Origin: Embleya scabrispora DSM 41855
GTDB lineage: Bacteria; Actinomycetota; Actinomycetes; Streptomycetales; Streptomycetaceae
Length of the DNA stretch: 64,000 bases
Assembly: GCF_000372745.1 (NCBI RefSeq)
Contig: NZ_KB889668.1
Span: forward strand, 62,204 to 126,203
Direction: 5' to 3'
The position numbers and the translations under genes are program-made. The notes below the pieces were generated by a model that was given only the letters and a program-made list of their open reading frames with translations, was not told where the DNA came from and made no database searches. Each line of letters begins with the position of its first letter. Positions within the stretch are counted from its first letter, which is position 1. Of this stretch, positions 1-64,000 are shown in pieces.

Positions 1-1404
1 GTGCACGCGCGGTTGAACATCGACCTGCGCCTGGCGTACCTGTCCGACCAGCACCTGATCAGCCTGGATGTCGCGGTCGCGCCCGGCTCGTTCTTCTTCG
101 ACCCGGCCTGCGAGCTGACCGGTGGGATCGCGCTGTGCGTGTGGACCGGCGGCGATCGCGGCGGCGACTTCGTGATCAGCATCGGCGGCTATCACCCGCA
201 GTTCGCCCGACCCGACTACTACCCCACGCCCACCCGGCTCGGCTTCCGCTGGAATCCGTGCAGCCGGGTGGTGATCCAGGCACAGGGCTACACCGCGCTC
301 ACCCCGGGCGCGATCATGTTCGGCGGCGCGCTGGCCGCCCGCTATGAGAAGGGACTGCTCAGCGCGTGGTTCACCGCGCATCTGGACGCGCTGATCCAGT
401 GGAAGCCGTTCTACCTCGACATCGCGATGGGCATCTCGATCGGCGTCGCCTTCACCATCAAGGTGATCGTCAAGATCCGGGTCTCCATCGAGGTGGGGAT
501 CGACCTGCAACTGTGGACGCCGCCGCTCGGCGGTCATGTCAGTGTCAAGGTCTGGTTCATCTCGTTCGGCTTCGACTTCGGTTCGGCGCGCAAGGGCGCT
601 CCGCCGGTGCCGTGGAGCGAGTTCCGGATGCAACTGCCGTCGCCGATCCGGGCCAAGCCGGAAAAGGGCCTGCTGCTGGACGTGGACGAGTCGGAGAGCG
701 AGGCGCGCAGCGCAGCGAAGGAGCCGCTGTTGGTCTCCTCCGACGGGTTCGCCTTCTCCACCGAGGCGGCGGTACCGGCGTCGGTGATCCGGCTCAACGG
801 CGAGGTGTTCGCCACCGCCGACGAGAAGGTGAACATTCGGCCGATGGGCAAGGCCGGACTGACCTCCGAGCACATCGTCACGATCGACCTCGACGACCTG
901 GAGTTCACCCCTGATCCGGAGATCTGGAAGCTGAAGGTCATCCACCGCGACCTGCCCCAGGCGATGTGGGGCAAACCGGTGACCAAGCCCTCGCCTACGG
1001 AACCCGGCCTGGAACCGGGCCTGTTCACCGGCCTGCACGTCGAGGTGCCCGGCCCCGATCTGAGCCCCGGTCTGGGCCCGGTCACCTCGGCCGCGCTCGA
1101 CATCGAGCCGCAGGACGACGGCTACACCCCGCTGCGCGACGCCGCAGCCAAGGGGCCCGCCCCGCTCCCCGACCCGAACAGCGTCCGCAAGATCGTCGAC
1201 ACGCTCGCCACGTCGACCACCGCCATCCGGCGAAGTGCCGTATACGACGCGCTGACCCGCCTGGGCGCCGCGCCCGAGAAGGACACCGACGGCGAACTGA
1301 CCGAGTACGCCCGCCTGGTCGGCCGCATCATGGTCGACCCGCCGCTGACCACGACCGCCGCACAGTCCGGCGACACCCTGTCCGTGCCGATCGCAGCGAG
1401 GTGA
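1..1404 (+). CDS. C-terminal part of a DUF6603-type protein (5' end outside the window)
   Basis: 467 codons are open from the first base, so the true start is probably upstream; the GTG at position 1 has no visible ribosome-binding site. Residues about 95-200 alternate short hydrophobic strands with Gly and aromatic residues (WKPFYLDIAMGISIGVAF, then GIDLQLWTPPLGGHVSVKVW). I recognise this as the repeating signature of DUF6603, a family of very large proteins of unknown function in actinobacteria, myxobacteria, cyanobacteria and fungi. The C-terminal 250 residues are Pro/Asp/Glu-rich and look flexible. No signal peptide can be judged because the N-terminus is missing. The TGA stop overlaps the GTG of the next gene, so the two are translationally coupled. 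Family assignment is from memory and fairly confident; function is unknown. Confidence 0.65.
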   Translation: MHARLNIDLRLAYLSDQHLISLDVAVAPGSFFFDPACELTGGIALCVWTGGDRGGDFVISIGGYHPQFARPDYYPTPTRLGFRWNPCSRVVIQAQGYTALTPGAIMFGGALAARYEKGLLSAWFTAHLDALIQWKPFYLDIAMGISIGVAFTIKVIVKIRVSIEVGIDLQLWTPPLGGHVSVKVWFISFGFDFGSARKGAPPVPWSEFRMQLPSPIRAKPEKGLLLDVDESESEARSAAKEPLLVSSDGFAFSTEAAVPASVIRLNGEVFATADEKVNIRPMGKAGLTSEHIVTIDLDDLEFTPDPEIWKLKVIHRDLPQAMWGKPVTKPSPTEPGLEPGLFTGLHVEVPGPDLSPGLGPVTSAALDIEPQDDGYTPLRDAAAKGPAPLPDPNSVRKIVDTLATSTTAIRRSAVYDALTRLGAAPEKDTDGELTEYARLVGRIMVDPPLTTTAAQSGDTLSVPIAAR

Positions 1405-3716
1405 GCCGCGTGCCCGAAGCCTTCGAACCGAACAAGCCGCCCCGACTCGACGTCACCTTCCACGACTACCTCGTCCCGCGCGCCGACCCGGGCGTGTACA
1501 CCGTGCGCGCCGAGCACCTGCTCGAAGAGGCGGACGGGACCCGCGTCGACACCGAACCGCTGCCCGCCGCCGAGCAGAAGTTCGAGATCCGCGCGGCCCG
1601 CTTCACGCTGCACGAGACGTCCGTGCATGCGTTCTACCCGCCCGCCGGGTCCAGTGGCCGCTACGACGCGGTGCTGCCGCACATCACCCTCGATCGGGCG
1701 ATCCTGCCGTGGGAACGGCCGCTCACCGGCGCCCGCTCGCGCGCCCGGGCTCCCTGGGTCGCCCTGTTGGTCTTCCGCGAGGGCGAACTGCCCGACGACC
1801 CGGCGGCCACGGGAGACACCAAGCCGCACACCGTCGCCGAACTGATCGAGCCGGTCGAGACGGACGTGATCGGCCCCATCCTCAAGCCGAAGGGGATCAC
1901 TCCCGGCATCGCCGCGAGCACGTGCGCCACCATCGACGTGCCGCGTGAGGTCTTTCGTCGGGTGGCGCCACACCAGGAGGAGATGTACTACCTCGCGCAC
2001 ATGCGTGACGTGGCTCGTCCGGTGCAACGCGCCGACGGGGAATTCCTGATGGAGGGCAAGTACGCGGTCGTCACGGCCAATCGTTTTCCGCGCGAAGCCG
2101 GCCGCTATACCGCGCATCTGGTCTCGCTCGAAGGCTACGAGGCCCAACTCGCCCCGGGCGCTCCCGGAACCCATCGCGCGCTGCGCCTGGTGTCGCTGTC
2201 CTCCTGGGCGTTCACCACCGACCTCACCAACGCCCTCGACATCCCGGAGATGCTCCGTCACCTGGTCGAGCCGAGTTGGTCCGGCCACCCGGAGGATCTC
2301 GCGCTGCGGATCAACCCGCCGAAGGGACAACCCCAGGACGATGCGGAGCGGTACGCCCGGGCCCGGCTCGAACTGGGCTATGCGCCGGTGCCGTTCCAGA
2401 CCCTCTCCGGCGAACTCACCTACGCGTGGTACCGGGGCCCGGCCACTCCGGTCACCGCTCCGGAGGTGCCGGATCAGGTGGGCGGACGCGGGTACACGAC
2501 GGCCGACCACGCATTGATCTACGAGCAGGATCACGGCCTGTTCGACGTCAGCTACGCGGCGGCCTGGACGCTCGGCCGCACGATCGCACTCGCCGATCCG
2601 GACTACTCGGCCCAGCTCACCCGCGCACGCCGCGAACTGGCCAACCGAGCGGCCACCTTGCGGGCGATGGGCGCCGACCCGGCCCGCGCCCGGACCGATC
2701 CCGACACCGGCCGTGGCCTGGCCGCCCTGCACGAACTCGCTTCGGACGGCGGCCGATCCCTGGCCGCCGCGCTGACCGAACCGGTCGAGCCGGGCCCGGC
2801 ACCGCGCGTGGCCGGCCGCCGACGGCTGAACCGTGCCGAGGGCCGTGCACTGCTCGCCGAGGAGCGCTCGGTGTCCCTGCTGCGCAGCACGGCCGCGCGG
2901 AACACCGGCGACATGCCCGCCTGGCTGGACGAATTGGGCCTGCTGCGCGGCATCCCGTTCTGTTACCTGGTGCCGGACCCGAGGATGTTGCCGCCCGAGT
3001 CGATGCGGATGTTCCGGATCGACGAGCGCTGGCTGGACGCGGTCCTGGCCGGCGCGAGCGACGTCGGCCTGCACACCACGCTGGACCGCGACGTGGATAC
3101 GCACCTGCGCGCCGTGGTCTCCCGCAGCCGGCGCAGCGAACTCGTGCCCGGCGCCGGATTGTTGATCAACTCCGAACTGGTCAAGGCATGGCCGGATTTC
3201 CCGCTGGTGGCGAAGACCGCCGCGGACACGCCGATCGCCGAGTTGCGTCAGGAGCGCCTGACCTCGAACATCCTCCTCTACCTGTTCCAGGACGTGCCGG
3301 ACGTGATCGAGATCCGCGAGCCCGGCCAGGGCATCCACTTCGGCATCGACATCGGTGACCGGATCGGCCTGCGCAGCCTCGACGGGGTCGAGGACCCGCT
3401 CGGCGGATCCACCGGCGAGTACTTCCCGGACCCCGACCACCCCGACGGCGACACGGTGTTCAGCAAGTACCTGCGCTACCGCCCCGACGGGGGTGAACGC
3501 GACGTCCTGCGCCTGTTCGGCGTCGACGGCCTCGTGCCCGGCCTGGCCGGCGCGTTCGAGCTGGAGGATCTGACGCCGTCGCAGTTCGCCGTGCAGTTGA
3601 TCAACTCGCCGGTCCGCCAGCGGCTCGTCCCCAGGGGGCCGGCCTTCCCGGCCGCCGGAAGCACCGGGCCTGTCCCGCCCGCCCCGCCCGCCACGACCAC
3701 CGGGAGCCTGCGATGA
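1401..3716 (+). CDS. Unknown 771-aa protein, second gene of the DUF6603 operon
   Basis: The start is taken as GTG at 1401, whose last two bases begin the previous stop codon (GTGA overlap); GTG at 1410 is the alternative. The frame is open upstream to 966, but that part only shadows the DUF6603 gene. I recognise no catalytic motif, signal peptide or transmembrane segment. Landmarks are an N-terminal beta-rich stretch (ETSVHAFYPPAGSSGRYDAV) and a central helical, Arg-rich part at about 400-520. Near residue 640 is a conserved-looking block, LLYLFQDVPDVIEIREPGQG. It probably works with the other four proteins of this operon, because all five are joined by stop/start overlaps. Cytoplasmic location is inferred from the absence of export signals. 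Confidence 0.8.
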   Translation: MSRVPEAFEPNKPPRLDVTFHDYLVPRADPGVYTVRAEHLLEEADGTRVDTEPLPAAEQKFEIRAARFTLHETSVHAFYPPAGSSGRYDAVLPHITLDRAILPWERPLTGARSRARAPWVALLVFREGELPDDPAATGDTKPHTVAELIEPVETDVIGPILKPKGITPGIAASTCATIDVPREVFRRVAPHQEEMYYLAHMRDVARPVQRADGEFLMEGKYAVVTANRFPREAGRYTAHLVSLEGYEAQLAPGAPGTHRALRLVSLSSWAFTTDLTNALDIPEMLRHLVEPSWSGHPEDLALRINPPKGQPQDDAERYARARLELGYAPVPFQTLSGELTYAWYRGPATPVTAPEVPDQVGGRGYTTADHALIYEQDHGLFDVSYAAAWTLGRTIALADPDYSAQLTRARRELANRAATLRAMGADPARARTDPDTGRGLAALHELASDGGRSLAAALTEPVEPGPAPRVAGRRRLNRAEGRALLAEERSVSLLRSTAARNTGDMPAWLDELGLLRGIPFCYLVPDPRMLPPESMRMFRIDERWLDAVLAGASDVGLHTTLDRDVDTHLRAVVSRSRRSELVPGAGLLINSELVKAWPDFPLVAKTAADTPIAELRQERLTSNILLYLFQDVPDVIEIREPGQGIHFGIDIGDRIGLRSLDGVEDPLGGSTGEYFPDPDHPDGDTVFSKYLRYRPDGGERDVLRLFGVDGLVPGLAGAFELEDLTPSQFAVQLINSPVRQRLVPRGPAFPAAGSTGPVPPAPPATTTGSLR

Positions 3717-6700
3717 CGGACACCGATCCCGACCTGATCGTCCCCGTCCGGGTGCATGCCCTGGTGGTGAACGAGACGGTCAAGGAGAGCAACGCCTTCG
3801 CTCGCTGGCAGCCCAACTTCGACGACATGTTGAAGAAGCGGAAGGCCGCCGAGCCGGAACCCGGCAAGGGCACCACGGGTGTTGCGTTCGGCGTGCACGT
3901 GCAGTGGCAGCTGCCCGAGGCGCTGACCTCCGGCCACTACGACCCCGAGACCGGCGAGACCACGTTCCCGCTGGTGCCCAATCGCTGGCTGGTGGTCCGC
4001 CACCACACGGTGCCCTCGCCGCGACCCGGCGCGGGCCAGACCCGGGCGGCGGCCTGGCTGATCCAGAGCGACCACCTCCAGCACGCCCACGGCACCGGCA
4101 AACGAGGCACCTGTCCGTACTTGTCCGAGAAGCCCGGAGAACCCGGTGAACTCCGCGAGGACTGGATCGGGCGGGCGCACGATCTGCGCACGGGCGGCTG
4201 GACCGAACCGGCCCCGGTCAAGCCGTTTTTGACCGCGATCGGCCCCGGGTTGCCCGCCTTCGCCGGCTTCCAGCCCTATCACCAGAACGTGTTCTCGTTC
4301 CACGACCCGCTCACCGACCTGATCGAGCGGAACGTGCCCGCCACCACCACCCTGAGCTACTTCGTGCTCGGCTGGTACACCACCGACACCGCCGACTTCC
4401 TGCTCCGCGCCCGCACAATTCCCGGCCTGCTCCCGCCCGGCGCGAACGGCACCGACGACCTGTTGCGCGCCCTGGGTTGGGCGCTGCCCGGCTACACCGA
4501 CCTCCCGGAGGAGCAGACCCCGCCCGCCGGCCCACAGCGCTCGATCTACGCCGGCACCGCCCTGGGCATCCCGTGGACCTACTACGACTGGTCGCCCGAG
4601 GACGATATGCCCGCCCGTCCGGAGCAACTCCCGGTCGCCGTCGGACACAGCACCGCCGACGCGCTCGGCGAGATCGCCGCGCGCCAGTCCCGCTGTGGCC
4701 GAACCGGCGAACTGATCAAGGCCCTGTACAACGGCACCATCGACGGCCTGGACCAGGCGGGCGGCGGCGAGGATCTGGACGAGATCACCCGCCGCGCCTG
4801 GTTCTCCGTATCCGCGTCCGGCTACACCTGGCAGATCGTGCCCAGGCCCACCGACAGTCCCGAACCCGCCCGGGCCGCACCCACCGGAACCCCGCCGTGG
4901 CTGACCGAACTCAATGCGCAGCAGCGGCGCCACGACGCGGCCGGTCGCGAACTCGCACACGTCCAGGAACGGTTGCGCACGCTGTGGTGGCTCAAGGGCC
5001 TGCCCGGAGAGCACCCCGAGGGCTTCGACGAGGCCGCCGCGGAACAGCTCAACCCGGAGATCGCGGGTACGCCGGCCGCGCGCGCCGCCGCCCTCGACGC
5101 CGAACTGATTGAACTGCGCGAGTACATCCCGCAGGGCATCACCTCCGAACAGATGCAGGCGGACATCGACCGGTTCGCCGACGATCACCGCTTGGCCCCC
5201 GACCTGGAACTGCGCCGCGTCGCCGAGCCGCCCTTCCACCGCACCGGCGATCCCGTCGTGCTGATCACCGGTGCGGGCGTCAAGGACCCGCTCACCCGCG
5301 ACCCCGACAACCCGCTGCCGTGCCGCACGGAGTCCGGGTTGCTGACCTCACTGCGGGTGAACGGTGAATGGATCGACACGCGAGACGTCGTGCTGCCGCC
5401 GCTCGACCTGCCCGATCCCGGCCCGATCGAGGTCGCCGGCCTGCCCGGGCCCGCCGGGGCGCTGCTGGCCGAATTCACCCTGCTGGACCGGGCCGCGCGA
5501 GTGCCGGCCACCGGCGATCCGGACGGGGGCAGCGCACTCGCCATGGCCCTGGCCAGGCAGGCCGGGAACGTGCGCGGTGTCCTCGGCGAGTACGCCGCGG
5601 TGTGGCGCCAGCCCTGGCTGCCGATGTACCTGGAATGGGACCTGCGCTATCACCCCATCCCGTACCAGGAGGAGGACGGCTCCCGGAACTGGACCTTCGA
5701 GGGCAGCAGTTACAAGTGGGAGGGATCCGGCGCCAATCCGGGCAACGGCGAGGACGGGCCGGAGTGGATCCCCTTCACCGCGCGGACCTTCCTTACCCCG
5801 AGCGCGCCGTACGTACTGGCCAAGCAGATCGACCGGCTGCTCGACACCTACGGCGGCAGCCCGGCGGAACTGTCGAGCCTGCGCACCCTGCGCGACACCT
5901 ACGCCGAGTTGGATGTGCTCGCGCAGACCCTGGACGGCTTCAACGAGACGCTGCTCATGCGCGACATCGGCGCGCGCAACGCCACCCCGGCGGCGGTGGC
6001 CCGACTCACCGGGGAGGCCGGGCACGTCGCGTCGCCCGGATTGCCGGGCGACGTCGACGTCGACTTTCGCTTCCAACCGGTGCGCGCGGGCCAGTTCTAC
6101 TTCCGCGATCTGCGGATCGTCGACCGATTCGGCCGCTCGGCCGTGATCGCCAACACGCTGGGGGACGGGCATCTCCAATTGGAACTGGTGCCCACCCCCA
6201 GCACGCTGCCCAGCGGTCCGCTGGAGGAGGGCATCGAGGCACCGGACCGCTTCGCCCAACTGCCGCCCAGGTTGCTCCAGGACGCACGGGTGCGGATGCG
6301 TACGGTGTCCGGTCGCGACGACGCCGAGGCGCCCGCCGGGAGCGCTGCTCGCGTCGGCGACCCGGCCGGCCCGCTCGTCGGCTGGGTGCTGATCAACCGG
6401 CTCGACGACAACCTGCTCGTGTACGGGCCGGACGGAGAGGCTTTCGGCGAACTGCGGATCGTGCGCACCGGCGGGGACACCACGGAGACCATGTGGACCC
6501 CGCTGCCGTCGTCGCCATACCACGACGAGAGCGACGAGGATTTCGGGCGCGAACACCCGAACCTGGCCGAATTCGTCCGTGAACTGGTCGGTCCGGTGGG
6601 CCCGTTCACGGCGCTGCTGGCCACGATCGACCAGGGCGTCGAGGGCATGACCGACACCGCCGCTCAGGACGACCGCGCGCCCGCCCGACTGGTCGGCCGG

Positions 6701-7468
6701 CCGGTCGCGCTGTACCGCATGCGGCTGGACGTCGAGCTGCGCGGCGACCCGTTGAGCAACCCGGGTTGGCGGTACGCGCTCGGTGGGTCGGACGAGGTGT
6801 ACCCCGACTACAGGTGGCCGATCCGGCTGGGCGATCCAGACCGGCTCACCGACGGGCTGATCGGCTACTACGCGAGCGCCGAGGGGCCCGGGGGCCGGAC
6901 CGACTACAGCAGCCTGCATGTCGTGGAGGCCGCGGTCCGGGATCCCTACCTGGTCGAGATCGGCAACGGCGCGGGCCTGGAACTACCGGCCCGCCCCACC
7001 GAGGGTGAGGCCGTCTCGCACTACCTCACCATCCTGGCCGACCCGCACAACCCGATCCACGCCACCACGGACATCCTCCCGGTGACCGATCTGGAACTGC
7101 CCGCCGATCTGGTGCACCAGGCCCTGCTGCGCATTCGTGCCGCGTTCCGGCTCAACCCGCTGCTGGCGCCGACCCGGATCCCGGCCATCGAACCCGCTCG
7201 GCCGAGCGGCGGCCGGTACGCGCGGATCGGCACCTTCGGTGACGAACAGCCGCTGCCGGAGGAGATGTTGGTGATGATCCGGCCGGCCGCCTGGCATGGC
7301 ACGTGGACCTGGGCCGAGCCGCTGTCGGCGGTGGACGGCGACTGGCAGGAGCGGGCGATCCTGGCCGCGGACGCGGTTCCGCACCCCGACGACCCGGTGC
7401 CGCACGCGCGTGCCGGCTATCTGCTCCTGCAACCGGCCCAGGCCGCCGACGAGGAGGAACTCACGTGA
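3713..7468 (+). CDS. Unknown 1251-aa protein, third gene of the DUF6603 operon
   Basis: The ATG at 3713 overlaps the preceding TGA (ATGA). The protein is large, acidic and soluble-looking, with no signal peptide or membrane span. Visible features are an N-terminal beta-rich domain (FGVHVQWQLPEAL near residue 65) and many Trp/Tyr-Gly-Asp-Pro turns. A central helical stretch lies at about 400-485 (NAQQRRHDAAGRELAHVQER), probably a short coiled coil. The C-terminal half contains ordered aromatic segments (WLPMYLEWDLRYHPIPYQEE near 630). I do not recognise a family. Its size and its place between other unknown beta-rich proteins fit a structural or surface-display role better than an enzyme, but that is speculation. 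Confidence 0.8.
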   Translation: MTDTDPDLIVPVRVHALVVNETVKESNAFARWQPNFDDMLKKRKAAEPEPGKGTTGVAFGVHVQWQLPEALTSGHYDPETGETTFPLVPNRWLVVRHHTVPSPRPGAGQTRAAAWLIQSDHLQHAHGTGKRGTCPYLSEKPGEPGELREDWIGRAHDLRTGGWTEPAPVKPFLTAIGPGLPAFAGFQPYHQNVFSFHDPLTDLIERNVPATTTLSYFVLGWYTTDTADFLLRARTIPGLLPPGANGTDDLLRALGWALPGYTDLPEEQTPPAGPQRSIYAGTALGIPWTYYDWSPEDDMPARPEQLPVAVGHSTADALGEIAARQSRCGRTGELIKALYNGTIDGLDQAGGGEDLDEITRRAWFSVSASGYTWQIVPRPTDSPEPARAAPTGTPPWLTELNAQQRRHDAAGRELAHVQERLRTLWWLKGLPGEHPEGFDEAAAEQLNPEIAGTPAARAAALDAELIELREYIPQGITSEQMQADIDRFADDHRLAPDLELRRVAEPPFHRTGDPVVLITGAGVKDPLTRDPDNPLPCRTESGLLTSLRVNGEWIDTRDVVLPPLDLPDPGPIEVAGLPGPAGALLAEFTLLDRAARVPATGDPDGGSALAMALARQAGNVRGVLGEYAAVWRQPWLPMYLEWDLRYHPIPYQEEDGSRNWTFEGSSYKWEGSGANPGNGEDGPEWIPFTARTFLTPSAPYVLAKQIDRLLDTYGGSPAELSSLRTLRDTYAELDVLAQTLDGFNETLLMRDIGARNATPAAVARLTGEAGHVASPGLPGDVDVDFRFQPVRAGQFYFRDLRIVDRFGRSAVIANTLGDGHLQLELVPTPSTLPSGPLEEGIEAPDRFAQLPPRLLQDARVRMRTVSGRDDAEAPAGSAARVGDPAGPLVGWVLINRLDDNLLVYGPDGEAFGELRIVRTGGDTTETMWTPLPSSPYHDESDEDFGREHPNLAEFVRELVGPVGPFTALLATIDQGVEGMTDTAAQDDRAPARLVGRPVALYRMRLDVELRGDPLSNPGWRYALGGSDEVYPDYRWPIRLGDPDRLTDGLIGYYASAEGPGGRTDYSSLHVVEAAVRDPYLVEIGNGAGLELPARPTEGEAVSHYLTILADPHNPIHATTDILPVTDLELPADLVHQALLRIRAAFRLNPLLAPTRIPAIEPARPSGGRYARIGTFGDEQPLPEEMLVMIRPAAWHGTWTWAEPLSAVDGDWQERAILAADAVPHPDDPVPHARAGYLLLQPAQAADEEELT

Positions 7469-8592
7469 GGCGATACGCCGCGTTCGAGGACACCGCGCTG
7501 ACCCTGACGCTGGCCCCGGTGCCCTCGGTGGTCAACGTCAGCACCCCGAAGAAGCCGCAACTCCTCGCCCTCGAACTGACCGTCCGCGGCCGGGCCGAGG
7601 CGCCGGTGTACCTGGACCGGATCGACATCGCCATCCCGCACGGCCCCGGCGCGAGCGAACTGACCACCACCGCCGTCGCGTCGATCAAGGACGGCACGGA
7701 CTACGAGACGCCGCCGGACCAGGGGTGGAGCGCCGAGGCGAGCCTGGTCGGCGGCATCGCGACCGTCTCCTTCACCAACCGGCGCGGGGTCTACGCGGAC
7801 GGCGATTTCGCGGTCACGATGATCCTGTACGACTTCCACGTCAACGAGGAGGTCGGCACCGCCGAGATCGTGGTCGACGAGTGGACCTCGCCCAAGGAGG
7901 ACGACGAGACCACACGGCGCACGACCCGATTCCCGATCGACAAGTGGCCGGCGGACTTCACCTTCGCCAACTTCCGCCCCGACGACGCCACGGTCCGCAA
8001 CGGCGAGACCGTCATGCTGCGTTGGGAGCGCAGCCGAGGCCCGAAGTACACGATGTACTGGGACGGCGGATCCGAGGACGTCACCGCGCGCAGCTCGTGG
8101 CCTTCGAAGAAGCTGTACCACACCACGGGTTTCATGCTCGTCGCCGTCGACGGCGAGGGTGCCGGTCGCCGTACGTACGCGCTCACCACGGCGGTCACCG
8201 TCACCGAGCCGAACCTGCTCGTGGGCAATCTCGATGTCAATGGCATCACCCAACTCCAGGGCCCGAGACAGCAGTTCCCCCTGCCGGCGTCCGGGACCTC
8301 GCAGTACTACCGAGCCGCCACCGACGGAACGCTGGTCGGATATCTCTCCGGCCGCAGCGGCGCGCCGAGTTCGACCCTGGCCGCCACCGTGTACCGGGCC
8401 GGCGCGAACGAGTACACGATGCGCTTCAGCTCGGAGAACCCGGCGGCGACGCCACCCCGGGAGACCCCGATCAGCGTGCCGGTGCCGCAGGACGCCGAGG
8501 TGCTGCTGTACTTCGGCGGACAGAGCGGGGACACCCTCGACCTGGTCTGGCTGCCGCAGGGCACCGGCGGGTTCGAGGTGATGTCGCGATGA
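7465..8592 (+). CDS. Unknown 375-aa beta-rich protein, paralogue of the next gene
   Basis: Starts at GTG 7465, overlapping the previous stop (GTGA). The N-terminal 150 residues look like a beta-sandwich (LALELTVRGRAEAPVYLDRI). The C-terminal half carries a pattern repeated in the next gene: a P-A-D-F-x-F opening, then V-x-x-G-x-x-V-x-L-x-W, then Y-T-M-x-W, and near the end E-T-P-x-x-V-P followed by W-L-P-x-G-T-G. The two proteins are therefore tandem duplicates that have diverged strongly. There is no signal peptide, lipobox or membrane span. The fold resembles Ig-like or lectin-like sandwiches, but no sugar-binding or catalytic residues can be named. Confidence 0.8.
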   Translation: MRRYAAFEDTALTLTLAPVPSVVNVSTPKKPQLLALELTVRGRAEAPVYLDRIDIAIPHGPGASELTTTAVASIKDGTDYETPPDQGWSAEASLVGGIATVSFTNRRGVYADGDFAVTMILYDFHVNEEVGTAEIVVDEWTSPKEDDETTRRTTRFPIDKWPADFTFANFRPDDATVRNGETVMLRWERSRGPKYTMYWDGGSEDVTARSSWPSKKLYHTTGFMLVAVDGEGAGRRTYALTTAVTVTEPNLLVGNLDVNGITQLQGPRQQFPLPASGTSQYYRAATDGTLVGYLSGRSGAPSSTLAATVYRAGANEYTMRFSSENPAATPPRETPISVPVPQDAEVLLYFGGQSGDTLDLVWLPQGTGGFEVMSR

Positions 8593-9674
8593 GGGTCGGA
8601 GCCGAACCGCTGCTCGCGTACGCACTCACCACCGACCCGGATCCGATCCGGGTCGGTGCGCCGGCCACGCTGCGTCTGGTCGCCCGCGGTGGCATGGCCC
8701 CCGCGTACTGCCGGCGGATCAGTCTCGGGATACCGACGGGCACGGGAGCCGGCGCGCTCACCGCCGATCCGGCCTCGATCGTCACACCACCGGTCCAGGG
8801 CGGCGGACACCAGGATCAGGGCGGCGGCTGGACGATCGCCCGCTCCACCCCGAGCGGCTCGGCCGTGTTCACCGCGACTCCGAACGCGGCCAGGGGTTGG
8901 CTGGCCGGGGTCACGCCATTGACCCTCGAACTCGGCGCCGTCGCGGTCAACGCGGCGCTCGGCGGGACGGTGCTGACCGTCACCGAGGAGACCAGCGCCG
9001 ACGGCACGAACTGGGTCGCCCGGACGGCGGAGCTCGGCGTCCCCAAGTTTCCCGCCGACTTCGCCTTCCGCTACTTCGCCCCGAGTGCGATCCACGTCGC
9101 CAACGGTTCGTGCGTCAGGCTCACCTGGCAGGGTTCGCCGGCCGTCTACACGATGCGCTGGGGCCTGCGGGGCGAGTGCGATGTCAGTGCGGTCAAGGAG
9201 TGGGACTCGCCGCCGCTGCACGACACCACGACCTTCCGGCTCGCCGCGACCCTGCCCGGCGGTACCGCCGAGCGGGTGCTCACCACCACCGTGACCGTCT
9301 TCCGGCCGCACCTGCGGGTGCGGGATCTCGCCGCTCGGCGCCACGTGCGGATGATCGGCGCAGATCAGCGGCTGGACCCGCCGCGATCGGGCCCGGCGCT
9401 GCGCCTGCGGGCCGAAACGGACGGGATCCTGGTCGGTCACGTGCGGGCGAAGGCCGGCGCGGCGCCGGCCACGATCAGGGTGGGCACCGCGGAGTACGCG
9501 CAGATCTTCACGTCGGACAACCGGGACACCTCGCGGGTCCCGGCGGAGACTCCGTTCCATGTGCCGATCCGCCGCGGTGCGCTGGTCGAGATCGGCGCGA
9601 GCGGCGGTGCCGACGACGACTTCGGGCTCACGTGGTTGCCGATGGGAACAGGCCGCCTGGCCCCCGCCGACTGA
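8589..9674 (+). CDS. Unknown 361-aa beta-rich protein, last gene of the DUF6603 operon
   Basis: The ATG at 8589 overlaps the previous stop (ATGA). It is homologous to the preceding protein in the same order of motifs: F-P-A-D-F-A-F near 155, Y-T-M-R-W near 190, E-T-P-F-H-V-P near 320 and W-L-P-M-G-T-G close to the C-terminus. Its N-terminal domain aligns only weakly with the paralogue, so the pair may share a common C-terminal module and differ in what the N-terminus binds. Soluble, with no export signal. The operon ends here, and the next gene is convergent with a gap of only 30 bases. Confidence 0.8.
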   Translation: MRVGAEPLLAYALTTDPDPIRVGAPATLRLVARGGMAPAYCRRISLGIPTGTGAGALTADPASIVTPPVQGGGHQDQGGGWTIARSTPSGSAVFTATPNAARGWLAGVTPLTLELGAVAVNAALGGTVLTVTEETSADGTNWVARTAELGVPKFPADFAFRYFAPSAIHVANGSCVRLTWQGSPAVYTMRWGLRGECDVSAVKEWDSPPLHDTTTFRLAATLPGGTAERVLTTTVTVFRPHLRVRDLAARRHVRMIGADQRLDPPRSGPALRLRAETDGILVGHVRAKAGAAPATIRVGTAEYAQIFTSDNRDTSRVPAETPFHVPIRRGALVEIGASGGADDDFGLTWLPMGTGRLAPAD

Positions 9675-9704
9675 GCGGATCGGGGGCGGGGGCGGCGGAG
9701 CGGG

Positions 9705-10157
9705 TCAACGCGCGGCGGGGGCGGGGACCCGGGTCACGGCGGCGGGTGCGGTCGCCGAAGCCGGCACCGGGGCCGCCGGGCGCTCACGCAGCAGCAGGCC
9801 GGCGGTGAGTGCGACCAGGACGGCGGTGAGGCCGTGGATGCCGAGGGCCTTGCCGGTCGAGCCCTCGTTGCTCAGCACGATCACCATGTCGCCGGCGGGT
9901 ATGAAGGAGATGGCCGCCATCGCCCACCCCAGCGCCCGCCGGTGACCGGTCAGCAGGAGCGCGAAGACGACCAGCCCGGTGCCCAGGTCCCGCATGCCCT
10001 TGACGGCCAGGAACGCGGTGCCCTCGTGCTCGGGCCGACTCGGCAGCCCGAACCCGGACGCGCTCGACTGCGGGGCGATCAGGTAGGCGATTCCGATGTA
10101 GACGATGAACAGGCCGCCGAGCGCGGCCAGGGTGGTGGTGAACTTCTTGACGTTCAT
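9705..10157 (-). CDS. DUF4267 small membrane protein
   Basis: 150 aa with four predicted membrane helices: residues about 8-28 (LAALGGLFIVYIGIAYLI), 57-75, 80-98 and 105-122. The motif G-x-R-D-L-G-x-G (GMRDLGTGL) after the first loop is typical of DUF4267 proteins, whose function is unknown. The C-terminus is an Ala/Pro-rich tail. The ATG at 10157 is preceded by GGAG at a suitable distance. The gene is divergent from a MarR regulator, with 195 bases between the start codons, and could be one of its targets. In many actinomycetes such proteins lie beside MarR or TetR genes (general experience). Confidence 0.75.
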   Translation of the reverse strand: MNVKKFTTTLAALGGLFIVYIGIAYLIAPQSSASGFGLPSRPEHEGTAFLAVKGMRDLGTGLVVFALLLTGHRRALGWAMAAISFIPAGDMVIVLSNEGSTGKALGIHGLTAVLVALTAGLLLRERPAAPVPASATAPAAVTRVPAPAAR

Positions 10158-10315
10158 GGAGGTCTCCCGGTGAGGCGGTGGTCCGGGTCGAGCGATTCGT
10201 GAGCGAACCGTCGGCCCGGGAGGCGGTCTTCGTCGTCCTGGAAGAACTCTCGCCGGGGAGTCATGGAAGGCACATGGAAGCGACTTGGAGCGTGGCCCGC
10301 TTTCGGTTCGGCATG

Positions 10316-10353
10316 TTGACCGGCGAGGTGGTTAGGGGCCATACTAAATGTCG
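10316..10353 (+). promoter_or_regulatory. Promoter and putative MarR operator, apparently leaderless
   Basis: A -35 box TTGACC (10316-10321), an 18-base spacer and a -10 box CATACT (10340-10345) place the transcription start at about 10352, at the GTG start codon. The half-sites TTAG (10332-10335) and CTAA (10344-10347) form an inverted repeat with an 8-base spacer lying over the -10 box. That position suits autorepression by the MarR product. Confidence 0.45.
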
Positions 10354-10889
10354 TGGAACACGAACCGATGCCTGAGGACACCCCCACGCTCGACCAGGCG
10401 GCGTACCAGATCCGGCGCTACGGGCTCGATGTCGACCCGCAGGCGGTGTTGGTCGCGGTGCGGTTGATGGCGGCGGGGGCGCGGCTCGGCCAGGCGGTCG
10501 AGGTGCACTTTTCCCGGTTCGGTCTGTCCGCCGGGCGCTACCGGTTGCTGGCCGCGTTGGAGGACGCCGACGGGGAGATGTCCCCTTCGGGGCTGGCGGA
10601 CGTTCTGGGTGTGTCCCGGGCCACCGTGACGGGATTGATCGGCGGTTTGGAGCGGGAGGGTCTGGTGCTTCGCCGACCGTCCGCCGAGGACGGCCGCTCG
10701 GCCGTGGTGGTGCTGACCGCCCGGGGTGCGCGCAGGATGCGCGAGTTGGCCCCGGAGCACTTCGGCCGGTTGCAGGAGATGGTGGGCGCGCTCGATCCCG
10801 AGGAGCGCGCCGTCTTCCTGGATCTGCTCGGCCGGCTCGTCCGCGGGATCCCGGCGTTGACGCGTGAGCGTTCGGCGCGCGAGGAGTAG
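10353..10889 (+). CDS. MarR-family transcriptional regulator
   Basis: 178 aa, the usual size. The winged helix-turn-helix lies at about 65-135: recognition region PSGLADVLGVSRATVTGLIG, then the wing with the family Asp-Arg motif as EDGRSAVVVLTARG. Flanking helices would form the dimer interface. GTG at 10353 is preferred because the promoter start falls on it; ATG at 10368 is the alternative. The gene faces away from the DUF4267 gene and is followed by a strong hairpin terminator, then by a membrane protein and a reductase whose promoter carries similar half-sites. The likely role is control of itself and those neighbours. The ligand is unknown. Confidence 0.9.
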   Translation: MEHEPMPEDTPTLDQAAYQIRRYGLDVDPQAVLVAVRLMAAGARLGQAVEVHFSRFGLSAGRYRLLAALEDADGEMSPSGLADVLGVSRATVTGLIGGLEREGLVLRRPSAEDGRSAVVVLTARGARRMRELAPEHFGRLQEMVGALDPEERAVFLDLLGRLVRGIPALTRERSAREE

Positions 10890-10911
10890 TACCACACCAT
10901 CCGTTCCCGTC

Positions 10912-10959
10912 GCCGCCTCGGCGGCACGTCGCGTCCGCGCGGTGTGCCGCCGAGGCGGC
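10912..10959 (+). terminator. Strong hairpin terminator after the MarR gene
   Basis: A 22-base left arm (10912-10933) pairs with 10938-10959 around a 4-base loop; the outer 16 pairs are perfect and the inner part has G-T wobbles. It begins 22 bases after the MarR stop codon and is followed by a short pyrimidine-rich run. Confidence 0.8.
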
Positions 10960-10977
10960 ATTCTCTCGACCATGTAA

Positions 10978-10989
10978 TTAGGGAGCTAA
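10978..10989 (+). promoter_or_regulatory. TTAG-N4-CTAA inverted repeat containing the ribosome-binding site
   Basis: TTAG (10978-10981) and CTAA (10986-10989) are spaced by GGAG, and GGGAG also serves as ribosome-binding site for the ATG at 10994. The half-sites match those over the MarR promoter, although the spacer is 4 instead of 8 bases. A bound regulator here would block transcription start or elongation. Confidence 0.4.
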
Positions 10990-10993
10990 CCAT

Positions 10994-11485
10994 ATGCCGA
11001 AAATGGAGGTCGACAACCGCATGGGACAAGGCCGCTCGTCCGCCCGGAACTCCGGCCCACCGCCGTTCACGCTGTGGCGCGAGGTGCTCGTGGCGTACCT
11101 GGCTCCCGCGCTGATGGCGGGCACCGGCGGCCTGGTCGGTGGGCAGCCCGATCTGGTCGTCGCGGCCTGCACCTCGATCGCGGGCACCTCGGCGATCGTG
11201 GCCGCGCTCGTCGGCGGCCGGCTGCGCCGGATCGGTGTTCGACGCACATGGCTGACCTCGACGCCGCGAGTGGTCCCGACCCTCGTCCTGGCGACCGCGG
11301 TCACCGCATTGGCCGCCCTGGTCGGCTGGTTCGTCGCCGGCCACGTACCCGAACGCATCATCCCGCACCACGGCCCGTGGCCCGATCGCCTCCGCCTGGA
11401 TCTGCCGCTCTCGGCGGCCCTGGCCACCTCCATCATCACGTGGCGCTGGCGCGGGGCGACGCGGGACCGGCGACCGGCCGCATAG
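10994..11485 (+). CDS. Small membrane protein of unknown function
   Basis: 163 aa. The first 30 residues are polar. Hydrophobic helices follow at about 33-48, 53-70 and 92-113 (LVLATAVTALAALVGWFVAG), with a last one near 140-150. The polar stretch between helices three and four (RIIPHHGPWPDRLRLDL) is probably extracellular. No family is recognised. ATG 10994 has GGGAG eight bases upstream. The 89-base gap to the reductase contains a short tandem repeat, so both genes probably share one transcript under the MarR regulator. A detoxification or export-related role is guesswork. Confidence 0.7.
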   Translation: MPKMEVDNRMGQGRSSARNSGPPPFTLWREVLVAYLAPALMAGTGGLVGGQPDLVVAACTSIAGTSAIVAALVGGRLRRIGVRRTWLTSTPRVVPTLVLATAVTALAALVGWFVAGHVPERIIPHHGPWPDRLRLDLPLSAALATSIITWRWRGATRDRRPAA

Positions 11486-11486
11486 A

Positions 11487-11513
11487 CCGCACAGGCCGCA
11501 CAGGCCGCACAGG
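11487..11513 (+). repeat. Three tandem copies of a 9-bp unit
   Basis: The unit CCGCACAGG occurs at 11487-11495, 11496-11504 and 11505-11513, directly after the membrane-protein stop. It is a simple microsatellite-like repeat with no recognised function and could vary in copy number. Confidence 0.85.
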
Positions 11514-11574
11514 CCGGATCGACCGAGCGGTCGGATCCGGCCGTACCACCCCTCACCGGAAAGACAGGACACAC

Positions 11575-12441
11575 ATGATCGTCGTCATGGGCGCCACCGG
11601 CGCCACCGGAAGTGCCCTCCTGCACCGCCTCGTCACCCTGGGCATCCCGAGCCGGGCGCTCAGCCGCCACCCCGAACGGCTGCGAGCCGGCCTGGACGAC
11701 GCGGCGCGTCGCCTGGTCGACGTCCGAGCCGCCGACGCGGACGACGCGTCGTCGCTGCACGATGCCTTCCACGGCGCGAGCCGACTGTTCCTCGCGATGG
11801 CCAACAGCCCCGCGCAGCAGGCACAGGAGATGTGCGCCATCCGGGTGGCCGCGGCCGCCGGCATCGAACACGTCGTCAAACTCTCCGCCCCGGCCGCGAC
11901 GGCGGACTCCCCGGTCGCGGTGTCCCGATGGCACCACGCCATCGAGCAGACCCTCCGGGACAGCGGTGTGCCACACACGGTGCTGCGCCCGTACGCGTTC
12001 ATGCAGAAGTTGTCGACGCTCGCACCGATGATCGCGGCGCAGAGCGTCGTGTTCGGGACGACGGGGGACGCGGCCTGCAACTACGTCGACTGTCGCGACA
12101 TCGGCGACGTGGCCGCCGAGGTGCTGATCCGACCGGAACTCGGCGGGCGGACGTACACGCTCACCGGGAGTCGAACCTTCAGCCACCCGCAACTCGTCGA
12201 GCTGTTGGGGCACATGCTCGGCCGGCCGATCCGCTACGTCGACCTGTCGCCCGAGGCCATGCGGCACAACCTGATCGAACGCGTCGGCCTGCCGGACTGG
12301 CTCGCCGCCCACGTGGTGGAGATCCAACAACTGGCGGTGAACCGGCCGGAGGAGCCCACCGACACGGTCGCGCGCCTGCTCGGCAGGCCGCCCCGCACCC
12401 TGGAGGCATTCCTCGACGAGAACATCGAGCTTTTCCGCTGA
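11575..12441 (+). CDS. NmrA-like NAD(P)-binding reductase (atypical SDR)
   Basis: 288 aa. The N-terminus has the dinucleotide-binding motif G-x-x-G-x-x-G (MGATGATGSALL) after the first strand. Other family features are the Asp-rich loop VRAADADDASSL, the strand-end LSAPAA near residue 105, and VLRPYAFMQKL near 143, which fits NmrA-like and quinone-oxidoreductase-like (QOR2) proteins. A classical Tyr-x-x-x-Lys pair is not obvious, so it may act as an NAD(P) sensor or a quinone/flavonoid-type reductase. ATG 11575 has GGAAAG about ten bases upstream. Probably co-transcribed with the preceding membrane protein. Confidence 0.85.
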   Translation: MIVVMGATGATGSALLHRLVTLGIPSRALSRHPERLRAGLDDAARRLVDVRAADADDASSLHDAFHGASRLFLAMANSPAQQAQEMCAIRVAAAAGIEHVVKLSAPAATADSPVAVSRWHHAIEQTLRDSGVPHTVLRPYAFMQKLSTLAPMIAAQSVVFGTTGDAACNYVDCRDIGDVAAEVLIRPELGGRTYTLTGSRTFSHPQLVELLGHMLGRPIRYVDLSPEAMRHNLIERVGLPDWLAAHVVEIQQLAVNRPEEPTDTVARLLGRPPRTLEAFLDENIELFR

Positions 12442-12552
12442 GCACGGGGCGCCGGGTCGTGCGGGACGTCGGGGCCGCACCGGGTGCGCTCGGGCGACCC
12501 GACCTCGGACAGGTGTCGATCGGACCGGGGCCGTGCGCAAGGGCGTCCCCGA

Positions 12553-12825
12553 TCAGCGCCGCCGCATCGGGTCCGCATCGGCGCCGGTCGGGTCGAGTTC
12601 GGCCTTGCCGGGGTCGTCCGCGCCGATCGCGGTGACGTGTTGGCCCGGCCGCAACCACGCGCCCGCCACGATCGGTTCCCTGGCGGCGGTCGCGGTCACG
12701 ATCACGTCGGCCGCGCGGACCGTCGCTCGGCATCGGCCACGACGGACACCGCCCGGTCCGATCGCACGGCGGATGGGGTCGGCGTCGAAGATCCTCGGGG
12801 CGGATTCCGGGCCCGGGCCGCTCAT
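12553..12825 (-). pseudogene. Remnant of an ornithine cyclodeaminase/mu-crystallin gene
   Basis: A 90-residue frame starts at ATG 12825, overlapping the PhzF stop (ATGA). Its core AADVIVTATAAREPIVAGAW and GQHVTAIGADDPGKAELDP matches the middle of ornithine cyclodeaminase/mu-crystallin proteins, where the NAD-binding part ends. The normal family length is about 320 residues, so the N-terminal 200 and the C-terminal part are missing. A plausible continuation (AALIGDALAHGPGPID) appears in another frame downstream, indicating a frameshift near 12560. A functional product is unlikely. Confidence 0.65.
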
Positions 12826-13721
12826 GCGGGGCTGCTCGGCGGCAGGGCGTGCAGGGTTCCGATGCCCACCATCGAGACCGTGCCGCCGACGACGACTCGC
12901 TCCACGTCCTCGGCAGTGCCGTGCGCGGCGATCGTCAGGGTGCTCGGACGGTCGACGAATCGGCCCTGGGACAGCGTGAGTTCCACTCCGGCGTGGGCCC
13001 GGCCGTGGCGCAGCAGGTAGGCCGCGACGCACCCGGCCGCGCTGCCGGTGGCGACGTCCTCCAGGACGCCGTCGTTGTTCCAGTGCCGGCCCTCCGGTGC
13101 GCGCGCGTCCAGCAGGTAGGCGAACTGGGCGCCGAATGTGGCGAGGAGGGTTGCGAAGTCCGGGTGCACGATCCGGGCCCGGCCGAGCGGGCCGGTGCCG
13201 TCGACCGGGACGATCAGGTAGCGCAGGCCGGTGGAGACCACCTCCACCGGCAGTGTCGGGTCCAGATCGGCCACGTCCAGGCCCAGGGCCGCAGCGATCT
13301 CCGCCCGGCGCTCGCGGGTCGAAGCGGGAATCCACTCCGGCCGGCCCTGGTCGAGTACGGCGGACACCCGGCCGTCGGCGTCGGCCCGGGTGCTCACCGC
13401 GACGATGCGGTCCGCCAGGGCGATCGTCCAGACACGTTCGTCGTCGACGGCGGCGCCCGACCCGGCGTGCAGGACGGCGGCCGCACCGAGGACCGGGTGC
13501 CCGGCGAACGCGAGTTCCTCGAACAGGTCGAACACCCGGGCGTGTACCACGTCGCCGGTGTCCGGAGTGGTGACGAAGATGGACTCGAAGTGCCGCAGTT
13601 CCCGGGTGATCCGAGTCATCTGCGCGGTGTCCAGGGCCGGTGGATCGACGAAGACCGCGAGGCTGTTGCCGGTGTAGGGGCGGTCGGCGAAGACGTCGAC
13701 GTGGTGGTAGGTCAAGGGCAT
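12822..13721 (-). CDS. PhzF-family isomerase/epimerase-like protein
   Basis: 299 aa, full length for the PhzF/diaminopimelate-epimerase fold. It starts HHVDVFADRPYTGNSLAVF, and the glutamate in ELRHFESIF (E46) is the position of the catalytic acid of PhzF. AFAGHPVLGA (74-76 GHP) and DVATGSAAGCVAAYL near 225 are the family signature loops. PhzF itself isomerises trans-2,3-dihydro-3-hydroxyanthranilate, but most family members have unknown substrates, and no other phenazine gene is present here. It is flanked by gene remnants on both sides (ornithine cyclodeaminase downstream, LysR upstream), so its original pathway context may be lost. Confidence 0.9.
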   Translation of the reverse strand: MPLTYHHVDVFADRPYTGNSLAVFVDPPALDTAQMTRITRELRHFESIFVTTPDTGDVVHARVFDLFEELAFAGHPVLGAAAVLHAGSGAAVDDERVWTIALADRIVAVSTRADADGRVSAVLDQGRPEWIPASTRERRAEIAAALGLDVADLDPTLPVEVVSTGLRYLIVPVDGTGPLGRARIVHPDFATLLATFGAQFAYLLDARAPEGRHWNNDGVLEDVATGSAAGCVAAYLLRHGRAHAGVELTLSQGRFVDRPSTLTIAAHGTAEDVERVVVGGTVSMVGIGTLHALPPSSPA

Positions 13722-13765
13722 GGCGCCGAGCGTAGGGGGACCCCCGAGCCGAAGGGAATCCCGAT

Positions 13766-14237
13766 ATCTCGATGCCCTGGTGCTCGGCGATCCGATCGTG
13801 ATGCCCGGTGCCGCGCTGCGCTGGGAACGCCGGGTGCCGTTGGTGTGGGCCGCCGCGCCGGGTCTGGATCCGCTCGCCGAACCACTGCCGCTGGTGCTGT
13901 TCTCCCAGCCGTGCAGGTGGTGGCAACCGGCCCTGGACGCACTCGATCGGCACGGTCGCCGCCGGCGGGTCGCGTTCCGGAGCACCAGCGTGCACGCCGT
14001 CCGGGCGGCGATCTCCGCCGGGATCGGGGTCGGCGCGCTGCCGGCGGCCAATCTGCCCCCGACGCGGTACGGCTGTCCGCGCCGCACCGCCTGCCCGCCG
14101 CGCCCGAGGTCGACATCGCCATCTCGCGGCGCGCGGACACCGACACGGACCCGGCGCTGACCAGCCCGGAGCACCTGCTGCGCCGGGTGGCGAGCGCGTC
14201 CGACCGATCCGGCGCGGTGTCACCGCGCCGATCGTGA
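13766..14237 (+). pseudogene. Decapitated and frameshifted LysR regulator remnant
   Basis: Two frames together give the C-terminal substrate-binding domain of a LysR-type regulator. The first reads LDALVLGDPIV, RVPLVWAAAPGLDPL and VHAVRAAISAGIGVGALPA. After the C5 run at 14056-14060 the match continues one frame over as LSAPHRLPAAPEVDIAIS. The N-terminal helix-turn-helix (about 90 residues) and early effector domain are absent; the remnant begins 45 bases from the divergent PhzF start. A one-base indel in the C run would explain the frameshift. It was probably the original regulator of the PhzF gene. Confidence 0.7.
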
Positions 14238-14447
14238 TCACGCTGCGCCTCTCGGTCCCCGCGCCTCGATCGTGATCGCGCGGACCGGGCACATCGAGAC
14301 GGCGGTGCGCACGTGTTCGGCGTACGCGTCCGAGGGGTTCGCGTCGTGGACCGGATAGTCGTCCTCGTCGAAGGAGAAGACGTCGGGCGCGGCGAAGACG
14401 CACTGGCCGTGGCTTTGGCACAGGTTCGGGTCCACGGTGACGCGCAT
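14238..14447 (-). CDS. Small ferredoxin, probably 3Fe-4S
   Basis: 69 aa. Cysteines follow C-x5-C (LCQSHGQC) near the N-terminus and a distal C-P (SMCPVRAI), the spacing of the single-cluster 3Fe-4S ferredoxins that feed actinomycete P450s and other oxygenases. ATG 14447 is chosen over an upstream ATG at 14516 because the ferredoxin fold starts here and GGGAG precedes it. It lies 28 bases after the PNPOx-like gene on the same strand, so the two are very probably one transcript and functional partners in electron transfer. No P450 is nearby. Confidence 0.9.
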   Translation of the reverse strand: MRVTVDPNLCQSHGQCVFAAPDVFSFDEDDYPVHDANPSDAYAEHVRTAVSMCPVRAITIEARGPRGAA

Positions 14448-14475
14448 GGTGCGACTCCCTTGTCGGGTGGGTTGT

Positions 14476-15396
14476 TCAGGACACGGGCGGGTTGAAGCGG
14501 GAGTGGTTCGGCGCACTCCAGCGCAGCGGGACGGCGTCGGCGATCTCCACCGCGCCGGTGACGGTGAACTCGACCAGGCGCTGCGCGCCGGGCACGCGGG
14601 CGACCTCGTCCGCGTCCCAGATCGTGCGTGTGGTGCCGGTCAGGTGCAGGGTCGAGCCGGTGTCCCAGCCGGGTACCAACAGGCCGGCGACCGGGCGGAT
14701 TTCGAGGTTGCCCAGGGTGAGGAACATGGCGTTGCCGACGTAGTCCGGCCAGCGCAGTACGTTCGGGGACAACACCTGGACGAAGCCGGGATTGCCTCCC
14801 CGGTGCGACGCGTCGGTGTTGCCGGAGTCGTCCGCACTGGCCACGAAGAACGTGTCGGTGGCCCGCAGGGTCCGCTGTTGCGCCGGTGTCAGGGCGGTGC
14901 CCCGGGTGACGGCCCGCAGGGTCGGCGCGGGGCCGGGCCCTGGGTCGGAGACGAAGCGGAAGTCGCGTTTTTGGATGTACTTGGGGCAGTTGGCGATCAC
15001 CTGGTCGAGGTCGACGCACAGGCCGCCGGGCACCGGCGTGGACCGGCCGTTGATCCGCATCCGGCGTCGGGACGTGGGCTCGATGGCGATCATGCCGACC
15101 CTGGCGGGTCCGGCGAGGAGTTCGGCGAGCGGGTCCTCGGCGGGCAAAGTCGCGTCGACGAGGAGAGTGCGCGGGTCGGGGACGCGCAGGAAGCCGGGTT
15201 CGCCGACCAGTTGCGAGGACCAGATCCGCCCTGCGGCGTCGGCGCCGCCGACGATGATCATGGGTTGCTCGGTGAGGAATGCCGCGGCGACCGGCGGGAT
15301 GGACTCCCCGATGCCGCCGAGTGCGATCGACGCCTGACGGGTCAGGTCGGCGCGATCCTGCACCGCGCGTTCCCCGCGGTGGTATCGGGTTGCCAT
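14476..15396 (-). CDS. PNPOx-like flavin oxidoreductase
   Basis: 306 aa with a split-barrel FMN-binding pattern of the pyridoxamine-5'-phosphate-oxidase-like superfamily. The strands MIIVGGADAAGRIWSSQLVG near 45-65 and GMIAIEPTSRRRMRINGR near 100-118 are typical of the group found fused or linked to iron-sulfur proteins, where the R-R-x-R-x-N-G-R loop contacts flavin phosphate. A second barrel-like half (VGNAMFLTLGNLEIRPVAGL) lies at 205-230. ATG 15396 has GGAGG seven bases upstream. The downstream ferredoxin suggests a flavin/Fe-S redox pair. The substrate is unknown. Confidence 0.8.
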   Translation of the reverse strand: MATRYHRGERAVQDRADLTRQASIALGGIGESIPPVAAAFLTEQPMIIVGGADAAGRIWSSQLVGEPGFLRVPDPRTLLVDATLPAEDPLAELLAGPARVGMIAIEPTSRRRMRINGRSTPVPGGLCVDLDQVIANCPKYIQKRDFRFVSDPGPGPAPTLRAVTRGTALTPAQQRTLRATDTFFVASADDSGNTDASHRGGNPGFVQVLSPNVLRWPDYVGNAMFLTLGNLEIRPVAGLLVPGWDTGSTLHLTGTTRTIWDADEVARVPGAQRLVEFTVTGAVEIADAVPLRWSAPNHSRFNPPVS

Positions 15397-15503
15397 GGCA
15401 TTCCCTCCGAAAGTGGTCCTGTGGGTCACCCCGGCCGAGCCGGTGCCGGGTGGGGCCGAGGGCGGGTACGGAACGAGGTTCGCGGCCGGATGGGGGCCAG
15501 GGT

Positions 15504-15959
15504 TTAGAAGAAGCCGCAGGTCGGGGCGCCGGCGGTGGGCGCGTCGGCCGGGTCGGCGCCGGACGGGGCGTAGATCTCCAGACGGATGCCGTCGGGGTCG
15601 GCGAAGAAGATCCCGCCGGAGGTCCCGTTCTCGCCGTGCGGCACCACCCCGTCGTAGCCGAAGCGCGCGTCGAGACCACGCAGGACCTGTTCGGCGGCCT
15701 TGACCTCGTCGATTGTCTCCACCTGGAAGGACAGGTGGTGCAGGCCCGGGCGATCGGCCCGGAACTCGCCCTCGCTCTGCTGCCACAGGGTGACGAGGAG
15801 TTTGCCGTCCCGGCCGAGGAAGGCGAACCGGCGGTCCGTCTCGTTGCCCTCGGCCACCACCTCGAACCCGAACACCGCCTTGTAGAAGGCCACGGATCGG
15901 TCCAGGTCGGACACGTTCAGCCCGACGTGGCCGGTCTGAAGTGTCGTGAGGTTGCTCAT
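15504..15959 (-). CDS. VOC-family (glyoxalase/dioxygenase-like) metal enzyme
   Basis: 151 aa, a complete two-module beta-alpha-beta-beta-beta fold. It opens with GHVGLNVSDLDRSVAFYKAV; His of GHVGLNV, His of LHHLSFQV and Glu of DPDGIRLEIY are the usual metal ligands. Substrates of such proteins range from methylglyoxal to catechols, so none is assigned. ATG 15959 is preceded by AAGGAG. It lies 107 bases upstream of the PNPOx-like gene on the same strand and may head that operon. An inverted repeat 104-133 bases before its start is a possible control site. Confidence 0.85.
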   Translation of the reverse strand: MSNLTTLQTGHVGLNVSDLDRSVAFYKAVFGFEVVAEGNETDRRFAFLGRDGKLLVTLWQQSEGEFRADRPGLHHLSFQVETIDEVKAAEQVLRGLDARFGYDGVVPHGENGTSGGIFFADPDGIRLEIYAPSGADPADAPTAGAPTCGFF

Positions 15960-16062
15960 CGTTGCTCCTTGGCGGTGGTGCGGAGGTGGTGGCGACGACA
16001 GGGGTGGTGGCGATTGCGACGGGGATGCCCGGTGGTTCGAGGTGGTGACCCCACCACTCTGA

Positions 16063-16092
16063 CTAATGATTACACACATGTTCAGCCATTAG
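16063..16092 (-). promoter_or_regulatory. CTAATG...CATTAG inverted repeat upstream of the VOC gene
   Basis: CTAATG at 16063-16068 and CATTAG at 16087-16092 are perfect 6-base arms separated by 18 bases in an AT-rich island that also holds a -10-like TAATCA on the minus strand. This is the only AT-rich part of the 347-base gap before the secreted-protein gene, and it is likely the promoter/operator of the VOC-PNPOx-ferredoxin group. Confidence 0.4.
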
Positions 16093-16138
16093 AAAGTGGA
16101 AGCCTCCTTGTCTTCGATTCGGCCCCGGAAACGGCTCC

Positions 16139-16165
16139 GCCCCGGACGGCTGGGCCGTCCGGGGC
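16139..16165 (-). terminator. Perfect 12-bp hairpin terminator
   Basis: Arms 16139-16150 and 16154-16165 pair perfectly around a 3-base loop. The hairpin lies 142 bases after the stop of the secreted-protein gene and upstream of the VOC promoter, so it separates these two same-strand units. Confidence 0.65.
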
Positions 16166-16306
16166 GGGCTTTGCGTCAGGTGGCGGAAGGTGGTGGGCTC
16201 TGTCCTCGATCGGGGTCGTCCGGGGCGGCGAAGCGCACCCCGCGACGCACGGACCGAACGGCGTAGGTGGGTCGCTCGTCGTGGACGCGTCGGGCGTCGG
16301 GTGCGC

Positions 16307-17095
16307 TCAGCGGCCCAGCCGGGCGTAGGTCTTGAACGTGTACAGGCCGTCCAGGGTGACCGAGTTCGCGCCGCCGGGCGAGGGCAGTCGGTTGCGCTGG
16401 TTGAGGACCGGGCCGAGTGGGCCGCAGTTCGTCGCGGCGGGGATCGCGACGGTGTTGTCCCACAACGTGCCCTTGAGCACGGGCGGGTCCTTGGACACCC
16501 ATTCGTTGGGGCCCTTGCGCATCATGGTCAGCCGGATCGGGTGCTCGGCGGTGCCGATCGAGCAGCCCTGCGGCAACAGTGGACCGCTCAGCGCGAGGGT
16601 CACGTCCAGGCCGCCGGCGGAGGTGCCATGGGAGAGGAAGTCGAACCAGCCGCCGTACCTGGTCTCGACGTTCACTCCCACGACGGGAGCCCGGTCGGGC
16701 AGTCCGGGGACGCCGAGCAGGCCGCCGGTCGCCGGGCTCGGCGTCGCGTGCATGGCGCCGAACACCTGCCCGGTCGAACCGTCGGGCAGCGGGCCCTCGG
16801 CATGGGTGATGGTCATCGGGCGGAGCGGGACGGTGAGTCCGCCGAGCCGCATCTCGCCGGTGGAGACGTGCACTTCGCAGCGCCACTTGTTCGGGTCCGC
16901 GTTCGCCGGCAGCGCGGGGCAGTCGGTGAAGTCGAAGGTGGGCAGCGGTGCGGCGGTCGGGGCCGAGGCGGTTCGGAGGGCCGGTCGACTGTCCGCATCC
17001 GCCAGGGCCGGAGCGGTGGACAATCCCACGGCGCCGAGTGCGAGGCCGGCACACGCGGCGACCCTGGCCAACTTGCGGTTTCTCCTGCGGTCCAC
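16307..17095 (-). CDS. Secreted protein of unknown function
   Basis: 262 aa from GTG 17095, chosen because AGGGG lies about ten bases upstream and because it gives a textbook signal peptide: positively charged RRRNRKLAR, hydrophobic core VAACAGLALGAVGLS, and cleavage near APALA-DA at about residue 34. The mature part has two Cys pairs possible (DCPALP, WRCEVHV, QGCSIG, TNCGPLG), suggesting disulphides in an extracellular beta-rich protein (RYGGWFDFLSHGTSAGGLDV). I do not recognise a family. It is transcribed alone, with its own terminator downstream. Confidence 0.8.
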   Translation of the reverse strand: MDRRRNRKLARVAACAGLALGAVGLSTAPALADADSRPALRTASAPTAAPLPTFDFTDCPALPANADPNKWRCEVHVSTGEMRLGGLTVPLRPMTITHAEGPLPDGSTGQVFGAMHATPSPATGGLLGVPGLPDRAPVVGVNVETRYGGWFDFLSHGTSAGGLDVTLALSGPLLPQGCSIGTAEHPIRLTMMRKGPNEWVSKDPPVLKGTLWDNTVAIPAATNCGPLGPVLNQRNRLPSPGGANSVTLDGLYTFKTYARLGR

Positions 17096-17274
17096 GGTGA
17101 TCGTCCCCTTGTTTCGCTCGGATGACTGATTCCCCTCGAAGGTAGGAAGTTCGGGCCCCCGGCAGTATCCGGCGACCACCAGAGACGGTGCTGGTGCCAG
17201 CCCCCCGCCCCGGCGTGGTGCCTGCCGCGACGAGGACCCGCCCGAGAGCGGACGGCGGCGGATCGGTGTGTGGT

Positions 17275-17793
17275 TCAGGGCAGTTGCTTGTAGTAGAAGC
17301 TGCAGTCCCGAAGTGCGCCGGCGGGGTCGGCCGCGTATCGGGGGACCACGCCGTAGCGGGTCCAGCCGGCCGCGCGATAGAGGTGGTCCGCGCTGCTCTC
17401 GGTCTCGGTGTCGAGCAGCAGGAGGGTGGCGCCCGCCCGGGCGGCGGCCCGTTCGGCGGTGGCGAGCAGGGTACGGCCCAGGCCGTGGCCGCGGGCGTCG
17501 CGGTGCACCATGAGCTTGACCACCTCGGCGCGGTGCCGGCCGTTCGGCTTGCGCTCCAAGGCCAGGCTCACGGTGCCGGCGACGCCCTCCGCGCCTCGGG
17601 TGATCCAGACGTGCAGGCTGCCGTCGGCGACGGCCGATTCCCGTTCGCGCCACCAACTCGCCGCCGCGGTCGTGTCGAAGGGTGCGACGAAGCCGAGCGA
17701 GGAGCCGTCCGCGACGACGTCCGCGAGGAGGTCGGCCAGGCCCTGCACGCTGCTTCGGAAGTCGTCGGGGCTCAGCCGGGTGATGGTGTGCAT
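17275..17793 (-). CDS. GNAT-family N-acetyltransferase
   Basis: 172 aa. Motif A, the acetyl-CoA pyrophosphate-binding loop, is VHRDARGHGLGRTLLATAER (R-x-x-G-x-G/A); motif B continues as LLLDTETESSADHLYRAAGW. ATG 17793 has AAGGAG just upstream. It lies 66 bases downstream of the XRE-cupin regulator on the same strand, so the pair is probably one operon. Such pairs commonly modify and sense a small molecule together, but the acceptor substrate is unknown. Confidence 0.9.
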   Translation of the reverse strand: MHTITRLSPDDFRSSVQGLADLLADVVADGSSLGFVAPFDTTAAASWWRERESAVADGSLHVWITRGAEGVAGTVSLALERKPNGRHRAEVVKLMVHRDARGHGLGRTLLATAERAAARAGATLLLLDTETESSADHLYRAAGWTRYGVVPRYAADPAGALRDCSFYYKQLP

Positions 17794-17859
17794 CGAGGTC
17801 TCCTTGTGCGGGGGTCGATCGGGGGCATGGCTACGACAAGGGCGGGTCGAAGGGCTCGG

Positions 17860-18459
17860 CTACGGCAGGACGATCAGGAGGGCATAGCGGACCGGATCCG
17901 GGCCGGGACAGCAGAAACGCGAACGGCCCCACAGTCGAAAGCGCAGACAGTCCCCGGCGCGCACCTCGTGCACGTGACCGCCCGCGGTCACCTCCAGGAC
18001 ACCCTCCAGCACCCAGATGTGCTGCTCCAGCCCAGGCACGGGCGGCCCGTCGTAGGCGATGTCCGCGCCGGCCCGCAACACGCCCTCGACCACCTCGCCG
18101 CGCAGACCCGGGTGCGGCGGCGACACCGATCGCCGGGTGAAGCCCGAGGCCCGGTCCGTCCACACCTCCTGCCGCCGGCCCCGCACCAGTTGCGGCGGCT
18201 CCGACTCCACCTCGGCGAGCAGCTGCGACATGGTCCGTCCGTACACCGCGCACAACCGGCCGAGCAGGGACGCCGTCGGGCTGATCTCGCCCCGCTCCAA
18301 CCGGGACAGCGTGGATCGACTCACCTCCGCGCGGCGCGCCAACTCGTCCAACGACCACCCGCGCTCGCCCCGAAGCTCGGACAGCCGTACGGCCAGCCGA
18401 GCCTCCAGCTCCTCTGGAGTACGGCCCCCGGGTGCTGCCTCACTCCCAGTGCTTCTCAT
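17860..18459 (-). CDS. XRE-cupin transcriptional regulator
   Basis: 199 aa. An XRE helix-turn-helix lies at about 20-75 (WSLDELARRAEVSRSTLSRL, ERGEISPTASLLGRL). A C-terminal cupin sensor domain at about 115-195 has the barrel motif EQHIWVLEGVLEVTAGG followed by VRAGDCLRF. Regulators of this architecture usually bind a small acid or amine in the cupin and control a neighbouring enzyme, here the GNAT gene. The start codon lies inside a 31-base imperfect palindrome, pointing to autoregulation. Confidence 0.92.
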   Translation of the reverse strand: MRSTGSEAAPGGRTPEELEARLAVRLSELRGERGWSLDELARRAEVSRSTLSRLERGEISPTASLLGRLCAVYGRTMSQLLAEVESEPPQLVRGRRQEVWTDRASGFTRRSVSPPHPGLRGEVVEGVLRAGADIAYDGPPVPGLEQHIWVLEGVLEVTAGGHVHEVRAGDCLRFRLWGRSRFCCPGPDPVRYALLIVLP

Positions 18460-18485
18460 ATCGGAGACGATATCCCGAATATGAG
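18455..18485 (-). promoter_or_regulatory. 31-bp palindromic operator over the XRE-cupin start codon
   Basis: The outer arms CTCATAT (18455-18461) and ATATGAG (18479-18485) are perfect inverted repeats. Within it ATATCG/CGATAT (18458-18463 and 18468-18473) form a second perfect repeat. The ATG at 18459-18457 is part of the site, so binding would occlude translation start and probably the transcription start too. Confidence 0.6.
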
Positions 18486-18535
18486 ACGCGGCGCATGGGG
18501 GTACCGCGCTCCCTCCGTGCCGGACGGAGTCGGGG

Positions 18536-20110
18536 TCAGCGGCCCCGGTGTCGGCCCCGGGCGGCGGGCACCGGGACCGGGGCGGGCCCGCCCTTCGCGG
18601 GCTCGCCTCGTGCGGGCTTGCCGTGGTCGGCCGCCGCCAGGATCGCCGCCAGGCCGGTGGTCACCGGGACCGAGGCGACCAAGCCGATGCTGCCCACCAG
18701 GGTGCGGGCGATCTCCTCGGCGACGATCTCGCTGGTGGCCACGTCCAGGACGTCTCGACGGGCGATGGAGAACAGCAGCATCAGTGGCAACGCCGCGCCC
18801 GCGTAGGCCAGTACGAGGGTGTTGACCGTGGACGCGATGTGGTCGCGGCCGATCCGGATGCCGGCCTGGTACAACCGACGGGCCGTCATGGTCGGGTCGG
18901 CCTGCTTGAGTTCCCACACCGCCGAGGTCTGGGTGACGGTCACGTCGTCGAGCACGCCCAGCGATCCGATGATGAACCCGGCCAACAGCAGGCCGTGCAA
19001 CTCGATGTCCGGATACAGCACATGGACCAGGCCGGTCTCGTCGGAGGTGTTGCCGGTCAGGTGCGCCCACCCGATGAACAGCGAACCCAACACCCCGATC
19101 AGGGACAACGACACGAGCGTGCCGACCACGGCGACCGAGGTGCGCGTGGACAGGCCGTGGCACAGGTACAGCGCCACGAACATGATCGCGCTGCCGCCGA
19201 CGACCGCGACCAGGAGCGGATCGGAACCGTGCAGGATGGCGGGCAGGATGAAGAACGACAGCACCGCGAAGCTGATCGCGAGCGCGATCAGCGCGGTCAG
19301 CCCGCGCAGTCGACCCACCACGATCACCGCGACCGCGAACAGGCCCGCGAGCAGCAGCATCGGCGGGCCGCGCCGGACGTCGATCACCGAATACCGCAGG
19401 TCCTCCGGCGCGCCGGGGGAGTACGCGAGCACGACCTCCTGCCCGACCGAGAACCGGCGCACTTCACTGGGCCGGACCAACTCGGTGACCCGCCGGCCCT
19501 TGTCGGCGCCCGAGGTGACCTCGATCGTGGCCCTGTGGCAATCGGCGGGCGCCGCCCTCGGAGTGCCCGGCGCGCCCGGGGCGCCGAGTGAGGGCGGAGG
19601 CCAGGGGACACCGCCGGGTTCGTCGGGGTGGGCGGCGGCGCCGTTCGATCCGGGTGGGATGTCGTCGCCGGGTTGCCCGTCCGCGACGGGGGGAGCCGTG
19701 CCGGAGGATCTGTTCGTGCCCGAGGGCCCGCTCGTGTCCGGTGGGCCGCCGGCAGCGGGTGCGCCGGTCGGGCCGGCGAAGATCTCGGCGTCGGCTTGCG
19801 CGCACGGCAGTTCCTCGACCTTGGTGACCCGTCCGTTCCGGGTCTCCTGGTCGAAGCCGACTCCGGTACGCGGGTGCGCCGGGGTGCCGCCCGGCCACAA
19901 CACCACCAGGCCCACCACCACCGCCGCCGCGAACGGGATCAGGACGGCGGCCACCAGGCGCCGCAGCCGGGCCGACGCGGGCGAGGGCGGTCCGTGCGCG
20001 TGGCCGTGACCGTGTGCGTGGCCGGCCGCGTGGTGTGCGTGGCCCGGCGCGGGACCGGGCGTGCCGGGGGCCTCGTCCGTACCGCCCTGATCCTCCCGTG
20101 TCCTGCCCAT
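18536..20110 (-). CDS. YibE/F-family membrane transport protein with a His-rich N-terminus
   Basis: 524 aa. A cytoplasmic His/Gly-rich segment (GHAHHAAGHAHGHGHAHG, about 23-40) precedes the first helix at 50-70. A large extracellular Pro/Gly-rich domain follows to about 245, then six or seven helices of the YibE/F core, beginning LLLAGLFAVAVIVVGRLRGL. The conserved core blocks GSLGVLDDVTVTQTSAVWEL and VLAYAGAALPLMLLFS are typical of this family, whose function is undefined. The His cluster could bind metal ions. The gene is divergent from an AsnC regulator, and two matching palindromes lie in the shared gap. Confidence 0.85.
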   Translation of the reverse strand: MGRTREDQGGTDEAPGTPGPAPGHAHHAAGHAHGHGHAHGPPSPASARLRRLVAAVLIPFAAAVVVGLVVLWPGGTPAHPRTGVGFDQETRNGRVTKVEELPCAQADAEIFAGPTGAPAAGGPPDTSGPSGTNRSSGTAPPVADGQPGDDIPPGSNGAAAHPDEPGGVPWPPPSLGAPGAPGTPRAAPADCHRATIEVTSGADKGRRVTELVRPSEVRRFSVGQEVVLAYSPGAPEDLRYSVIDVRRGPPMLLLAGLFAVAVIVVGRLRGLTALIALAISFAVLSFFILPAILHGSDPLLVAVVGGSAIMFVALYLCHGLSTRTSVAVVGTLVSLSLIGVLGSLFIGWAHLTGNTSDETGLVHVLYPDIELHGLLLAGFIIGSLGVLDDVTVTQTSAVWELKQADPTMTARRLYQAGIRIGRDHIASTVNTLVLAYAGAALPLMLLFSIARRDVLDVATSEIVAEEIARTLVGSIGLVASVPVTTGLAAILAAADHGKPARGEPAKGGPAPVPVPAARGRHRGR

Positions 20111-20238
20111 GGCCCAGCCCTCCCGATCCGTTCGACGCGTCTGGTGGCGGGATCCCGGCGGAAGCGTATCGGGCCGAGGGCCTCGACCCGCGGGGACTCG
20201 CGGCGATCGGCGCCGGAGCGAGCATTCGGCTCACCGGC

Positions 20239-20251
20239 GCAAGCAACTTGC
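20239..20251. promoter_or_regulatory. Palindrome GCAAG-N3-CTTGC, copy 1 (AsnC/Lrp site candidate)
   Basis: A perfect 5-base-arm palindrome in the gap between the YibE/F gene and the AsnC gene. An identical arm pair recurs 32 bases further on, about three helical turns, so both would face the same side of the DNA. This is the arrangement expected for an octameric or dimer-of-dimers AsnC/Lrp protein. Confidence 0.55.
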
Positions 20252-20270
20252 GGCGAAACGGCCTCAGGCC

Positions 20271-20283
20271 GCAAGATTCTTGC
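20271..20283. promoter_or_regulatory. Palindrome GCAAG-N3-CTTGC, copy 2 (AsnC/Lrp site candidate)
   Basis: Second perfect copy of the site, with different spacer bases, 62 bases before the AsnC start codon. The stretch between the copies also contains a longer inverted repeat (20247-20254 with 20268-20275) made from the facing arms. Confidence 0.55.
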
Positions 20284-20344
20284 CTGCCGGTCAGGTTCGT
20301 GGCCTGACGTTTGCGTGGCAGCGCCGAGGAGTGGAGCGCCGAGC

Positions 20345-20785
20345 ATGGCCGAGATCGACAGCATCGACCACACGATCCTGCGCATGCTGCGCGAGGACGG
20401 ACGGCGGACCTTCTCCGAGATGGCGGGCCAGATCGGCCTGTCCGTGGCGGCGGTCAAGCGCCGGGTGGACCGCCTGCGCGAGGAGGGTGTGATCACCGGC
20501 TTCACCGTCCAGATCGACCACGCCAAACTGGGTTGGGGCGTCGAGGCGTTCACCGAACTGCGCTATCCGGGCAGCATGCCGGTCGGCGAGATCGTCCGCA
20601 CCGCCACGGACACACCCGAGGTACAGGCGGTCTACACGATCGCGGGCGACCCCGACGCCCTCATCCACGTCCGCGTCCGCGACATCACCCACCTCCAGCA
20701 GGTGATCGACCACCTCCGCCGCAGCGGCAACGTCACGGGCACCAAAACCCTCATGGTCCTGGGCTCCTGGACCAAGGAAAGCTGA
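20345..20785 (+). CDS. AsnC/Lrp-family transcriptional regulator
   Basis: 146 aa, typical size. An N-terminal helix-turn-helix (SEMAGQIGLSVAAVKRRVDR) starts after the usual IDSIDHTILRML, and the C-terminal alpha-beta RAM/ligand-binding domain follows (VQAVYTIAGDPDALIHVRVR). The ATG at 20345 is the first Met of the conserved N-terminus. The family senses amino acids, but the effector cannot be told from sequence. It probably regulates itself and the divergent YibE/F gene through the paired GCAAG-N3-CTTGC sites in between. Confidence 0.92.
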   Translation: MAEIDSIDHTILRMLREDGRRTFSEMAGQIGLSVAAVKRRVDRLREEGVITGFTVQIDHAKLGWGVEAFTELRYPGSMPVGEIVRTATDTPEVQAVYTIAGDPDALIHVRVRDITHLQQVIDHLRRSGNVTGTKTLMVLGSWTKES

Positions 20786-20815
20786 GCACCCCCACCTCGG
20801 CTCCCGCGCGGCCGG

Positions 20816-21388
20816 TTAGGGCGTGCCGCCGTCGGTCCTACCGTTCGCCGCGCGCGGCGCGAATGCGAACGAGTCCCGAACGGCCCAGGCGCCGTCGTCG
20901 TCGCCGACCACCAGATCGAGCCGGTCGACCCGCGTGGTCAGCGGCAGCCGGCTCGTCACCTCCCGTGCGAGGGCCCGCAGTTCGTCGGGGCCCTGACCCA
21001 GGGCGACGGTCAGGTGCGGACCGACGTCGTCGGGGTCGTCCAGATACGCGCCGCCGTAGGGGAGGCAGTCCGGCCAGCGGGTGGTCACCGCCTCGATCAG
21101 GCGCAGCACCGGCTCGGCCGGATCGGGAGCCAGCCACAGCCCCCGATGGAATTGGCCGACCCGATCGAAGACCAGGTCCAGCGCGGGTTGTGCGGCGGCG
21201 ATGTCGGCGAGCGCGGCCAGATCCGCGGGGCCGATGTCCGAGGGCGGCAGCCACGGGTAGAGCACCGTGACGTGCGCGGGGATCCCGTCGGCGGTGCGCG
21301 GATCGTAGCGTTCGCGCCAGGGCTCGACGACCTGTTCGACGTCGGGGACCAGCAACACCAGGGCACTCGCCGCGTTCCGTTCGGCCAT
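20816..21388 (-). CDS. 2'-5' RNA ligase-like 2H phosphoesterase
   Basis: 190 aa with the two His-x-Thr-x motifs that define 2H phosphoesterases: HVTVLYPW near residue 40 and HLTVALGQG near 125, separated by the usual distance. The LigT/YjcG group cleaves or joins 2'-5' linkages or opens cyclic phosphates in vitro; the physiological substrate in actinomycetes is not established. ATG 21388 lies at the conserved N-terminus. It is convergent with the AsnC gene (30-base gap). Confidence 0.85.
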   Translation of the reverse strand: MAERNAASALVLLVPDVEQVVEPWRERYDPRTADGIPAHVTVLYPWLPPSDIGPADLAALADIAAAQPALDLVFDRVGQFHRGLWLAPDPAEPVLRLIEAVTTRWPDCLPYGGAYLDDPDDVGPHLTVALGQGPDELRALAREVTSRLPLTTRVDRLDLVVGDDDGAWAVRDSFAFAPRAANGRTDGGTP

Positions 21389-21520
21389 TGTCGCAGTGTA
21401 CGGTCCGCGTCCGGGCATACCGGCGGATCGTCGGATCGCACCCCGGGTGTTTCGCCGGTCGGGCCCGGCGCGGCGTTCGGGTGGGTTCGAGGCGCCCGTT
21501 CCGGGGGCACTCGTCCCGTC

Positions 21521-22057
21521 ATGGCTGTGTTGAGAACCTTCGCGCGTCCCATGCTCGCCTCGATCTATGTGCTCCAGGGCTACGACGCCCTGGTACATCC
21601 CGACCGGGTGGTGCCGGCCGCGGAACCGGTGGTGCGACGCATCGCCCGCTGGGTGCCGGTGGTGCCGGCCGACATTCGCACCGCGGTACGGCTGAACGGC
21701 GGTGTGCAATTGGTCGCCGGCACGCTGCTCGCGGTAGGCCGGGTGCCGCGTCTGGCCGCGCTCGCGATCGCGGCCACGCTGGTTCCGACCACGCTTGCCG
21801 GGCATCGGTTCTGGGCCGCCGAGAACAAGCAGGAACGCGCCGGACAGCGCATCCACTTCCTCAAGAACGTGTCGATGTTCGGCGGCCTGCTGATCGCCGC
21901 CGCGGACACCGGTGGCAAACCCTCACTCGCCTGGCGCACCCGCCATCGGGCCCACACGCTGCACCACGATGCGGCCTGCGCCCGCCGAACCGCCAGGCCG
22001 GCCACGACCTCGACCGGCGCGGCCCACCGGCTCGCGGGCCTGGTGCCCGGCCACTGA
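21521..22057 (+). CDS. DoxX-family membrane protein
   Basis: 178 aa. The N-terminus (ARPMLASIYVLQGYDALVHP) is the first DoxX helix, with G-x-x-x-L-x-H-P at its end. Further helices lie at about 57-75, 78-96 and 120-135 (MFGGLLIAAADTGG). The motif FWAAENKQERAGQRIHFLKN before the last helix is typical of actinobacterial DoxX proteins, which act with thiol/redox systems in mycobacteria. The ATG at 21521 lacks a clear ribosome-binding site. The C-terminal 40 residues are polar and poorly conserved in type. Confidence 0.88.
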   Translation: MAVLRTFARPMLASIYVLQGYDALVHPDRVVPAAEPVVRRIARWVPVVPADIRTAVRLNGGVQLVAGTLLAVGRVPRLAALAIAATLVPTTLAGHRFWAAENKQERAGQRIHFLKNVSMFGGLLIAAADTGGKPSLAWRTRHRAHTLHHDAACARRTARPATTSTGAAHRLAGLVPGH

Positions 22058-22402
22058 CCCGGGTCCACCGCGCCCCCGGCGCGTCGGCGACGCCTCGGCG
22101 GGCGCATCGCGCGGAGGCGTCCGGGACGTCGCCCGGGAACCGATCCCGGTCGGCGACCATCGAAGCGGCGTGACACCGGCGGATGACGGGGACGTCCCCG
22201 AAACGCATCACACCATCGAGGCGGACGGACCGGATCGAGCAGGCCGGTCCGGTCGGCGCCGCCGCGTCACGGTCCGCCTCGTCCCGCGCCGCCTCGTCCC
22301 GCGCCGTTCCGCCCTGGCTCGTCGCGGTCCGCTCGCACCGGTCGGCGCCCGGCGGCCCCGAGATGCCGGCTCCCGGGCCTGCGGAGCGCCTCCCGGCCGC
22401 CG
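22058..22402. other. 345-bp intergenic region between convergent genes, with one 15-bp tandem duplication
   Basis: No gene, promoter or good hairpin is visible. The only structure is a perfect tandem duplication of a 15-base unit at 22276-22290 and 22291-22305 (unit starts GCCTCGTCCC). Confidence 0.6.
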
Positions 22403-24334
22403 TCAGCGCAGGGCGCGGGCGTCGCCTGCGATGAGCCGGGCGCGAGCCTCCGGGATGGTGCGCCCGGCCTGGTTGTCCGCCCACCGGGCGAGCGCGTCGT
22501 ACTGGTCGTGGGCGAGCATCGTGGTGAGCGTGGCGATCGCGTTGCGGTCGGCCGCGGAGGTCAGGATCAGGTGCGCCAGGCCGGTCCTGGACGCGGTGAT
22601 CGTGAAGCCGGCCTCGACCGCCGTGCTGCCGCCCGGGCCCTTGGCCTCGACGCGCAGCGTGTGCGCGCCGAGCGGCAGGGTGCCGGAGTCGATCGGCGTG
22701 CCGGGCGCCAACTCCCGCCCGTCCAGGCTGAGTCGGACCGTGTCGGCGCCGGTGGTGTCGAGCGCGGGTACCGGATTGCTCGCCCGCTCCACCCGGGAGC
22801 CGGCCGCCGGCGCGAGCACCTTGACCGTCGGTGCGGCGGGCGACACGGGCGGGCCGATCTGTCGCCACGCGGCTAGCCAACCGGCCAGCTCGGCGGGGCG
22901 GTTGGTGATGAACGCGTCCACGCCGCCCGCGTCCAGGGTCTTCCAGCCGGCCGCGTCGTCCACCGTCCAGGCCATCACGGCGACGCCGGCCCGATGCAGG
23001 TCGGCGACCACGCCGGGGCGTGTGGCCAGTGCGGCGGCCGAGGGGTTGTAGGCCCTGAGGTCGAGTTGCCGGGCGAGGGCGACCGGGTCCGCGTCCAGGG
23101 TGCTGCGGAGCAGGCCGAGTGGCAGGTCGGGCGCCACTTCGTGGGTGAACACGAGCGCGTCGACCTCGAAGCTTTGCACGAAGACCCGTCCGCTCATCCC
23201 GGTGTCGCGGATGTCCTTGACGATCCGGGCTACCTCGTCGCGAGTGTGCCTGCCCTTGATCTCCAGGAGCAGGTTGCCGCCGCGCGTGCGCAGGTCGTCG
23301 AGTTGGGCGCGCAGCGTGGGCACCCGGGCCCCGGTGTGCAGCGGGGAGAACCACGAACCGGCGTCCAGGCCCGCGAGTTGAGCTGCCGTCAGGTCGCGGA
23401 TGCGGCCCTTGCCGTCGGTGGTCCGGTCGACCGTGTCGTCGTGCAGGATGTGCGGAATGCCGTCCTTGCTGGGCTGGACGTCGTTCTCGATCCAGTCGAC
23501 GCCGGCCCGGCGGGCGGTCTCGTCCGAGATCAGCGTGTTCTCCGGCGCGGCCGAGGACGCGCCCCGGTGCGCGATCACGGCCGGCGGGGTGCCGGGCGCG
23601 CGCAGGAAGGCGTTCGCCTCCGGGGCCAGTTGTGTGATCCTGACGTCGTCGAAGGAGACCCGCGCACCGTTGACGAACAACGCCTGCGCGCCGTCGGCGG
23701 AGCGCTGAACCCGGGTGCTGCGCAGTGCCTCGCGACCGTCCACCACCAGGCGGGCCCGACTTCCGTGCACCTCGACCGCGACCCGGACGTCCCGGCCGGT
23801 CCCGGCAGCGGTCGGCGCCGAGCCGGTGTCGGTCACGTTCCAGGTGTTGGCGGTGGTGCGTTGCGCGAACTCCAGACCGTTGGCCGCCGTGGTACCCGTA
23901 CGCATGGTGGCGATCGACCACGGGGTCGTACCGGCGGCGGGCACGTCGAGGCCGAACGCGGTCCAGCGGGCACCGTCGACGGCACTCTCGAAGCGGACCA
24001 CCGCCTCGAAGCGGAAGTCCTCCAGGTGCCGGCCGAAGGTGATCCGGCTCTGTTGACCGGAGTTCGCCGAGGTGCCGACCAGCCGGCCGTTCTCCACCTG
24101 CCAATCGCCCTCGATGGCCCGCCACCCGTCGGGCAGCGCGGAGCCGGCGAAGTCCTCCGACACCGCCACGTCGCCGGCGGTCGGTGCGGCGGCGGGTTCC
24201 GCGGCCGCGAGCGAGACGTCGATCAGGCCGGCGCCGGCGCCGATGCCGAGCGCGGTGACCAGGGCGGCGGCCCGAAGCCGGGAGCGATGCCGCCGAGGCA
24301 GCCGAAACGGGGACGAAGACGTTTGCGAGAACAT
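22403..24334 (-). CDS. Secreted glycerophosphodiester phosphodiesterase with an extra N-terminal sandwich domain
   Basis: 643 aa. The signal peptide has the hydrophobic core AAALVTALGIGAGAGLIDVS, with cleavage near AAAEP at about 48. Residues about 55-235 form a concanavalin-like domain (DGWRAIEGDWQVENGRLVG) of the kind called DUF1080/LamG-like. The GDPD barrel runs about 248-480: VIAHRGASSAAPENT supplies the catalytic His-Arg and Glu, WIENDVQPSKDG the metal-binding Glu-x-Asp, and HDDTVDRTTDGKG the second His. A small Ig-like domain and a helical tail complete it. It would hydrolyse deacylated phospholipids or teichoic acids outside the cell. The mRNA appears leaderless. Confidence 0.92.
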   Translation of the reverse strand: MFSQTSSSPFRLPRRHRSRLRAAALVTALGIGAGAGLIDVSLAAAEPAAAPTAGDVAVSEDFAGSALPDGWRAIEGDWQVENGRLVGTSANSGQQSRITFGRHLEDFRFEAVVRFESAVDGARWTAFGLDVPAAGTTPWSIATMRTGTTAANGLEFAQRTTANTWNVTDTGSAPTAAGTGRDVRVAVEVHGSRARLVVDGREALRSTRVQRSADGAQALFVNGARVSFDDVRITQLAPEANAFLRAPGTPPAVIAHRGASSAAPENTLISDETARRAGVDWIENDVQPSKDGIPHILHDDTVDRTTDGKGRIRDLTAAQLAGLDAGSWFSPLHTGARVPTLRAQLDDLRTRGGNLLLEIKGRHTRDEVARIVKDIRDTGMSGRVFVQSFEVDALVFTHEVAPDLPLGLLRSTLDADPVALARQLDLRAYNPSAAALATRPGVVADLHRAGVAVMAWTVDDAAGWKTLDAGGVDAFITNRPAELAGWLAAWRQIGPPVSPAAPTVKVLAPAAGSRVERASNPVPALDTTGADTVRLSLDGRELAPGTPIDSGTLPLGAHTLRVEAKGPGGSTAVEAGFTITASRTGLAHLILTSAADRNAIATLTTMLAHDQYDALARWADNQAGRTIPEARARLIAGDARALR

Positions 24335-24347
24335 GATCGAAACGTTA
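24335..24347 (-). promoter_or_regulatory. Leaderless -10 box of the glycerophosphodiesterase gene
   Basis: On the minus strand TAACGT (24347-24342) is followed by seven bases and then the ATG at 24334. This TANNNT-N7-ATG arrangement is characteristic of leaderless actinobacterial transcripts, and no ribosome-binding site precedes the ATG. Confidence 0.45.
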
Positions 24348-24781
24348 GGAAGCCCGAACGAACCCCCGAACACACGACGGCGAAACTCTGCGCAACGATC
24401 GGGTACGCGCGAGCGTCGCGCGTGGGCCTTTCCCCTGCGCGCACGTCGCCGGACGGATAGCCGCGCGGCCCACGGTGCGTATCCGGTTCCGCGATCCGGC
24501 CCGAGCCAAGCGCGGTACAAGCCCGACGCGGTACTCCTTGACCAACGTGACGACGAGTTCGAAGGCCGAAGGGCCCGGTGCGGCCGGCCCGTCGCAACCG
24601 GCCGAGACCCGGAGTCGGCGGCCCGCCGGCCACGACCGTCCGCGACGGCGGCTTTCAGCCAACCCGAAGTAGTGAGGGGAAGATGCTAGGCACAGTCAAC
24701 ACTTTCCTCCACGATCTCCCCGGGAGCACATCGTCTGCGCCGCCGACCACGAATCGGCACCAGGACACCTCAGGAGAGTCG
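24348..24781. other. 434-bp divergent upstream region of the NRPS operon
   Basis: Lies between the glycerophosphodiesterase and NRPS genes and must hold the NRPS promoter. TTGACC at 24537-24542 could be a -35 box, but no convincing -10 follows. An in-frame ATG at 24683, preceded by GAGGGGA, is an alternative NRPS start. No other gene or repeat was seen. Confidence 0.4.
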
Positions 24782-27700
24782 ATGAGTCCAACCGCCTTCC
24801 CAGCACTCGATCCGGCCGCATCCCTGGCCGCTCCGGTCGATGCCCGGATCGATCAATCGCCCGCGTCGATCGCTCTGATCGCCGGCGAACACCGGCTCTC
24901 CTACCGCGAGTTGGGCGCGCAGGCCGATCTGGTCGGGGCGCGCCTGGCGGCGGCCGGGGTGACCAAGGGCGATCTGGTCGGCGTCTGCCTGCCGCGCACC
25001 CCGCACCTGGTCGCGACGCTGATCGCGGTGCTGCGCGCGGGCGCCGCGTATGTCCCGCTGGACCCGGAGTACCCACGCGAGCGCCTGGAATGGGTGATCG
25101 GCGACGCGCGGGCTCCCCTCGTGGTCACCGACCGCGCGCACGAGCACCTGCTCGCCGGCGCGACGGCCGGCCTCGTGTACGTCGACGCCGAGCCGCCCAC
25201 CGACGTGCGGCCGGCCCGGGCGCACACCGGTCCGGACGATCTCGCCTATGTGCTCTACACCTCCGGTTCCACCGGCCGTCCCAAGGGCGTTCGGGTGACC
25301 CACCGGGGGGTCACCGCGATGCTGCGCTGGGCGGCCGACACCTACCGGCCGGACCAGACCCGAGGGGTGCTGTTCGCCACCTCCGTGTGCTTCGACATCT
25401 CGGTCTACGAGATATTCTTCCCGCTCGCGGTCGGCGGCACGGTGATCCTGGTGGAGAACGTGCTCGCACTCGCCGACGCGCCCGCCCGGGACGAGGTCAC
25501 CCTGATCAACACCGTGCCCAGCGCGATCGCCGCGCTGTTACGCGGTCCCGGACTGCCGCCCGAGGTGCGCACGATCAACCTGGTCGGCGAGGCGCTCTCG
25601 CGTCGGGTCGCGGACCAGGTGTACGCGTGCCCGCAGATCGAGCGGCTGTACAACCTGTACGGGCCGACCGAGGACACCGTGTACTCCACCTGGGCGCTGG
25701 TGGATCGCACCGATCGCGCCGAGCCGCTGATCGGCATACCGCTGCCGGGGACCACCGCGCATGTACACGACGAGCACGGCGAACTCGCCCCGCCAGGCGA
25801 ACTCGGTGAGCTCTACCTCGCGGGCGAGGGCCTCGCGCAGGGCTATCACGGGCGTCCGGACCTGACCGCCGAGCGGTTCGTCACGGTGGCGGGGGAGCGC
25901 CGATACCGCACCGGCGACCTGGTCCGCCGCCGGCCCGACGGCGCGCTGGAGTATCACGGGCGAGTGGACCACCAGGTCAAGCTGCGCGGCTTCCGGATCG
26001 AACTCGGCGAGATCGAGGCCGTTCTGACCGGTCATCCGGGCGTGCAGGCCGCTGCCGTGGTGCTGCGCGAGGACGCGGCGGGACCCTACCTGGCGGCGTT
26101 CGTGCAGGGCGCCGACCGGACGCCCGAGCCCACCCCGGCCGAGCTGCGCGCGCATTGCCTGACCCGGGTTCCCACCTACATGCTGCCGGACGCGGTGACC
26201 GTGCTCGCGGACCTGCCGCTCACCCTCAACGGCAAGATCGACCGCAACGCGCTGCCCGCCGCGACGCGATCCCGGTTCCGGGACGCCGAGTTCGTCGCGC
26301 CGCGGACGCCGACCGAGACCCGGATCACCGAACTCTTTCGCGACGTGCTCGACGCCTCCCGGATCGGGGTGCACGACCCGTTCCTGGAATCGGGCGGCAA
26401 CTCGCTGCTCGCCGTGGGCCTGCTGGCCCGGATCGAGCGGACCTGCGGAGTCCGGATCCCGCTCGACGCGTTCTTCGCCGGCCCCACGCCGGCCGCCGTG
26501 GCCGAGCGGGTGGACCGCGCCGAGGGCACCACCACCTCGATGGTCGAACCACCGCACCGCGAACCGCACGGACCCGCGCTGGTGGGCACTGTGCAACGCG
26601 AGTTCACCATGCACGAGTTGGTCATGCCGGGCAGCGCGCTGTACAGCGTGCCGCTGCGGATCCGGGCCACCGGTGCCCTGGACGTGGCCGCGCTGGGCCG
26701 GGCGCTGGGTGAGGTGGTACGTCGGCACGAGGTGCTGCGCACCGCGCTGGTGCACCGGGCCGGCGAACCGGTGGCCGAGATCCGCCCGCCCTACCCGGTC
26801 GAGGTGCCGGTGCTCGACCTGCCCGACACGGCCGGCGACGGGGACGGGCACGAGGAACGCCTGGACGCCCTGCTGCGCGCCGAGGCGGCCCGGCCGCTGG
26901 ACCGGGCCGAGGGCCGACTGCTGCGCGCACTGGTCGTGCGGGTGCGCCCGGACCGGCACGAACTGCTGCTCACCGTGCACCACATCGCGATGGACGGCTG
27001 GTCGATCGGCCTGCTGCTGCGCGACCTGGCGCGTGCCTACCAGGGGTTGCCGCTCGCCGAACCGGCCCTGCAATACCGCGACGTGGCCGCCTGGGAGCGG
27101 CGCTACGCGGACGCCGAACACCAGGAGGCGCGGCGCTGGGCCGGCCGGCTGGAGGGCCTGGGCGTCGAACAGCACCTGCCCGGGGACCGCGACCACCCGG
27201 ACCCCTTCGACCCGAGCGGAGCCCGCCTGGCGCGCCGCCTGGATCCCGAACTCATGCGCGCCGCCGAGGAGTGGGCGGCGGGCGAGGGCGCCAGTCTGTA
27301 CATGACCCTGCTCGCCGCGCTCGGCACGCTCGTGCATCGCTGCACCGGCCGCACCGATCAGGCCGTACTGACTCCGTTCGCGGCCCGCCCGCTGCCCGAA
27401 CTGGAGGGCGTGCTCGGTCCGTTGCTCAACACCGTGCCGCTGCGATTCCGGATCGAGGGCACCGACACCTTTCGCGAGGTGGTGCACCGGCTGCGTCCGG
27501 TGGTGCTGGACGCGCTCGACCACTGTGCGCTGCCCTATCTGGAGCAGCTCCGCTTCGCCGGCGTGTTCGGCGCGGAGACCGCGACCCCCGTGTCGCAGAT
27601 CCTGCTCGCGGTCCAGAACCACCCGGGCGCGACGGTGGAACTGCCGGATCTGACCCTGGAGTTCCTGAACGAGGTGTGCAACGGCGGGGCCAAGGTCGAC

Positions 27701-29782
27701 CTGTCGATGTTCGTCGAGTTCCCGGCTTCCGGACCGCTGTTGTCCGTGGAGTATCGCACCGGACGCTACGACCCGGCCTCGATCGAGATGATCATCGACC
27801 ACCTGATGTCGGTACTGGCCGAGGCGCTGGCCGCGCCGGACCGGGCGATCGAAGAAACGATCATGCTCGACCCGGCCGAATATCGACGCCTGGTCGAGGC
27901 GGACAACCCGGCCCCGACCGCACGGCCCGAGCTGTGTCTGCCCGATCTCCTCGCGGAGCAGATCGCCCGCACCCCGCACAGGACCGCCGTCTCGGCCGAC
28001 ACCGGCACCCTCACCTACGCCGAACTCGACGCGGTCGCATACCGATTGGCCAATACCCTACGAGCCCACGGAGCCGAACGCGGCACCCTCGTGGCGATCG
28101 CCATGCCCCGCTCCCACCTGCTGCCCGCGGCCCTGCTGGGCGTCCTGCGCACCGGGGCCGCCTACCTGCCGATCGACACCGACCAACCGATCGCTCGCAA
28201 CCGGGCGTTGCTCGACGACGCCAAGGTCACCCTGATCGTGGGGGAGCGGGTACATGCGGCGGCCACCCCGCTGCTGACCGATCCCGGCTACGAGGTGGTC
28301 CTCGTGGACGGTCCGGAGGTCGCCGCCGCCTCCTCGGCGGCGCTGCCCGGACGGGCCGAGGTCGAGGACCCGGCCTACCTGATCCACACCTCCGGCTCCA
28401 CGGGTAGGCCGAAGGCGGTGGTGGTACCGCACCGGGCGATCGTGAACTTCCTGCTCTCGATGGCCGACCGGCCCGGACTCGGCGCCGCCGACACGATGGC
28501 CGCCGTCACCACGCTCACCTTCGACATCGCCGCGCTGGAACTGTGGCTGCCCCTGGTGGTCGGCGCCCGGGTCGAGATCGCCTCCCGGGAGACCGCCGGC
28601 GACGGAGGCAGGCTCGCCGAGTGGCTCGCCCGCCGCGAGGTGACGGTATGTCAGGCCACGCCGGCCACCTGGCGCATGTTGCTCGACGCGCACTGGTCCG
28701 GCCGGCCCGACCTGGTGGCGCTGTGCGGCGGCGAGGCGCTGACCGGGGACCTGGCCGGTGCCCTGCTCGACCGCTGCGCGCGGGTGTGGAACATGTACGG
28801 CCCCACCGAGACCACCGTCTGGTCCACCGTCCTGCGGGTGGATCGCGCGCATGCGGCACGGCGTGTGGTTCCGCTCGGTACGCCGATCGCCAACACCCGC
28901 GTGTACGTGCTGGACGCGGCAGGGCGGCCCGCGCCGGTCAACGCTCCCGGCGAGTTGTGCATCGCCGGCGCCGGGGTCGCACTCGGCTACCTCGGCCGGG
29001 CCGAACAGACCGCCGAGCGCTTCGTCCGTGACCCCCTGGGCCCGCCCGGCACGCTGATGTACCGGACCGGCGACATCGCCTGCCGGCGCCGCGACGGCAC
29101 GCTCGAGTACCACGGCCGCGCCGACCATCAGGTCAAGCTGCGCGGCTTCCGGATCGAACTCGGGGAGATCGAGGCCGCATTGACCGCGCTCGCGGGCGTC
29201 ACCGGCGCGGTCGCCACGTTGTGGCGGGGACCGGCCGGACCGACCCTGGTCGGCTACGTCGTCACCGAGACCGCGTTCGACGCCGCCGATCTGAGCGCCG
29301 CGCTCGGCGAACGGCTGCCCCGGCACCTGGTGCCCGGGGTGTTCGTCCCGCTCGACGCACTGCCGCTGACCCCGGCCGGCAAGATCGACCGGGCCGCCCT
29401 GCCCGAACCCCGACCCGGTGGCAGCGGCGCCCCGCCCGAGGGCGACTGCGAGGAGATCCTGGCCGAGATCTGGCACGAGTTGCTCGGTCCGGATCGCATC
29501 GGCCGCGACGACGGATTCCTCGCGCTTGGCGGCAATTCGCTTCTCGCGCTGCGCCTGATGGCCCTGGTGAGCGAACGCTTCGAGATCGACTTCCCGTTGC
29601 GCGTCGTCTTCGAGGCGCCGACCCTGGCTGCGATGGCCCGGCGGATCGAGGACATCCTGCTCAGCGAACTCGACCAGCCCGGTGCCCCCGCACAGCCCGA
29701 TGCCTTCGGCGACCCGGGCCCGCACGGCGACCGGGTCGGCCCCGGCACCCCGATCACCTCGACCGACCTGGACGCGGGATGA
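24782..29782 (+). CDS. Non-ribosomal peptide synthetase, loading module plus module 2 (A-T-C-A-T)
   Basis: 1666 aa. ATG 24782 is chosen for the AGGAG five bases before it and the short lead into the first adenylation (A) domain. A1 occupies about 20-520 (YTSGSTGRPKG at 159, YGPTED at 293, NGKIDRNAL near 483), and carrier T1 has SGGNSLLA with the phosphopantetheine Ser near 540. The C domain (about 590-1020) has an intact HHIAMDG at 733. A2 spans about 1060-1560 (HTSGSTGRPKA at 1202, YGPTETT at 1339), and T2 Ser is near 1586. There is no initial condensation domain, so this protein starts the chain. Specificity positions read by eye are DIYNNVLVY for A1 (closest to alanine codes such as DLFNNALTYK) and DILQLGMVW for A2 (glycine, DILQLGLIWK). 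No epimerase domain. Overlaps the next gene by ATGA. Confidence 0.95.
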   Translation: MSPTAFPALDPAASLAAPVDARIDQSPASIALIAGEHRLSYRELGAQADLVGARLAAAGVTKGDLVGVCLPRTPHLVATLIAVLRAGAAYVPLDPEYPRERLEWVIGDARAPLVVTDRAHEHLLAGATAGLVYVDAEPPTDVRPARAHTGPDDLAYVLYTSGSTGRPKGVRVTHRGVTAMLRWAADTYRPDQTRGVLFATSVCFDISVYEIFFPLAVGGTVILVENVLALADAPARDEVTLINTVPSAIAALLRGPGLPPEVRTINLVGEALSRRVADQVYACPQIERLYNLYGPTEDTVYSTWALVDRTDRAEPLIGIPLPGTTAHVHDEHGELAPPGELGELYLAGEGLAQGYHGRPDLTAERFVTVAGERRYRTGDLVRRRPDGALEYHGRVDHQVKLRGFRIELGEIEAVLTGHPGVQAAAVVLREDAAGPYLAAFVQGADRTPEPTPAELRAHCLTRVPTYMLPDAVTVLADLPLTLNGKIDRNALPAATRSRFRDAEFVAPRTPTETRITELFRDVLDASRIGVHDPFLESGGNSLLAVGLLARIERTCGVRIPLDAFFAGPTPAAVAERVDRAEGTTTSMVEPPHREPHGPALVGTVQREFTMHELVMPGSALYSVPLRIRATGALDVAALGRALGEVVRRHEVLRTALVHRAGEPVAEIRPPYPVEVPVLDLPDTAGDGDGHEERLDALLRAEAARPLDRAEGRLLRALVVRVRPDRHELLLTVHHIAMDGWSIGLLLRDLARAYQGLPLAEPALQYRDVAAWERRYADAEHQEARRWAGRLEGLGVEQHLPGDRDHPDPFDPSGARLARRLDPELMRAAEEWAAGEGASLYMTLLAALGTLVHRCTGRTDQAVLTPFAARPLPELEGVLGPLLNTVPLRFRIEGTDTFREVVHRLRPVVLDALDHCALPYLEQLRFAGVFGAETATPVSQILLAVQNHPGATVELPDLTLEFLNEVCNGGAKVDLSMFVEFPASGPLLSVEYRTGRYDPASIEMIIDHLMSVLAEALAAPDRAIEETIMLDPAEYRRLVEADNPAPTARPELCLPDLLAEQIARTPHRTAVSADTGTLTYAELDAVAYRLANTLRAHGAERGTLVAIAMPRSHLLPAALLGVLRTGAAYLPIDTDQPIARNRALLDDAKVTLIVGERVHAAATPLLTDPGYEVVLVDGPEVAAASSAALPGRAEVEDPAYLIHTSGSTGRPKAVVVPHRAIVNFLLSMADRPGLGAADTMAAVTTLTFDIAALELWLPLVVGARVEIASRETAGDGGRLAEWLARREVTVCQATPATWRMLLDAHWSGRPDLVALCGGEALTGDLAGALLDRCARVWNMYGPTETTVWSTVLRVDRAHAARRVVPLGTPIANTRVYVLDAAGRPAPVNAPGELCIAGAGVALGYLGRAEQTAERFVRDPLGPPGTLMYRTGDIACRRRDGTLEYHGRADHQVKLRGFRIELGEIEAALTALAGVTGAVATLWRGPAGPTLVGYVVTETAFDAADLSAALGERLPRHLVPGVFVPLDALPLTPAGKIDRAALPEPRPGGSGAPPEGDCEEILAEIWHELLGPDRIGRDDGFLALGGNSLLALRLMALVSERFEIDFPLRVVFEAPTLAAMARRIEDILLSELDQPGAPAQPDAFGDPGPHGDRVGPGTPITSTDLDAG

Positions 29783-32700
29783 CCGACTCCGAAGAGATCC
29801 TGACCACCCGTCCCGAGCCCGACCCGGCGCAGGCCCGCCGCGAACTGCTCCGTCGCCGGCTGGCCAGGGCGCGCGTGGCGACACCCCGCGCCGACCTGAT
29901 GCCCAGACCCGCGGACGTGCCCGCGCCGCTGTCCGCGGCGCAGCGCCGGATGTGGTTCCTCGCCCAGTACGAACCCGACGGCGCCGCCTACAACATGCCG
30001 CTCGTGCTGCGCCTGACCGGACGGCCGGACGAGGACGCGCTGGTGGCGGCGCTGACCGACGTGGTCGCCCGGCACGAGGTGCTGCGCACGGTGTATCCCA
30101 GCGTGGACGGGCACGTCTTGCCCACCGTGCACGACATCGACCAGTTCCGGGTGTCCGTGCTCGACCCGCCCGAGCCGGACGTGCCCGGGCTGCTCGCCGC
30201 CGAGGCCCGCCGCCCGTTCGACCTCGCCGGCGAACTGCCGATCCGAGCAACGCTGTTGCGTTCGTCCGAGCGGTACGTGCTGAGCGTGGTGCTGCACCAC
30301 ATCGCGGCCGACGCGTGGTCGGTGGGCGTGCTGTTTCGGGACCTGGCCGCCGCGTACACCGCGCGGTGTGCCGGGCATCCACCCGAACTCGCGCCGCTGC
30401 CGGTGCAGTACGCGGACGTCGCGTACCGGCAGCAGACCACGCTCGCGGCCGAGCTCGACCGGCAGTCGGCCTGGTGGCTGGCTCGACTACACGGTGCGTC
30501 CGGCACGGTGACCGTGCCGGTGGACCGCCCGCGTCCGGCCGTCGCGGACACCCGGGGCGAGCGGATCGAGGTCGCCTTCGGGGCGGAGCGCTCGCGGCGG
30601 ATCCGCGCTCTGGCCGAACGCACCGGCGGCACCACGTACATGGTGCTGTTGACCGCCCTGCAGATCGTGCTGGCCCGGTACAACGGGACCACGGACGTCA
30701 CGGTGGGCAGTCCGGTCGCCGGACGCACGCACAGCAGTACCGATGCCCTAATCGGCTGCTTCGTGAACACGTTGGCCATGCGTACCGACCTGTCCGGCGA
30801 GCCGACCGTGCGGGAGTTGCTGGGGCGGGTGCGGGAGCACACCCTGGCCGCCTTCGCCCGGCAGGAACTTCCGTTCGACAGGCTGATCGACGCGCTCGGC
30901 CCGGACCGGGAACTCGCCTACACGCCGCTGTTCCAGGTCCTGCTGAACGTGCACAACCAGGCGCCCGCCCGTCCCGTGCTGCCCGGTGTCGAGGTCGAGT
31001 GGTGCGACACGCACACCGGCGCCGCCAAGTTCGACCTGGCCATCGCCGTGCTCGACACCGCCCCCGGCGACGAACTGGTCGCCGACCTGGTCTGGCGCAG
31101 CGTGCTCTACGACGAGGCGACCATCCGACGGGTGTTCGGTCACCTGACCACCGTGCTGGACGCGATGAGCGCCGACCCGGACCGCTCGGTGGACGAGTTG
31201 CCGCTGCTGACGGCCGCCGAGGAGCGCCGGCTCACCGGGTGGAACGACACCGCCCGGGACTGGGACACCGAGGGTACGCTGCACGCCCTGGTCGAGGAGC
31301 AGGCCCGGCGCACCCCGGACGCACCCGCCGTGCGCGGTGTCGACGGCGAGTTGAGCTACGCCGAACTCGACGCGCGGGCGGAGGGGTTGGCACATCGGCT
31401 GCGCGGATCGGGAGTGGGCCCGGATCGGGTCGTCGGGCTGTTCGCGGAGCGTTCGGTGGCGCTGATCGTGGGCATGCTCGGCATCCTCAAGGCCGGTGGT
31501 GCCTATCTGCCGCTGGACCCGCTGTATCCGGACGAACGGATCCGGGCGCTGCTGGGCGCGGCCGACGCGGTCGCGGTGGTCACGACCGGGGAACTGCGGG
31601 CGCGCGTGGCCGGTTCGTTGCCGATCGTGGTACCCGAGGCGGGCCCTGCGGCTCCGGAGGGCAGCGGGCCGGTCACCTCGGCTGCCCCGATTGTCCCGGG
31701 CGCCTCGGCCGCCTCGGGCACGGAGGCAGGGCCCGGCAACCTCTGCTACGTGTTGTTCACGTCCGGGTCCACCGGCACCCCCAAGGCGGTGGCCGTCGAG
31801 CATCGCAATTACCGCAACTACCTGTCCGGCCTGCGCGAGCGGGTGGGTCCGGGGCGCGCGGCCGACGGGCGGCCGTGGAACTGGGCGCTGGTTTCCACCT
31901 TCGCCGCCGACCTGGGCACCACCAATGTGTTCGGCGCGCTCACCGGCGGTGGGTGTCTGCACCTGTTGACCCGGGAGCAGGCCACCGATCCGGACGCGTT
32001 CGCCCGGTATCTGCGCGCCCATCAAATCGATGCGATGAAGTTGGTGCCCAGCCACCTGGAGGGCCTGGCCGCGCTCGGCGACCGGCTCGCCGAGGTGCTT
32101 CCGCGTGAGCTGTTGATCTGTGCGGGCGAGCCGCTGCGCGCCGATCTGGTGGACCGGATCCGAGCGGCCCGACCGGAGTTGACGCTGCACAACCACTACG
32201 GGCCGACCGAGACCACGGTGTCGATGCTCGGCGCACCGGTTTCGGCCGTGCCGGCCGGCGCGGCGAGTGCGCTGCTGGGACTGCCGTTCGGCAACGTCGG
32301 CGCGCATGTGCTGGACGGGCACGGCCGCGAGTTGCCGGTGGGTGTGCCGGGCGAGTTGTACGTGACCGGGGCCGGGTTGGCCCGCGGCTACCTGGGTCGG
32401 CGGGAGCTGACCGCGGAGCGCTTCGTCGAGTGGGCCGGGCGGCGCGCGTATCGCACCGGCGACCTGGTCCGGCGGCGTCCCGATGGCCTGATCGAGTTCC
32501 TCGGCCGGGCCGATCACCAGGTCAAGATCCGCGGCTTCCGGGTCGAGATCGGCGAGGTCGAGGCCGAACTGGCCGCGCAGCCGGGTGTCCGCGAGGCGAT
32601 CGTGGTGGCCCGCGGCGAAGGGGCGGCGCGCAAGCTGGTCGGCTATGTGGTCGCGGACCCGAGCGCCGAGGTGGACGGCGCCGCGATTCGGGCAGCCACC

Positions 32701-35262
32701 CGGGCCCGGCTGCCCGACTACATGGTGCCCTCGGCGGTGCTCGTGCTGGACGCGCTGCCGCTGACCGGTGCGGGCAAGGTGGACCGGGCGGCACTGCCGG
32801 CGCCCGAGCTCGCACCGGTCGAGACCGGCCACATGGAGCCCGACACCGCGACCGAGGCGGTGGTGGGCGCGGCGTTCGCCGAGGTGTTGGGCACGACCGG
32901 GGTCGGTGCGACCGACGACTTCTTCGCGCTGGGCGGCGACAGCTTCTCCGCCGTCCGGGCGGTTCGCACGATCGGTCGCGGCCTGTCCGTCATCGACCTG
33001 TTCCAACGGCCCACCGTGCGCGAACTCGCCGCCCTGCTCGACGAACGCGCCGGCGAACCGGATGCGGCGAAGCGTCCGCGCACGCTGCTGCACCGGCTCA
33101 CCAAGGACGCCGGGCCGACCACGCTGACCCTGGTCTGTGTGCCGTACGGCGGCGGCAGTCCGATCACCTTCCAACCGCTGGCCGACGCACTGCCCGACCG
33201 ACACCGGTTGTACGCGGTCGAGTTGCCCGGCCACGATCCCAGTCGGCCGGAGGAGGAACCCGAGCCGCTGGAGGAGCTGGCCGATCGGCTGACCGCGCAG
33301 ATCACCGAGCGGATCAGCGGCCCGATCCTGCTCTACGGGCACTGCCTGGGCGGCGCGCTCGCGACCGCGCTGGCCGGCCGGCTGGAGGCGGCCGGTGCCG
33401 AGCTGAGCGGCGTCGCGCTGGGCGGCACCTTCCCGGCCGCACGATTGCCGGGCCGGTTCGCCGAGTGGGTGGCCAGGCGGTTGCCCGGCGACCGGCTGCT
33501 CTCCGACCGTGCCTACCTCGACTACCTGCGCGCGATGGGCGGTTTCACCGACGTCTACGACGACGCCGAACAGCGATACCTGATCCGGGCGTTGCGACAC
33601 GACGTGCGGCAGGCCGAGGACTTCTACACGCGCGCCTACGGTGACGAGCGGCCGGCGCCGGTGGCCGCGCCGATCCTGTGCGTGGTGGGCGACAAGGACC
33701 GGGCGACGCTGCTGTACGAGGAACGCTACGCCGAATGGGAGCACTTCGGTCCACGGGTCGAGTTGGCGGTGATCCCGCGCGCCGGCCACTACTTCCTCAA
33801 GCACCAGGCCGTCGAACTGGCCCGGGTGTTGAGCCGTTGGTCGGCGGGTCCCACACCGGCGGCCGAGCGGCCGAGCGCGCGGCCGGCCTCGGCACGGCCG
33901 AACCTGGCCACCTTCGCGAAGGTGGCGGGCGGACAGTTCGTGTCGATGATCGGCACCGCGCTGTCCACGTTCGCGCTCGGGGTGTGGGTCTATCTGCAGA
34001 CGGGTTCGGCCTTCGACTTCGCGATGATCTCGGTCGCCGCGGTGCTGCCCGCGGTGTTGTTGCTGCCGATCGCGGGCGCGGTCGCGGACCGGGTGGACCG
34101 GCGGCGGATCATGATCGTCACCGATACCGTGGCCGCGGCCGGGATGCTTTCGTTGGGTGTGTTGTTGTGGACCGATCAGCTGCACCTGTGGCATGTGTAC
34201 GTGGTGGCGTGCGTCGGGTCGATCTGCAACGCGTTCCAACGACCCGCCTACATCGCGGCGATCGCCCAACTGGTGCCCAAGCGCTATCTGGGTCAGGCCA
34301 ACGGACTGGCCCAACTGGGCACCGGGTCCGGTGACATGCTCGCCGCGCTGGCCGGCGGCGTGCTGGTGGCGGCGGTCGGGTTGCACGGTGTGGTGCTGTT
34401 CGACATGGCCACGTTCCTGATCGGGGTGACCGTTCTGCTGCGGGTGCGCTTCCCGGACGCCCTGTTCGAAAAGCGCGAGGAGCCGCTGCTGCGCGAAGTG
34501 GTCACCGGGTGGCGGTACATCGTGCGCCGGCGCGGACTGGTGGCGATGGTGGTCTTCTTCGTGGTGTTCAACTACCTCTTCGCGGTGGCCACCGTGCTGG
34601 TCACGCCGATGGTGTTGGCCGACGGCTCGGCGGTGACGCTGGGCGTGGTCACCGCGTTCGGCGGGGTGGGCGCGGTGCTGGGCGCGCTGGTGATGGCGCT
34701 GTGGGGCGGGACCGCCCGGCGGGCCACCGGCATGATCGGCTTCACCTCGGTGGTCGGCCTGGCCGCGGTGTTCGCGGGCAGTCGGCCCGAACCGGTGTTC
34801 GTCGCGCTCGGGTTGTTCGTGTTGTGGGCGGCACTGATGATCCTGAACTCGCACTGGATGGCCCTGATCCAGACCAAGGTCGGGATGGAGTTGCAGGGTC
34901 GGGTGCTGGCCACCAATCAGATGTTGGCGATGTCGATGATGCCGCTGGGCTTCGTGACCGCCGGCCCGCTCGCGGACCGGGTCTTCGAGCCGCTGCTGCG
35001 CTCCGACGGCGCGCTCGCCGGTTCGGTGGGCGTGGTGCTGGGCACCGGACCCGGCCGCGGCACCGGCCTGTTGCTGGTCCTGGTCGGTCTGGCGCTGGGC
35101 GTGTGGGGCCTGCTGGGATTGTGGTACCGGCCGCTGAGTCGGATGGAGGACGCGTTGCCGGACGCGATCCCGGACGTGGAGATCGGCGACAAGGACACGA
35201 TCCAGGCGGAGGCGGACCGGCGGTTGGCCCGCGTGGGGGAGACGGGCCTGCCGGTGTCCTGA
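29779..35262 (+). CDS. NRPS terminal module fused to an MFS exporter (C-A-T-TE-MFS)
   Basis: 1827 aa, ATG overlapping the previous stop. A docking-like Arg-rich N-terminus is followed by C (about 50-480) with HHIAADAW at 173, where the usual Gly after Asp is Ala. A3 spans about 505-1020 (FTSGSTGTPKA near 660, YGPTETT near 807, AGKVDRAAL near 998), and T3 has LGGDSFSA with Ser near 1055. The thioesterase (about 1110-1355) has GHCLGG, so the nucleophile is Cys1189 instead of Ser, with Asp near 1304 and His near 1336. From about 1375 to 1785 a complete 12-helix MFS protein of the EntS-like group follows (GGQFVSMIGTALSTFALGVW), including the DRVDRRR loop between helices 2 and 3. A3 positions read DLTKIAHVS, similar to Asp/Asn codes. 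Synthesis, release and export are thus on one chain. No MbtH or PPTase gene is nearby. Confidence 0.95.
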   Translation: MTDSEEILTTRPEPDPAQARRELLRRRLARARVATPRADLMPRPADVPAPLSAAQRRMWFLAQYEPDGAAYNMPLVLRLTGRPDEDALVAALTDVVARHEVLRTVYPSVDGHVLPTVHDIDQFRVSVLDPPEPDVPGLLAAEARRPFDLAGELPIRATLLRSSERYVLSVVLHHIAADAWSVGVLFRDLAAAYTARCAGHPPELAPLPVQYADVAYRQQTTLAAELDRQSAWWLARLHGASGTVTVPVDRPRPAVADTRGERIEVAFGAERSRRIRALAERTGGTTYMVLLTALQIVLARYNGTTDVTVGSPVAGRTHSSTDALIGCFVNTLAMRTDLSGEPTVRELLGRVREHTLAAFARQELPFDRLIDALGPDRELAYTPLFQVLLNVHNQAPARPVLPGVEVEWCDTHTGAAKFDLAIAVLDTAPGDELVADLVWRSVLYDEATIRRVFGHLTTVLDAMSADPDRSVDELPLLTAAEERRLTGWNDTARDWDTEGTLHALVEEQARRTPDAPAVRGVDGELSYAELDARAEGLAHRLRGSGVGPDRVVGLFAERSVALIVGMLGILKAGGAYLPLDPLYPDERIRALLGAADAVAVVTTGELRARVAGSLPIVVPEAGPAAPEGSGPVTSAAPIVPGASAASGTEAGPGNLCYVLFTSGSTGTPKAVAVEHRNYRNYLSGLRERVGPGRAADGRPWNWALVSTFAADLGTTNVFGALTGGGCLHLLTREQATDPDAFARYLRAHQIDAMKLVPSHLEGLAALGDRLAEVLPRELLICAGEPLRADLVDRIRAARPELTLHNHYGPTETTVSMLGAPVSAVPAGAASALLGLPFGNVGAHVLDGHGRELPVGVPGELYVTGAGLARGYLGRRELTAERFVEWAGRRAYRTGDLVRRRPDGLIEFLGRADHQVKIRGFRVEIGEVEAELAAQPGVREAIVVARGEGAARKLVGYVVADPSAEVDGAAIRAATRARLPDYMVPSAVLVLDALPLTGAGKVDRAALPAPELAPVETGHMEPDTATEAVVGAAFAEVLGTTGVGATDDFFALGGDSFSAVRAVRTIGRGLSVIDLFQRPTVRELAALLDERAGEPDAAKRPRTLLHRLTKDAGPTTLTLVCVPYGGGSPITFQPLADALPDRHRLYAVELPGHDPSRPEEEPEPLEELADRLTAQITERISGPILLYGHCLGGALATALAGRLEAAGAELSGVALGGTFPAARLPGRFAEWVARRLPGDRLLSDRAYLDYLRAMGGFTDVYDDAEQRYLIRALRHDVRQAEDFYTRAYGDERPAPVAAPILCVVGDKDRATLLYEERYAEWEHFGPRVELAVIPRAGHYFLKHQAVELARVLSRWSAGPTPAAERPSARPASARPNLATFAKVAGGQFVSMIGTALSTFALGVWVYLQTGSAFDFAMISVAAVLPAVLLLPIAGAVADRVDRRRIMIVTDTVAAAGMLSLGVLLWTDQLHLWHVYVVACVGSICNAFQRPAYIAAIAQLVPKRYLGQANGLAQLGTGSGDMLAALAGGVLVAAVGLHGVVLFDMATFLIGVTVLLRVRFPDALFEKREEPLLREVVTGWRYIVRRRGLVAMVVFFVVFNYLFAVATVLVTPMVLADGSAVTLGVVTAFGGVGAVLGALVMALWGGTARRATGMIGFTSVVGLAAVFAGSRPEPVFVALGLFVLWAALMILNSHWMALIQTKVGMELQGRVLATNQMLAMSMMPLGFVTAGPLADRVFEPLLRSDGALAGSVGVVLGTGPGRGTGLLLVLVGLALGVWGLLGLWYRPLSRMEDALPDAIPDVEIGDKDTIQAEADRRLARVGETGLPVS

Positions 35263-35280
35263 TGGACCGCGTGCGCGATG

Positions 35281-35310
35281 TGGGGGTGGCGGGCGGGCCC
35301 GCCACCCCCA
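35281..35310. terminator. Bidirectional hairpin terminator between NRPS and TetR
   Basis: 14-base perfect arms (35281-35294 and 35297-35310) around a 2-base loop, 18 bases after the NRPS stop and 29 bases from the stop of the convergent TetR gene. It can serve both. Confidence 0.75.
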
Positions 35311-35339
35311 CACCGGGCGCGGCCGGCCCGCTCGGGGCC

Positions 35340-36008
35340 CTACCCCGTGCGCGGGTGCGGCGGCGAGGCCGCCAGCGGCAGCAGGATCTCGTCGATCAGG
35401 CGGGTCAACAGGGGTGGGTCGACCGGGCGTTCGGCGAAGACCGTCTGATAGAAGGCCATCGAGGGCAGCACCAGCGCGAGCAGGTCCAGGTCCCGATCCG
35501 GGTGCACCTCGCCGCGCTCGCGGCCGCGGGCCAACAGCGGTTGCAGGAGGCGCTGCCACTCGGTGAGAAAGCGCTCGCGCACGATCTCGGCCAACTCCGG
35601 ATTGCCGGGCAGGATCGGCAGCAGGGCCACCACCGCGCGGGCGTGCGACTCGTCGATGTGCTCGGCGGCGCCGGCCAGCATCGTGATCAGGTCGCCGCGC
35701 AGGCTGCCGGTGTCGGGCACGGCCTCGGTCGAATCGGCGCCGGCGCACAGCGCGGCCTCCGCGATCAGCGCCTCCTTGGAGGGCCAGCGTCGGTACAGCG
35801 TGGCCTTGCCGGCGCGGGCGCGGGTGGCCACGGCGTCCATGGTCAGCCGGTCGTAGCCGATCTCGATGAGCACATCCAGCGCCGCGCGCATGATCTGCGC
35901 GTCCCGATGAGCGTCCCGCGGTCGACCACCGCGTCCGGCCGGCGCGGCGGCGGGGCGGCGCAGGGCGTCGACGGCGGCCGAAGTCTTGTCGACCTCGGTG
36001 TCCGGCAT
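35340..36008 (-). CDS. TetR-family regulator
   Basis: 222 aa. The helix-turn-helix is at about 45-75 (LTMDAVATRARAGKATLYRR, then WPSKEALI), with an effector/dimer domain of typical length behind. The first 30 residues are an Ala/Pro-rich arm ending GRGGRPRDA. It is divergent from the yceI-like gene, and a perfect 12-base palindrome sits over the promoter of that gene. Its stop faces the NRPS stop, so it could also be a pathway regulator, but adjacency to the NRPS is convergent and gives no direct evidence. Confidence 0.92.
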   Translation of the reverse strand: MPDTEVDKTSAAVDALRRPAAAPAGRGGRPRDAHRDAQIMRAALDVLIEIGYDRLTMDAVATRARAGKATLYRRWPSKEALIAEAALCAGADSTEAVPDTGSLRGDLITMLAGAAEHIDESHARAVVALLPILPGNPELAEIVRERFLTEWQRLLQPLLARGRERGEVHPDRDLDLLALVLPSMAFYQTVFAERPVDPPLLTRLIDEILLPLAASPPHPRTG

Positions 36009-36147
36009 GGCTGCCTCCTCGTACTCGTCGTCCTGCTCATCGTGTGCGCTCCCGGCGGAGGCGGTCCGCGGACCGGCGGATGTAGCCAGAATCCCACCTC
36101 GCGGCCGCGGCGGAGAGGGGTGCCCCGACTCACCACTTATGGAACAC

Positions 36148-36177
36148 TTGAGTTCCGGAACTGAATCGTTCTACGGT
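36148..36177 (+). promoter_or_regulatory. yceI-like gene promoter with TetR operator palindrome
   Basis: -35 TTGAGT (36148-36153), 18-base spacer, -10 TACGGT (36172-36177). The perfect palindrome AGTTCCGGAACT (36151-36162) overlaps the -35 box and spacer. TT and AA extend it outward to 36148-36165 apart from one mismatched pair. Binding by the divergent TetR product would block this promoter. Confidence 0.6.
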
Positions 36178-36251
36178 GGAGTGACTCGACACCCGGGGCT
36201 GCTTCGGGAGCGCCCGATCACGATGCCCCATGCCAGCGAGAGGCCACCGCC

Positions 36252-36776
36252 ATGAGTACACCCACGTCCGCCGCGCAGACCATCCGACCCGGCCTGTGGA
36301 GCGCCGACCCGCAGCGCAGCCGGGCCGCCTGCACGGTGAAGAACTTCCTGGTCCTGTCGGTGACCGGGGCGTTCCCGATCCACGAGGCGACAGTGTCGGT
36401 GGGCCCCGACGGCGGCCCGGTCGAGGTCCGGGCGCGACTGGACGCGACCGGCTTCGAGACCGGCAACGCCAAGCGTGACGCACACGTGCGCAACCCCGAC
36501 TTCCTCGACGCCGACCGGCACCCGGACGTGCTGTTCGCGAGCACGGAGGTGGTCCGCGAGGGCGACGCGTGGCTGATCCGGGGCCTGCTCACGATCAAGG
36601 AGCGAGCCACGCCGATCACCCTGACCACCCGCACGGTGCGGGTCGCCGAGGGCATCGCGACGGTGTGGGCGACGGGAGTGGTCGATCGGTACGAGGCGGG
36701 TCTGACGTACGGCAACAACTTCGGGGTGAGTCGGCTGGCCACACTCGACCTGCGCGTCGAACTCGCGCACGGTTGA
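36252..36776 (+). CDS. yceI: YceI-family protein
   Basis: 174 aa. The lipocalin-like YceI barrel is clear from RPGLWSADPQRSRAACTVKN at the start and FETGNAKRDAHVRNPDFLDA near 75. DVLFASTEVV and LLTIKERATPITL follow in family order. The family binds polyisoprenoid chains; here there is no signal peptide, as in most actinobacterial members, so the protein should be cytoplasmic. ATG 36252 is the first codon giving the conserved start. Regulated, probably repressed, by the divergent TetR through the palindrome over its promoter. Confidence 0.9.
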   Translation: MSTPTSAAQTIRPGLWSADPQRSRAACTVKNFLVLSVTGAFPIHEATVSVGPDGGPVEVRARLDATGFETGNAKRDAHVRNPDFLDADRHPDVLFASTEVVREGDAWLIRGLLTIKERATPITLTTRTVRVAEGIATVWATGVVDRYEAGLTYGNNFGVSRLATLDLRVELAHG

Positions 36777-36901
36777 GCCCGCGGCGCGGGTGGGCCGGTC
36801 CGCGTCCGGTGTCCGCGAACGCCGGACGGGCCGGATGCGCGTGCCGCGTGTGGGCGGGTCGCGGTGCGGAGTCGGCCGCCCTTCGGCAGACCCGGTCGCC
36901 T

Positions 36902-36940
36902 CCGTGCGTGGGACGGTCCCGCGGACCGTCCCACGTACGG
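36902..36940. terminator. 18-bp hairpin terminator between yceI and the GH3 gene
   Basis: Arms 36902-36919 and 36923-36940 pair throughout, with one G-T wobble, around a 3-base loop. It ends two bases from the GH3 stop codon and serves both convergent genes. Confidence 0.8.
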
Positions 36941-36942
36941 GT

Positions 36943-39528
36943 TCAGGACCGCGGGCCCGGGCTCACCTCCAGGGTCGTGGTCAGCGGCAGGTCGGCGCTG
37001 GAGGCGCCCACGCGCAGGGTGTAGCCGCCGGGTTCGGTTTCGCGGCGACCGGTTTGCGCGGACCAGTGCTCGAATGCGCGGGCCGGGATCGCAAGGTCGA
37101 CGGTGACCTCGGCGCCGGCGGGTGCGGTCGCCCACGCGTAGCCGGCCAGCCACAGCGCGGGCCGCTCCACGGCGCCGTCGGCGCGGCTCAGGTACGCCTG
37201 GAGCAGGTGTCGGCCCGGACGCGGCCCGGTGTTGCGGATCCTCACCCGGGCCACGAAGTCGGCGCCGGACGCGACCGTCTCGATCCCGACGTGCTCCCAC
37301 GTGGTCCATCCCAGACCGTGGCCGAACGGGTAGGCAGGCGTCGCGCCCGCCCGGCCCCAGCCGCGATAGCCGATGTGGATGCCCTCGGCGTAGTCGAGCC
37401 GGCCCGCGATCGGCGTGGTGGACAACACCGCCGGATCGTCCTCGCGCTCGGGCCAGGTCATCGGCAACCGGCCGGCCGGCTCGCTGCGCCCGAGCAGTAC
37501 GTCCGCCAGCGCCGCGCCGAACTCCTGGCCGGGAAACCACGAGACCAGGATCGCCGCCACGTCCGCCCGCCACGGCAGCAGCACGGGCGATCCGCTGTTG
37601 ACCACCACCACCGTGTTCGGGTTGACCGCCGCGACCCGGCGGACCAACTCGTCCTGCCGACCCGGCAGCGACAGGTGCGTGCGGTCGCGGCCCTCGCTGT
37701 CGCTCTCCTCGGTGCTGCCCACCACGACCACGGCGACCTCGGCGTCCGCCGCGACCGCGACGGCGTGCGCGAGCTCCGCGTCCTCGTGCACCGGCGGCGG
37801 ATCGACGCCCAGCACGAACCCGGTCCCCGGACGCTCCGCCGCGAACTCGTGGCGCAGGTGCAGCTCGACCTCCCGGCCGGCCGTCAGGTCCAGTTCGGCC
37901 CACCGCTCGGGCGGGGTGAGGATGCCGCCGAGCGGGTCCTCGGTCACCAGGTCGTCGTCCACGAGCGGGACACCGTCCGCGAGCAGCCGGAAGCGACCCA
38001 CGCCGGCCACTCCGATCCGGTGCGGTCCGTCCGCGCGGACCCGGAGTACGCCGATCGCCTCGATCGCGACGGCCCGCGCGACGATCGGATCGTCGAGCCA
38101 CAACAGCCGCCCTCCGCCCCGCGGTTCCTCGTGCAGCACCTCGTCGCCCGGGCCGATGAAGCGCACCCACAGGCCGGGTTCGCCGGTCTTCGGATCGTGC
38201 ACGTCGGCGCCGGTGACCGCGGGCAGCCGGTGCCGGATGCGCGCGCCGACGGCGTGGGTGACCGTCACATCGGGGCCCAGCGCCGCACGTAGCCCGGCGA
38301 GCGGACTGATCGCGTACGGCGGAATGACCGTCGCGCTGCCGCCGCCCTGGATTCGCGCGACGTCGGCGTTGGGGCCGAGCACCGCGACCCGGCGGAGCGT
38401 GTCGGGCGCCAAGGGCAGCGCCGTCCCGGTGTCGCGCAGCAGCACCATGCCCGCCGCGGCCGCCTCGCGCAGCAGGGCGGCGGGATCCGGGTTCGAAAGC
38501 GCCGGGGCCGGTGGCACGATCGCGGTGAGCGCGCCGACCCGGGCCGCGAGCAGCAGCAGCCGGCGCACCTTGCGGTCCACCGCCTCCGGTGCGACCAGGC
38601 CCGCGCGCACCGCGGCCACCAGGGCCGCGCCCCAGGGTCGATCCGGCCCCGGACCGGGCATCGCCAGGTCCAGTTCGGCACGCCCGGCGCCCTCGGTGGA
38701 GCGGGTCGCGAACCAGTCCGAGACGACCAATCCGTCGAAGCCCCACTCGGTGCGCAACGGCGTGTTCAGCAGCGGATTTTCCGTCATCGTGACGCCGTCC
38801 ACGCTGTTGTACGCGGCCATCAGCGCCCAGACGCCGCCCGCGCGCACGATCTCCTCGAACGGGGCGAGGTGGATCTCGTGCAGCGCGCGTTCGGACATCC
38901 GCACGTCGACCGAGTACCGCTCGGTCTCCGAGTCGTTGGCGGCGAAGTGCTTGACGGTGGCCGCCACGCCGCCGGCCTGGATGCCGCGCACCAACGCCGC
39001 GCCGATTCGGCCGGACAGGAGCGGCTCCTCCGAGTAGCACTCGAAGTGTCGGCCGGCGTACGGGCTGCGCTGGAGGTTGACGGTCGGGCCGAGCACGACG
39101 TCCACGTGCTTGCGGCGCGCCTCGACGGCGAGCAGGCCGCCGAGTCGCTCGACCAAATTCTCGTCCCAGGACGCGGCGAGCGTGGTCGGGCAGGGCAGCG
39201 ACGCGGACGGCTCGCGCTCGTCGAAGCGCTCGCCCCGCACGCCCGCCGGACCGTCGCACAACACCATCTCGCGCAGTCCGATGGCGGGTTCGGCAGCGGT
39301 CCGCCAAAATCCGGACCCGGTGAGCAGGCGGACCTTGGCTTCGAGATCGAGTCGGGCCAGGGCCGCCTCGATGTGTTCGTGGATGCGGGCGTCCGGCGCC
39401 CTGGGGCTGTCTGTGGAGGTGGGCGTGGGAGTGGTTTCGAGCGGCTCGAAGGCGCCGGACGCCTCTTCGGCCGAGGACGGGGGAAGGGTGCGGTCATCAT
39501 GACCGTTGGCCTGCGACACGCGGGGCAC
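36943..39528 (-). CDS. GH3 beta-glycosidase with inserted PA14-like domain
   Basis: 861 aa from GTG 39528 (GTG 39519 is the alternative; neither has a ribosome-binding site). The catalytic (alpha/beta)8 barrel begins near 60 (LDLEAKVRLLTGSGFW). VKHFAANDSE and VSDWFA carry substrate-binding residues and the nucleophile Asp271. The second alpha/beta domain follows with GGGSATVIPPY. A PA14-like insert lies at about 430-550 (GLWVRFIGPGDEVLHEEPRG), and a fibronectin-III-like C-terminal domain ends it (GYTLRVGASSADLPLT). No signal peptide, so it acts on imported oligosaccharides or glycosides. It is divergent from a TetR gene and lies with a GH78 rhamnosidase, suggesting use of plant rhamnosyl-glucosides. 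Confidence 0.93.
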   Translation of the reverse strand: MPRVSQANGHDDRTLPPSSAEEASGAFEPLETTPTPTSTDSPRAPDARIHEHIEAALARLDLEAKVRLLTGSGFWRTAAEPAIGLREMVLCDGPAGVRGERFDEREPSASLPCPTTLAASWDENLVERLGGLLAVEARRKHVDVVLGPTVNLQRSPYAGRHFECYSEEPLLSGRIGAALVRGIQAGGVAATVKHFAANDSETERYSVDVRMSERALHEIHLAPFEEIVRAGGVWALMAAYNSVDGVTMTENPLLNTPLRTEWGFDGLVVSDWFATRSTEGAGRAELDLAMPGPGPDRPWGAALVAAVRAGLVAPEAVDRKVRRLLLLAARVGALTAIVPPAPALSNPDPAALLREAAAAGMVLLRDTGTALPLAPDTLRRVAVLGPNADVARIQGGGSATVIPPYAISPLAGLRAALGPDVTVTHAVGARIRHRLPAVTGADVHDPKTGEPGLWVRFIGPGDEVLHEEPRGGGRLLWLDDPIVARAVAIEAIGVLRVRADGPHRIGVAGVGRFRLLADGVPLVDDDLVTEDPLGGILTPPERWAELDLTAGREVELHLRHEFAAERPGTGFVLGVDPPPVHEDAELAHAVAVAADAEVAVVVVGSTEESDSEGRDRTHLSLPGRQDELVRRVAAVNPNTVVVVNSGSPVLLPWRADVAAILVSWFPGQEFGAALADVLLGRSEPAGRLPMTWPEREDDPAVLSTTPIAGRLDYAEGIHIGYRGWGRAGATPAYPFGHGLGWTTWEHVGIETVASGADFVARVRIRNTGPRPGRHLLQAYLSRADGAVERPALWLAGYAWATAPAGAEVTVDLAIPARAFEHWSAQTGRRETEPGGYTLRVGASSADLPLTTTLEVSPGPRS

Positions 39529-39529
39529 A

Positions 39530-39562
39530 CTACATTCAATACATTCCAGGTGGAATGCTTTC
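39530..39562 (+). promoter_or_regulatory. Promoter/operator element of the glycoside-cluster TetR, copy A
   Basis: TACATT (39531-39536) is a good -10 box. Five bases later begins the perfect palindrome CATTCC-aggt-GGAATG (39542-39557), followed by GCTTTC. By hand alignment 28 of 34 columns match a second copy before the alpha/beta hydrolase gene. On the minus strand the element also overlaps the GH3 promoter region, so one bound TetR dimer could control both directions. Confidence 0.6.
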
Positions 39563-39580
39563 ACGAGGGGAGCCGGACGG

Positions 39581-40222
39581 ATGTCGGATCGCACGGGGGC
39601 ACGGGGCCCGTACGCGCGAGGTGTCGCGCGGCGGCAGGAGATCGTGCACGCGGCGTTGGAGGTGTTCGCCACGCGCGGGTACGACGCGGTCTCGTTGCGC
39701 GAGATCGCCGCCCAGGTGGGCCTGTCGCATACCGGCCTGCGGCACCACTTCGCGTCGAAGGAGGACCTGCTCACCGCGGTGCTGCGCTACAAGGACGAGC
39801 TGACGCTGACCCCGGACGAGCCGGTGGACGTCTGCGGCATCGCCTGGGTGCGGGCCAGCCGGGACGTGGTCGCGCTCAACGCCCGGCAGCCGCTGCTGAT
39901 CCGGCTGTTCGCGACGTTGTCCGTGCAGGCCACCGATCCCGCGCATCCGGCCCACGCGTACTTCGTCGAGCGCTACCGGATCGCGCGCGAGATCGCCGCC
40001 GGGCACCTCGCGCAGGCCCGGGACGACGGCGACATCGCCGCCGACGTGGACGCCGAGCACTGCGCCGAGCTGATGCTGGCCGCGATGGACGGCCTTCAGG
40101 TGCAGTGGCTGCTCGAACCCGACCGGGTGGACATGGTGGCCGCCTACGGACAGTTCCTGGACCGCTTCCTGGCCGTGCTCGCCGTTCCACTGTCCGAGGA
40201 CGGTGGAACGGCGAAGCGGTGA
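39581..40222 (+). CDS. TetR-family regulator of the glycoside group
   Basis: 213 aa. The helix-turn-helix at about 30-62 (VSLREIAAQVGLSHTGLRHH, then FASKEDLL) is that of TetR regulators, and the C-terminal domain contains RYRIAREIAAGHLAQARDDG. ATG 39581 is preceded by GAGGGGAG. A perfect palindrome lies 24-39 bases upstream. The gene sits between GH3 and GH78 genes, both oriented toward the left end of the window, so it probably responds to a sugar or aglycone released from glycosides. Confidence 0.92.
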   Translation: MSDRTGARGPYARGVARRQEIVHAALEVFATRGYDAVSLREIAAQVGLSHTGLRHHFASKEDLLTAVLRYKDELTLTPDEPVDVCGIAWVRASRDVVALNARQPLLIRLFATLSVQATDPAHPAHAYFVERYRIAREIAAGHLAQARDDGDIAADVDAEHCAELMLAAMDGLQVQWLLEPDRVDMVAAYGQFLDRFLAVLAVPLSEDGGTAKR

Positions 40223-40240
40223 CCGGGAGGTGAGCCCGGG

Positions 40241-42535
40241 TCAGCGCGGCCGGCGGATGTCGTGCCGGCCGGCGGGGTAGGACCGGCCGGCGTGCACGAA
40301 CGGCACCGGGCTGCGCACGCTCAACAGCGTCGGTGTCACCGCCACCTCGATCGGTCCCGCCGGGCACGGCACCGCGCCCGACGCCCGGGTCAGCCGGCCG
40401 AGCGCGGGTTCGATCCGGGCCACCGCGAAGCCGGGTTCGGCCGGCTCTACGCCCAGCACGCGTGTCATCAGGTCGCGAGTGGGCGTGGAGGACCAGCCGT
40501 GGCTGATCGTGCCGCCGTACCAGGTCTCGCTCCACGAGGTGTCGCTGCGCGCGAGCAGGGCCACCCAGTCCAGGCACAGGCCGGCGATCAGGTCGGCCCG
40601 GCCCGCCTGCGCCAGCGCGTCGTGCACCACATAGCGGAAGAACGGCTGGGCGCGTACCACCCGACGGCCGGTGTCCCACCACGGCTTCGGCGGCCCGGCC
40701 CGCAGGTGCGCGCCGCCGACCTCGGTGTCCGAGCCGGGTTCGGCGGGGCCGTCCGGAGCGCTGAAGGCGGCGTGCACGAGGTCCTCCTCGGCGGTGAGCA
40801 CGGCGACCAGCCGCTCGATCCGCTCGGCTGGGACCAGGCCGCCCACGATCGCTGCCGCCTGGCCGTGCTGGGACGCCATCGGGCGGCGTTCACCGTTCGC
40901 GAACGAGTCCGCGTAGCGCTCCCGCTCCGGATCCCACAGCCGCTCGAAGCCGATGACGAGCCGGGCATGCGTGGTGCGCGCCCACTGCGCCCGACCGCGA
41001 TCGCCCAGCCAGTCCGCCAGTTCGGCGAACTCCAGCAGTGCCCGGCCCCACAGGCCGCACAGCGCCGCCGAGACGCCCTCGGTGTGCACGGCCGACCAGT
41101 CGATGATCACCCAGCCGAACACGTCGGTGGGCACGCCGGTGTCGTCCAGGAACGGCACGAACCAGCGCAGCACCCGCTCGGCCACCGGGAGCAGTTCGGC
41201 GATCTCCTCCCGATCGCCGACATAGCGGTACAGGTTCCACACCGAGTGCACCCAGTGCAGCGCCCAGTCCGGAATCACCGTGAAGTCGGCCCACTCGGCG
41301 TCCCCGGCCACCGCCATCGGCAACATCCCGTCCGAGCGTGGCGACGCGGCCAGCCGGGGATGCCAACGGGCCAGCCGCCAGTCGGAGTTGGTGGTCAGGT
41401 CGACCAACTGGTGCACCACCGCGTCGCCGGTCCAGGCCCGCTGCTCGCGGGTTGGGCAGTCGACGTAGGCATCCGCCGAACACAGCGTCACGGTGCGGCG
41501 TCCGACCCGCCAGATGTCTTCCAGGCGCGGATCCGAGCAGGCGAACCACGCGTCGCCGGTGACCGGATAGGTGCGTTCGCGGACCGCCACGCGGTGCACG
41601 GTGACGCCGTCCGGGGCCTCGACCAGGACACCGCGCAGGCCGTAGGAGTCGAACGATTCCAGCTCGCGACGGGTGCCGTCGAGGGTCACCGCCAAGCTCG
41701 CGTCGTGCTCGCCGGGAGCGGGGCGTGCGCTCGGGTCGACGAACTCGGCGGTGTGCACGACGACCTGGGCGCCGGCCGGGCCGTGGGCGTCGACGACCAG
41801 GGTGCCGGAGAGCACCTGCTCCGCCGAGTACGCGCCGGCCGAACTCGGGGTCAGGATCGTCTCGTGCGGTCGCGGCCAGCTGATCGGCCGGCCGCCGAAC
41901 GGGCCGCCCGGGTAGCTGGGCGGCTCGGGCCGACCCGGCTCGCCGGTGGTCATCGCGCGCCGCAGTACCGCCGCCGGCCAACCGGGATCGTGGTCGGGAT
42001 GTTGCCAATTCGCGGGCAGCGCACGGGCGTCGAGCAACTCGCGGCCGCGCCCGGAGACGGTGCCGCCGCCGGGGGTCGCGGTCCACCCGTCCAGGACCCG
42101 GGCCTGCCAGCGCTCGTCGGTGACGAACCACGCATCCGGGCCGAGCCGGGCCTCCAGCACGAACGCGCCGTGCACCAGGTCGTTGCCGAACGGCGACGGT
42201 GGCAACCACCACGGATTCGGCCCGTCGTAGACCCAGGCGAGCGCGGTCACGACGTTGGCGCCCGGCCGCAGGTGGGCGGCCAGATCGAGATCGTCGTACG
42301 GCCGGACGCGCGGATTCGCGCGCACCGGCCCGCGCGCCACCTCGACCCCGTTCACGGCCAGCGTGTACCCGGACAACGCGACCACGCGTGTGGGCACCCG
42401 CTCGGGCACTCGGTCCAGGTCGAGAACGGCCCGCAACGCGACGGCATGCCGCCCCTGCGGACGCCCACCCTCCGGTTCGGCCCAGATCCACCGGGCCCGC
42501 CACCGTCCGGGCGGAAAGTCGGTACTGACGATCAC
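40241..42535 (-). CDS. GH78 alpha-L-rhamnosidase
   Basis: 764 aa. GTG 42535 is chosen because AAGGAA lies eight bases upstream. N-terminal jelly-roll domains (RARWIWAEPEGG, LSGYTLAVNGVEVARG) precede the (alpha/alpha)6 catalytic barrel from about 330. DCPTREQRAWTGDA near 355-370 is the GH78 signature with the catalytic-acid region, and TISHGWSSTPTRDL near 685 is the C-terminal family motif. It would remove terminal rhamnose from flavonoid or saponin glycosides. No signal peptide, hence cytoplasmic, matching the GH3 enzyme next door. Its stop faces the TetR stop (18-base gap). Confidence 0.92.
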   Translation of the reverse strand: MIVSTDFPPGRWRARWIWAEPEGGRPQGRHAVALRAVLDLDRVPERVPTRVVALSGYTLAVNGVEVARGPVRANPRVRPYDDLDLAAHLRPGANVVTALAWVYDGPNPWWLPPSPFGNDLVHGAFVLEARLGPDAWFVTDERWQARVLDGWTATPGGGTVSGRGRELLDARALPANWQHPDHDPGWPAAVLRRAMTTGEPGRPEPPSYPGGPFGGRPISWPRPHETILTPSSAGAYSAEQVLSGTLVVDAHGPAGAQVVVHTAEFVDPSARPAPGEHDASLAVTLDGTRRELESFDSYGLRGVLVEAPDGVTVHRVAVRERTYPVTGDAWFACSDPRLEDIWRVGRRTVTLCSADAYVDCPTREQRAWTGDAVVHQLVDLTTNSDWRLARWHPRLAASPRSDGMLPMAVAGDAEWADFTVIPDWALHWVHSVWNLYRYVGDREEIAELLPVAERVLRWFVPFLDDTGVPTDVFGWVIIDWSAVHTEGVSAALCGLWGRALLEFAELADWLGDRGRAQWARTTHARLVIGFERLWDPERERYADSFANGERRPMASQHGQAAAIVGGLVPAERIERLVAVLTAEEDLVHAAFSAPDGPAEPGSDTEVGGAHLRAGPPKPWWDTGRRVVRAQPFFRYVVHDALAQAGRADLIAGLCLDWVALLARSDTSWSETWYGGTISHGWSSTPTRDLMTRVLGVEPAEPGFAVARIEPALGRLTRASGAVPCPAGPIEVAVTPTLLSVRSPVPFVHAGRSYPAGRHDIRRPR

Positions 42536-42920
42536 GCGATCGTTCCTTCGTGTCGGAGAAAACAAGCAGAACCGAGCCCGATTTCCGAGGGCCCGTGGAG
42601 GCGATCAAACCGGGAGGCGAACTGCCCGGGGGAGCGGGCCGGGGGTGGCCACGCGGGGGGTTTGTGCGAGTCGGGAGAGAGCGATTGTGGGTGGGCGAGC
42701 CGGCGGGTTGGGCGACTCGGGAGGTCGAACGATCCGGCGGGTTGAGTGATCCGGTGCACCAAGTGCTTCGGGATGCCGAACAATGCACCGAAGTCATGCG
42801 AAATCCAGCCCGGCCGGCGGTTGGGGCCACCTCGGCCGAAGGCCGGGGCCCCTCAGCCGGTCCGGCGTTCGAGGACAGAGCCGGCCCGGCGCCCGAGGGG
42901 CGAAGCCGCCGTCGACCCGG
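42536..42920. other. 385-bp gap upstream of the rhamnosidase gene
   Basis: Holds the presumed rhamnosidase promoter; no convincing -35/-10 pair or copy of the TetR element was found. An imperfect hairpin at 42823-42852 (GGGGCC/GGCCCC outer, CGGCC/GGCCG inner) could terminate the hydrolase transcript. CTTCGG (42766-42771) and CCGAAG (42788-42793) form a minor inverted repeat. No gene seen. Confidence 0.4.
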
Positions 42921-43823
42921 TCAGCGGGCCAGGTGCCCGCGGACCGCAGCCAACCAGGCATCCGGCCGCTCCGTCTGCGGGCTGTGCCTGGCCCCCGCGA
43001 CGACTCGTAGCTCCGCCCCCCGAATGCCCGCGGCAAACTGCTCGGCCGCGCCCCGGAGCCGCCGGTCGTGTTCGCCGACGACGACGGTGACCGGGCAGGA
43101 GAGCTCGGCCAGTCGGCCGACCAATGACGGGTACGCGCCCAGCGCCCGAGCGCAGCCGACGAACGCGGCCGGGTCCATCCCGGTGATCGCGCGGGTCTGC
43201 CGCTCGCGGCGGGCCAGGTCCTCGGGCGTGGCGTCGGCCGGCGTGCGGGTGAACGGCTTGAGCGCGGTCAGCAGCGGGGCCAGGCCGAACCTGCCCACCA
43301 CCGCGTTCATGCCCGCGCTGAGCACCCGCAGCAGCGGCGTGGAGGTGGGTTCGGCCGCGGTGTCCATCAGCACGAGCGAGCGCACCCGGTCCGGGTGGGC
43401 CAGCGTGTACCGCAGCGCCAGGACGCCGCCCATCGAGTGGCCGAGCAGATCGATCGGCTCGGGCAGCATGCGCTCGACGAATCCCTCCAGATCGGCCGAG
43501 AGGTGGTCGAACGTGTAGGCGGATCGGTCCGCGAACTTGGTGCTGTCCCCGTGCCCGCGATGGTCGTACGCGAGGACCCGTCGATCCCGCGCCAGGAGCG
43601 GCGCGACGCCGTCCCAGTCGGCCAGGCTGCCGGCGAATCCGTGCAGCAGGAGCAGCGGCGCGGTGCCCGGATCGGGCTCGACCGCGGGCAGGTCGCAATA
43701 GCGCAGGTCCGCCCCGGAGAACGGTGGTCGAGGGGCGTCGGGGTGGTGCGATTCGGCCTCGCCGTGTGTACCGCCGGCGAGGAGTCGGGATGATGCCGTC
43801 CACGAAAGCCTTCCATCTGGCAT
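42921..43823 (-). CDS. Alpha/beta hydrolase
   Basis: 300 aa from ATG 43823, with no ribosome-binding site but a -10 box exactly seven bases before it. LLLLHGFAGSLADW near 60 forms the oxyanion hole, DHRGHGDS follows, and LLGHSMGGVLAL near 127-138 holds the nucleophile Ser of G-x-S-x-G. The catalytic Asp is expected in VVVGEHDRRL, and His lies in ARHSPQTERPDA. Typical esterase/haloperoxidase-like family. The promoter carries copy B of the element also found before the TetR gene at 39581, so it is probably in the same regulon and may cleave an ester from the glycoside substrate. Confidence 0.88.
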   Translation of the reverse strand: MPDGRLSWTASSRLLAGGTHGEAESHHPDAPRPPFSGADLRYCDLPAVEPDPGTAPLLLLHGFAGSLADWDGVAPLLARDRRVLAYDHRGHGDSTKFADRSAYTFDHLSADLEGFVERMLPEPIDLLGHSMGGVLALRYTLAHPDRVRSLVLMDTAAEPTSTPLLRVLSAGMNAVVGRFGLAPLLTALKPFTRTPADATPEDLARRERQTRAITGMDPAAFVGCARALGAYPSLVGRLAELSCPVTVVVGEHDRRLRGAAEQFAAGIRGAELRVVAGARHSPQTERPDAWLAAVRGHLAR

Positions 43824-43837
43824 GTATTCGATGTTAG
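43804..43837 (-). promoter_or_regulatory. Promoter/operator element, copy B, before the alpha/beta hydrolase
   Basis: On the minus strand TAACAT (43836-43831), seven bases, then ATG 43823: a leaderless promoter. The operator part CATGCCAGATGGAAGG corresponds to the perfect palindrome of copy A but is imperfect. It overlaps the first codons, so binding would block initiation. Confidence 0.55.
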
Positions 43838-44201
43838 CGTCCCGCCGTCGTGATGTGACAACCAAATCCCCCCGGATCCGCCGGGACCAGGGCCACCCGG
43901 CCGCCATTCCCACCACGGATCCGCCATCGCCCGTCGGCGCTCTCGGTGCTGCTCACCGCGGTCGCGCCGATCCCGCGCCCGCCGACTCCACTCGCCGATT
44001 CCACCGCCGACCCATCCGCCGACCGCACTCGTCGGCTCCACCGTCGACCGCACCCGTCGACGGCACCCGACTCGTCGACCCGGCCGGCGCTCCGCCGCCG
44101 GCCCGCACCGCTCCACCGCTGCTCGACTCGCTGGTCCAGCCCGGATCCGCGACCGAACCACCCGTGATCCACTGTTTCGTTCGAAGGACAGGTGAGCCCT
44201 C
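43838..44201. other. 364-bp upstream region of the transporter operon
   Basis: Between the divergent hydrolase and binding-protein genes. Rich in CCGCCGA-type low-complexity sequence; an open frame through it encodes Pro/Arg-rich sequence without family features and is regarded as noncoding. AGGTGAG at 44190-44196 is the ribosome-binding site of the lipoprotein gene. No operator recognised. Confidence 0.4.
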
Positions 44202-45536
44202 ATGTTGCTCCGAGGAGACGGACCCGCTCCGGCGCGACGTATCGCAGTAGGCGTCCTGCTCGCCGCCTTCGGCCTGACCGCTTCGGTCGGCTGCTCGGTC
44301 GAGAAGAAGTCGGACGACAAGAAGCCCGCCGGCCCGGCCGCGGCCCCGAGCGGTCCCGCCCGCGGCGTCACCGACACCACTGTCAAGCTCGGCGTCGCCG
44401 CCACCGACCCGGCCCAGCTCAAGGCATTCGGCGTGCCGAGCGAGGGCCCGGCGAGCAAGGACATGTACGCCGCCTGGATCGCCGCGCAGAACAAACGCGG
44501 CGGTGTCCAGGGCCGCACCATCGAACTCGCCTTCCGCCCGTTCCTGCCCACCGGCCCGGCCGAGGCGCAGGCCGCGTGCGTGGAACTGAGCGAGGACAAG
44601 AAGGTGTTCCTGGCGATCGGCATCCTCACCGGGGACACCCCGCTGTGCTTCACCGAGACGCACGGCACGCCGTACCTGGGCCAATGGGGCCAGTCCGCCG
44701 AGCGCGACCGCCGTTCCAAGGCGCCGTTCGTCGCGCTGGAGATGGCCGACGACCGGCAGCGGGCCGCCGCGGTCAAGGCGCTGCTCGACCAGAAGCTGCT
44801 CCAGGGCAAGAAGGTCGCGCTCTACTGGGAGGCTCAGGACGCGGCGGTCACCAAGAACACCGTCAAGCCGCTCCTGGACGCGGCCGGCGTCGACGTGGTC
44901 GTGCAGACCCCGCTCGACGACTACGGCACCGACCAGGCCGCCGGTGACCAGGCGTTGGACACGCTGGTCCAGAAGATGCGCTCGGCGGGCGCCGACACGA
45001 TCCTCAACACCTCCAACTTCTCCAACCTGATGATCGCGCTGCAACGGGCGAACTGGCTGCCCGAGCAGGTGTACGCGACCTCGGCCCAGGCACTGAGTCC
45101 GGCCGTGGTCAAGACCACCGGGATCAAGCCGGCGACGATGCAGCGGGTGACGGTGGCCGCGCCGTACATTCCGACCAAGGCGGAATTGCTCGCCGATCCG
45201 GCCGTGACGGCGTGCGTGGACGAGTACAACGCGGGCGGCGTCGGCGAGCGCTTCGACGCGGCGGCGGCGAGCCGGGAGAGCCTGAGCGCGGTGGCCAACT
45301 CCTGCGCCGCGTTCCGGCTGTTCGTCCAGGCCGCCGATGCCGCCGGCCGCGACCTCACCGCCGCCTCCTGGCAGCGCGGGGCCGAGTCGCTGACCAAGCT
45401 CGCGCTGCCCGGCATGCCGCTCGCCTCGCTCACCCCCGGCAAGCACAGCGCCGGCGACGCGGTGGGCGTGTACCGCTGGGACCCGACCCAGAACCAGATG
45501 CTCCCGGCGGGGCCGCCGATCTCCGCCACGAAGTGA
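44202..45536 (+). CDS. Substrate-binding lipoprotein of a branched-chain-amino-acid-type ABC transporter
   Basis: 444 aa. Lipoprotein signal: Arg-rich start, core GVLLAAFGLTA, lipobox ending SVGC near residue 31, then a Lys/Pro linker (EKKSDDKKPAGPAAAP). The periplasmic-binding fold of the LivJ class follows (DTTVKLGVAATDPAQLKAFG; LLQGKKVALYWEAQDAAVT). The FGVPSEGPASKDMYAAWI region differs from classical LivJ, so the ligand may be an amide, peptide or polyol and not leucine. First gene of a four-gene operon with fused permease and ATPase proteins; 33 bases separate it from the next. Confidence 0.9.
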   Translation: MLLRGDGPAPARRIAVGVLLAAFGLTASVGCSVEKKSDDKKPAGPAAAPSGPARGVTDTTVKLGVAATDPAQLKAFGVPSEGPASKDMYAAWIAAQNKRGGVQGRTIELAFRPFLPTGPAEAQAACVELSEDKKVFLAIGILTGDTPLCFTETHGTPYLGQWGQSAERDRRSKAPFVALEMADDRQRAAAVKALLDQKLLQGKKVALYWEAQDAAVTKNTVKPLLDAAGVDVVVQTPLDDYGTDQAAGDQALDTLVQKMRSAGADTILNTSNFSNLMIALQRANWLPEQVYATSAQALSPAVVKTTGIKPATMQRVTVAAPYIPTKAELLADPAVTACVDEYNAGGVGERFDAAAASRESLSAVANSCAAFRLFVQAADAAGRDLTAASWQRGAESLTKLALPGMPLASLTPGKHSAGDAVGVYRWDPTQNQMLPAGPPISATK

Positions 45537-45569
45537 CGGCACGCGAACCACGAGAAAGGCCGATCACAT

Positions 45570-47960
45570 ATGGACGGCGGCACCGCCGCACCCCAGCGGG
45601 ACGACACCGCGGGCGAGCCCGGAAACCTGGCAGACCTCGCCGGTGCGGTCCTGGACGAATCACCGCGGGCCGCCGGGCGCGGATCGCCCGGCGGCCGGAA
45701 GTCGCCGCCGAGCCCCCACGACCCCGCCGTCGACACCACCGTCCCCGGTGTCGGTGACGGCCCCGGCCGGACGGGCGGGAAGCCGGCCGCCGAGCAACTG
45801 ACCCTGCGTCAAGGTCTGCGTCGCGGCGGCACGTCCGTGTTCACGGTGCTGCTGATCCTGACCGCGCTCGACGAACTCGAAGGCGCCGCGCTCGCGGTGC
45901 TCGCCCCCGACATCCGGGACAGCCTGGGCGTGGGCAACGGCACCATCGTCTTCCTCGGCGTCGCCGCGGGCGCGTTCACCGTGCTCGGCGCGGTGCCGAT
46001 GGGCTGGATCGCGGACCGCTTCCGGCGCGGTCCGGTGATCGGCGTCTCCACCGCGTTCTTCGCCATGATGGTGTTCCTGTCCGGCTTCGCCACGAACGCG
46101 TTCATGTTCTTCTGGACCCGGTTCGGCGCGGGCGTGGCCAAGTCCAACAGCGGTCCCGTGCAGGGATCGTTGTTGGCCGACACCTACCCGATCGGGATCC
46201 GCGGCCGACTCGGCGCCTCGATCGGCGTGTCCGGCCGGCTCTGCGCGGTGCTCAGTCCGTTGGTGGTCGGCGGCATCGCCGCGGCGGTCGGCGGACCCGA
46301 CGGCTGGCGCTGGGCGTACTACCTGCTCGGCCTGCCGGTCGTGGTCTTCGCCGCGTTCGCGTTCTTCCTGCCCGAACCCCCGCGCGGGCAATGGGAGAAG
46401 GCCGACGTGCTCGGCGAGGTGATCGAGGACGAGAACCCGCCGCCGATCTCGATCGAGGCGGCCTTCGCCCGGCTGGGCCGGATCCGCACCCTCAAGACGG
46501 TGATCCTCGCCTTCGCCGCGATGGGCTTCGGCCTGTTCACCACACCCGTACTGGGCAACCTGTTCCTGGAACAGGAGTACGGCCTGGACGCGTTCGACCG
46601 GGGCCTGGTCGGCACCGCCGGCGGCATCGGCGGGCTGCTCGTGCTGCCGTTCATCGGCCGCTACTACGACCGCCGCTTCCGCGAGGACCCGGCACAGGCG
46701 CTGCGCCTGATCGGGTTGTTGATCGTGCCCTCGGCGCTGTTCGCGCCGCTGCAGTACTTCTCGCCCAACCCGGTGCTCTACACGGTCTTCGGCGTGCCGC
46801 AGATCGTGCTGCTGTCCTGCGCGTTCGCGCTGATGGGTCCGCTGATGCAGACGATCGTGCCGTATCGGCTGCGCGGCCTGGGCACCGCGATGGCGTCCAT
46901 CTACGTGTTCTTCATCGGCGCCACCGGCGGCGGCCTGGTCTCCGCGCCGCTGATCGACAGCTTCGGCCCGCGCACCGCGGTGCTGATCACCCTGGTCCCG
47001 GCCACCGTGATCGGCGGGTTGCTGATCATGCGCGGTGCCGGCTACGTGCGTGACGACCTCGCGCTGATCGTGGCCGAACTGCACGAGGAACACCAGGAAT
47101 ACGAGCGCCGGCAGGCCCGACCGGACCAGGTCCCGGTGCTCCAGCTCAACCACGTGGACTTCTCCTACGGCCGGGTCCAGGTCCTGTTCGACGTCGGCTT
47201 CGAGGTCCGGCGCGGCGAGGTACTGGCCCTGCTCGGTACCAACGGCGCGGGCAAGTCGACCATCCTGCGGGCGATCGCGGGCCTGGCCACGCCCGAGCGT
47301 GGGGTGATCCGACTGGGCGGGCGCACGGTCACCTTCGTCGCCCCCGAGCAGCGGATCCGGCTGGGCATCGTGTCGTTGGCGGGTGGCGCGGGCGTGTTCC
47401 CCGGGATGAGCGTGCGGGAGAACCTGGAGATGGGCGCGTACATCCACCGCGGCGATCCCGAGCAGGTGCGGACCCGGATCGAGCGTTCGCTGGGACTGTT
47501 CCCGCAGTTGGTCGAGCGAGCCGACGAGCCGGCCTCGGCACTGTCCGGCGGCCAGCAGCAGATGTTGGCGCTGGCCATGGCACTGTTGCACGACCCCGAG
47601 GTGCTGCTGATCGACGAGCTGTCGCTCGGCCTGGCGCCGGCGATGGTGGCCGAACTGCTCGCGGTGATCGAGCGGCTGAAGGCCGAGGGTCTCGCGATGA
47701 TCGTGGTCGAGCAGTCGCTGAACGTGGCGATGTCGATCGCCGATCGGGCGATCTTCCTGGAGAAGGGTCGGATCCGGTTCGAGGGGGCGGCGGCCGACCT
47801 GGCCGAACGCGACTTCGTCCGGGCGGTGTTCCTGGGCGGCGACGCGGAGGCGGGGGATTCGGCGGTTCCCGCCGATCCCGCCGGCTTCTTCGATCCGGCC
47901 GATCCCGCCGGTTCCGTCGATCCCGCCGGAACCGGGGGAAAGGGTGCCGACCGTGGCTGA
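45570..47960 (+). CDS. MFS transporter fused to a LivF-type ABC ATPase
   Basis: 796 aa. Residues 1-80 are disordered Pro/Gly-rich. About 88-510 is a complete MFS-type membrane domain of 12 helices (FTVLLILTALDELEGAALAV; GWIADRFRRGPVIG is the loop-2/3 motif). From about 525 an ABC ATPase of the LivF kind follows: Walker A LLGTNGAGKST with Lys562, signature LSGGQQQM near 657, Walker B VLLIDELSLGLAP near 680 and switch VVEQSLNVAM. The tail is a short Asp/Pro/Ala repeat. An ATPase covalently attached to an MFS carrier is unusual. Here it probably pairs with the LivG domain of the next protein, coupling both membrane units. Confidence 0.92.
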   Translation: MDGGTAAPQRDDTAGEPGNLADLAGAVLDESPRAAGRGSPGGRKSPPSPHDPAVDTTVPGVGDGPGRTGGKPAAEQLTLRQGLRRGGTSVFTVLLILTALDELEGAALAVLAPDIRDSLGVGNGTIVFLGVAAGAFTVLGAVPMGWIADRFRRGPVIGVSTAFFAMMVFLSGFATNAFMFFWTRFGAGVAKSNSGPVQGSLLADTYPIGIRGRLGASIGVSGRLCAVLSPLVVGGIAAAVGGPDGWRWAYYLLGLPVVVFAAFAFFLPEPPRGQWEKADVLGEVIEDENPPPISIEAAFARLGRIRTLKTVILAFAAMGFGLFTTPVLGNLFLEQEYGLDAFDRGLVGTAGGIGGLLVLPFIGRYYDRRFREDPAQALRLIGLLIVPSALFAPLQYFSPNPVLYTVFGVPQIVLLSCAFALMGPLMQTIVPYRLRGLGTAMASIYVFFIGATGGGLVSAPLIDSFGPRTAVLITLVPATVIGGLLIMRGAGYVRDDLALIVAELHEEHQEYERRQARPDQVPVLQLNHVDFSYGRVQVLFDVGFEVRRGEVLALLGTNGAGKSTILRAIAGLATPERGVIRLGGRTVTFVAPEQRIRLGIVSLAGGAGVFPGMSVRENLEMGAYIHRGDPEQVRTRIERSLGLFPQLVERADEPASALSGGQQQMLALAMALLHDPEVLLIDELSLGLAPAMVAELLAVIERLKAEGLAMIVVEQSLNVAMSIADRAIFLEKGRIRFEGAAADLAERDFVRAVFLGGDAEAGDSAVPADPAGFFDPADPAGSVDPAGTGGKGADRG

Positions 47961-57081: not shown

Positions 57082-60000
57082 ATGCAGGTTGGGTTGCTCG
57101 GCGGGATTCGGGCTCAGGGCGATGACGGCGCGCCGATCGAGGTGGGCGGGGTGCGGTTGCGCATGCTGCTGGCCAGGTTGGCGCTGGACGCGGGCCGGGT
57201 CGTGTCGGTGGACGCGCTGGTGGACGGGCTGTGGGGCGCGGAGCCGCTCGCGGATGCCGGGAACGCGGTGCAGACGTTGGTGTCGCGGCTGCGCAAGGTG
57301 TTGCGGCCGGCCGACGTGTCGGTGGACCTGGTCGGCGGCGGCTATCGGCTCGGCGTGCGCGCCGAGGACGTGGACGCGCATCGCTTCGAGGAACTGGCCG
57401 CGCGCGGGCGACGCGCATTGGCCGCCGACCGACCGGACGAGGCGGCCTCGGTGTTGGCCGCAGCGCTCGCGTTGTGGCGGGGGCCGGCGCTGGCGGACTT
57501 GGCCGAGGCGCCGTTCGCCCGGGCGGTCGCGGCGCGGCTGGACGGGTTGCGGGTGGACGCGGCCGAGGACCGCTTCGAGGCGGAGCTGCGGTTGGGCAGG
57601 CATGCCGAGGTGCTGGCCGACCTGGAGGCGGCCTGTGCAGCGCACCCCTTGCGCGAACGGACCGCGGCGATGCGGATGCGGGCGCTGTACGCGGTGGGCC
57701 GCCAGGCGGATGCGCTGGCCGGATATGAGGACATCCGGGGCCGCCTGGCCGGAGAGCTGGGCGTGGACCCGTCCGCCGAACTGCGGGAGACCCATCTCGC
57801 GGTATTGCGCGGCGAGTTGGACCGGCCCGCGGCACCTTCCGCGCCCGCCGCCCCGCCGCTCCCGGCCCGGCTCACCGGCTTCTTCGGCCGGGACGACGAA
57901 CTGCGGCTGCTCGCCGAGCTGATGGCCGGTTCCCGGCTGGTGACCCTGGTCGGCGCCGGCGGTGCGGGCAAGACCCGGTTGTCCGTCGAGGCGGTGACCC
58001 GGCATCAGGCGTACCGGCGCGGCCGGGTGTGGTTCGTGCCGTTGGCCGGTGTGGGTACGCCGGACGGGGTGGCCGACGCGGTGTTGTCCGCGCTCGGCTC
58101 GTGGGACCTGCGCTCCTCGGACGGCCGGCCGCGTCGAACGGGCACCGCACTGGACCGGGTCGCCGAACTGCTCGACGTCGGTGCGGCGGTGCTGATTCTG
58201 GACAACTGCGAGCACCTGGTCGACGCGGCGGCGGAGCTGACCTACCGCCTCCTGGACCGGTTGCCGCAGCTGACCGTCGTCGCGACCAGCCGGGAGCCGC
58301 TGGGCATCACCGGCGAGGCGCTGTGTCGGGTCGGCCCGCTGCCGGTGCCGATTCCGGTCGGTGATCCGGAAGGTGACCTCGCCGCGGCGGCCGAGGCGGC
58401 GTCGGTGCGGTTGTTCCTGGACCGGGCCGGTGCGGTGCGGCCCGGGTTCGCGCTCGACGCCGGCACGATCGGTCCGGTGGTGGAGATCTGCCGGCGGCTC
58501 GACGGGATGCCGCTCGCGTTGGAGTTGGCCGCCGCCCGGCTGCGCGCGATGAGCGTCGGGCAGATCGCGCGGCGACTGGACGACCGGTTCCGCCTGCTCG
58601 ACTCGGGCAGCCGGGCCGAGCCGCCGCGTCGGCGCACGCTGCACGCGGTGGTCGAGTGGAGCTGGGATCTGCTGGCCGAGCCGGAACGAATGCTCGCCCG
58701 GCGGTTGTCGGTATTCCCGGGCGGCGCGACGGTGGCCGCGCTGGAGGCGGTGTGTGCCGACGAACTGCTGCCCGTGGACGACGTGTTCTATGTGCTCGGC
58801 TCGCTGGTGGAGAAGTCGATCGTGGACGCGGTGGGCGAGGGCGAACCGCGCTATCGCATGCTGGAGACGGTGCGCGCCTATGCGGCCGAACAGTTGGTGC
58901 GGGCCGGTGAACAGGGCGAGTTCGCGGCCCGGTTCGAGCGCTACTTCCTGTCGCTCGCGTATGAGCAGGACCCGCTGCTGCGCACTTCCGCGCAGTTGGA
59001 ATCGCTCGCGCTGCTGGATGCGGAGTACGACAACCTGATGGCCGCGCTGCGGGCGTTCGTGGACGCCGGGCAGGCGGCGGATGCGGCCGGGTTCGCCGGT
59101 GCGTTGTTCTGGTACTGGGGGATACGCGGGATCGGTGCGCCGTTCGAGACCATCGTGCCCGAGGTGTTGCGCTTCGGCGACGCGCTGCCCGAGCACGCGC
59201 GGGCCGCGTTTGCCGTGATGCGCCTGTTGGCCGGGATCGGCGCGCCACGGCTCGCGGACGGCGAGGAACTGCGTTCGCTGCTCGAAGCCTGCGCCCGGAC
59301 CGATGTGTTCGAGCATTACCCGGCGCTTGTGGTGGGACTGCCGCTGGCAGCGTTCCTGTCCGGGAATACCGAGGCGGGCGAGCGCGAACTGGCCCGGATG
59401 GCGTCCGGGTCGGATCCGTGGGTCCGGGCTTGTGCGCACTGGATGACGGACTTCGTGCACACCGATCGCGGTGACTGGGAGGCGGGGGCGAGCGCGCGGG
59501 CCGAGGCGCTGGCCGGGTTCGCCGCGGTCGGCGATCGGTGGGGTCTGGGGACGGCGCTGATGGCCATCGGCGCGCACCACTCGATCCGCGGTGAACACGG
59601 GCCGGCGATCGGCGCGTTCGAGCGGGCGGTCGCGCTTGCCGGCGAACTGGGCGCCGCGGACGACGCGTCCCTGTACCGGGGCACCCTCGCGGCCGAACGC
59701 ATGCGGGCCGGCGACCTGGTCGGGGCGCGGGGCGAGCTGGACGCCGCGGAGCGGCAGGCGTGGGCGCGCGGGCATCGGTATCTGGAGCTCGCGGTACTCT
59801 CCGGCCGCGCCGAACTGCACCGCAGATCCGGCGAGTTCCAAGCGGCGGAGGGGATGCTCGACCGCCTGGGGGCACTTGCCGAGAGCCTGTCGCTGCCCGC
59901 CGAGCTGGTCGGCGACATGCTCGCGCAGGGGCGGTTGGCCACGCTCCTCGCGGCGGCCGAGGCGACGTTCGAGACGACCGCCGAGATGACCGCCGAGGCG

Positions 60001-60513
60001 ACTGCCGAAGCGGGCGTCGAAGAGGACGTCGACCCGGCGTCGACGGGTCGCACGCACGAGGTCGACCCGGTGCCGTCCGCCGCCACGGATCGGGCCCACC
60101 CGGCGTCCTCCGGCACCGCGATGCGGACCGACTCGGCGTGCTTCGCCATCACGGATCCGGCCGCCCCGGCCGCGCGTGCCCGGGAGTTGCTGCCCGCGAC
60201 CTCCGCCGCGGCGGTCCTTCGTCGGGACCTGGCGGACGTCGCGCCGACGGCGGAACTGCTCGCCGCGGTGTTGCGGTGGGAGGGCGACCCGGTCGGCGCG
60301 GCCGAGGCGCTCGGGCTGAGTGCGGCGTTGCGCGGCATCTTCGACGCGGGCAGTCCGGACCTGCGACTGCTGGTGGACCGGCTCGTCGCGGCCCTGGGCA
60401 CGGCGGGCTACCGCGAGGCATACCAGCGTGGCGTCGTATTGCCCCGCGAGCAGGCCCTGGATGCCGTGCTGGCCCGACTCGAACCGATCACCGTGTCGAA
60501 CGCGCCTCAATAG
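57082..60513 (+). CDS. SARP-type regulator with NB-ARC and TPR regions (AfsR-like)
   Basis: 1143 aa. An OmpR-like winged helix at about 1-90 (RLRMLLARLALDAGRVVSVD; VSRLRKVL) is followed by the bacterial transcriptional activation domain at about 95-245 (DAHRFEELAARGRRALAADR). The NB-ARC ATPase from about 265 has Walker A GAGGAGKTRLS near 287-297 and Walker B VLILDNCEHLVDAA near 375, with ATSREPLGI downstream. The remainder is helical TPR-like repeats. An insert around 960-1040 is low-complexity Thr/Ala/Glu-rich. Such activators usually switch on secondary-metabolite genes. The nearest one here, the NRPS, is 22 kb away and a link is only possible. Confidence 0.93.
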   Translation: MQVGLLGGIRAQGDDGAPIEVGGVRLRMLLARLALDAGRVVSVDALVDGLWGAEPLADAGNAVQTLVSRLRKVLRPADVSVDLVGGGYRLGVRAEDVDAHRFEELAARGRRALAADRPDEAASVLAAALALWRGPALADLAEAPFARAVAARLDGLRVDAAEDRFEAELRLGRHAEVLADLEAACAAHPLRERTAAMRMRALYAVGRQADALAGYEDIRGRLAGELGVDPSAELRETHLAVLRGELDRPAAPSAPAAPPLPARLTGFFGRDDELRLLAELMAGSRLVTLVGAGGAGKTRLSVEAVTRHQAYRRGRVWFVPLAGVGTPDGVADAVLSALGSWDLRSSDGRPRRTGTALDRVAELLDVGAAVLILDNCEHLVDAAAELTYRLLDRLPQLTVVATSREPLGITGEALCRVGPLPVPIPVGDPEGDLAAAAEAASVRLFLDRAGAVRPGFALDAGTIGPVVEICRRLDGMPLALELAAARLRAMSVGQIARRLDDRFRLLDSGSRAEPPRRRTLHAVVEWSWDLLAEPERMLARRLSVFPGGATVAALEAVCADELLPVDDVFYVLGSLVEKSIVDAVGEGEPRYRMLETVRAYAAEQLVRAGEQGEFAARFERYFLSLAYEQDPLLRTSAQLESLALLDAEYDNLMAALRAFVDAGQAADAAGFAGALFWYWGIRGIGAPFETIVPEVLRFGDALPEHARAAFAVMRLLAGIGAPRLADGEELRSLLEACARTDVFEHYPALVVGLPLAAFLSGNTEAGERELARMASGSDPWVRACAHWMTDFVHTDRGDWEAGASARAEALAGFAAVGDRWGLGTALMAIGAHHSIRGEHGPAIGAFERAVALAGELGAADDASLYRGTLAAERMRAGDLVGARGELDAAERQAWARGHRYLELAVLSGRAELHRRSGEFQAAEGMLDRLGALAESLSLPAELVGDMLAQGRLATLLAAAEATFETTAEMTAEATAEAGVEEDVDPASTGRTHEVDPVPSAATDRAHPASSGTAMRTDSACFAITDPAAPAARARELLPATSAAAVLRRDLADVAPTAELLAAVLRWEGDPVGAAEALGLSAALRGIFDAGSPDLRLLVDRLVAALGTAGYREAYQRGVVLPREQALDAVLARLEPITVSNAPQ

Positions 60514-60917
60514 GACTGGAGTTCGAGCAGGGTGCCGGCCGGGTCGCGGACGTGGGCGGTGTGCAGGCCCTCGCCCCAGGCCGGGCGGTGGGTGGGCGGT
60601 GTGACCGGGTGCGCGCCGTGCGCCAGACACAGTGCGTACGCCGCGTCCAGGTCGGCGACCCGGCTGACGAGCATCGTGTGGTCCTGCGTGGGCCCGGGGG
60701 ACTCGCCGGGCAGAAGGCCGGTGCCCACCACCTCGGCCATCGCCGTACGGTCGAACAACATCAGTACGCCCTCGGTGCCCACGTCCCAGCTCGCGTAGGG
60801 GCCGTGCTCGGCACCCCGGGTGCGGGTGGCGCCGATCAGTTCGGGCAGGAGGGCGTCGTAGAAGCGGAAGCAGTCGGCGAAGCGGTCGACCAGGAGGCGT
60901 GGGTGCAGGGCGTCCAT
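60507..60917 (-). CDS. VOC-family (glyoxalase-like) protein
   Basis: 136 aa. The first module starts HPRLLVDRFADCFRFYDALL and the second TMLVSRVADLDAAYALCLAH, ending HVRDPAGTLLELQSY with the usual Glu ligand. Overlaps the convergent SARP gene by 7 bases. Divergent from a MarR gene, with an ACCAAT-c-ATTGGT palindrome between the two starts, so it is the probable target of that regulator. Confidence 0.88.
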   Translation of the reverse strand: MDALHPRLLVDRFADCFRFYDALLPELIGATRTRGAEHGPYASWDVGTEGVLMLFDRTAMAEVVGTGLLPGESPGPTQDHTMLVSRVADLDAAYALCLAHGAHPVTPPTHRPAWGEGLHTAHVRDPAGTLLELQSY

Positions 60918-60943
60918 CCGAGCTCCGTAATTCGTGGGTGCAG

Positions 60944-60976
60944 ACCAATCATTGGTTGAACCCTATAGTATTCGTC
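60944..60976 (+). promoter_or_regulatory. MarR operator and leaderless promoter in the VOC/MarR gap
   Basis: The perfect palindrome ACCAAT-C-ATTGGT lies at 60944-60956. TATAGT (60964-60969) is a strong -10 box, and seven bases later comes ATG 60977, so the MarR mRNA is probably leaderless. The palindrome is just upstream of the -10 box and can also block the divergent VOC promoter. Confidence 0.6.
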
Positions 60977-61417
60977 ATGGACGAGACCGCGCCACCGACG
61001 CTGACCGCGCTGACCACCTACCTGCTGTCCCGGGTCGGAAAGACCGCCCGGGGCCGGCTCGCCGACCGTCTTGCCGGGAGGGGGCTGCGTCTGTGGCACA
61101 TGGCCGTGCTCGCCGCGCTGGCCGACTTCGGTCCGCATGCGCAGCGCGACCTGGCCGCTCGGCTGGCCATCCATGCCAGCGACGTGGTCAAGGTGCTCGA
61201 CGAACTCGCCGTCCCGAACTGGGTGGAGCGGGTGCGCGACCCGACGGACCGCCGCCGGATCCAGGTCAGCCTCACCGCGGCCGGCCGCATCGCCCTGGCG
61301 GAGTTGGAGGCGGACGCGCGCGAGGTTCAGGACCGGTTGCTGGAGCCGTTGAGCGCCTCCGAACGCAGCGTTTTGAACCAGCTGTTGCTGCGTGTGCACG
61401 AGCAACTGCCGGACTGA
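60977..61417 (+). CDS. MarR-family regulator
   Basis: 146 aa. The winged helix is at about 40-110 (RDLAARLAIHASDVVKVLDE), and the wing has the family motif RVRDPTDRRRIQVSLTAAGR. ATG 60977 is set by the leaderless promoter; an upstream in-frame extension to 60899 would run over the operator and is rejected. It controls itself and the divergent VOC gene by inference from the shared palindrome. Effector unknown. Confidence 0.92.
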   Translation: MDETAPPTLTALTTYLLSRVGKTARGRLADRLAGRGLRLWHMAVLAALADFGPHAQRDLAARLAIHASDVVKVLDELAVPNWVERVRDPTDRRRIQVSLTAAGRIALAELEADAREVQDRLLEPLSASERSVLNQLLLRVHEQLPD

Positions 61418-61637
61418 ACACGCGAGTCGAGCCCGATGGTGGCCCGGTCGGCGGCCGGCGGTCTGCACGGCCGGCCGGCCGATTTGCATCTGCCGGCCAA
61501 ATGCTCATCATTGGGTCGCAAATGCGAGCCGATCCGCCATGCCGGTTCAGAGATGTATTTTGTGTTCGGACCCTTCGGCATGGGCATGATCCGGAACGGT
61601 GGCCGAACGGGTGATCACGCGATCGGAAGGAGCAGCG

Positions 61638-62258
61638 GTGAGCGATCGCGGGATCCGGGAGGTCGGGCTGGACGGGGAGTTGACCAGAATCGCCGGGACC
61701 GAGGTGCGCATCGTCGTCGAGGGCATCGCGGCGTGGGGCATCGAGTGGACCGACGGCCCGACGGTGGATCGTATGCGCGGACACGTCGCCGCCGTGCGCA
61801 CCGCCCGACGCCGCGTCGCACCCCCCGAGCATCGGCTCGCCTACCGCCGTCGGCAGAGCCCGCGAGCGTGGGCCGCGCGCGCGATAGCCGTGTTGCGGGA
61901 CGCGAACTCGGCCCGCGCGGTGGCCGCGGGCGCTGCGCTGCGTCGCAATCATCCGGCCGCACAGGGGTGGCGGACCGGTGGCCTCACACCCGAGGACCAC
62001 GCACTGCTCGACCTGGTCCAGCGGTTGTCCGAGGGCATCGCCGACCCCGAGCGCGCGGACCGGCCGGAGGACGAGCCGCTGATCCGCCGACTGCTCGACG
62101 AGGGCAACCACTCCAAGGAAGCCATGTGCAGGCTCCTCAACGACGGCTCCGACGGCTCCGACGGCCTGGGCTTCGGCGTCGGCCTCGGCACGACAATCGC
62201 CGAGAGCCCGCGCGAGCGGGTGCGATTGCGGCTGGTCTCGGGGGACTCCGGCCGCTGA
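61638..62258 (+). CDS. Unknown 206-aa protein
   Basis: GTG 61638 has AAGGAG at 61627-61632, the best ribosome-binding site in this part of the window. The protein is soluble, Arg/Ala-rich and mostly helical, beginning IREVGLDGELTRIAGTEVRI. A second part (LTPEDHALLDLVQRLSEGIA) reaches a Gly/Ser/Asp-rich linker near 175-185 (GSDGSDGLGFGVGLG). No family recognised. It is transcribed alone; the preceding 220-base gap is comparatively AT-rich and should hold its promoter. Confidence 0.65.
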   Translation: MSDRGIREVGLDGELTRIAGTEVRIVVEGIAAWGIEWTDGPTVDRMRGHVAAVRTARRRVAPPEHRLAYRRRQSPRAWAARAIAVLRDANSARAVAAGAALRRNHPAAQGWRTGGLTPEDHALLDLVQRLSEGIADPERADRPEDEPLIRRLLDEGNHSKEAMCRLLNDGSDGSDGLGFGVGLGTTIAESPRERVRLRLVSGDSGR

Positions 62259-62393
62259 GCACGGCAGCCGGCCGGGCCCGGCCGGCGCGGGCGGGCGGGC
62301 GAGCGGCGGCCGATCGAAGTTCGCGGTCGAGGCGACATTCGGCGCCCAGTGGTGGAGATCGAGCGGGAACCGCTCCCGATCCCCACCGGAGGG

Positions 62394-62651
62394 TCAGAAC
62401 ACGTCGTGGCTCATCCAGTCGTGGCCGCATCGGGCCGGAGAGGTCCGCTTGCACTTGTTCAGACCGTCCGCGCCGAAAATGAAGGAGTCGCAGCCGCACC
62501 GGCGGCACGGCGTCCCGCCACCCTCGTCGGGGTCCACGCCTGCATCGAGCACCCGGGCCCGCGCGTCGTCGTACGCCTTGGCGACACTCGCCGCGGCGTC
62601 CTCCACGACCTTCTGCTGCTCTTCGGTCAGCTTCCTCTTACCACTGGACAC
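62394..62651 (-). CDS. 85-aa Cys-rich (zinc-ribbon-like) protein
   Basis: Starts at GTG 62651 with GGAG about eight bases upstream. A helical N-terminal half (KLTEEQQKVVEDAAASVAKA) is followed by a Cys cluster: C-R-R-C-G-C, then K-C and R-C-G-H within 30 residues, ending WMSHDVF. The spacing fits one zinc ribbon. Function unknown; single gene. The frame is open upstream to 62732, but that extension lacks a ribosome-binding site. Confidence 0.6.
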   Translation of the reverse strand: MSSGKRKLTEEQQKVVEDAAASVAKAYDDARARVLDAGVDPDEGGGTPCRRCGCDSFIFGADGLNKCKRTSPARCGHDWMSHDVF

Positions 62652-62821
62652 GGTCGTCTCCGCAACCTCGTTCGAGAGATGCCCCCTGTTTCCAAGGTCC
62701 TGCGGGCGGTCCACGCCCGCAACCGGAGACATCCCGGGTCCGGCCCGGTGGATCTCGGCGGATCGGGCCGCGCCGTCCGGTGCCGTGCGACCGTGGAACC
62801 GAGAAGCAGCCGCAGGGTGTT

Positions 62822-63376
62822 CTACTCGCCTGTTTCTCCGGCGCGGCGAGGCGCGGTGCCAGGCGGCGCGGTTCGGGTGTGGTAATCCAGCAAGCGGCCG
62901 AGCAACCGCGTCAGTTGGTCGCGCTCGGCCGGACTCAGCGGCGCGAGCAGTTCGTCGTGGAGGTCGTCCAGGACCTTGTCGAGGCGGGGCAGGCGACGAC
63001 GGCCTCGGGCGGAGATCGTGATGATGTTGCGGCGCCGGTCGTCGGGATCCGGCACTCGCTCGACGAGGTCACGCTCGGCCAGTTCGTTGAGCACGCCGAC
63101 CATGTCGCTGCGGTAGATGCCGGTTCGCCGACTCAGCGCCGCCTGGCTGCCGGGCCCGTATTCCTGGAGCGAGGCGAGCACGGCGTAGTGCCACTTGCGG
63201 GCGTCGACCCGAGCCAACCCCTCGTTGATCAGCCGGTCCGACCGCGTGGTCAGCTGCGACAACTGTCGGCTCGGCAGTCGACGCAGCCGATCGGGCGTCC
63301 GGCTCGTGCCGTCGTCGGGCATGTCCGCGGCCTCGGCTGTGATCATGGCGCCGATCCTATCCGTTGCGTTAGTCAC
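62822..63376 (-). CDS. MarR-family regulator
   Basis: 184 aa from GTG 63376, or 174 aa from ATG 63346. The winged helix is at about 75-145 (QAALSRRTGIYRSDMVGVLN; wing VPDPDDRRRNIITISARGR). The C-terminal helix is Arg-rich (LGRLLDYHTRTAPPG). The first start lies inside a CGTTAGT-cac-ACTAACG palindrome. Divergent from a dienelactone hydrolase gene 92 bases away, which is its probable target. Confidence 0.9.
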   Translation of the reverse strand: MTNATDRIGAMITAEAADMPDDGTSRTPDRLRRLPSRQLSQLTTRSDRLINEGLARVDARKWHYAVLASLQEYGPGSQAALSRRTGIYRSDMVGVLNELAERDLVERVPDPDDRRRNIITISARGRRRLPRLDKVLDDLHDELLAPLSPAERDQLTRLLGRLLDYHTRTAPPGTAPRRAGETGE

Positions 63377-63383
63377 ACTAACG
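63367..63383. promoter_or_regulatory. Perfect 17-bp palindrome, MarR operator of the dienelactone hydrolase pair
   Basis: CGTTAGT (63367-63373) and ACTAACG (63377-63383) around CAC. A further half-site CGTTAGT lies at 63408-63414, and AACGTTA at 63421-63427 resembles it. The cluster covers the gap between the MarR and hydrolase genes and includes the GTG candidate start of MarR. Confidence 0.65.
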
Positions 63384-63455
63384 ATGTACGGTCACTCACG
63401 CCGAAAACGTTAGTGAGATAAACGTTATTTGGTGAACTGAGGGAGGAAGACCGCT

Positions 63456-63488
63456 ATTCCCACCACGATGTTGCAGATTCCCACCACG
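63456..63488 (+). repeat. 12-bp direct repeat around the hydrolase start codon
   Basis: ATTCCCACCACG occurs at 63456-63467 and again at 63477-63488, with the ATG (63468) between. The good ribosome-binding site GGGAGGA (63441-63447) is optimally spaced from the first copy, not from the ATG. The duplication has apparently displaced the start, or ATT 63456 is a rare start codon. Confidence 0.7.
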
Positions 63489-64000
63489 GACGGCCGGGCC
63501 GACGCCTTCGCCGCCTTCCCCGACCGCGGCGAGCGGCACCCGGGGGTGCTGATGTACGCGGACGGCTTCGGCATCCGGCCCGTACTGCGGGAGATGGCCC
63601 GCGAGCCGGCCGAGCACGGGTACTACGTGCTCGTCCCCAACCTCTTCTACCGGCACGGCCCGGCACCGGTGATCGAACTTCCCGAGTACATCGGAGAAGA
63701 GGTCCGGCCTGCGGTCTTCGCCCGGTTGATGCCCATGATCGAGGCGCACACCACCGAACGTGTCCTGAGCGACGCCGACGCCTACCTCGGGTTCCTCACC
63801 ACTCGGCCCGAGGTCGGCGCGGGGCCGGTCGCGGTGACCGGCTACTGCATAGGCGGCCTCCTGGCGATGCGCACCGCCGCGGCCCACCCCGGCCGGGTGG
63901 CCGCCGTCGCCGGATTCCACGGCCCCGTGGGCGCCGACGGGCCTGACAGCCTCGCCGAGCTCACCGCCGAGGTCTACCTCGGGCACGCCGAAACCGACAT
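63468..64000 (+). CDS. Dienelactone hydrolase family protein (3' end outside the window)
   Basis: At least 177 residues and open at the window end. LQIPTTDGRADAFAAFPDRG is the standard start, VLMYADGFGIRPVLREMA the first loop. VTGYCIGGLLAMR carries the Cys127 nucleophile that marks dienelactone hydrolases (Cys-Asp-His triad). YLGHAETD at the end should lead to the catalytic Asp, with His beyond the window. It would open cyclic lactones of aromatic degradation or act as a general esterase. Probably repressed by the divergent MarR. Confidence 0.88.
   Translation, partial: MLQIPTTDGRADAFAAFPDRGERHPGVLMYADGFGIRPVLREMAREPAEHGYYVLVPNLFYRHGPAPVIELPEYIGEEVRPAVFARLMPMIEAHTTERVLSDADAYLGFLTTRPEVGAGPVAVTGYCIGGLLAMRTAAAHPGRVAAVAGFHGPVGADGPDSLAELTAEVYLGHAETD

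Follow-up and report, generated by a model that had tools for sequence, protein, structure and literature searches.

The route by which peptide antibiotics and siderophores pass from the megasynthase to the outside has rarely been studied directly, because synthesis and export reside on separate proteins. A preliminary description of the 64,000 nucleotide stretch of Embleya scabrispora DSM 41855 DNA analysed here (the window) had claimed that a terminal NRPS module, a cysteine thioesterase (TE) and an MFS exporter lie on one polypeptide. This raises the questions of whether the gene is continuous, how often such fusions occur and what the attached transporter would do at the end of an assembly line.

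The fusion gene and its operon

Positions 29779-35262 of the forward strand hold a single open frame of 1827 amino acids without an internal stop. A Pfam domain search, proposed in the preliminary description as a check, returned the five expected domains in order, and together with NCBIfam it gives the arrangement condensation (C), adenylation (A), carrier (T), TE and MFS, as had been claimed. The features of the locus are:

24782..29782, + strand: upstream NRPS gene, A-T-C-A-T, two modules; likely ATG start after AGGAG
29779..35262, + strand: NRPS-TE-MFS fusion gene, 1827 aa; ATGA overlap with the upstream NRPS gene
29923..31233, + strand: condensation domain, residues 49-485 (Pfam); motif HHIAADA
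31294..32778, + strand: adenylation domain, residues 506-1000; code DLTKIAHVSK, predicted Asp-like
32866..33039, + strand: carrier (T) domain, PP-binding, residues 1030-1087 (Pfam); GGDS phosphopantetheine site
33127..33837, + strand: type I thioesterase, residues 1117-1353 (Pfam)
33343-33345, 33697-33699 and 33787-33789, + strand: TE triad Cys1189, Asp1307 and His1337, aligned to the ObiF1 triad
33838..33912, + strand: TE/MFS linker, Pro/Ala-rich
33913..34983, + strand: full-length MFS transporter domain, residues 1379-1735; MFS_1, MFS_3, TIGR00900
34984..35259, + strand: C-terminal tail of the MFS part, mostly conserved among close orthologues
35340..36008, - strand: TetR-family regulator, convergent to the NRPS operon

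The synthetase half is a modular NRPS terminal module with C, A, T and TE domains and their core motifs in one frame. The carrier Ser and the HHxxxD motif of the C domain are intact, and the adenylation domain consists of an AMP-binding part (residues 506-872) and a C-terminal domain (residues 926-1000; both Pfam). The type I terminal modules EntF and SrfA-C agree with it in the identity and order of the four catalytic domains, whose core motifs are intact, but they end at the TE, whereas the window protein continues in frame into a full MFS domain. Its TE also differs from theirs in having a Cys nucleophile and an ObiF-like Asp position.

That an uninterrupted full MFS protein follows the TE is borne out by the profile matches, which place it at about residues 1379-1740, with a tail behind it. 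The Pfam MFS_1 match at residues 1383-1724 covers profile positions 2-346 of 347 and the TIGR00900 match covers positions 1-363 of 364; with MFS motif A (GxxxDRxxRR, residues 1433-1441), the domain belongs to the MFS family by sequence. Because its TIGR00900 score of 205 bits lies under the subfamily cut-off of 319.6 bits, we classify it on sequence grounds as a divergent branch of the TIGR00900 / MFS_3 type. Exporters of this type, which we take to be EntS-like, share the full-length profile and motif A with the window domain and are usually encoded by a separate gene. Twelve helices are implied by the full-length match to MFS families; an averaged hydropathy scan of the MFS domains did not resolve the helix count directly. 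Searching the solved structures with the MFS part gave no match, and an AlphaFold model of the TE-MFS part from a nine-sequence alignment was poor, with a pLDDT of 47 that is too low for geometry.

Nine close orthologues were found in other assemblies (72-92% identity), and in every one the TE/MFS junction lies in one frame, which excludes a frameshift or misassembly near 33850-33900. Eight of them (L009-L016) came from scanning a single genome for each species, are 78-92% identical over the TE-MFS half and belong to separate public assemblies, including the complete chromosome CP026498. The ninth (L017), on a complete Embleya plasmid, is 88.7% identical over the whole protein and also forms one frame.

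The longest open reading frame of the upstream NRPS gene begins at GTG 24578. Judged by domain content, this gene and the fusion gene are a three-module, two-gene system, so the small size given in the preliminary description holds. No tailoring gene was recognised adjoining the two NRPS genes and no TauD-family hydroxylase was found on the contig. Other neighbours are a GDPD phosphodiesterase gene upstream on the opposite strand, YceI and glycosidases. The loci of Kitasatospora and Streptomyces have just the two NRPS genes in common with the window and flanking genes are common only to Embleya loci; thus the two NRPS genes look like the unit. Embleya hyalina retains the TetR regulator and Embleya NBC_00888 retains it in part; it was not detected at the Kitasatospora/Streptomyces loci.

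Recurrence and history of the fusion

Using the MFS domain alone as query, we collected 47 fused MFS domains; among them are that of the window and three more copies with large frames from the same genome. In 45 frames (window included) all five domains are present and their order is the same, and one further frame is without the C domain as its contig begins inside the gene. Continuous homologues in related species, which the preliminary description had named as support, were thus found many times over, and the alternative that homologues are always split into two genes at the junction is refuted. Fused copies were detected in 11 of the 119 sampled genomes of the order and in 10 of the 198 sampled genomes of the class, where the window's own genome is included in both counts; one contig that ends before the TE is reached is also counted. 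Each other genome of the genus has several copies, and within the genus the score drops from 296 bits for fused to 68 bits for ordinary MFS proteins. The preliminary description had omitted this recurrence, with four copies in this genome, as well as the relation of the TE to ObiF.

The three further copies in the genome differ in their terminal adenylation codes: DMGEIGSVDK (Orn-like) in L076 (G000 C105:18500-29000), DFTKIGHVGK (Asp-like) in L077 (G000 C180:222500-233500) and DVWHVSLVDK (Ser) in L078 (G000 C180:41000-52000).

The window protein combines the same domain order in one frame with an MFS domain inside the fused clade. We regard the NRPS-TE-MFS fusions as a real, recurrent class of synthesis-and-export enzymes across actinobacteria. 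No paper describing this architecture was found in the open-access literature, which is not proof of absence. The individual parts are all known; what appears to be undescribed is a recurrent class that combines them in a fixed fusion, with a TE of the ObiF type. Public protein databases may already carry names for such NRPS-MFS fusions. Epsilon-poly-L-lysine synthetase (Pls) is a membrane-embedded NRPS-like enzyme that has transmembrane and tandem C-like domains of its own and neither TE nor MFS; like the window protein, it combines a synthetase with transmembrane segments in a single polypeptide.

A tree of 58 MFS domains (47 fused and 11 freestanding) joins the fused domains in one clade with support 95/83, present in 96% of bootstrap trees, and all 11 freestanding domains fall outside it. 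Because the fused domains form one clade, their phylogeny fits a single fusion event. In the TE tree there are two MFS-bearing groups, pointing to one or two origins. Both trees have the same deep split, separating the window type, L076 and L094 from the other 34. Across 24 non-redundant proteins the distances of the MFS domains correlate with those of the TE (0.78), T (0.76) and C (0.71) domains and far less with those of the A domains (0.28), and the simplest reading of these sequence comparisons would be that a single fusion came first and that adenylation domains were exchanged afterwards. The correlations are weaker inside the sister clade (TE-MFS 0.35, C-MFS 0.58), so that TE and MFS have not always been a strict pair.

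Of the 11 freestanding MFS relatives, the first seven to have their surroundings read are each close to NRPS domains. For the other four, which come from outside the class, the 12-14 kb retrieved contain no NRPS domain. The MFS family is therefore not exclusively tied to NRPS genes, and we dropped the idea that this branch is confined to them. One freestanding relative without NRPS domains nearby (L159, G346 C18:149500-163500) is 41% identical to the window's MFS domain; it comes from a 2.2 Mb genome of another class, and its first-look match shows one internal TAG.

On a plasmid of Nostoc sp. UHCC 0870 a related MFS gene begins 1 bp past a terminal NRPS gene, directly downstream as in the window but as a separate gene, and no TE match was found in that NRPS gene. 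This gene pair is a plausible picture of the unfused state. Within Actinomycetota the fusion may have a single origin, probably an NRPS gene adjoining its exporter gene. The TE-MFS part would then have persisted as a terminal unit for release and export that was reused as adenylation domains were exchanged.

Thioesterase type and predicted product

The description as a cysteine thioesterase is correct, as the nucleophile is Cys1189 in the sequence GHCLGG. Among the 46 fused TEs the nucleophile is Cys in 44 and Ser in two, and the Asp and His of the triad are present in all 46 at the ObiF1 positions. Cys1189, Asp1307 and His1337 align with Cys1146, Asp1254 and His1284 of ObiF1 (PMC6668435; chain numbering offset 20), counting along the printed alignment. 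A Gly occupies the site of the EntF-type Asp. The closest solved match of the window TE is ObiF1 (PDB 6n8e) with 149 bits, followed by the next match with 84 bits. By sequence, the Cys nucleophile, the later-position Asp and the His make it an ObiF/SulM-type TE, as in the synthetases of obafluorin (ObiF1) and sulfazecin (SulM, PMC11298585). ObiF1 differs in that its C-terminus is an MbtH-like domain and no transporter. The Cys-TE of ObiF1 was reported to form a beta-lactone, while its C-to-S mutant mainly hydrolyses (PMC6668435), and for ObiF and SulM the triad layout has been linked to the closing of a four-membered ring (PMC11298585). In TEs of this type the ring is closed with a beta-hydroxyl or beta-sulfamate group. 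Related TEs without an MFS domain share the triad layout and mostly have Cys, hence the layout predates the fusion or is independent of it.

The terminal adenylation code DTEDIGTIIK occurs only in L102 and L103, the same two fusions whose TE has a Ser nucleophile.

Substrate codes were read by alignment. The first A domain of the upstream gene has the code DIYNNVLVYK, which we take, weakly, to be Ala-like. Its second code, DILQLGMVWK, was read as Gly by comparison with DILQLGMIWK, and the terminal code of the fusion protein, DLTKIAHVSK, identical in 10 of 10 orthologues (window included), is predicted to be Asp-like by comparison with DLTKVGHVGK, listed for Asp/Asn (PMC12283262). The predicted peptide of the window is Xaa(Ala-like)-Gly-Asp. 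The sister proteins have terminal codes for Ser (16), the Asp-like DFTKxGHVGK (11), the Asn-like DLPKVAEVGK (four) and others (five), so that overall 16 of 46 terminal codes are Ser and 25 of 46 are Asp/Asn-like. We take the Ser, Asn-like and F236 Asp-like readings to rest on published codes. As most terminal codes are of these types, peptides of the class are predicted to end, as a rule, in a residue whose side chain is reactive.

Proposed function and alternatives

We consider it probable that the NRPS operon makes a short peptide which the Cys-TE releases, and that the fused MFS domain, acquired in a single fusion, anchors the assembly line and exports the product. In this scheme the two-gene, three-module operon would assemble the peptide and the ObiF-type TE would be joined to the exporter by a short flexible linker, and the MFS domain would tie the last part of the assembly line to the inner membrane face. 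The peptide would pass from the carrier domain to Cys1189 and leave it by hydrolysis or through attack by a nucleophile of its own; the MFS domain tethered to the TE would then export it, with the tether keeping the release step near the pump. MFS proteins have cytoplasmic N-termini, which would place the fused TE in the cytosol, as the chemistry requires; together with the covalent link, this is why synthesis and export may be physically coupled at the membrane. The membrane location, the identity and export of the product, the coupling of release to export and the release chemistry are what we infer from the locus.

Another reading, which we consider possible but unlikely, is that the Cys-TE forms a strained or reactive C-terminal ring and that the fused pump immediately expels the reactive product. 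The ring would be a beta-lactone on Ser in many sister proteins, and another intramolecular closure on Asp in the window. The closeness to ObiF1 in score and triad, the Gly at the EntF-type Asp site, the behaviour of the ObiF1 C-to-S mutant and the prevalence of Ser and Asp/Asn-like terminal codes speak for it. Against it, ObiF-like sequence does not prove the chemistry, and since most TEs of the same family without MFS are also of the Cys type, the Cys by itself is not tied to export. Moreover, the substrate of ObiF1 carries a beta-hydroxyl whereas the predicted Asp of the window does not. A beta-lactone needs a beta-hydroxyl, natural for Ser and not for Asp; for the window we regard hydrolysis or another intramolecular closure as the more likely release. 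A beta-lactone on beta-hydroxy-Asp was considered and is weakened by the contig having no TauD hydroxylase.

It is likewise unlikely, and slightly more so, that membrane anchoring or self-protection is the main role of the MFS domain, without specific coupling to release, the fusion being a convenience of co-expression. Closely related split arrangements exist. The linkers of the fused class are Pro/Ala-rich, with about 14 residues in the window's group; in the sister clade they are long and their length varies from roughly 24 to 130 residues, so that a fixed TE-MFS interface seems unneeded. Against this reading, motif A and many other MFS positions show conservation in 93% or more of the 47 fused domains, which argues that the pump is under constraint beyond anchoring and works as a pump.

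We regard as rather improbable the combined reading, in which one ancestral fusion gave rise to membrane-tethered assembly lines whose ObiF-type Cys-TE closes a reactive ring at the C-terminus of the peptide and hands the unstable product directly to the pump, so that it is never free in the cell. That two genes were merely joined by a missed stop or frameshift has a negligible probability, as apart from the split Nostoc relatives nothing favours it and the same frame and order recur in many independent assemblies.

With a natural family of many members that joins synthesis and export covalently, the coupling of release to export becomes testable. Some of the fusions are in two-gene operons, small enough to transfer and cut, and the fused MFS sequence can serve as a tag to find unexplored gene clusters. 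A fused relative (L018) lies on the megaplasmid pCLA1 of Streptomyces clavuligerus (1505581-1535049), a strain convenient for study. In low-complexity linkers of the sister group (L077-L108, e.g. L090 and L100) a WWLxGVSR-like motif recurs, possibly a docking element.

Follow-up and report, generated by a model that had tools for sequence, protein, structure and literature searches.

Introduction

ABC transporters and MFS carriers constitute two great superfamilies and are regarded as distinct machines that draw on different energy sources. Embleya scabrispora DSM 41855 contains an open reading frame in which an ABC ATPase of LivF type follows an MFS carrier. The question raised by this locus is whether such a chain is a genuine protein and, if so, what an importer ATPase and an unrelated carrier would do together. 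A preliminary description of the sequence had proposed that the two are coupled, for instance as an exchanger paired with an importer. The window is the whole 64,000-nt stretch of DNA analysed (contig NZ_KB889668.1, 62,204 to 126,203, forward strand), and all coordinates below are positions in it. No description of the MFS-LivF architecture was found in the literature searched.

Domain organisation of the fusion protein

The fusion protein is encoded at 45570-47960 (+) as a single ATG-started frame of 796 aa, in which a 12-helix MFS carrier is followed by a short helical linker and then by a LivF-type ABC ATPase. Pfam MFS_1 covers residues 95-447 with 123.5 bits (cutoff 33.4) and ABC_tran residues 541-683 with 99.8 bits (cutoff 25). 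The AlphaFold2 model, built on a 36-row alignment, reached a pLDDT of 80 and a pTM of 0.74. The N-terminal cytoplasmic tail, residues 1-72 (45570-45785, +), is predicted to be disordered (pLDDT < 50), as is the C-terminal tail after the ATPase fold. A short xxLPGVG motif recurs in the N-tails of relatives, as judged from the alignment consensus, and takes the form VPGVG in E. scabrispora.

The MFS domain spans residues 88-489 (45831-47036, +), delimited by the model, the motif tallies and the fold match. Membership of the MFS is indicated by the MFS_1 match together with 12 transmembrane helices in the model, and motif A is intact as PMGWIADRFRR (residues 143-153). A modelled linker helix, residues 493-516 (47046-47117, +), leads from TM12 to the ATPase. 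At its start, Asp496 is present in 70 of the 72 fused MFS rows, the other two being gaps; both stand-alone MFS rows also have it, and it is therefore not specific to the fusion. The distance from Asp496 to Walker A is 58-61 residues in 35 of 36 rows, a near-constant spacing that speaks for a fixed geometry.

The LivF-type nucleotide-binding domain occupies residues about 523-757 (47136-47840, +), as assigned by the NCBIfam UrtE and LivF models and by fold; in the AlphaFold2 model the ATPase fold runs from 524 to 755. Its Walker A (GTNGAGKS, residues 556-563, 47235-47258, +), ABC signature (LSGGQQQ, residues 658-664, 47541-47561, +) and Walker B with the catalytic Glu683 (VLLIDEL, residues 678-684, 47601-47621, +) are all intact. 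The presence of a complete LivF-like domain in frame behind the MFS, as first described, is thus confirmed within one 796-aa frame.

Conservation and distribution

Three genomes of the same genus (G001, G002 and G003) encode the fusion at 88-89% over nearly the whole length, and the record of Embleya sp. NBC_00888, which is unannotated over this part, encodes it in one piece, with 100% of the query covered at 90%. The E. scabrispora genome itself has another fused copy (61%; contig C112, locus L013). The preliminary description had named two observations that would speak against the fusion, a local frameshift artefact and isolated domains in all relatives. A frameshift or assembly artefact is ruled out by the full-length fusion in the three same-genus genomes and in Embleya sp. 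NBC_00888, and the domains are not isolated in all relatives, as fused copies occur in genomes across the class and phylum.

The distribution is patchy, with full-length fused matches in 5 of 21 close relatives, at least 28 of 296 class genomes and at least 16 of 296 phylum genomes (own genome included in each case). The class and phylum counts are lower bounds because three candidates were scored per genome. This recurrence in class and phylum genomes shows that the fusion is not due to chance. Matches to the ATPase only were found in a further 9 class genomes and a further 5 phylum genomes, and genus g9 of the same family gave no match in any listed species in the class-genome search. Loci with a taxon name include those of Yinghuangia, Kribbella, Nonomuraea, Candidatus Microthrix, Ilumatobacter and many Acidimicrobiia MAGs. 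Among the best 80 of 588 confirmed contig matches, all are Actinomycetota wherever a taxon is named, with a few titles saying only ‘bacterium’. The MFS-F-G systems on two contigs titled Bifidobacterium breve (L089 and L092) closely resemble those of other actinobacterial MAGs, and the contigs are probably mislabelled MAGs. Judged on its sequence, the MFS-LivF fusion is real and conserved.

When the MFS part was searched at E <= 1e-20 in 148 class genomes, 16 matches were returned: 13 fused, two stand-alone (31-32%) and one cut short, a 179-aa frame. The stand-alone MFS proteins of loci L178 and L179 have no Liv permease nearby and, in an MFS tree built without a wider outgroup, nest among the MFS-F-G rows. 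In the ATPase tree, several MFS-less ATPases nest inside fused groups, with at least four label changes. The two trees are compatible with loss, fission and repeated gain alike.

The operon and its partners

Liv/HAAT-type ABC importers, such as E. coli LivKHMGF and the urea system UrtABCDE, constitute TC family 3.A.1.4. The operon at the window has the components of such an importer. Upstream of the fusion lies a substrate-binding protein (SBP) of Peripla_BP_6 type at 44202-45536 (+; PF13458, 57.8 bits, cutoff 31.7), the nearest solved relative of which is 4n03, a branched-chain amino acid SBP-like protein (E 4.1e-6). Downstream, a LivH-LivM-LivG fusion of 1027 aa at 47944-51027 (+) joins two BPD_transp_2 permeases (two stretches, 178.3 bits, cutoff 26.8) to the partner ATPase, the LivG part of which has the H-loop IEHD. 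The first 17 nt of its frame are shared with the end of the MFS-LivF frame. This neighbouring fusion, already noted in the preliminary description, is real. An esterase of hormone-sensitive-lipase type (PF07859, 193 bits) follows directly at 51031-51984 (+); the NCBIfam LipP1 model scores 229.1 bits on it, below the cutoff of 350. Loci L019, L020 and L021, from three further genomes of the genus, likewise have SBP, fusion, LivHMG and esterase, the SBP of L019 being cut by a contig end.

The system shares with Liv/HAAT importers a Peripla_BP_6-type SBP, two BPD_transp_2 permease domains, LivG-like and LivF-like ATPases and the usual H-loops (IEHD and VEQ). It differs in that H, M and G form one chain, LivF stands behind a 12-helix MFS, and the LivF-like ATPase has DEL and a GG Q-loop with LivF and UrtE model scores well below the curated cutoffs.

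Partners were sought across loci with HMMs built for this analysis and run on stop-to-stop frames. A first count gave 76 fusion places, after removal of L053 (identical to L016) and of the second match in L107. LivH and LivM lie on the same strand in 70 of these, and the other six lie either where a contig ends or on a short contig. Where 4.5 kb was available on both sides, LivH and LivM were present in 44/44 loci and an SBP was near in 39/44. A further 26 class loci (L180-L205), chosen by protein similarity only and not by the DELSLGLAP pattern, have LivH and LivM in 25 cases; in the remaining one the contig stops after LivH. The joint count comprises the first set and these loci, 102 rows in which L107 appears twice for its two MFS matches; near-identical copies, whether from the genus or from elsewhere, were not removed. 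The MFS is N-terminal to the ATPase in all 102, and LivH and LivM stand alongside on the same strand in 69/69 loci with 4.5 kb on both sides.

Two layouts predominate among the 76 places, MFS-F with H-M-G in 38 and MFS-F-G with H-M in 27 (one of them, L018, misfiled), the other 11 being different or cut by contig ends. The gene orders are SBP, MFS-F, H-M-G, or H-M, MFS-F-G, SBP, with a few others. In the second layout both ATPases stand behind the MFS; a model of a natural MFS-F-G chain gave a pLDDT of 83.9 and a pTM of 0.65. On whether the architecture always sits beside LivH-LivM-LivG fusions, the point raised in the preliminary description, the association with LivH and LivM holds at every flanked locus, but the H-M-G fusion is not obligatory. 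An MFS restricted to the neighbourhood of HMG fusions is ruled out by the 27 places with the second layout.

Only one locus (L096) has another LivF-type ATPase nearby, which is part of that locus's own second copy of the system. Because LivH and LivM stand alongside and the only other LivF comes from that copy, the fused ATPase almost certainly serves the importer as its LivF subunit.

The ATPase is LivF-like but not an ordinary LivF

The best NCBIfam models for the fused ATPase are UrtE and LivF, yet both score below their own cutoffs; the LivF equivalog NF008626 gives 176.4 bits against a cutoff of 441. The domain is thus best classed as LivF-like and not as a LivF equivalog. Its fold matches T. 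maritima 1ji0 (38% identity, Z 33.5), and its H-loop is VEQS, as in LivF-type ATPases. At the Walker B catalytic Glu site ordinary LivF has DEP whereas the fused ATPase has DEL, and the EG of the ordinary Q-loop is replaced by GG.

The constancy of DEL is partly by construction among loci L052-L131, which were found through the DELSLGLAP pattern. In the 22-row alignment A1, with rows chosen by protein similarity, D682, E683 and L684 are invariant. DEF replaces DEL in three small-genome relatives (L201-L203).

MFS-less sisters with the same type of ATPase make up 18 of 93 tallied domains, one of the 18 being really a LivG match. They occur as an H-M-F-G single chain, as F with H-M-G, or as separate genes. 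Since such sisters exist, the ABC core does not require the MFS and can apparently do without it. Both DEL and the GG Q-loop are present in these MFS-less ATPases, and so are not caused by the MFS. The importer core without MFS is a single H-M-F-G chain in L113, L118-L121, L125, L128 and L130, with a length of 1,254-1,401 aa where called. In one fused copy, L018 (G004 contig 1), an in-frame gap removes the ATPase signature and Walker B. This copy counts as one of the 76 places. Its gapped ATPase kept it out of the 102-row count; it was also excluded from the distance analysis and is absent from both trees.

These observations bear on the idea that the ATPase drives or gates the MFS as an ATP-powered pump independent of LivHM. 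The covalent link through a short helix at near-constant spacing would suit such a pump, as would a Q-loop unlike that of ordinary LivF. The idea is nevertheless very unlikely, for LivH and LivM are always there where the flanks allow and no other LivF serves them, while MFS-less F of the same type keeps the same partners and shows the same Q-loop change.

The MFS is spinster-like

A 26-row profile of the MFS part alone found HnSpns (6e8j) first (4.9e-37), followed by Spns1 (1.1e-28) and Spns2 (4.4e-22). Structural comparison likewise placed Spns1 (Z 39.1, rmsd 3.0 over 411) and Spns2 (Z 38.4, 2.8 over 392) at the top, with other MFS carriers such as MCT1 (Z 36.8) and OxlT (36.7) close behind in fold. 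By profile and fold, the Spns proteins are therefore the closest among solved MFS carriers. The best named NCBIfam matches are the anion:cation symporters (2A0114, 55.3 bits) and the aromatic acid:H+ symporters (2A0115, 50.4 bits), far below the cutoffs of 395 and 418.55, which makes them distant kin only.

In HnSpns, proton coupling is reported to depend on Asp41, Arg42, Arg122 and Glu129 and on the motif A relay Asp87-Arg91-Asp142 (PMC9440201). The aligned residues in E. scabrispora are Glu104, Gly105, Arg184, Lys191 and Asp149-Arg153-Asp204. The motif A/TM4 Asp charge relay is shared with the Spns carriers, with Asp149 in 60/72, Arg153 in 72/72 and Asp204 in 71/72 fused rows. The TM1 pair Asp41-Arg42, in contrast, is Glu104-Gly105 here; among the fused rows, position 104 is D or E in 49/72 and position 105 is Arg in 21/72. 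The TM4 proton switch Glu129 corresponds to Lys191, a position that is K in 25/72 fused rows and at which Glu is absent from the nine commonest residues. A further difference from HnSpns, Spns1 and Spns2 is that only the fused MFS is joined to an ATPase. With a mostly preserved relay and variable pocket residues, the fused MFS is best described as spinster-like and is not filed as Spns. Not every fused copy need be a proton-linked carrier, some lineages having lost the motif A Asp and the TM1 acid.

Selection and co-divergence

Between E. scabrispora and L019, L020 and L021, dN/dS over the MFS is 0.073, 0.134 and 0.149, and over the fused ATPase 0.100, 0.150 and 0.157. LivH, LivM and LivG gave 0.080-0.132 in two comparisons, and the tails gave 0.56-0.93 (N-tail) and 0.71-1.07 (C-tail). 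Purifying selection on the MFS is as strong as on the ABC subunits.

The MFS bundle could instead serve LivF passively, as a membrane anchor or as a scaffold for assembly, and no longer transport. This would agree with the ABC cores that lack an MFS in several lineages, with the loss of the motif A Asp in 12/72 fused rows and with the Lys at the spinster proton-switch position in E. scabrispora. Such an anchor is nonetheless improbable in view of the full 12-helix fold in the model, a dN/dS as low as that of the ABC subunits and the nearly unchanged Arg153 and Asp204; moreover, an ATPase already docked on LivHM would presumably have no use for a 12-helix anchor.

Across 54 loci, MFS distances correlate with those of F (0.871), H (0.898), M (0.896) and G (0.876), and 0/500 permutations were as high. 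At the 36 loci with an SBP nearby, the partial correlations given F and G are 0.616 for MFS-SBP, 0.605 for LivH-SBP and 0.312 for LivM-SBP; the partial correlation for MFS-LivH is 0.65. MFS-SBP still gives 0.395 when F, G, H and M are all held. The SBP signal is not unique to the MFS, since F-SBP given G, H and M is 0.356. Divergence of the MFS in step with SBP and LivH is read as a probable sign of shared specificity; part of the SBP correlation may come from faster evolution of membrane and binding proteins than of ATPases.

The same data weigh on the view that two independent transporters were fused merely for co-expression or stoichiometry, with no shared substrate and no mechanistic cross-talk. 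Its appeal lies in the varied partner layouts (F with HMG, or FG with HM) and in an MFS that was repeatedly lost or gained more than once. It too is improbable, given that MFS divergence tracks SBP and LivH more than the ATPases and that no unfused MFS match above 60 bits was found beside any operon examined, weak matches of 50-59 bits being present in L017, L074 and L118.

Neighbouring genes and the substrate

Three genes diverge from the operon on its upstream side: a GH3 glycosidase at 36946-39528 (-; PF00933/PF01915), an alpha-L-rhamnosidase-type glycosidase at 40244-42535 (-; PF17389, 78.5 bits) and an alpha/beta hydrolase at 42924-43823 (-; PF00561, 116.7 bits on the longer frame 42921-43916). 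At L013, the SBP gene of the paralogous system is followed immediately by that of a GH3 glycosidase (2262-4730, -, contig C112). Neighbour clustering places GH3 near four loci, the window copy and those of L013, L014 and L063, with a Pfam check in two. A substrate reading from the GH3 neighbours was rejected, four loci being too few to rest on.

In a Pfam scan of neighbours (140 of 345 proteins), at most six share one family. The shared families are short-chain dehydrogenases (6), AMP-binding proteins (5) and acyl-CoA dehydrogenases (3), a set suggestive of CoA-linked catabolism of acids but not decisive. The neighbour enzymes, including the hydrolases, GH3 and the rhamnosidase-type glycosidase, weakly suggest that lipophilic acids or glycosides are broken down, and such acids or their glycosides may be the substrates. 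The hints are diffuse, and substrates probably differ between copies of the system.

Elsewhere in the window, three consecutive genes at 1401-8589 (+), called as 771, 1251 and 375 aa, have no Pfam match at E 0.001, and the protein encoded at 54946-56418 (+) combines two DUF4082 stretches with a Big_5 domain.

Other carrier fusions

The window holds another chain with a C-terminal MFS, an NRPS at 29779-35256 (+), preceded by 24782-29776, in which Condensation, AMP-binding, PCP and thioesterase domains and the carrier share one frame. The MFS domain (MFS_1/MFS_3) is at residues 1383-1724. Three further genomes of the genus retain its thioesterase-MFS part at 91%, and long open frames contain additional copies at close to 50% and 40%. 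It is an MFS fusion independent of MFS-LivF, the second such in the window, and its carrier is perhaps an exporter of the product.

The transporter classification includes a Sensor Kinase-MFS fusion family, 2.A.1.34 (PMC3924187). It resembles the present case in that an MFS carrier is joined to a functional partner domain; the partner there is a sensor kinase, whereas here it is the ATPase of another transporter.

A proposed two-route transport unit

The explanation preferred, with a probability of roughly 0.6 for the whole, is that the protein is the LivF subunit of a Liv/HAAT-style importer and carries a complete, working MFS carrier at its N-terminus, the two forming a two-route unit. What the sequence does establish is the fusion and its conservation, the constant operon partners, the intact motifs and the purifying selection. 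The fused ATPase would pair with LivG under LivH-LivM; with no other LivF in the operon, completion of the importer together with LivG is the simplest reading. Each importer would then hold one MFS bundle, tethered by the helix of about 24 residues (493-516). The MFS may, with less certainty, be a proton-linked, spinster-like carrier for the same amphipathic substrate class or its product. The unit would combine ATP-driven high-affinity uptake through LivHM with a secondary MFS route, for uptake or for efflux and exchange, and the fusion would fix the stoichiometry of the two routes.

Of the coupling originally proposed, the physical link between ABC importer and MFS carrier is well supported, with LivH-LivM beside it in 69/69 flanked loci and both domains under selection. 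MFS transport may also be coupled energetically to the ABC cycle, and the carrier may act as an exchanger, the direction of transport being a matter that sequence cannot decide. A speculative and rather unlikely form of such coupling is one machine in which ATP binding and hydrolysis at LivF-LivG act through the linker helix to gate or time the carrier. The carrier would then be proton-linked and would handle the importer's own amphipathic ligand at the same site, by exchange, ejection or co-import.

An importer ATPase and an unrelated carrier are conserved in one chain, so that two usually separate transport machines have apparently been built as one. With the covalent link present in many actinobacterial lineages and in two operon layouts, mechanical or kinetic coupling of primary and secondary transport within one complex becomes directly testable. 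Names drawn from one domain, whether MFS transporter or ABC ATP-binding protein, would misdescribe such actinobacterial proteins either way.
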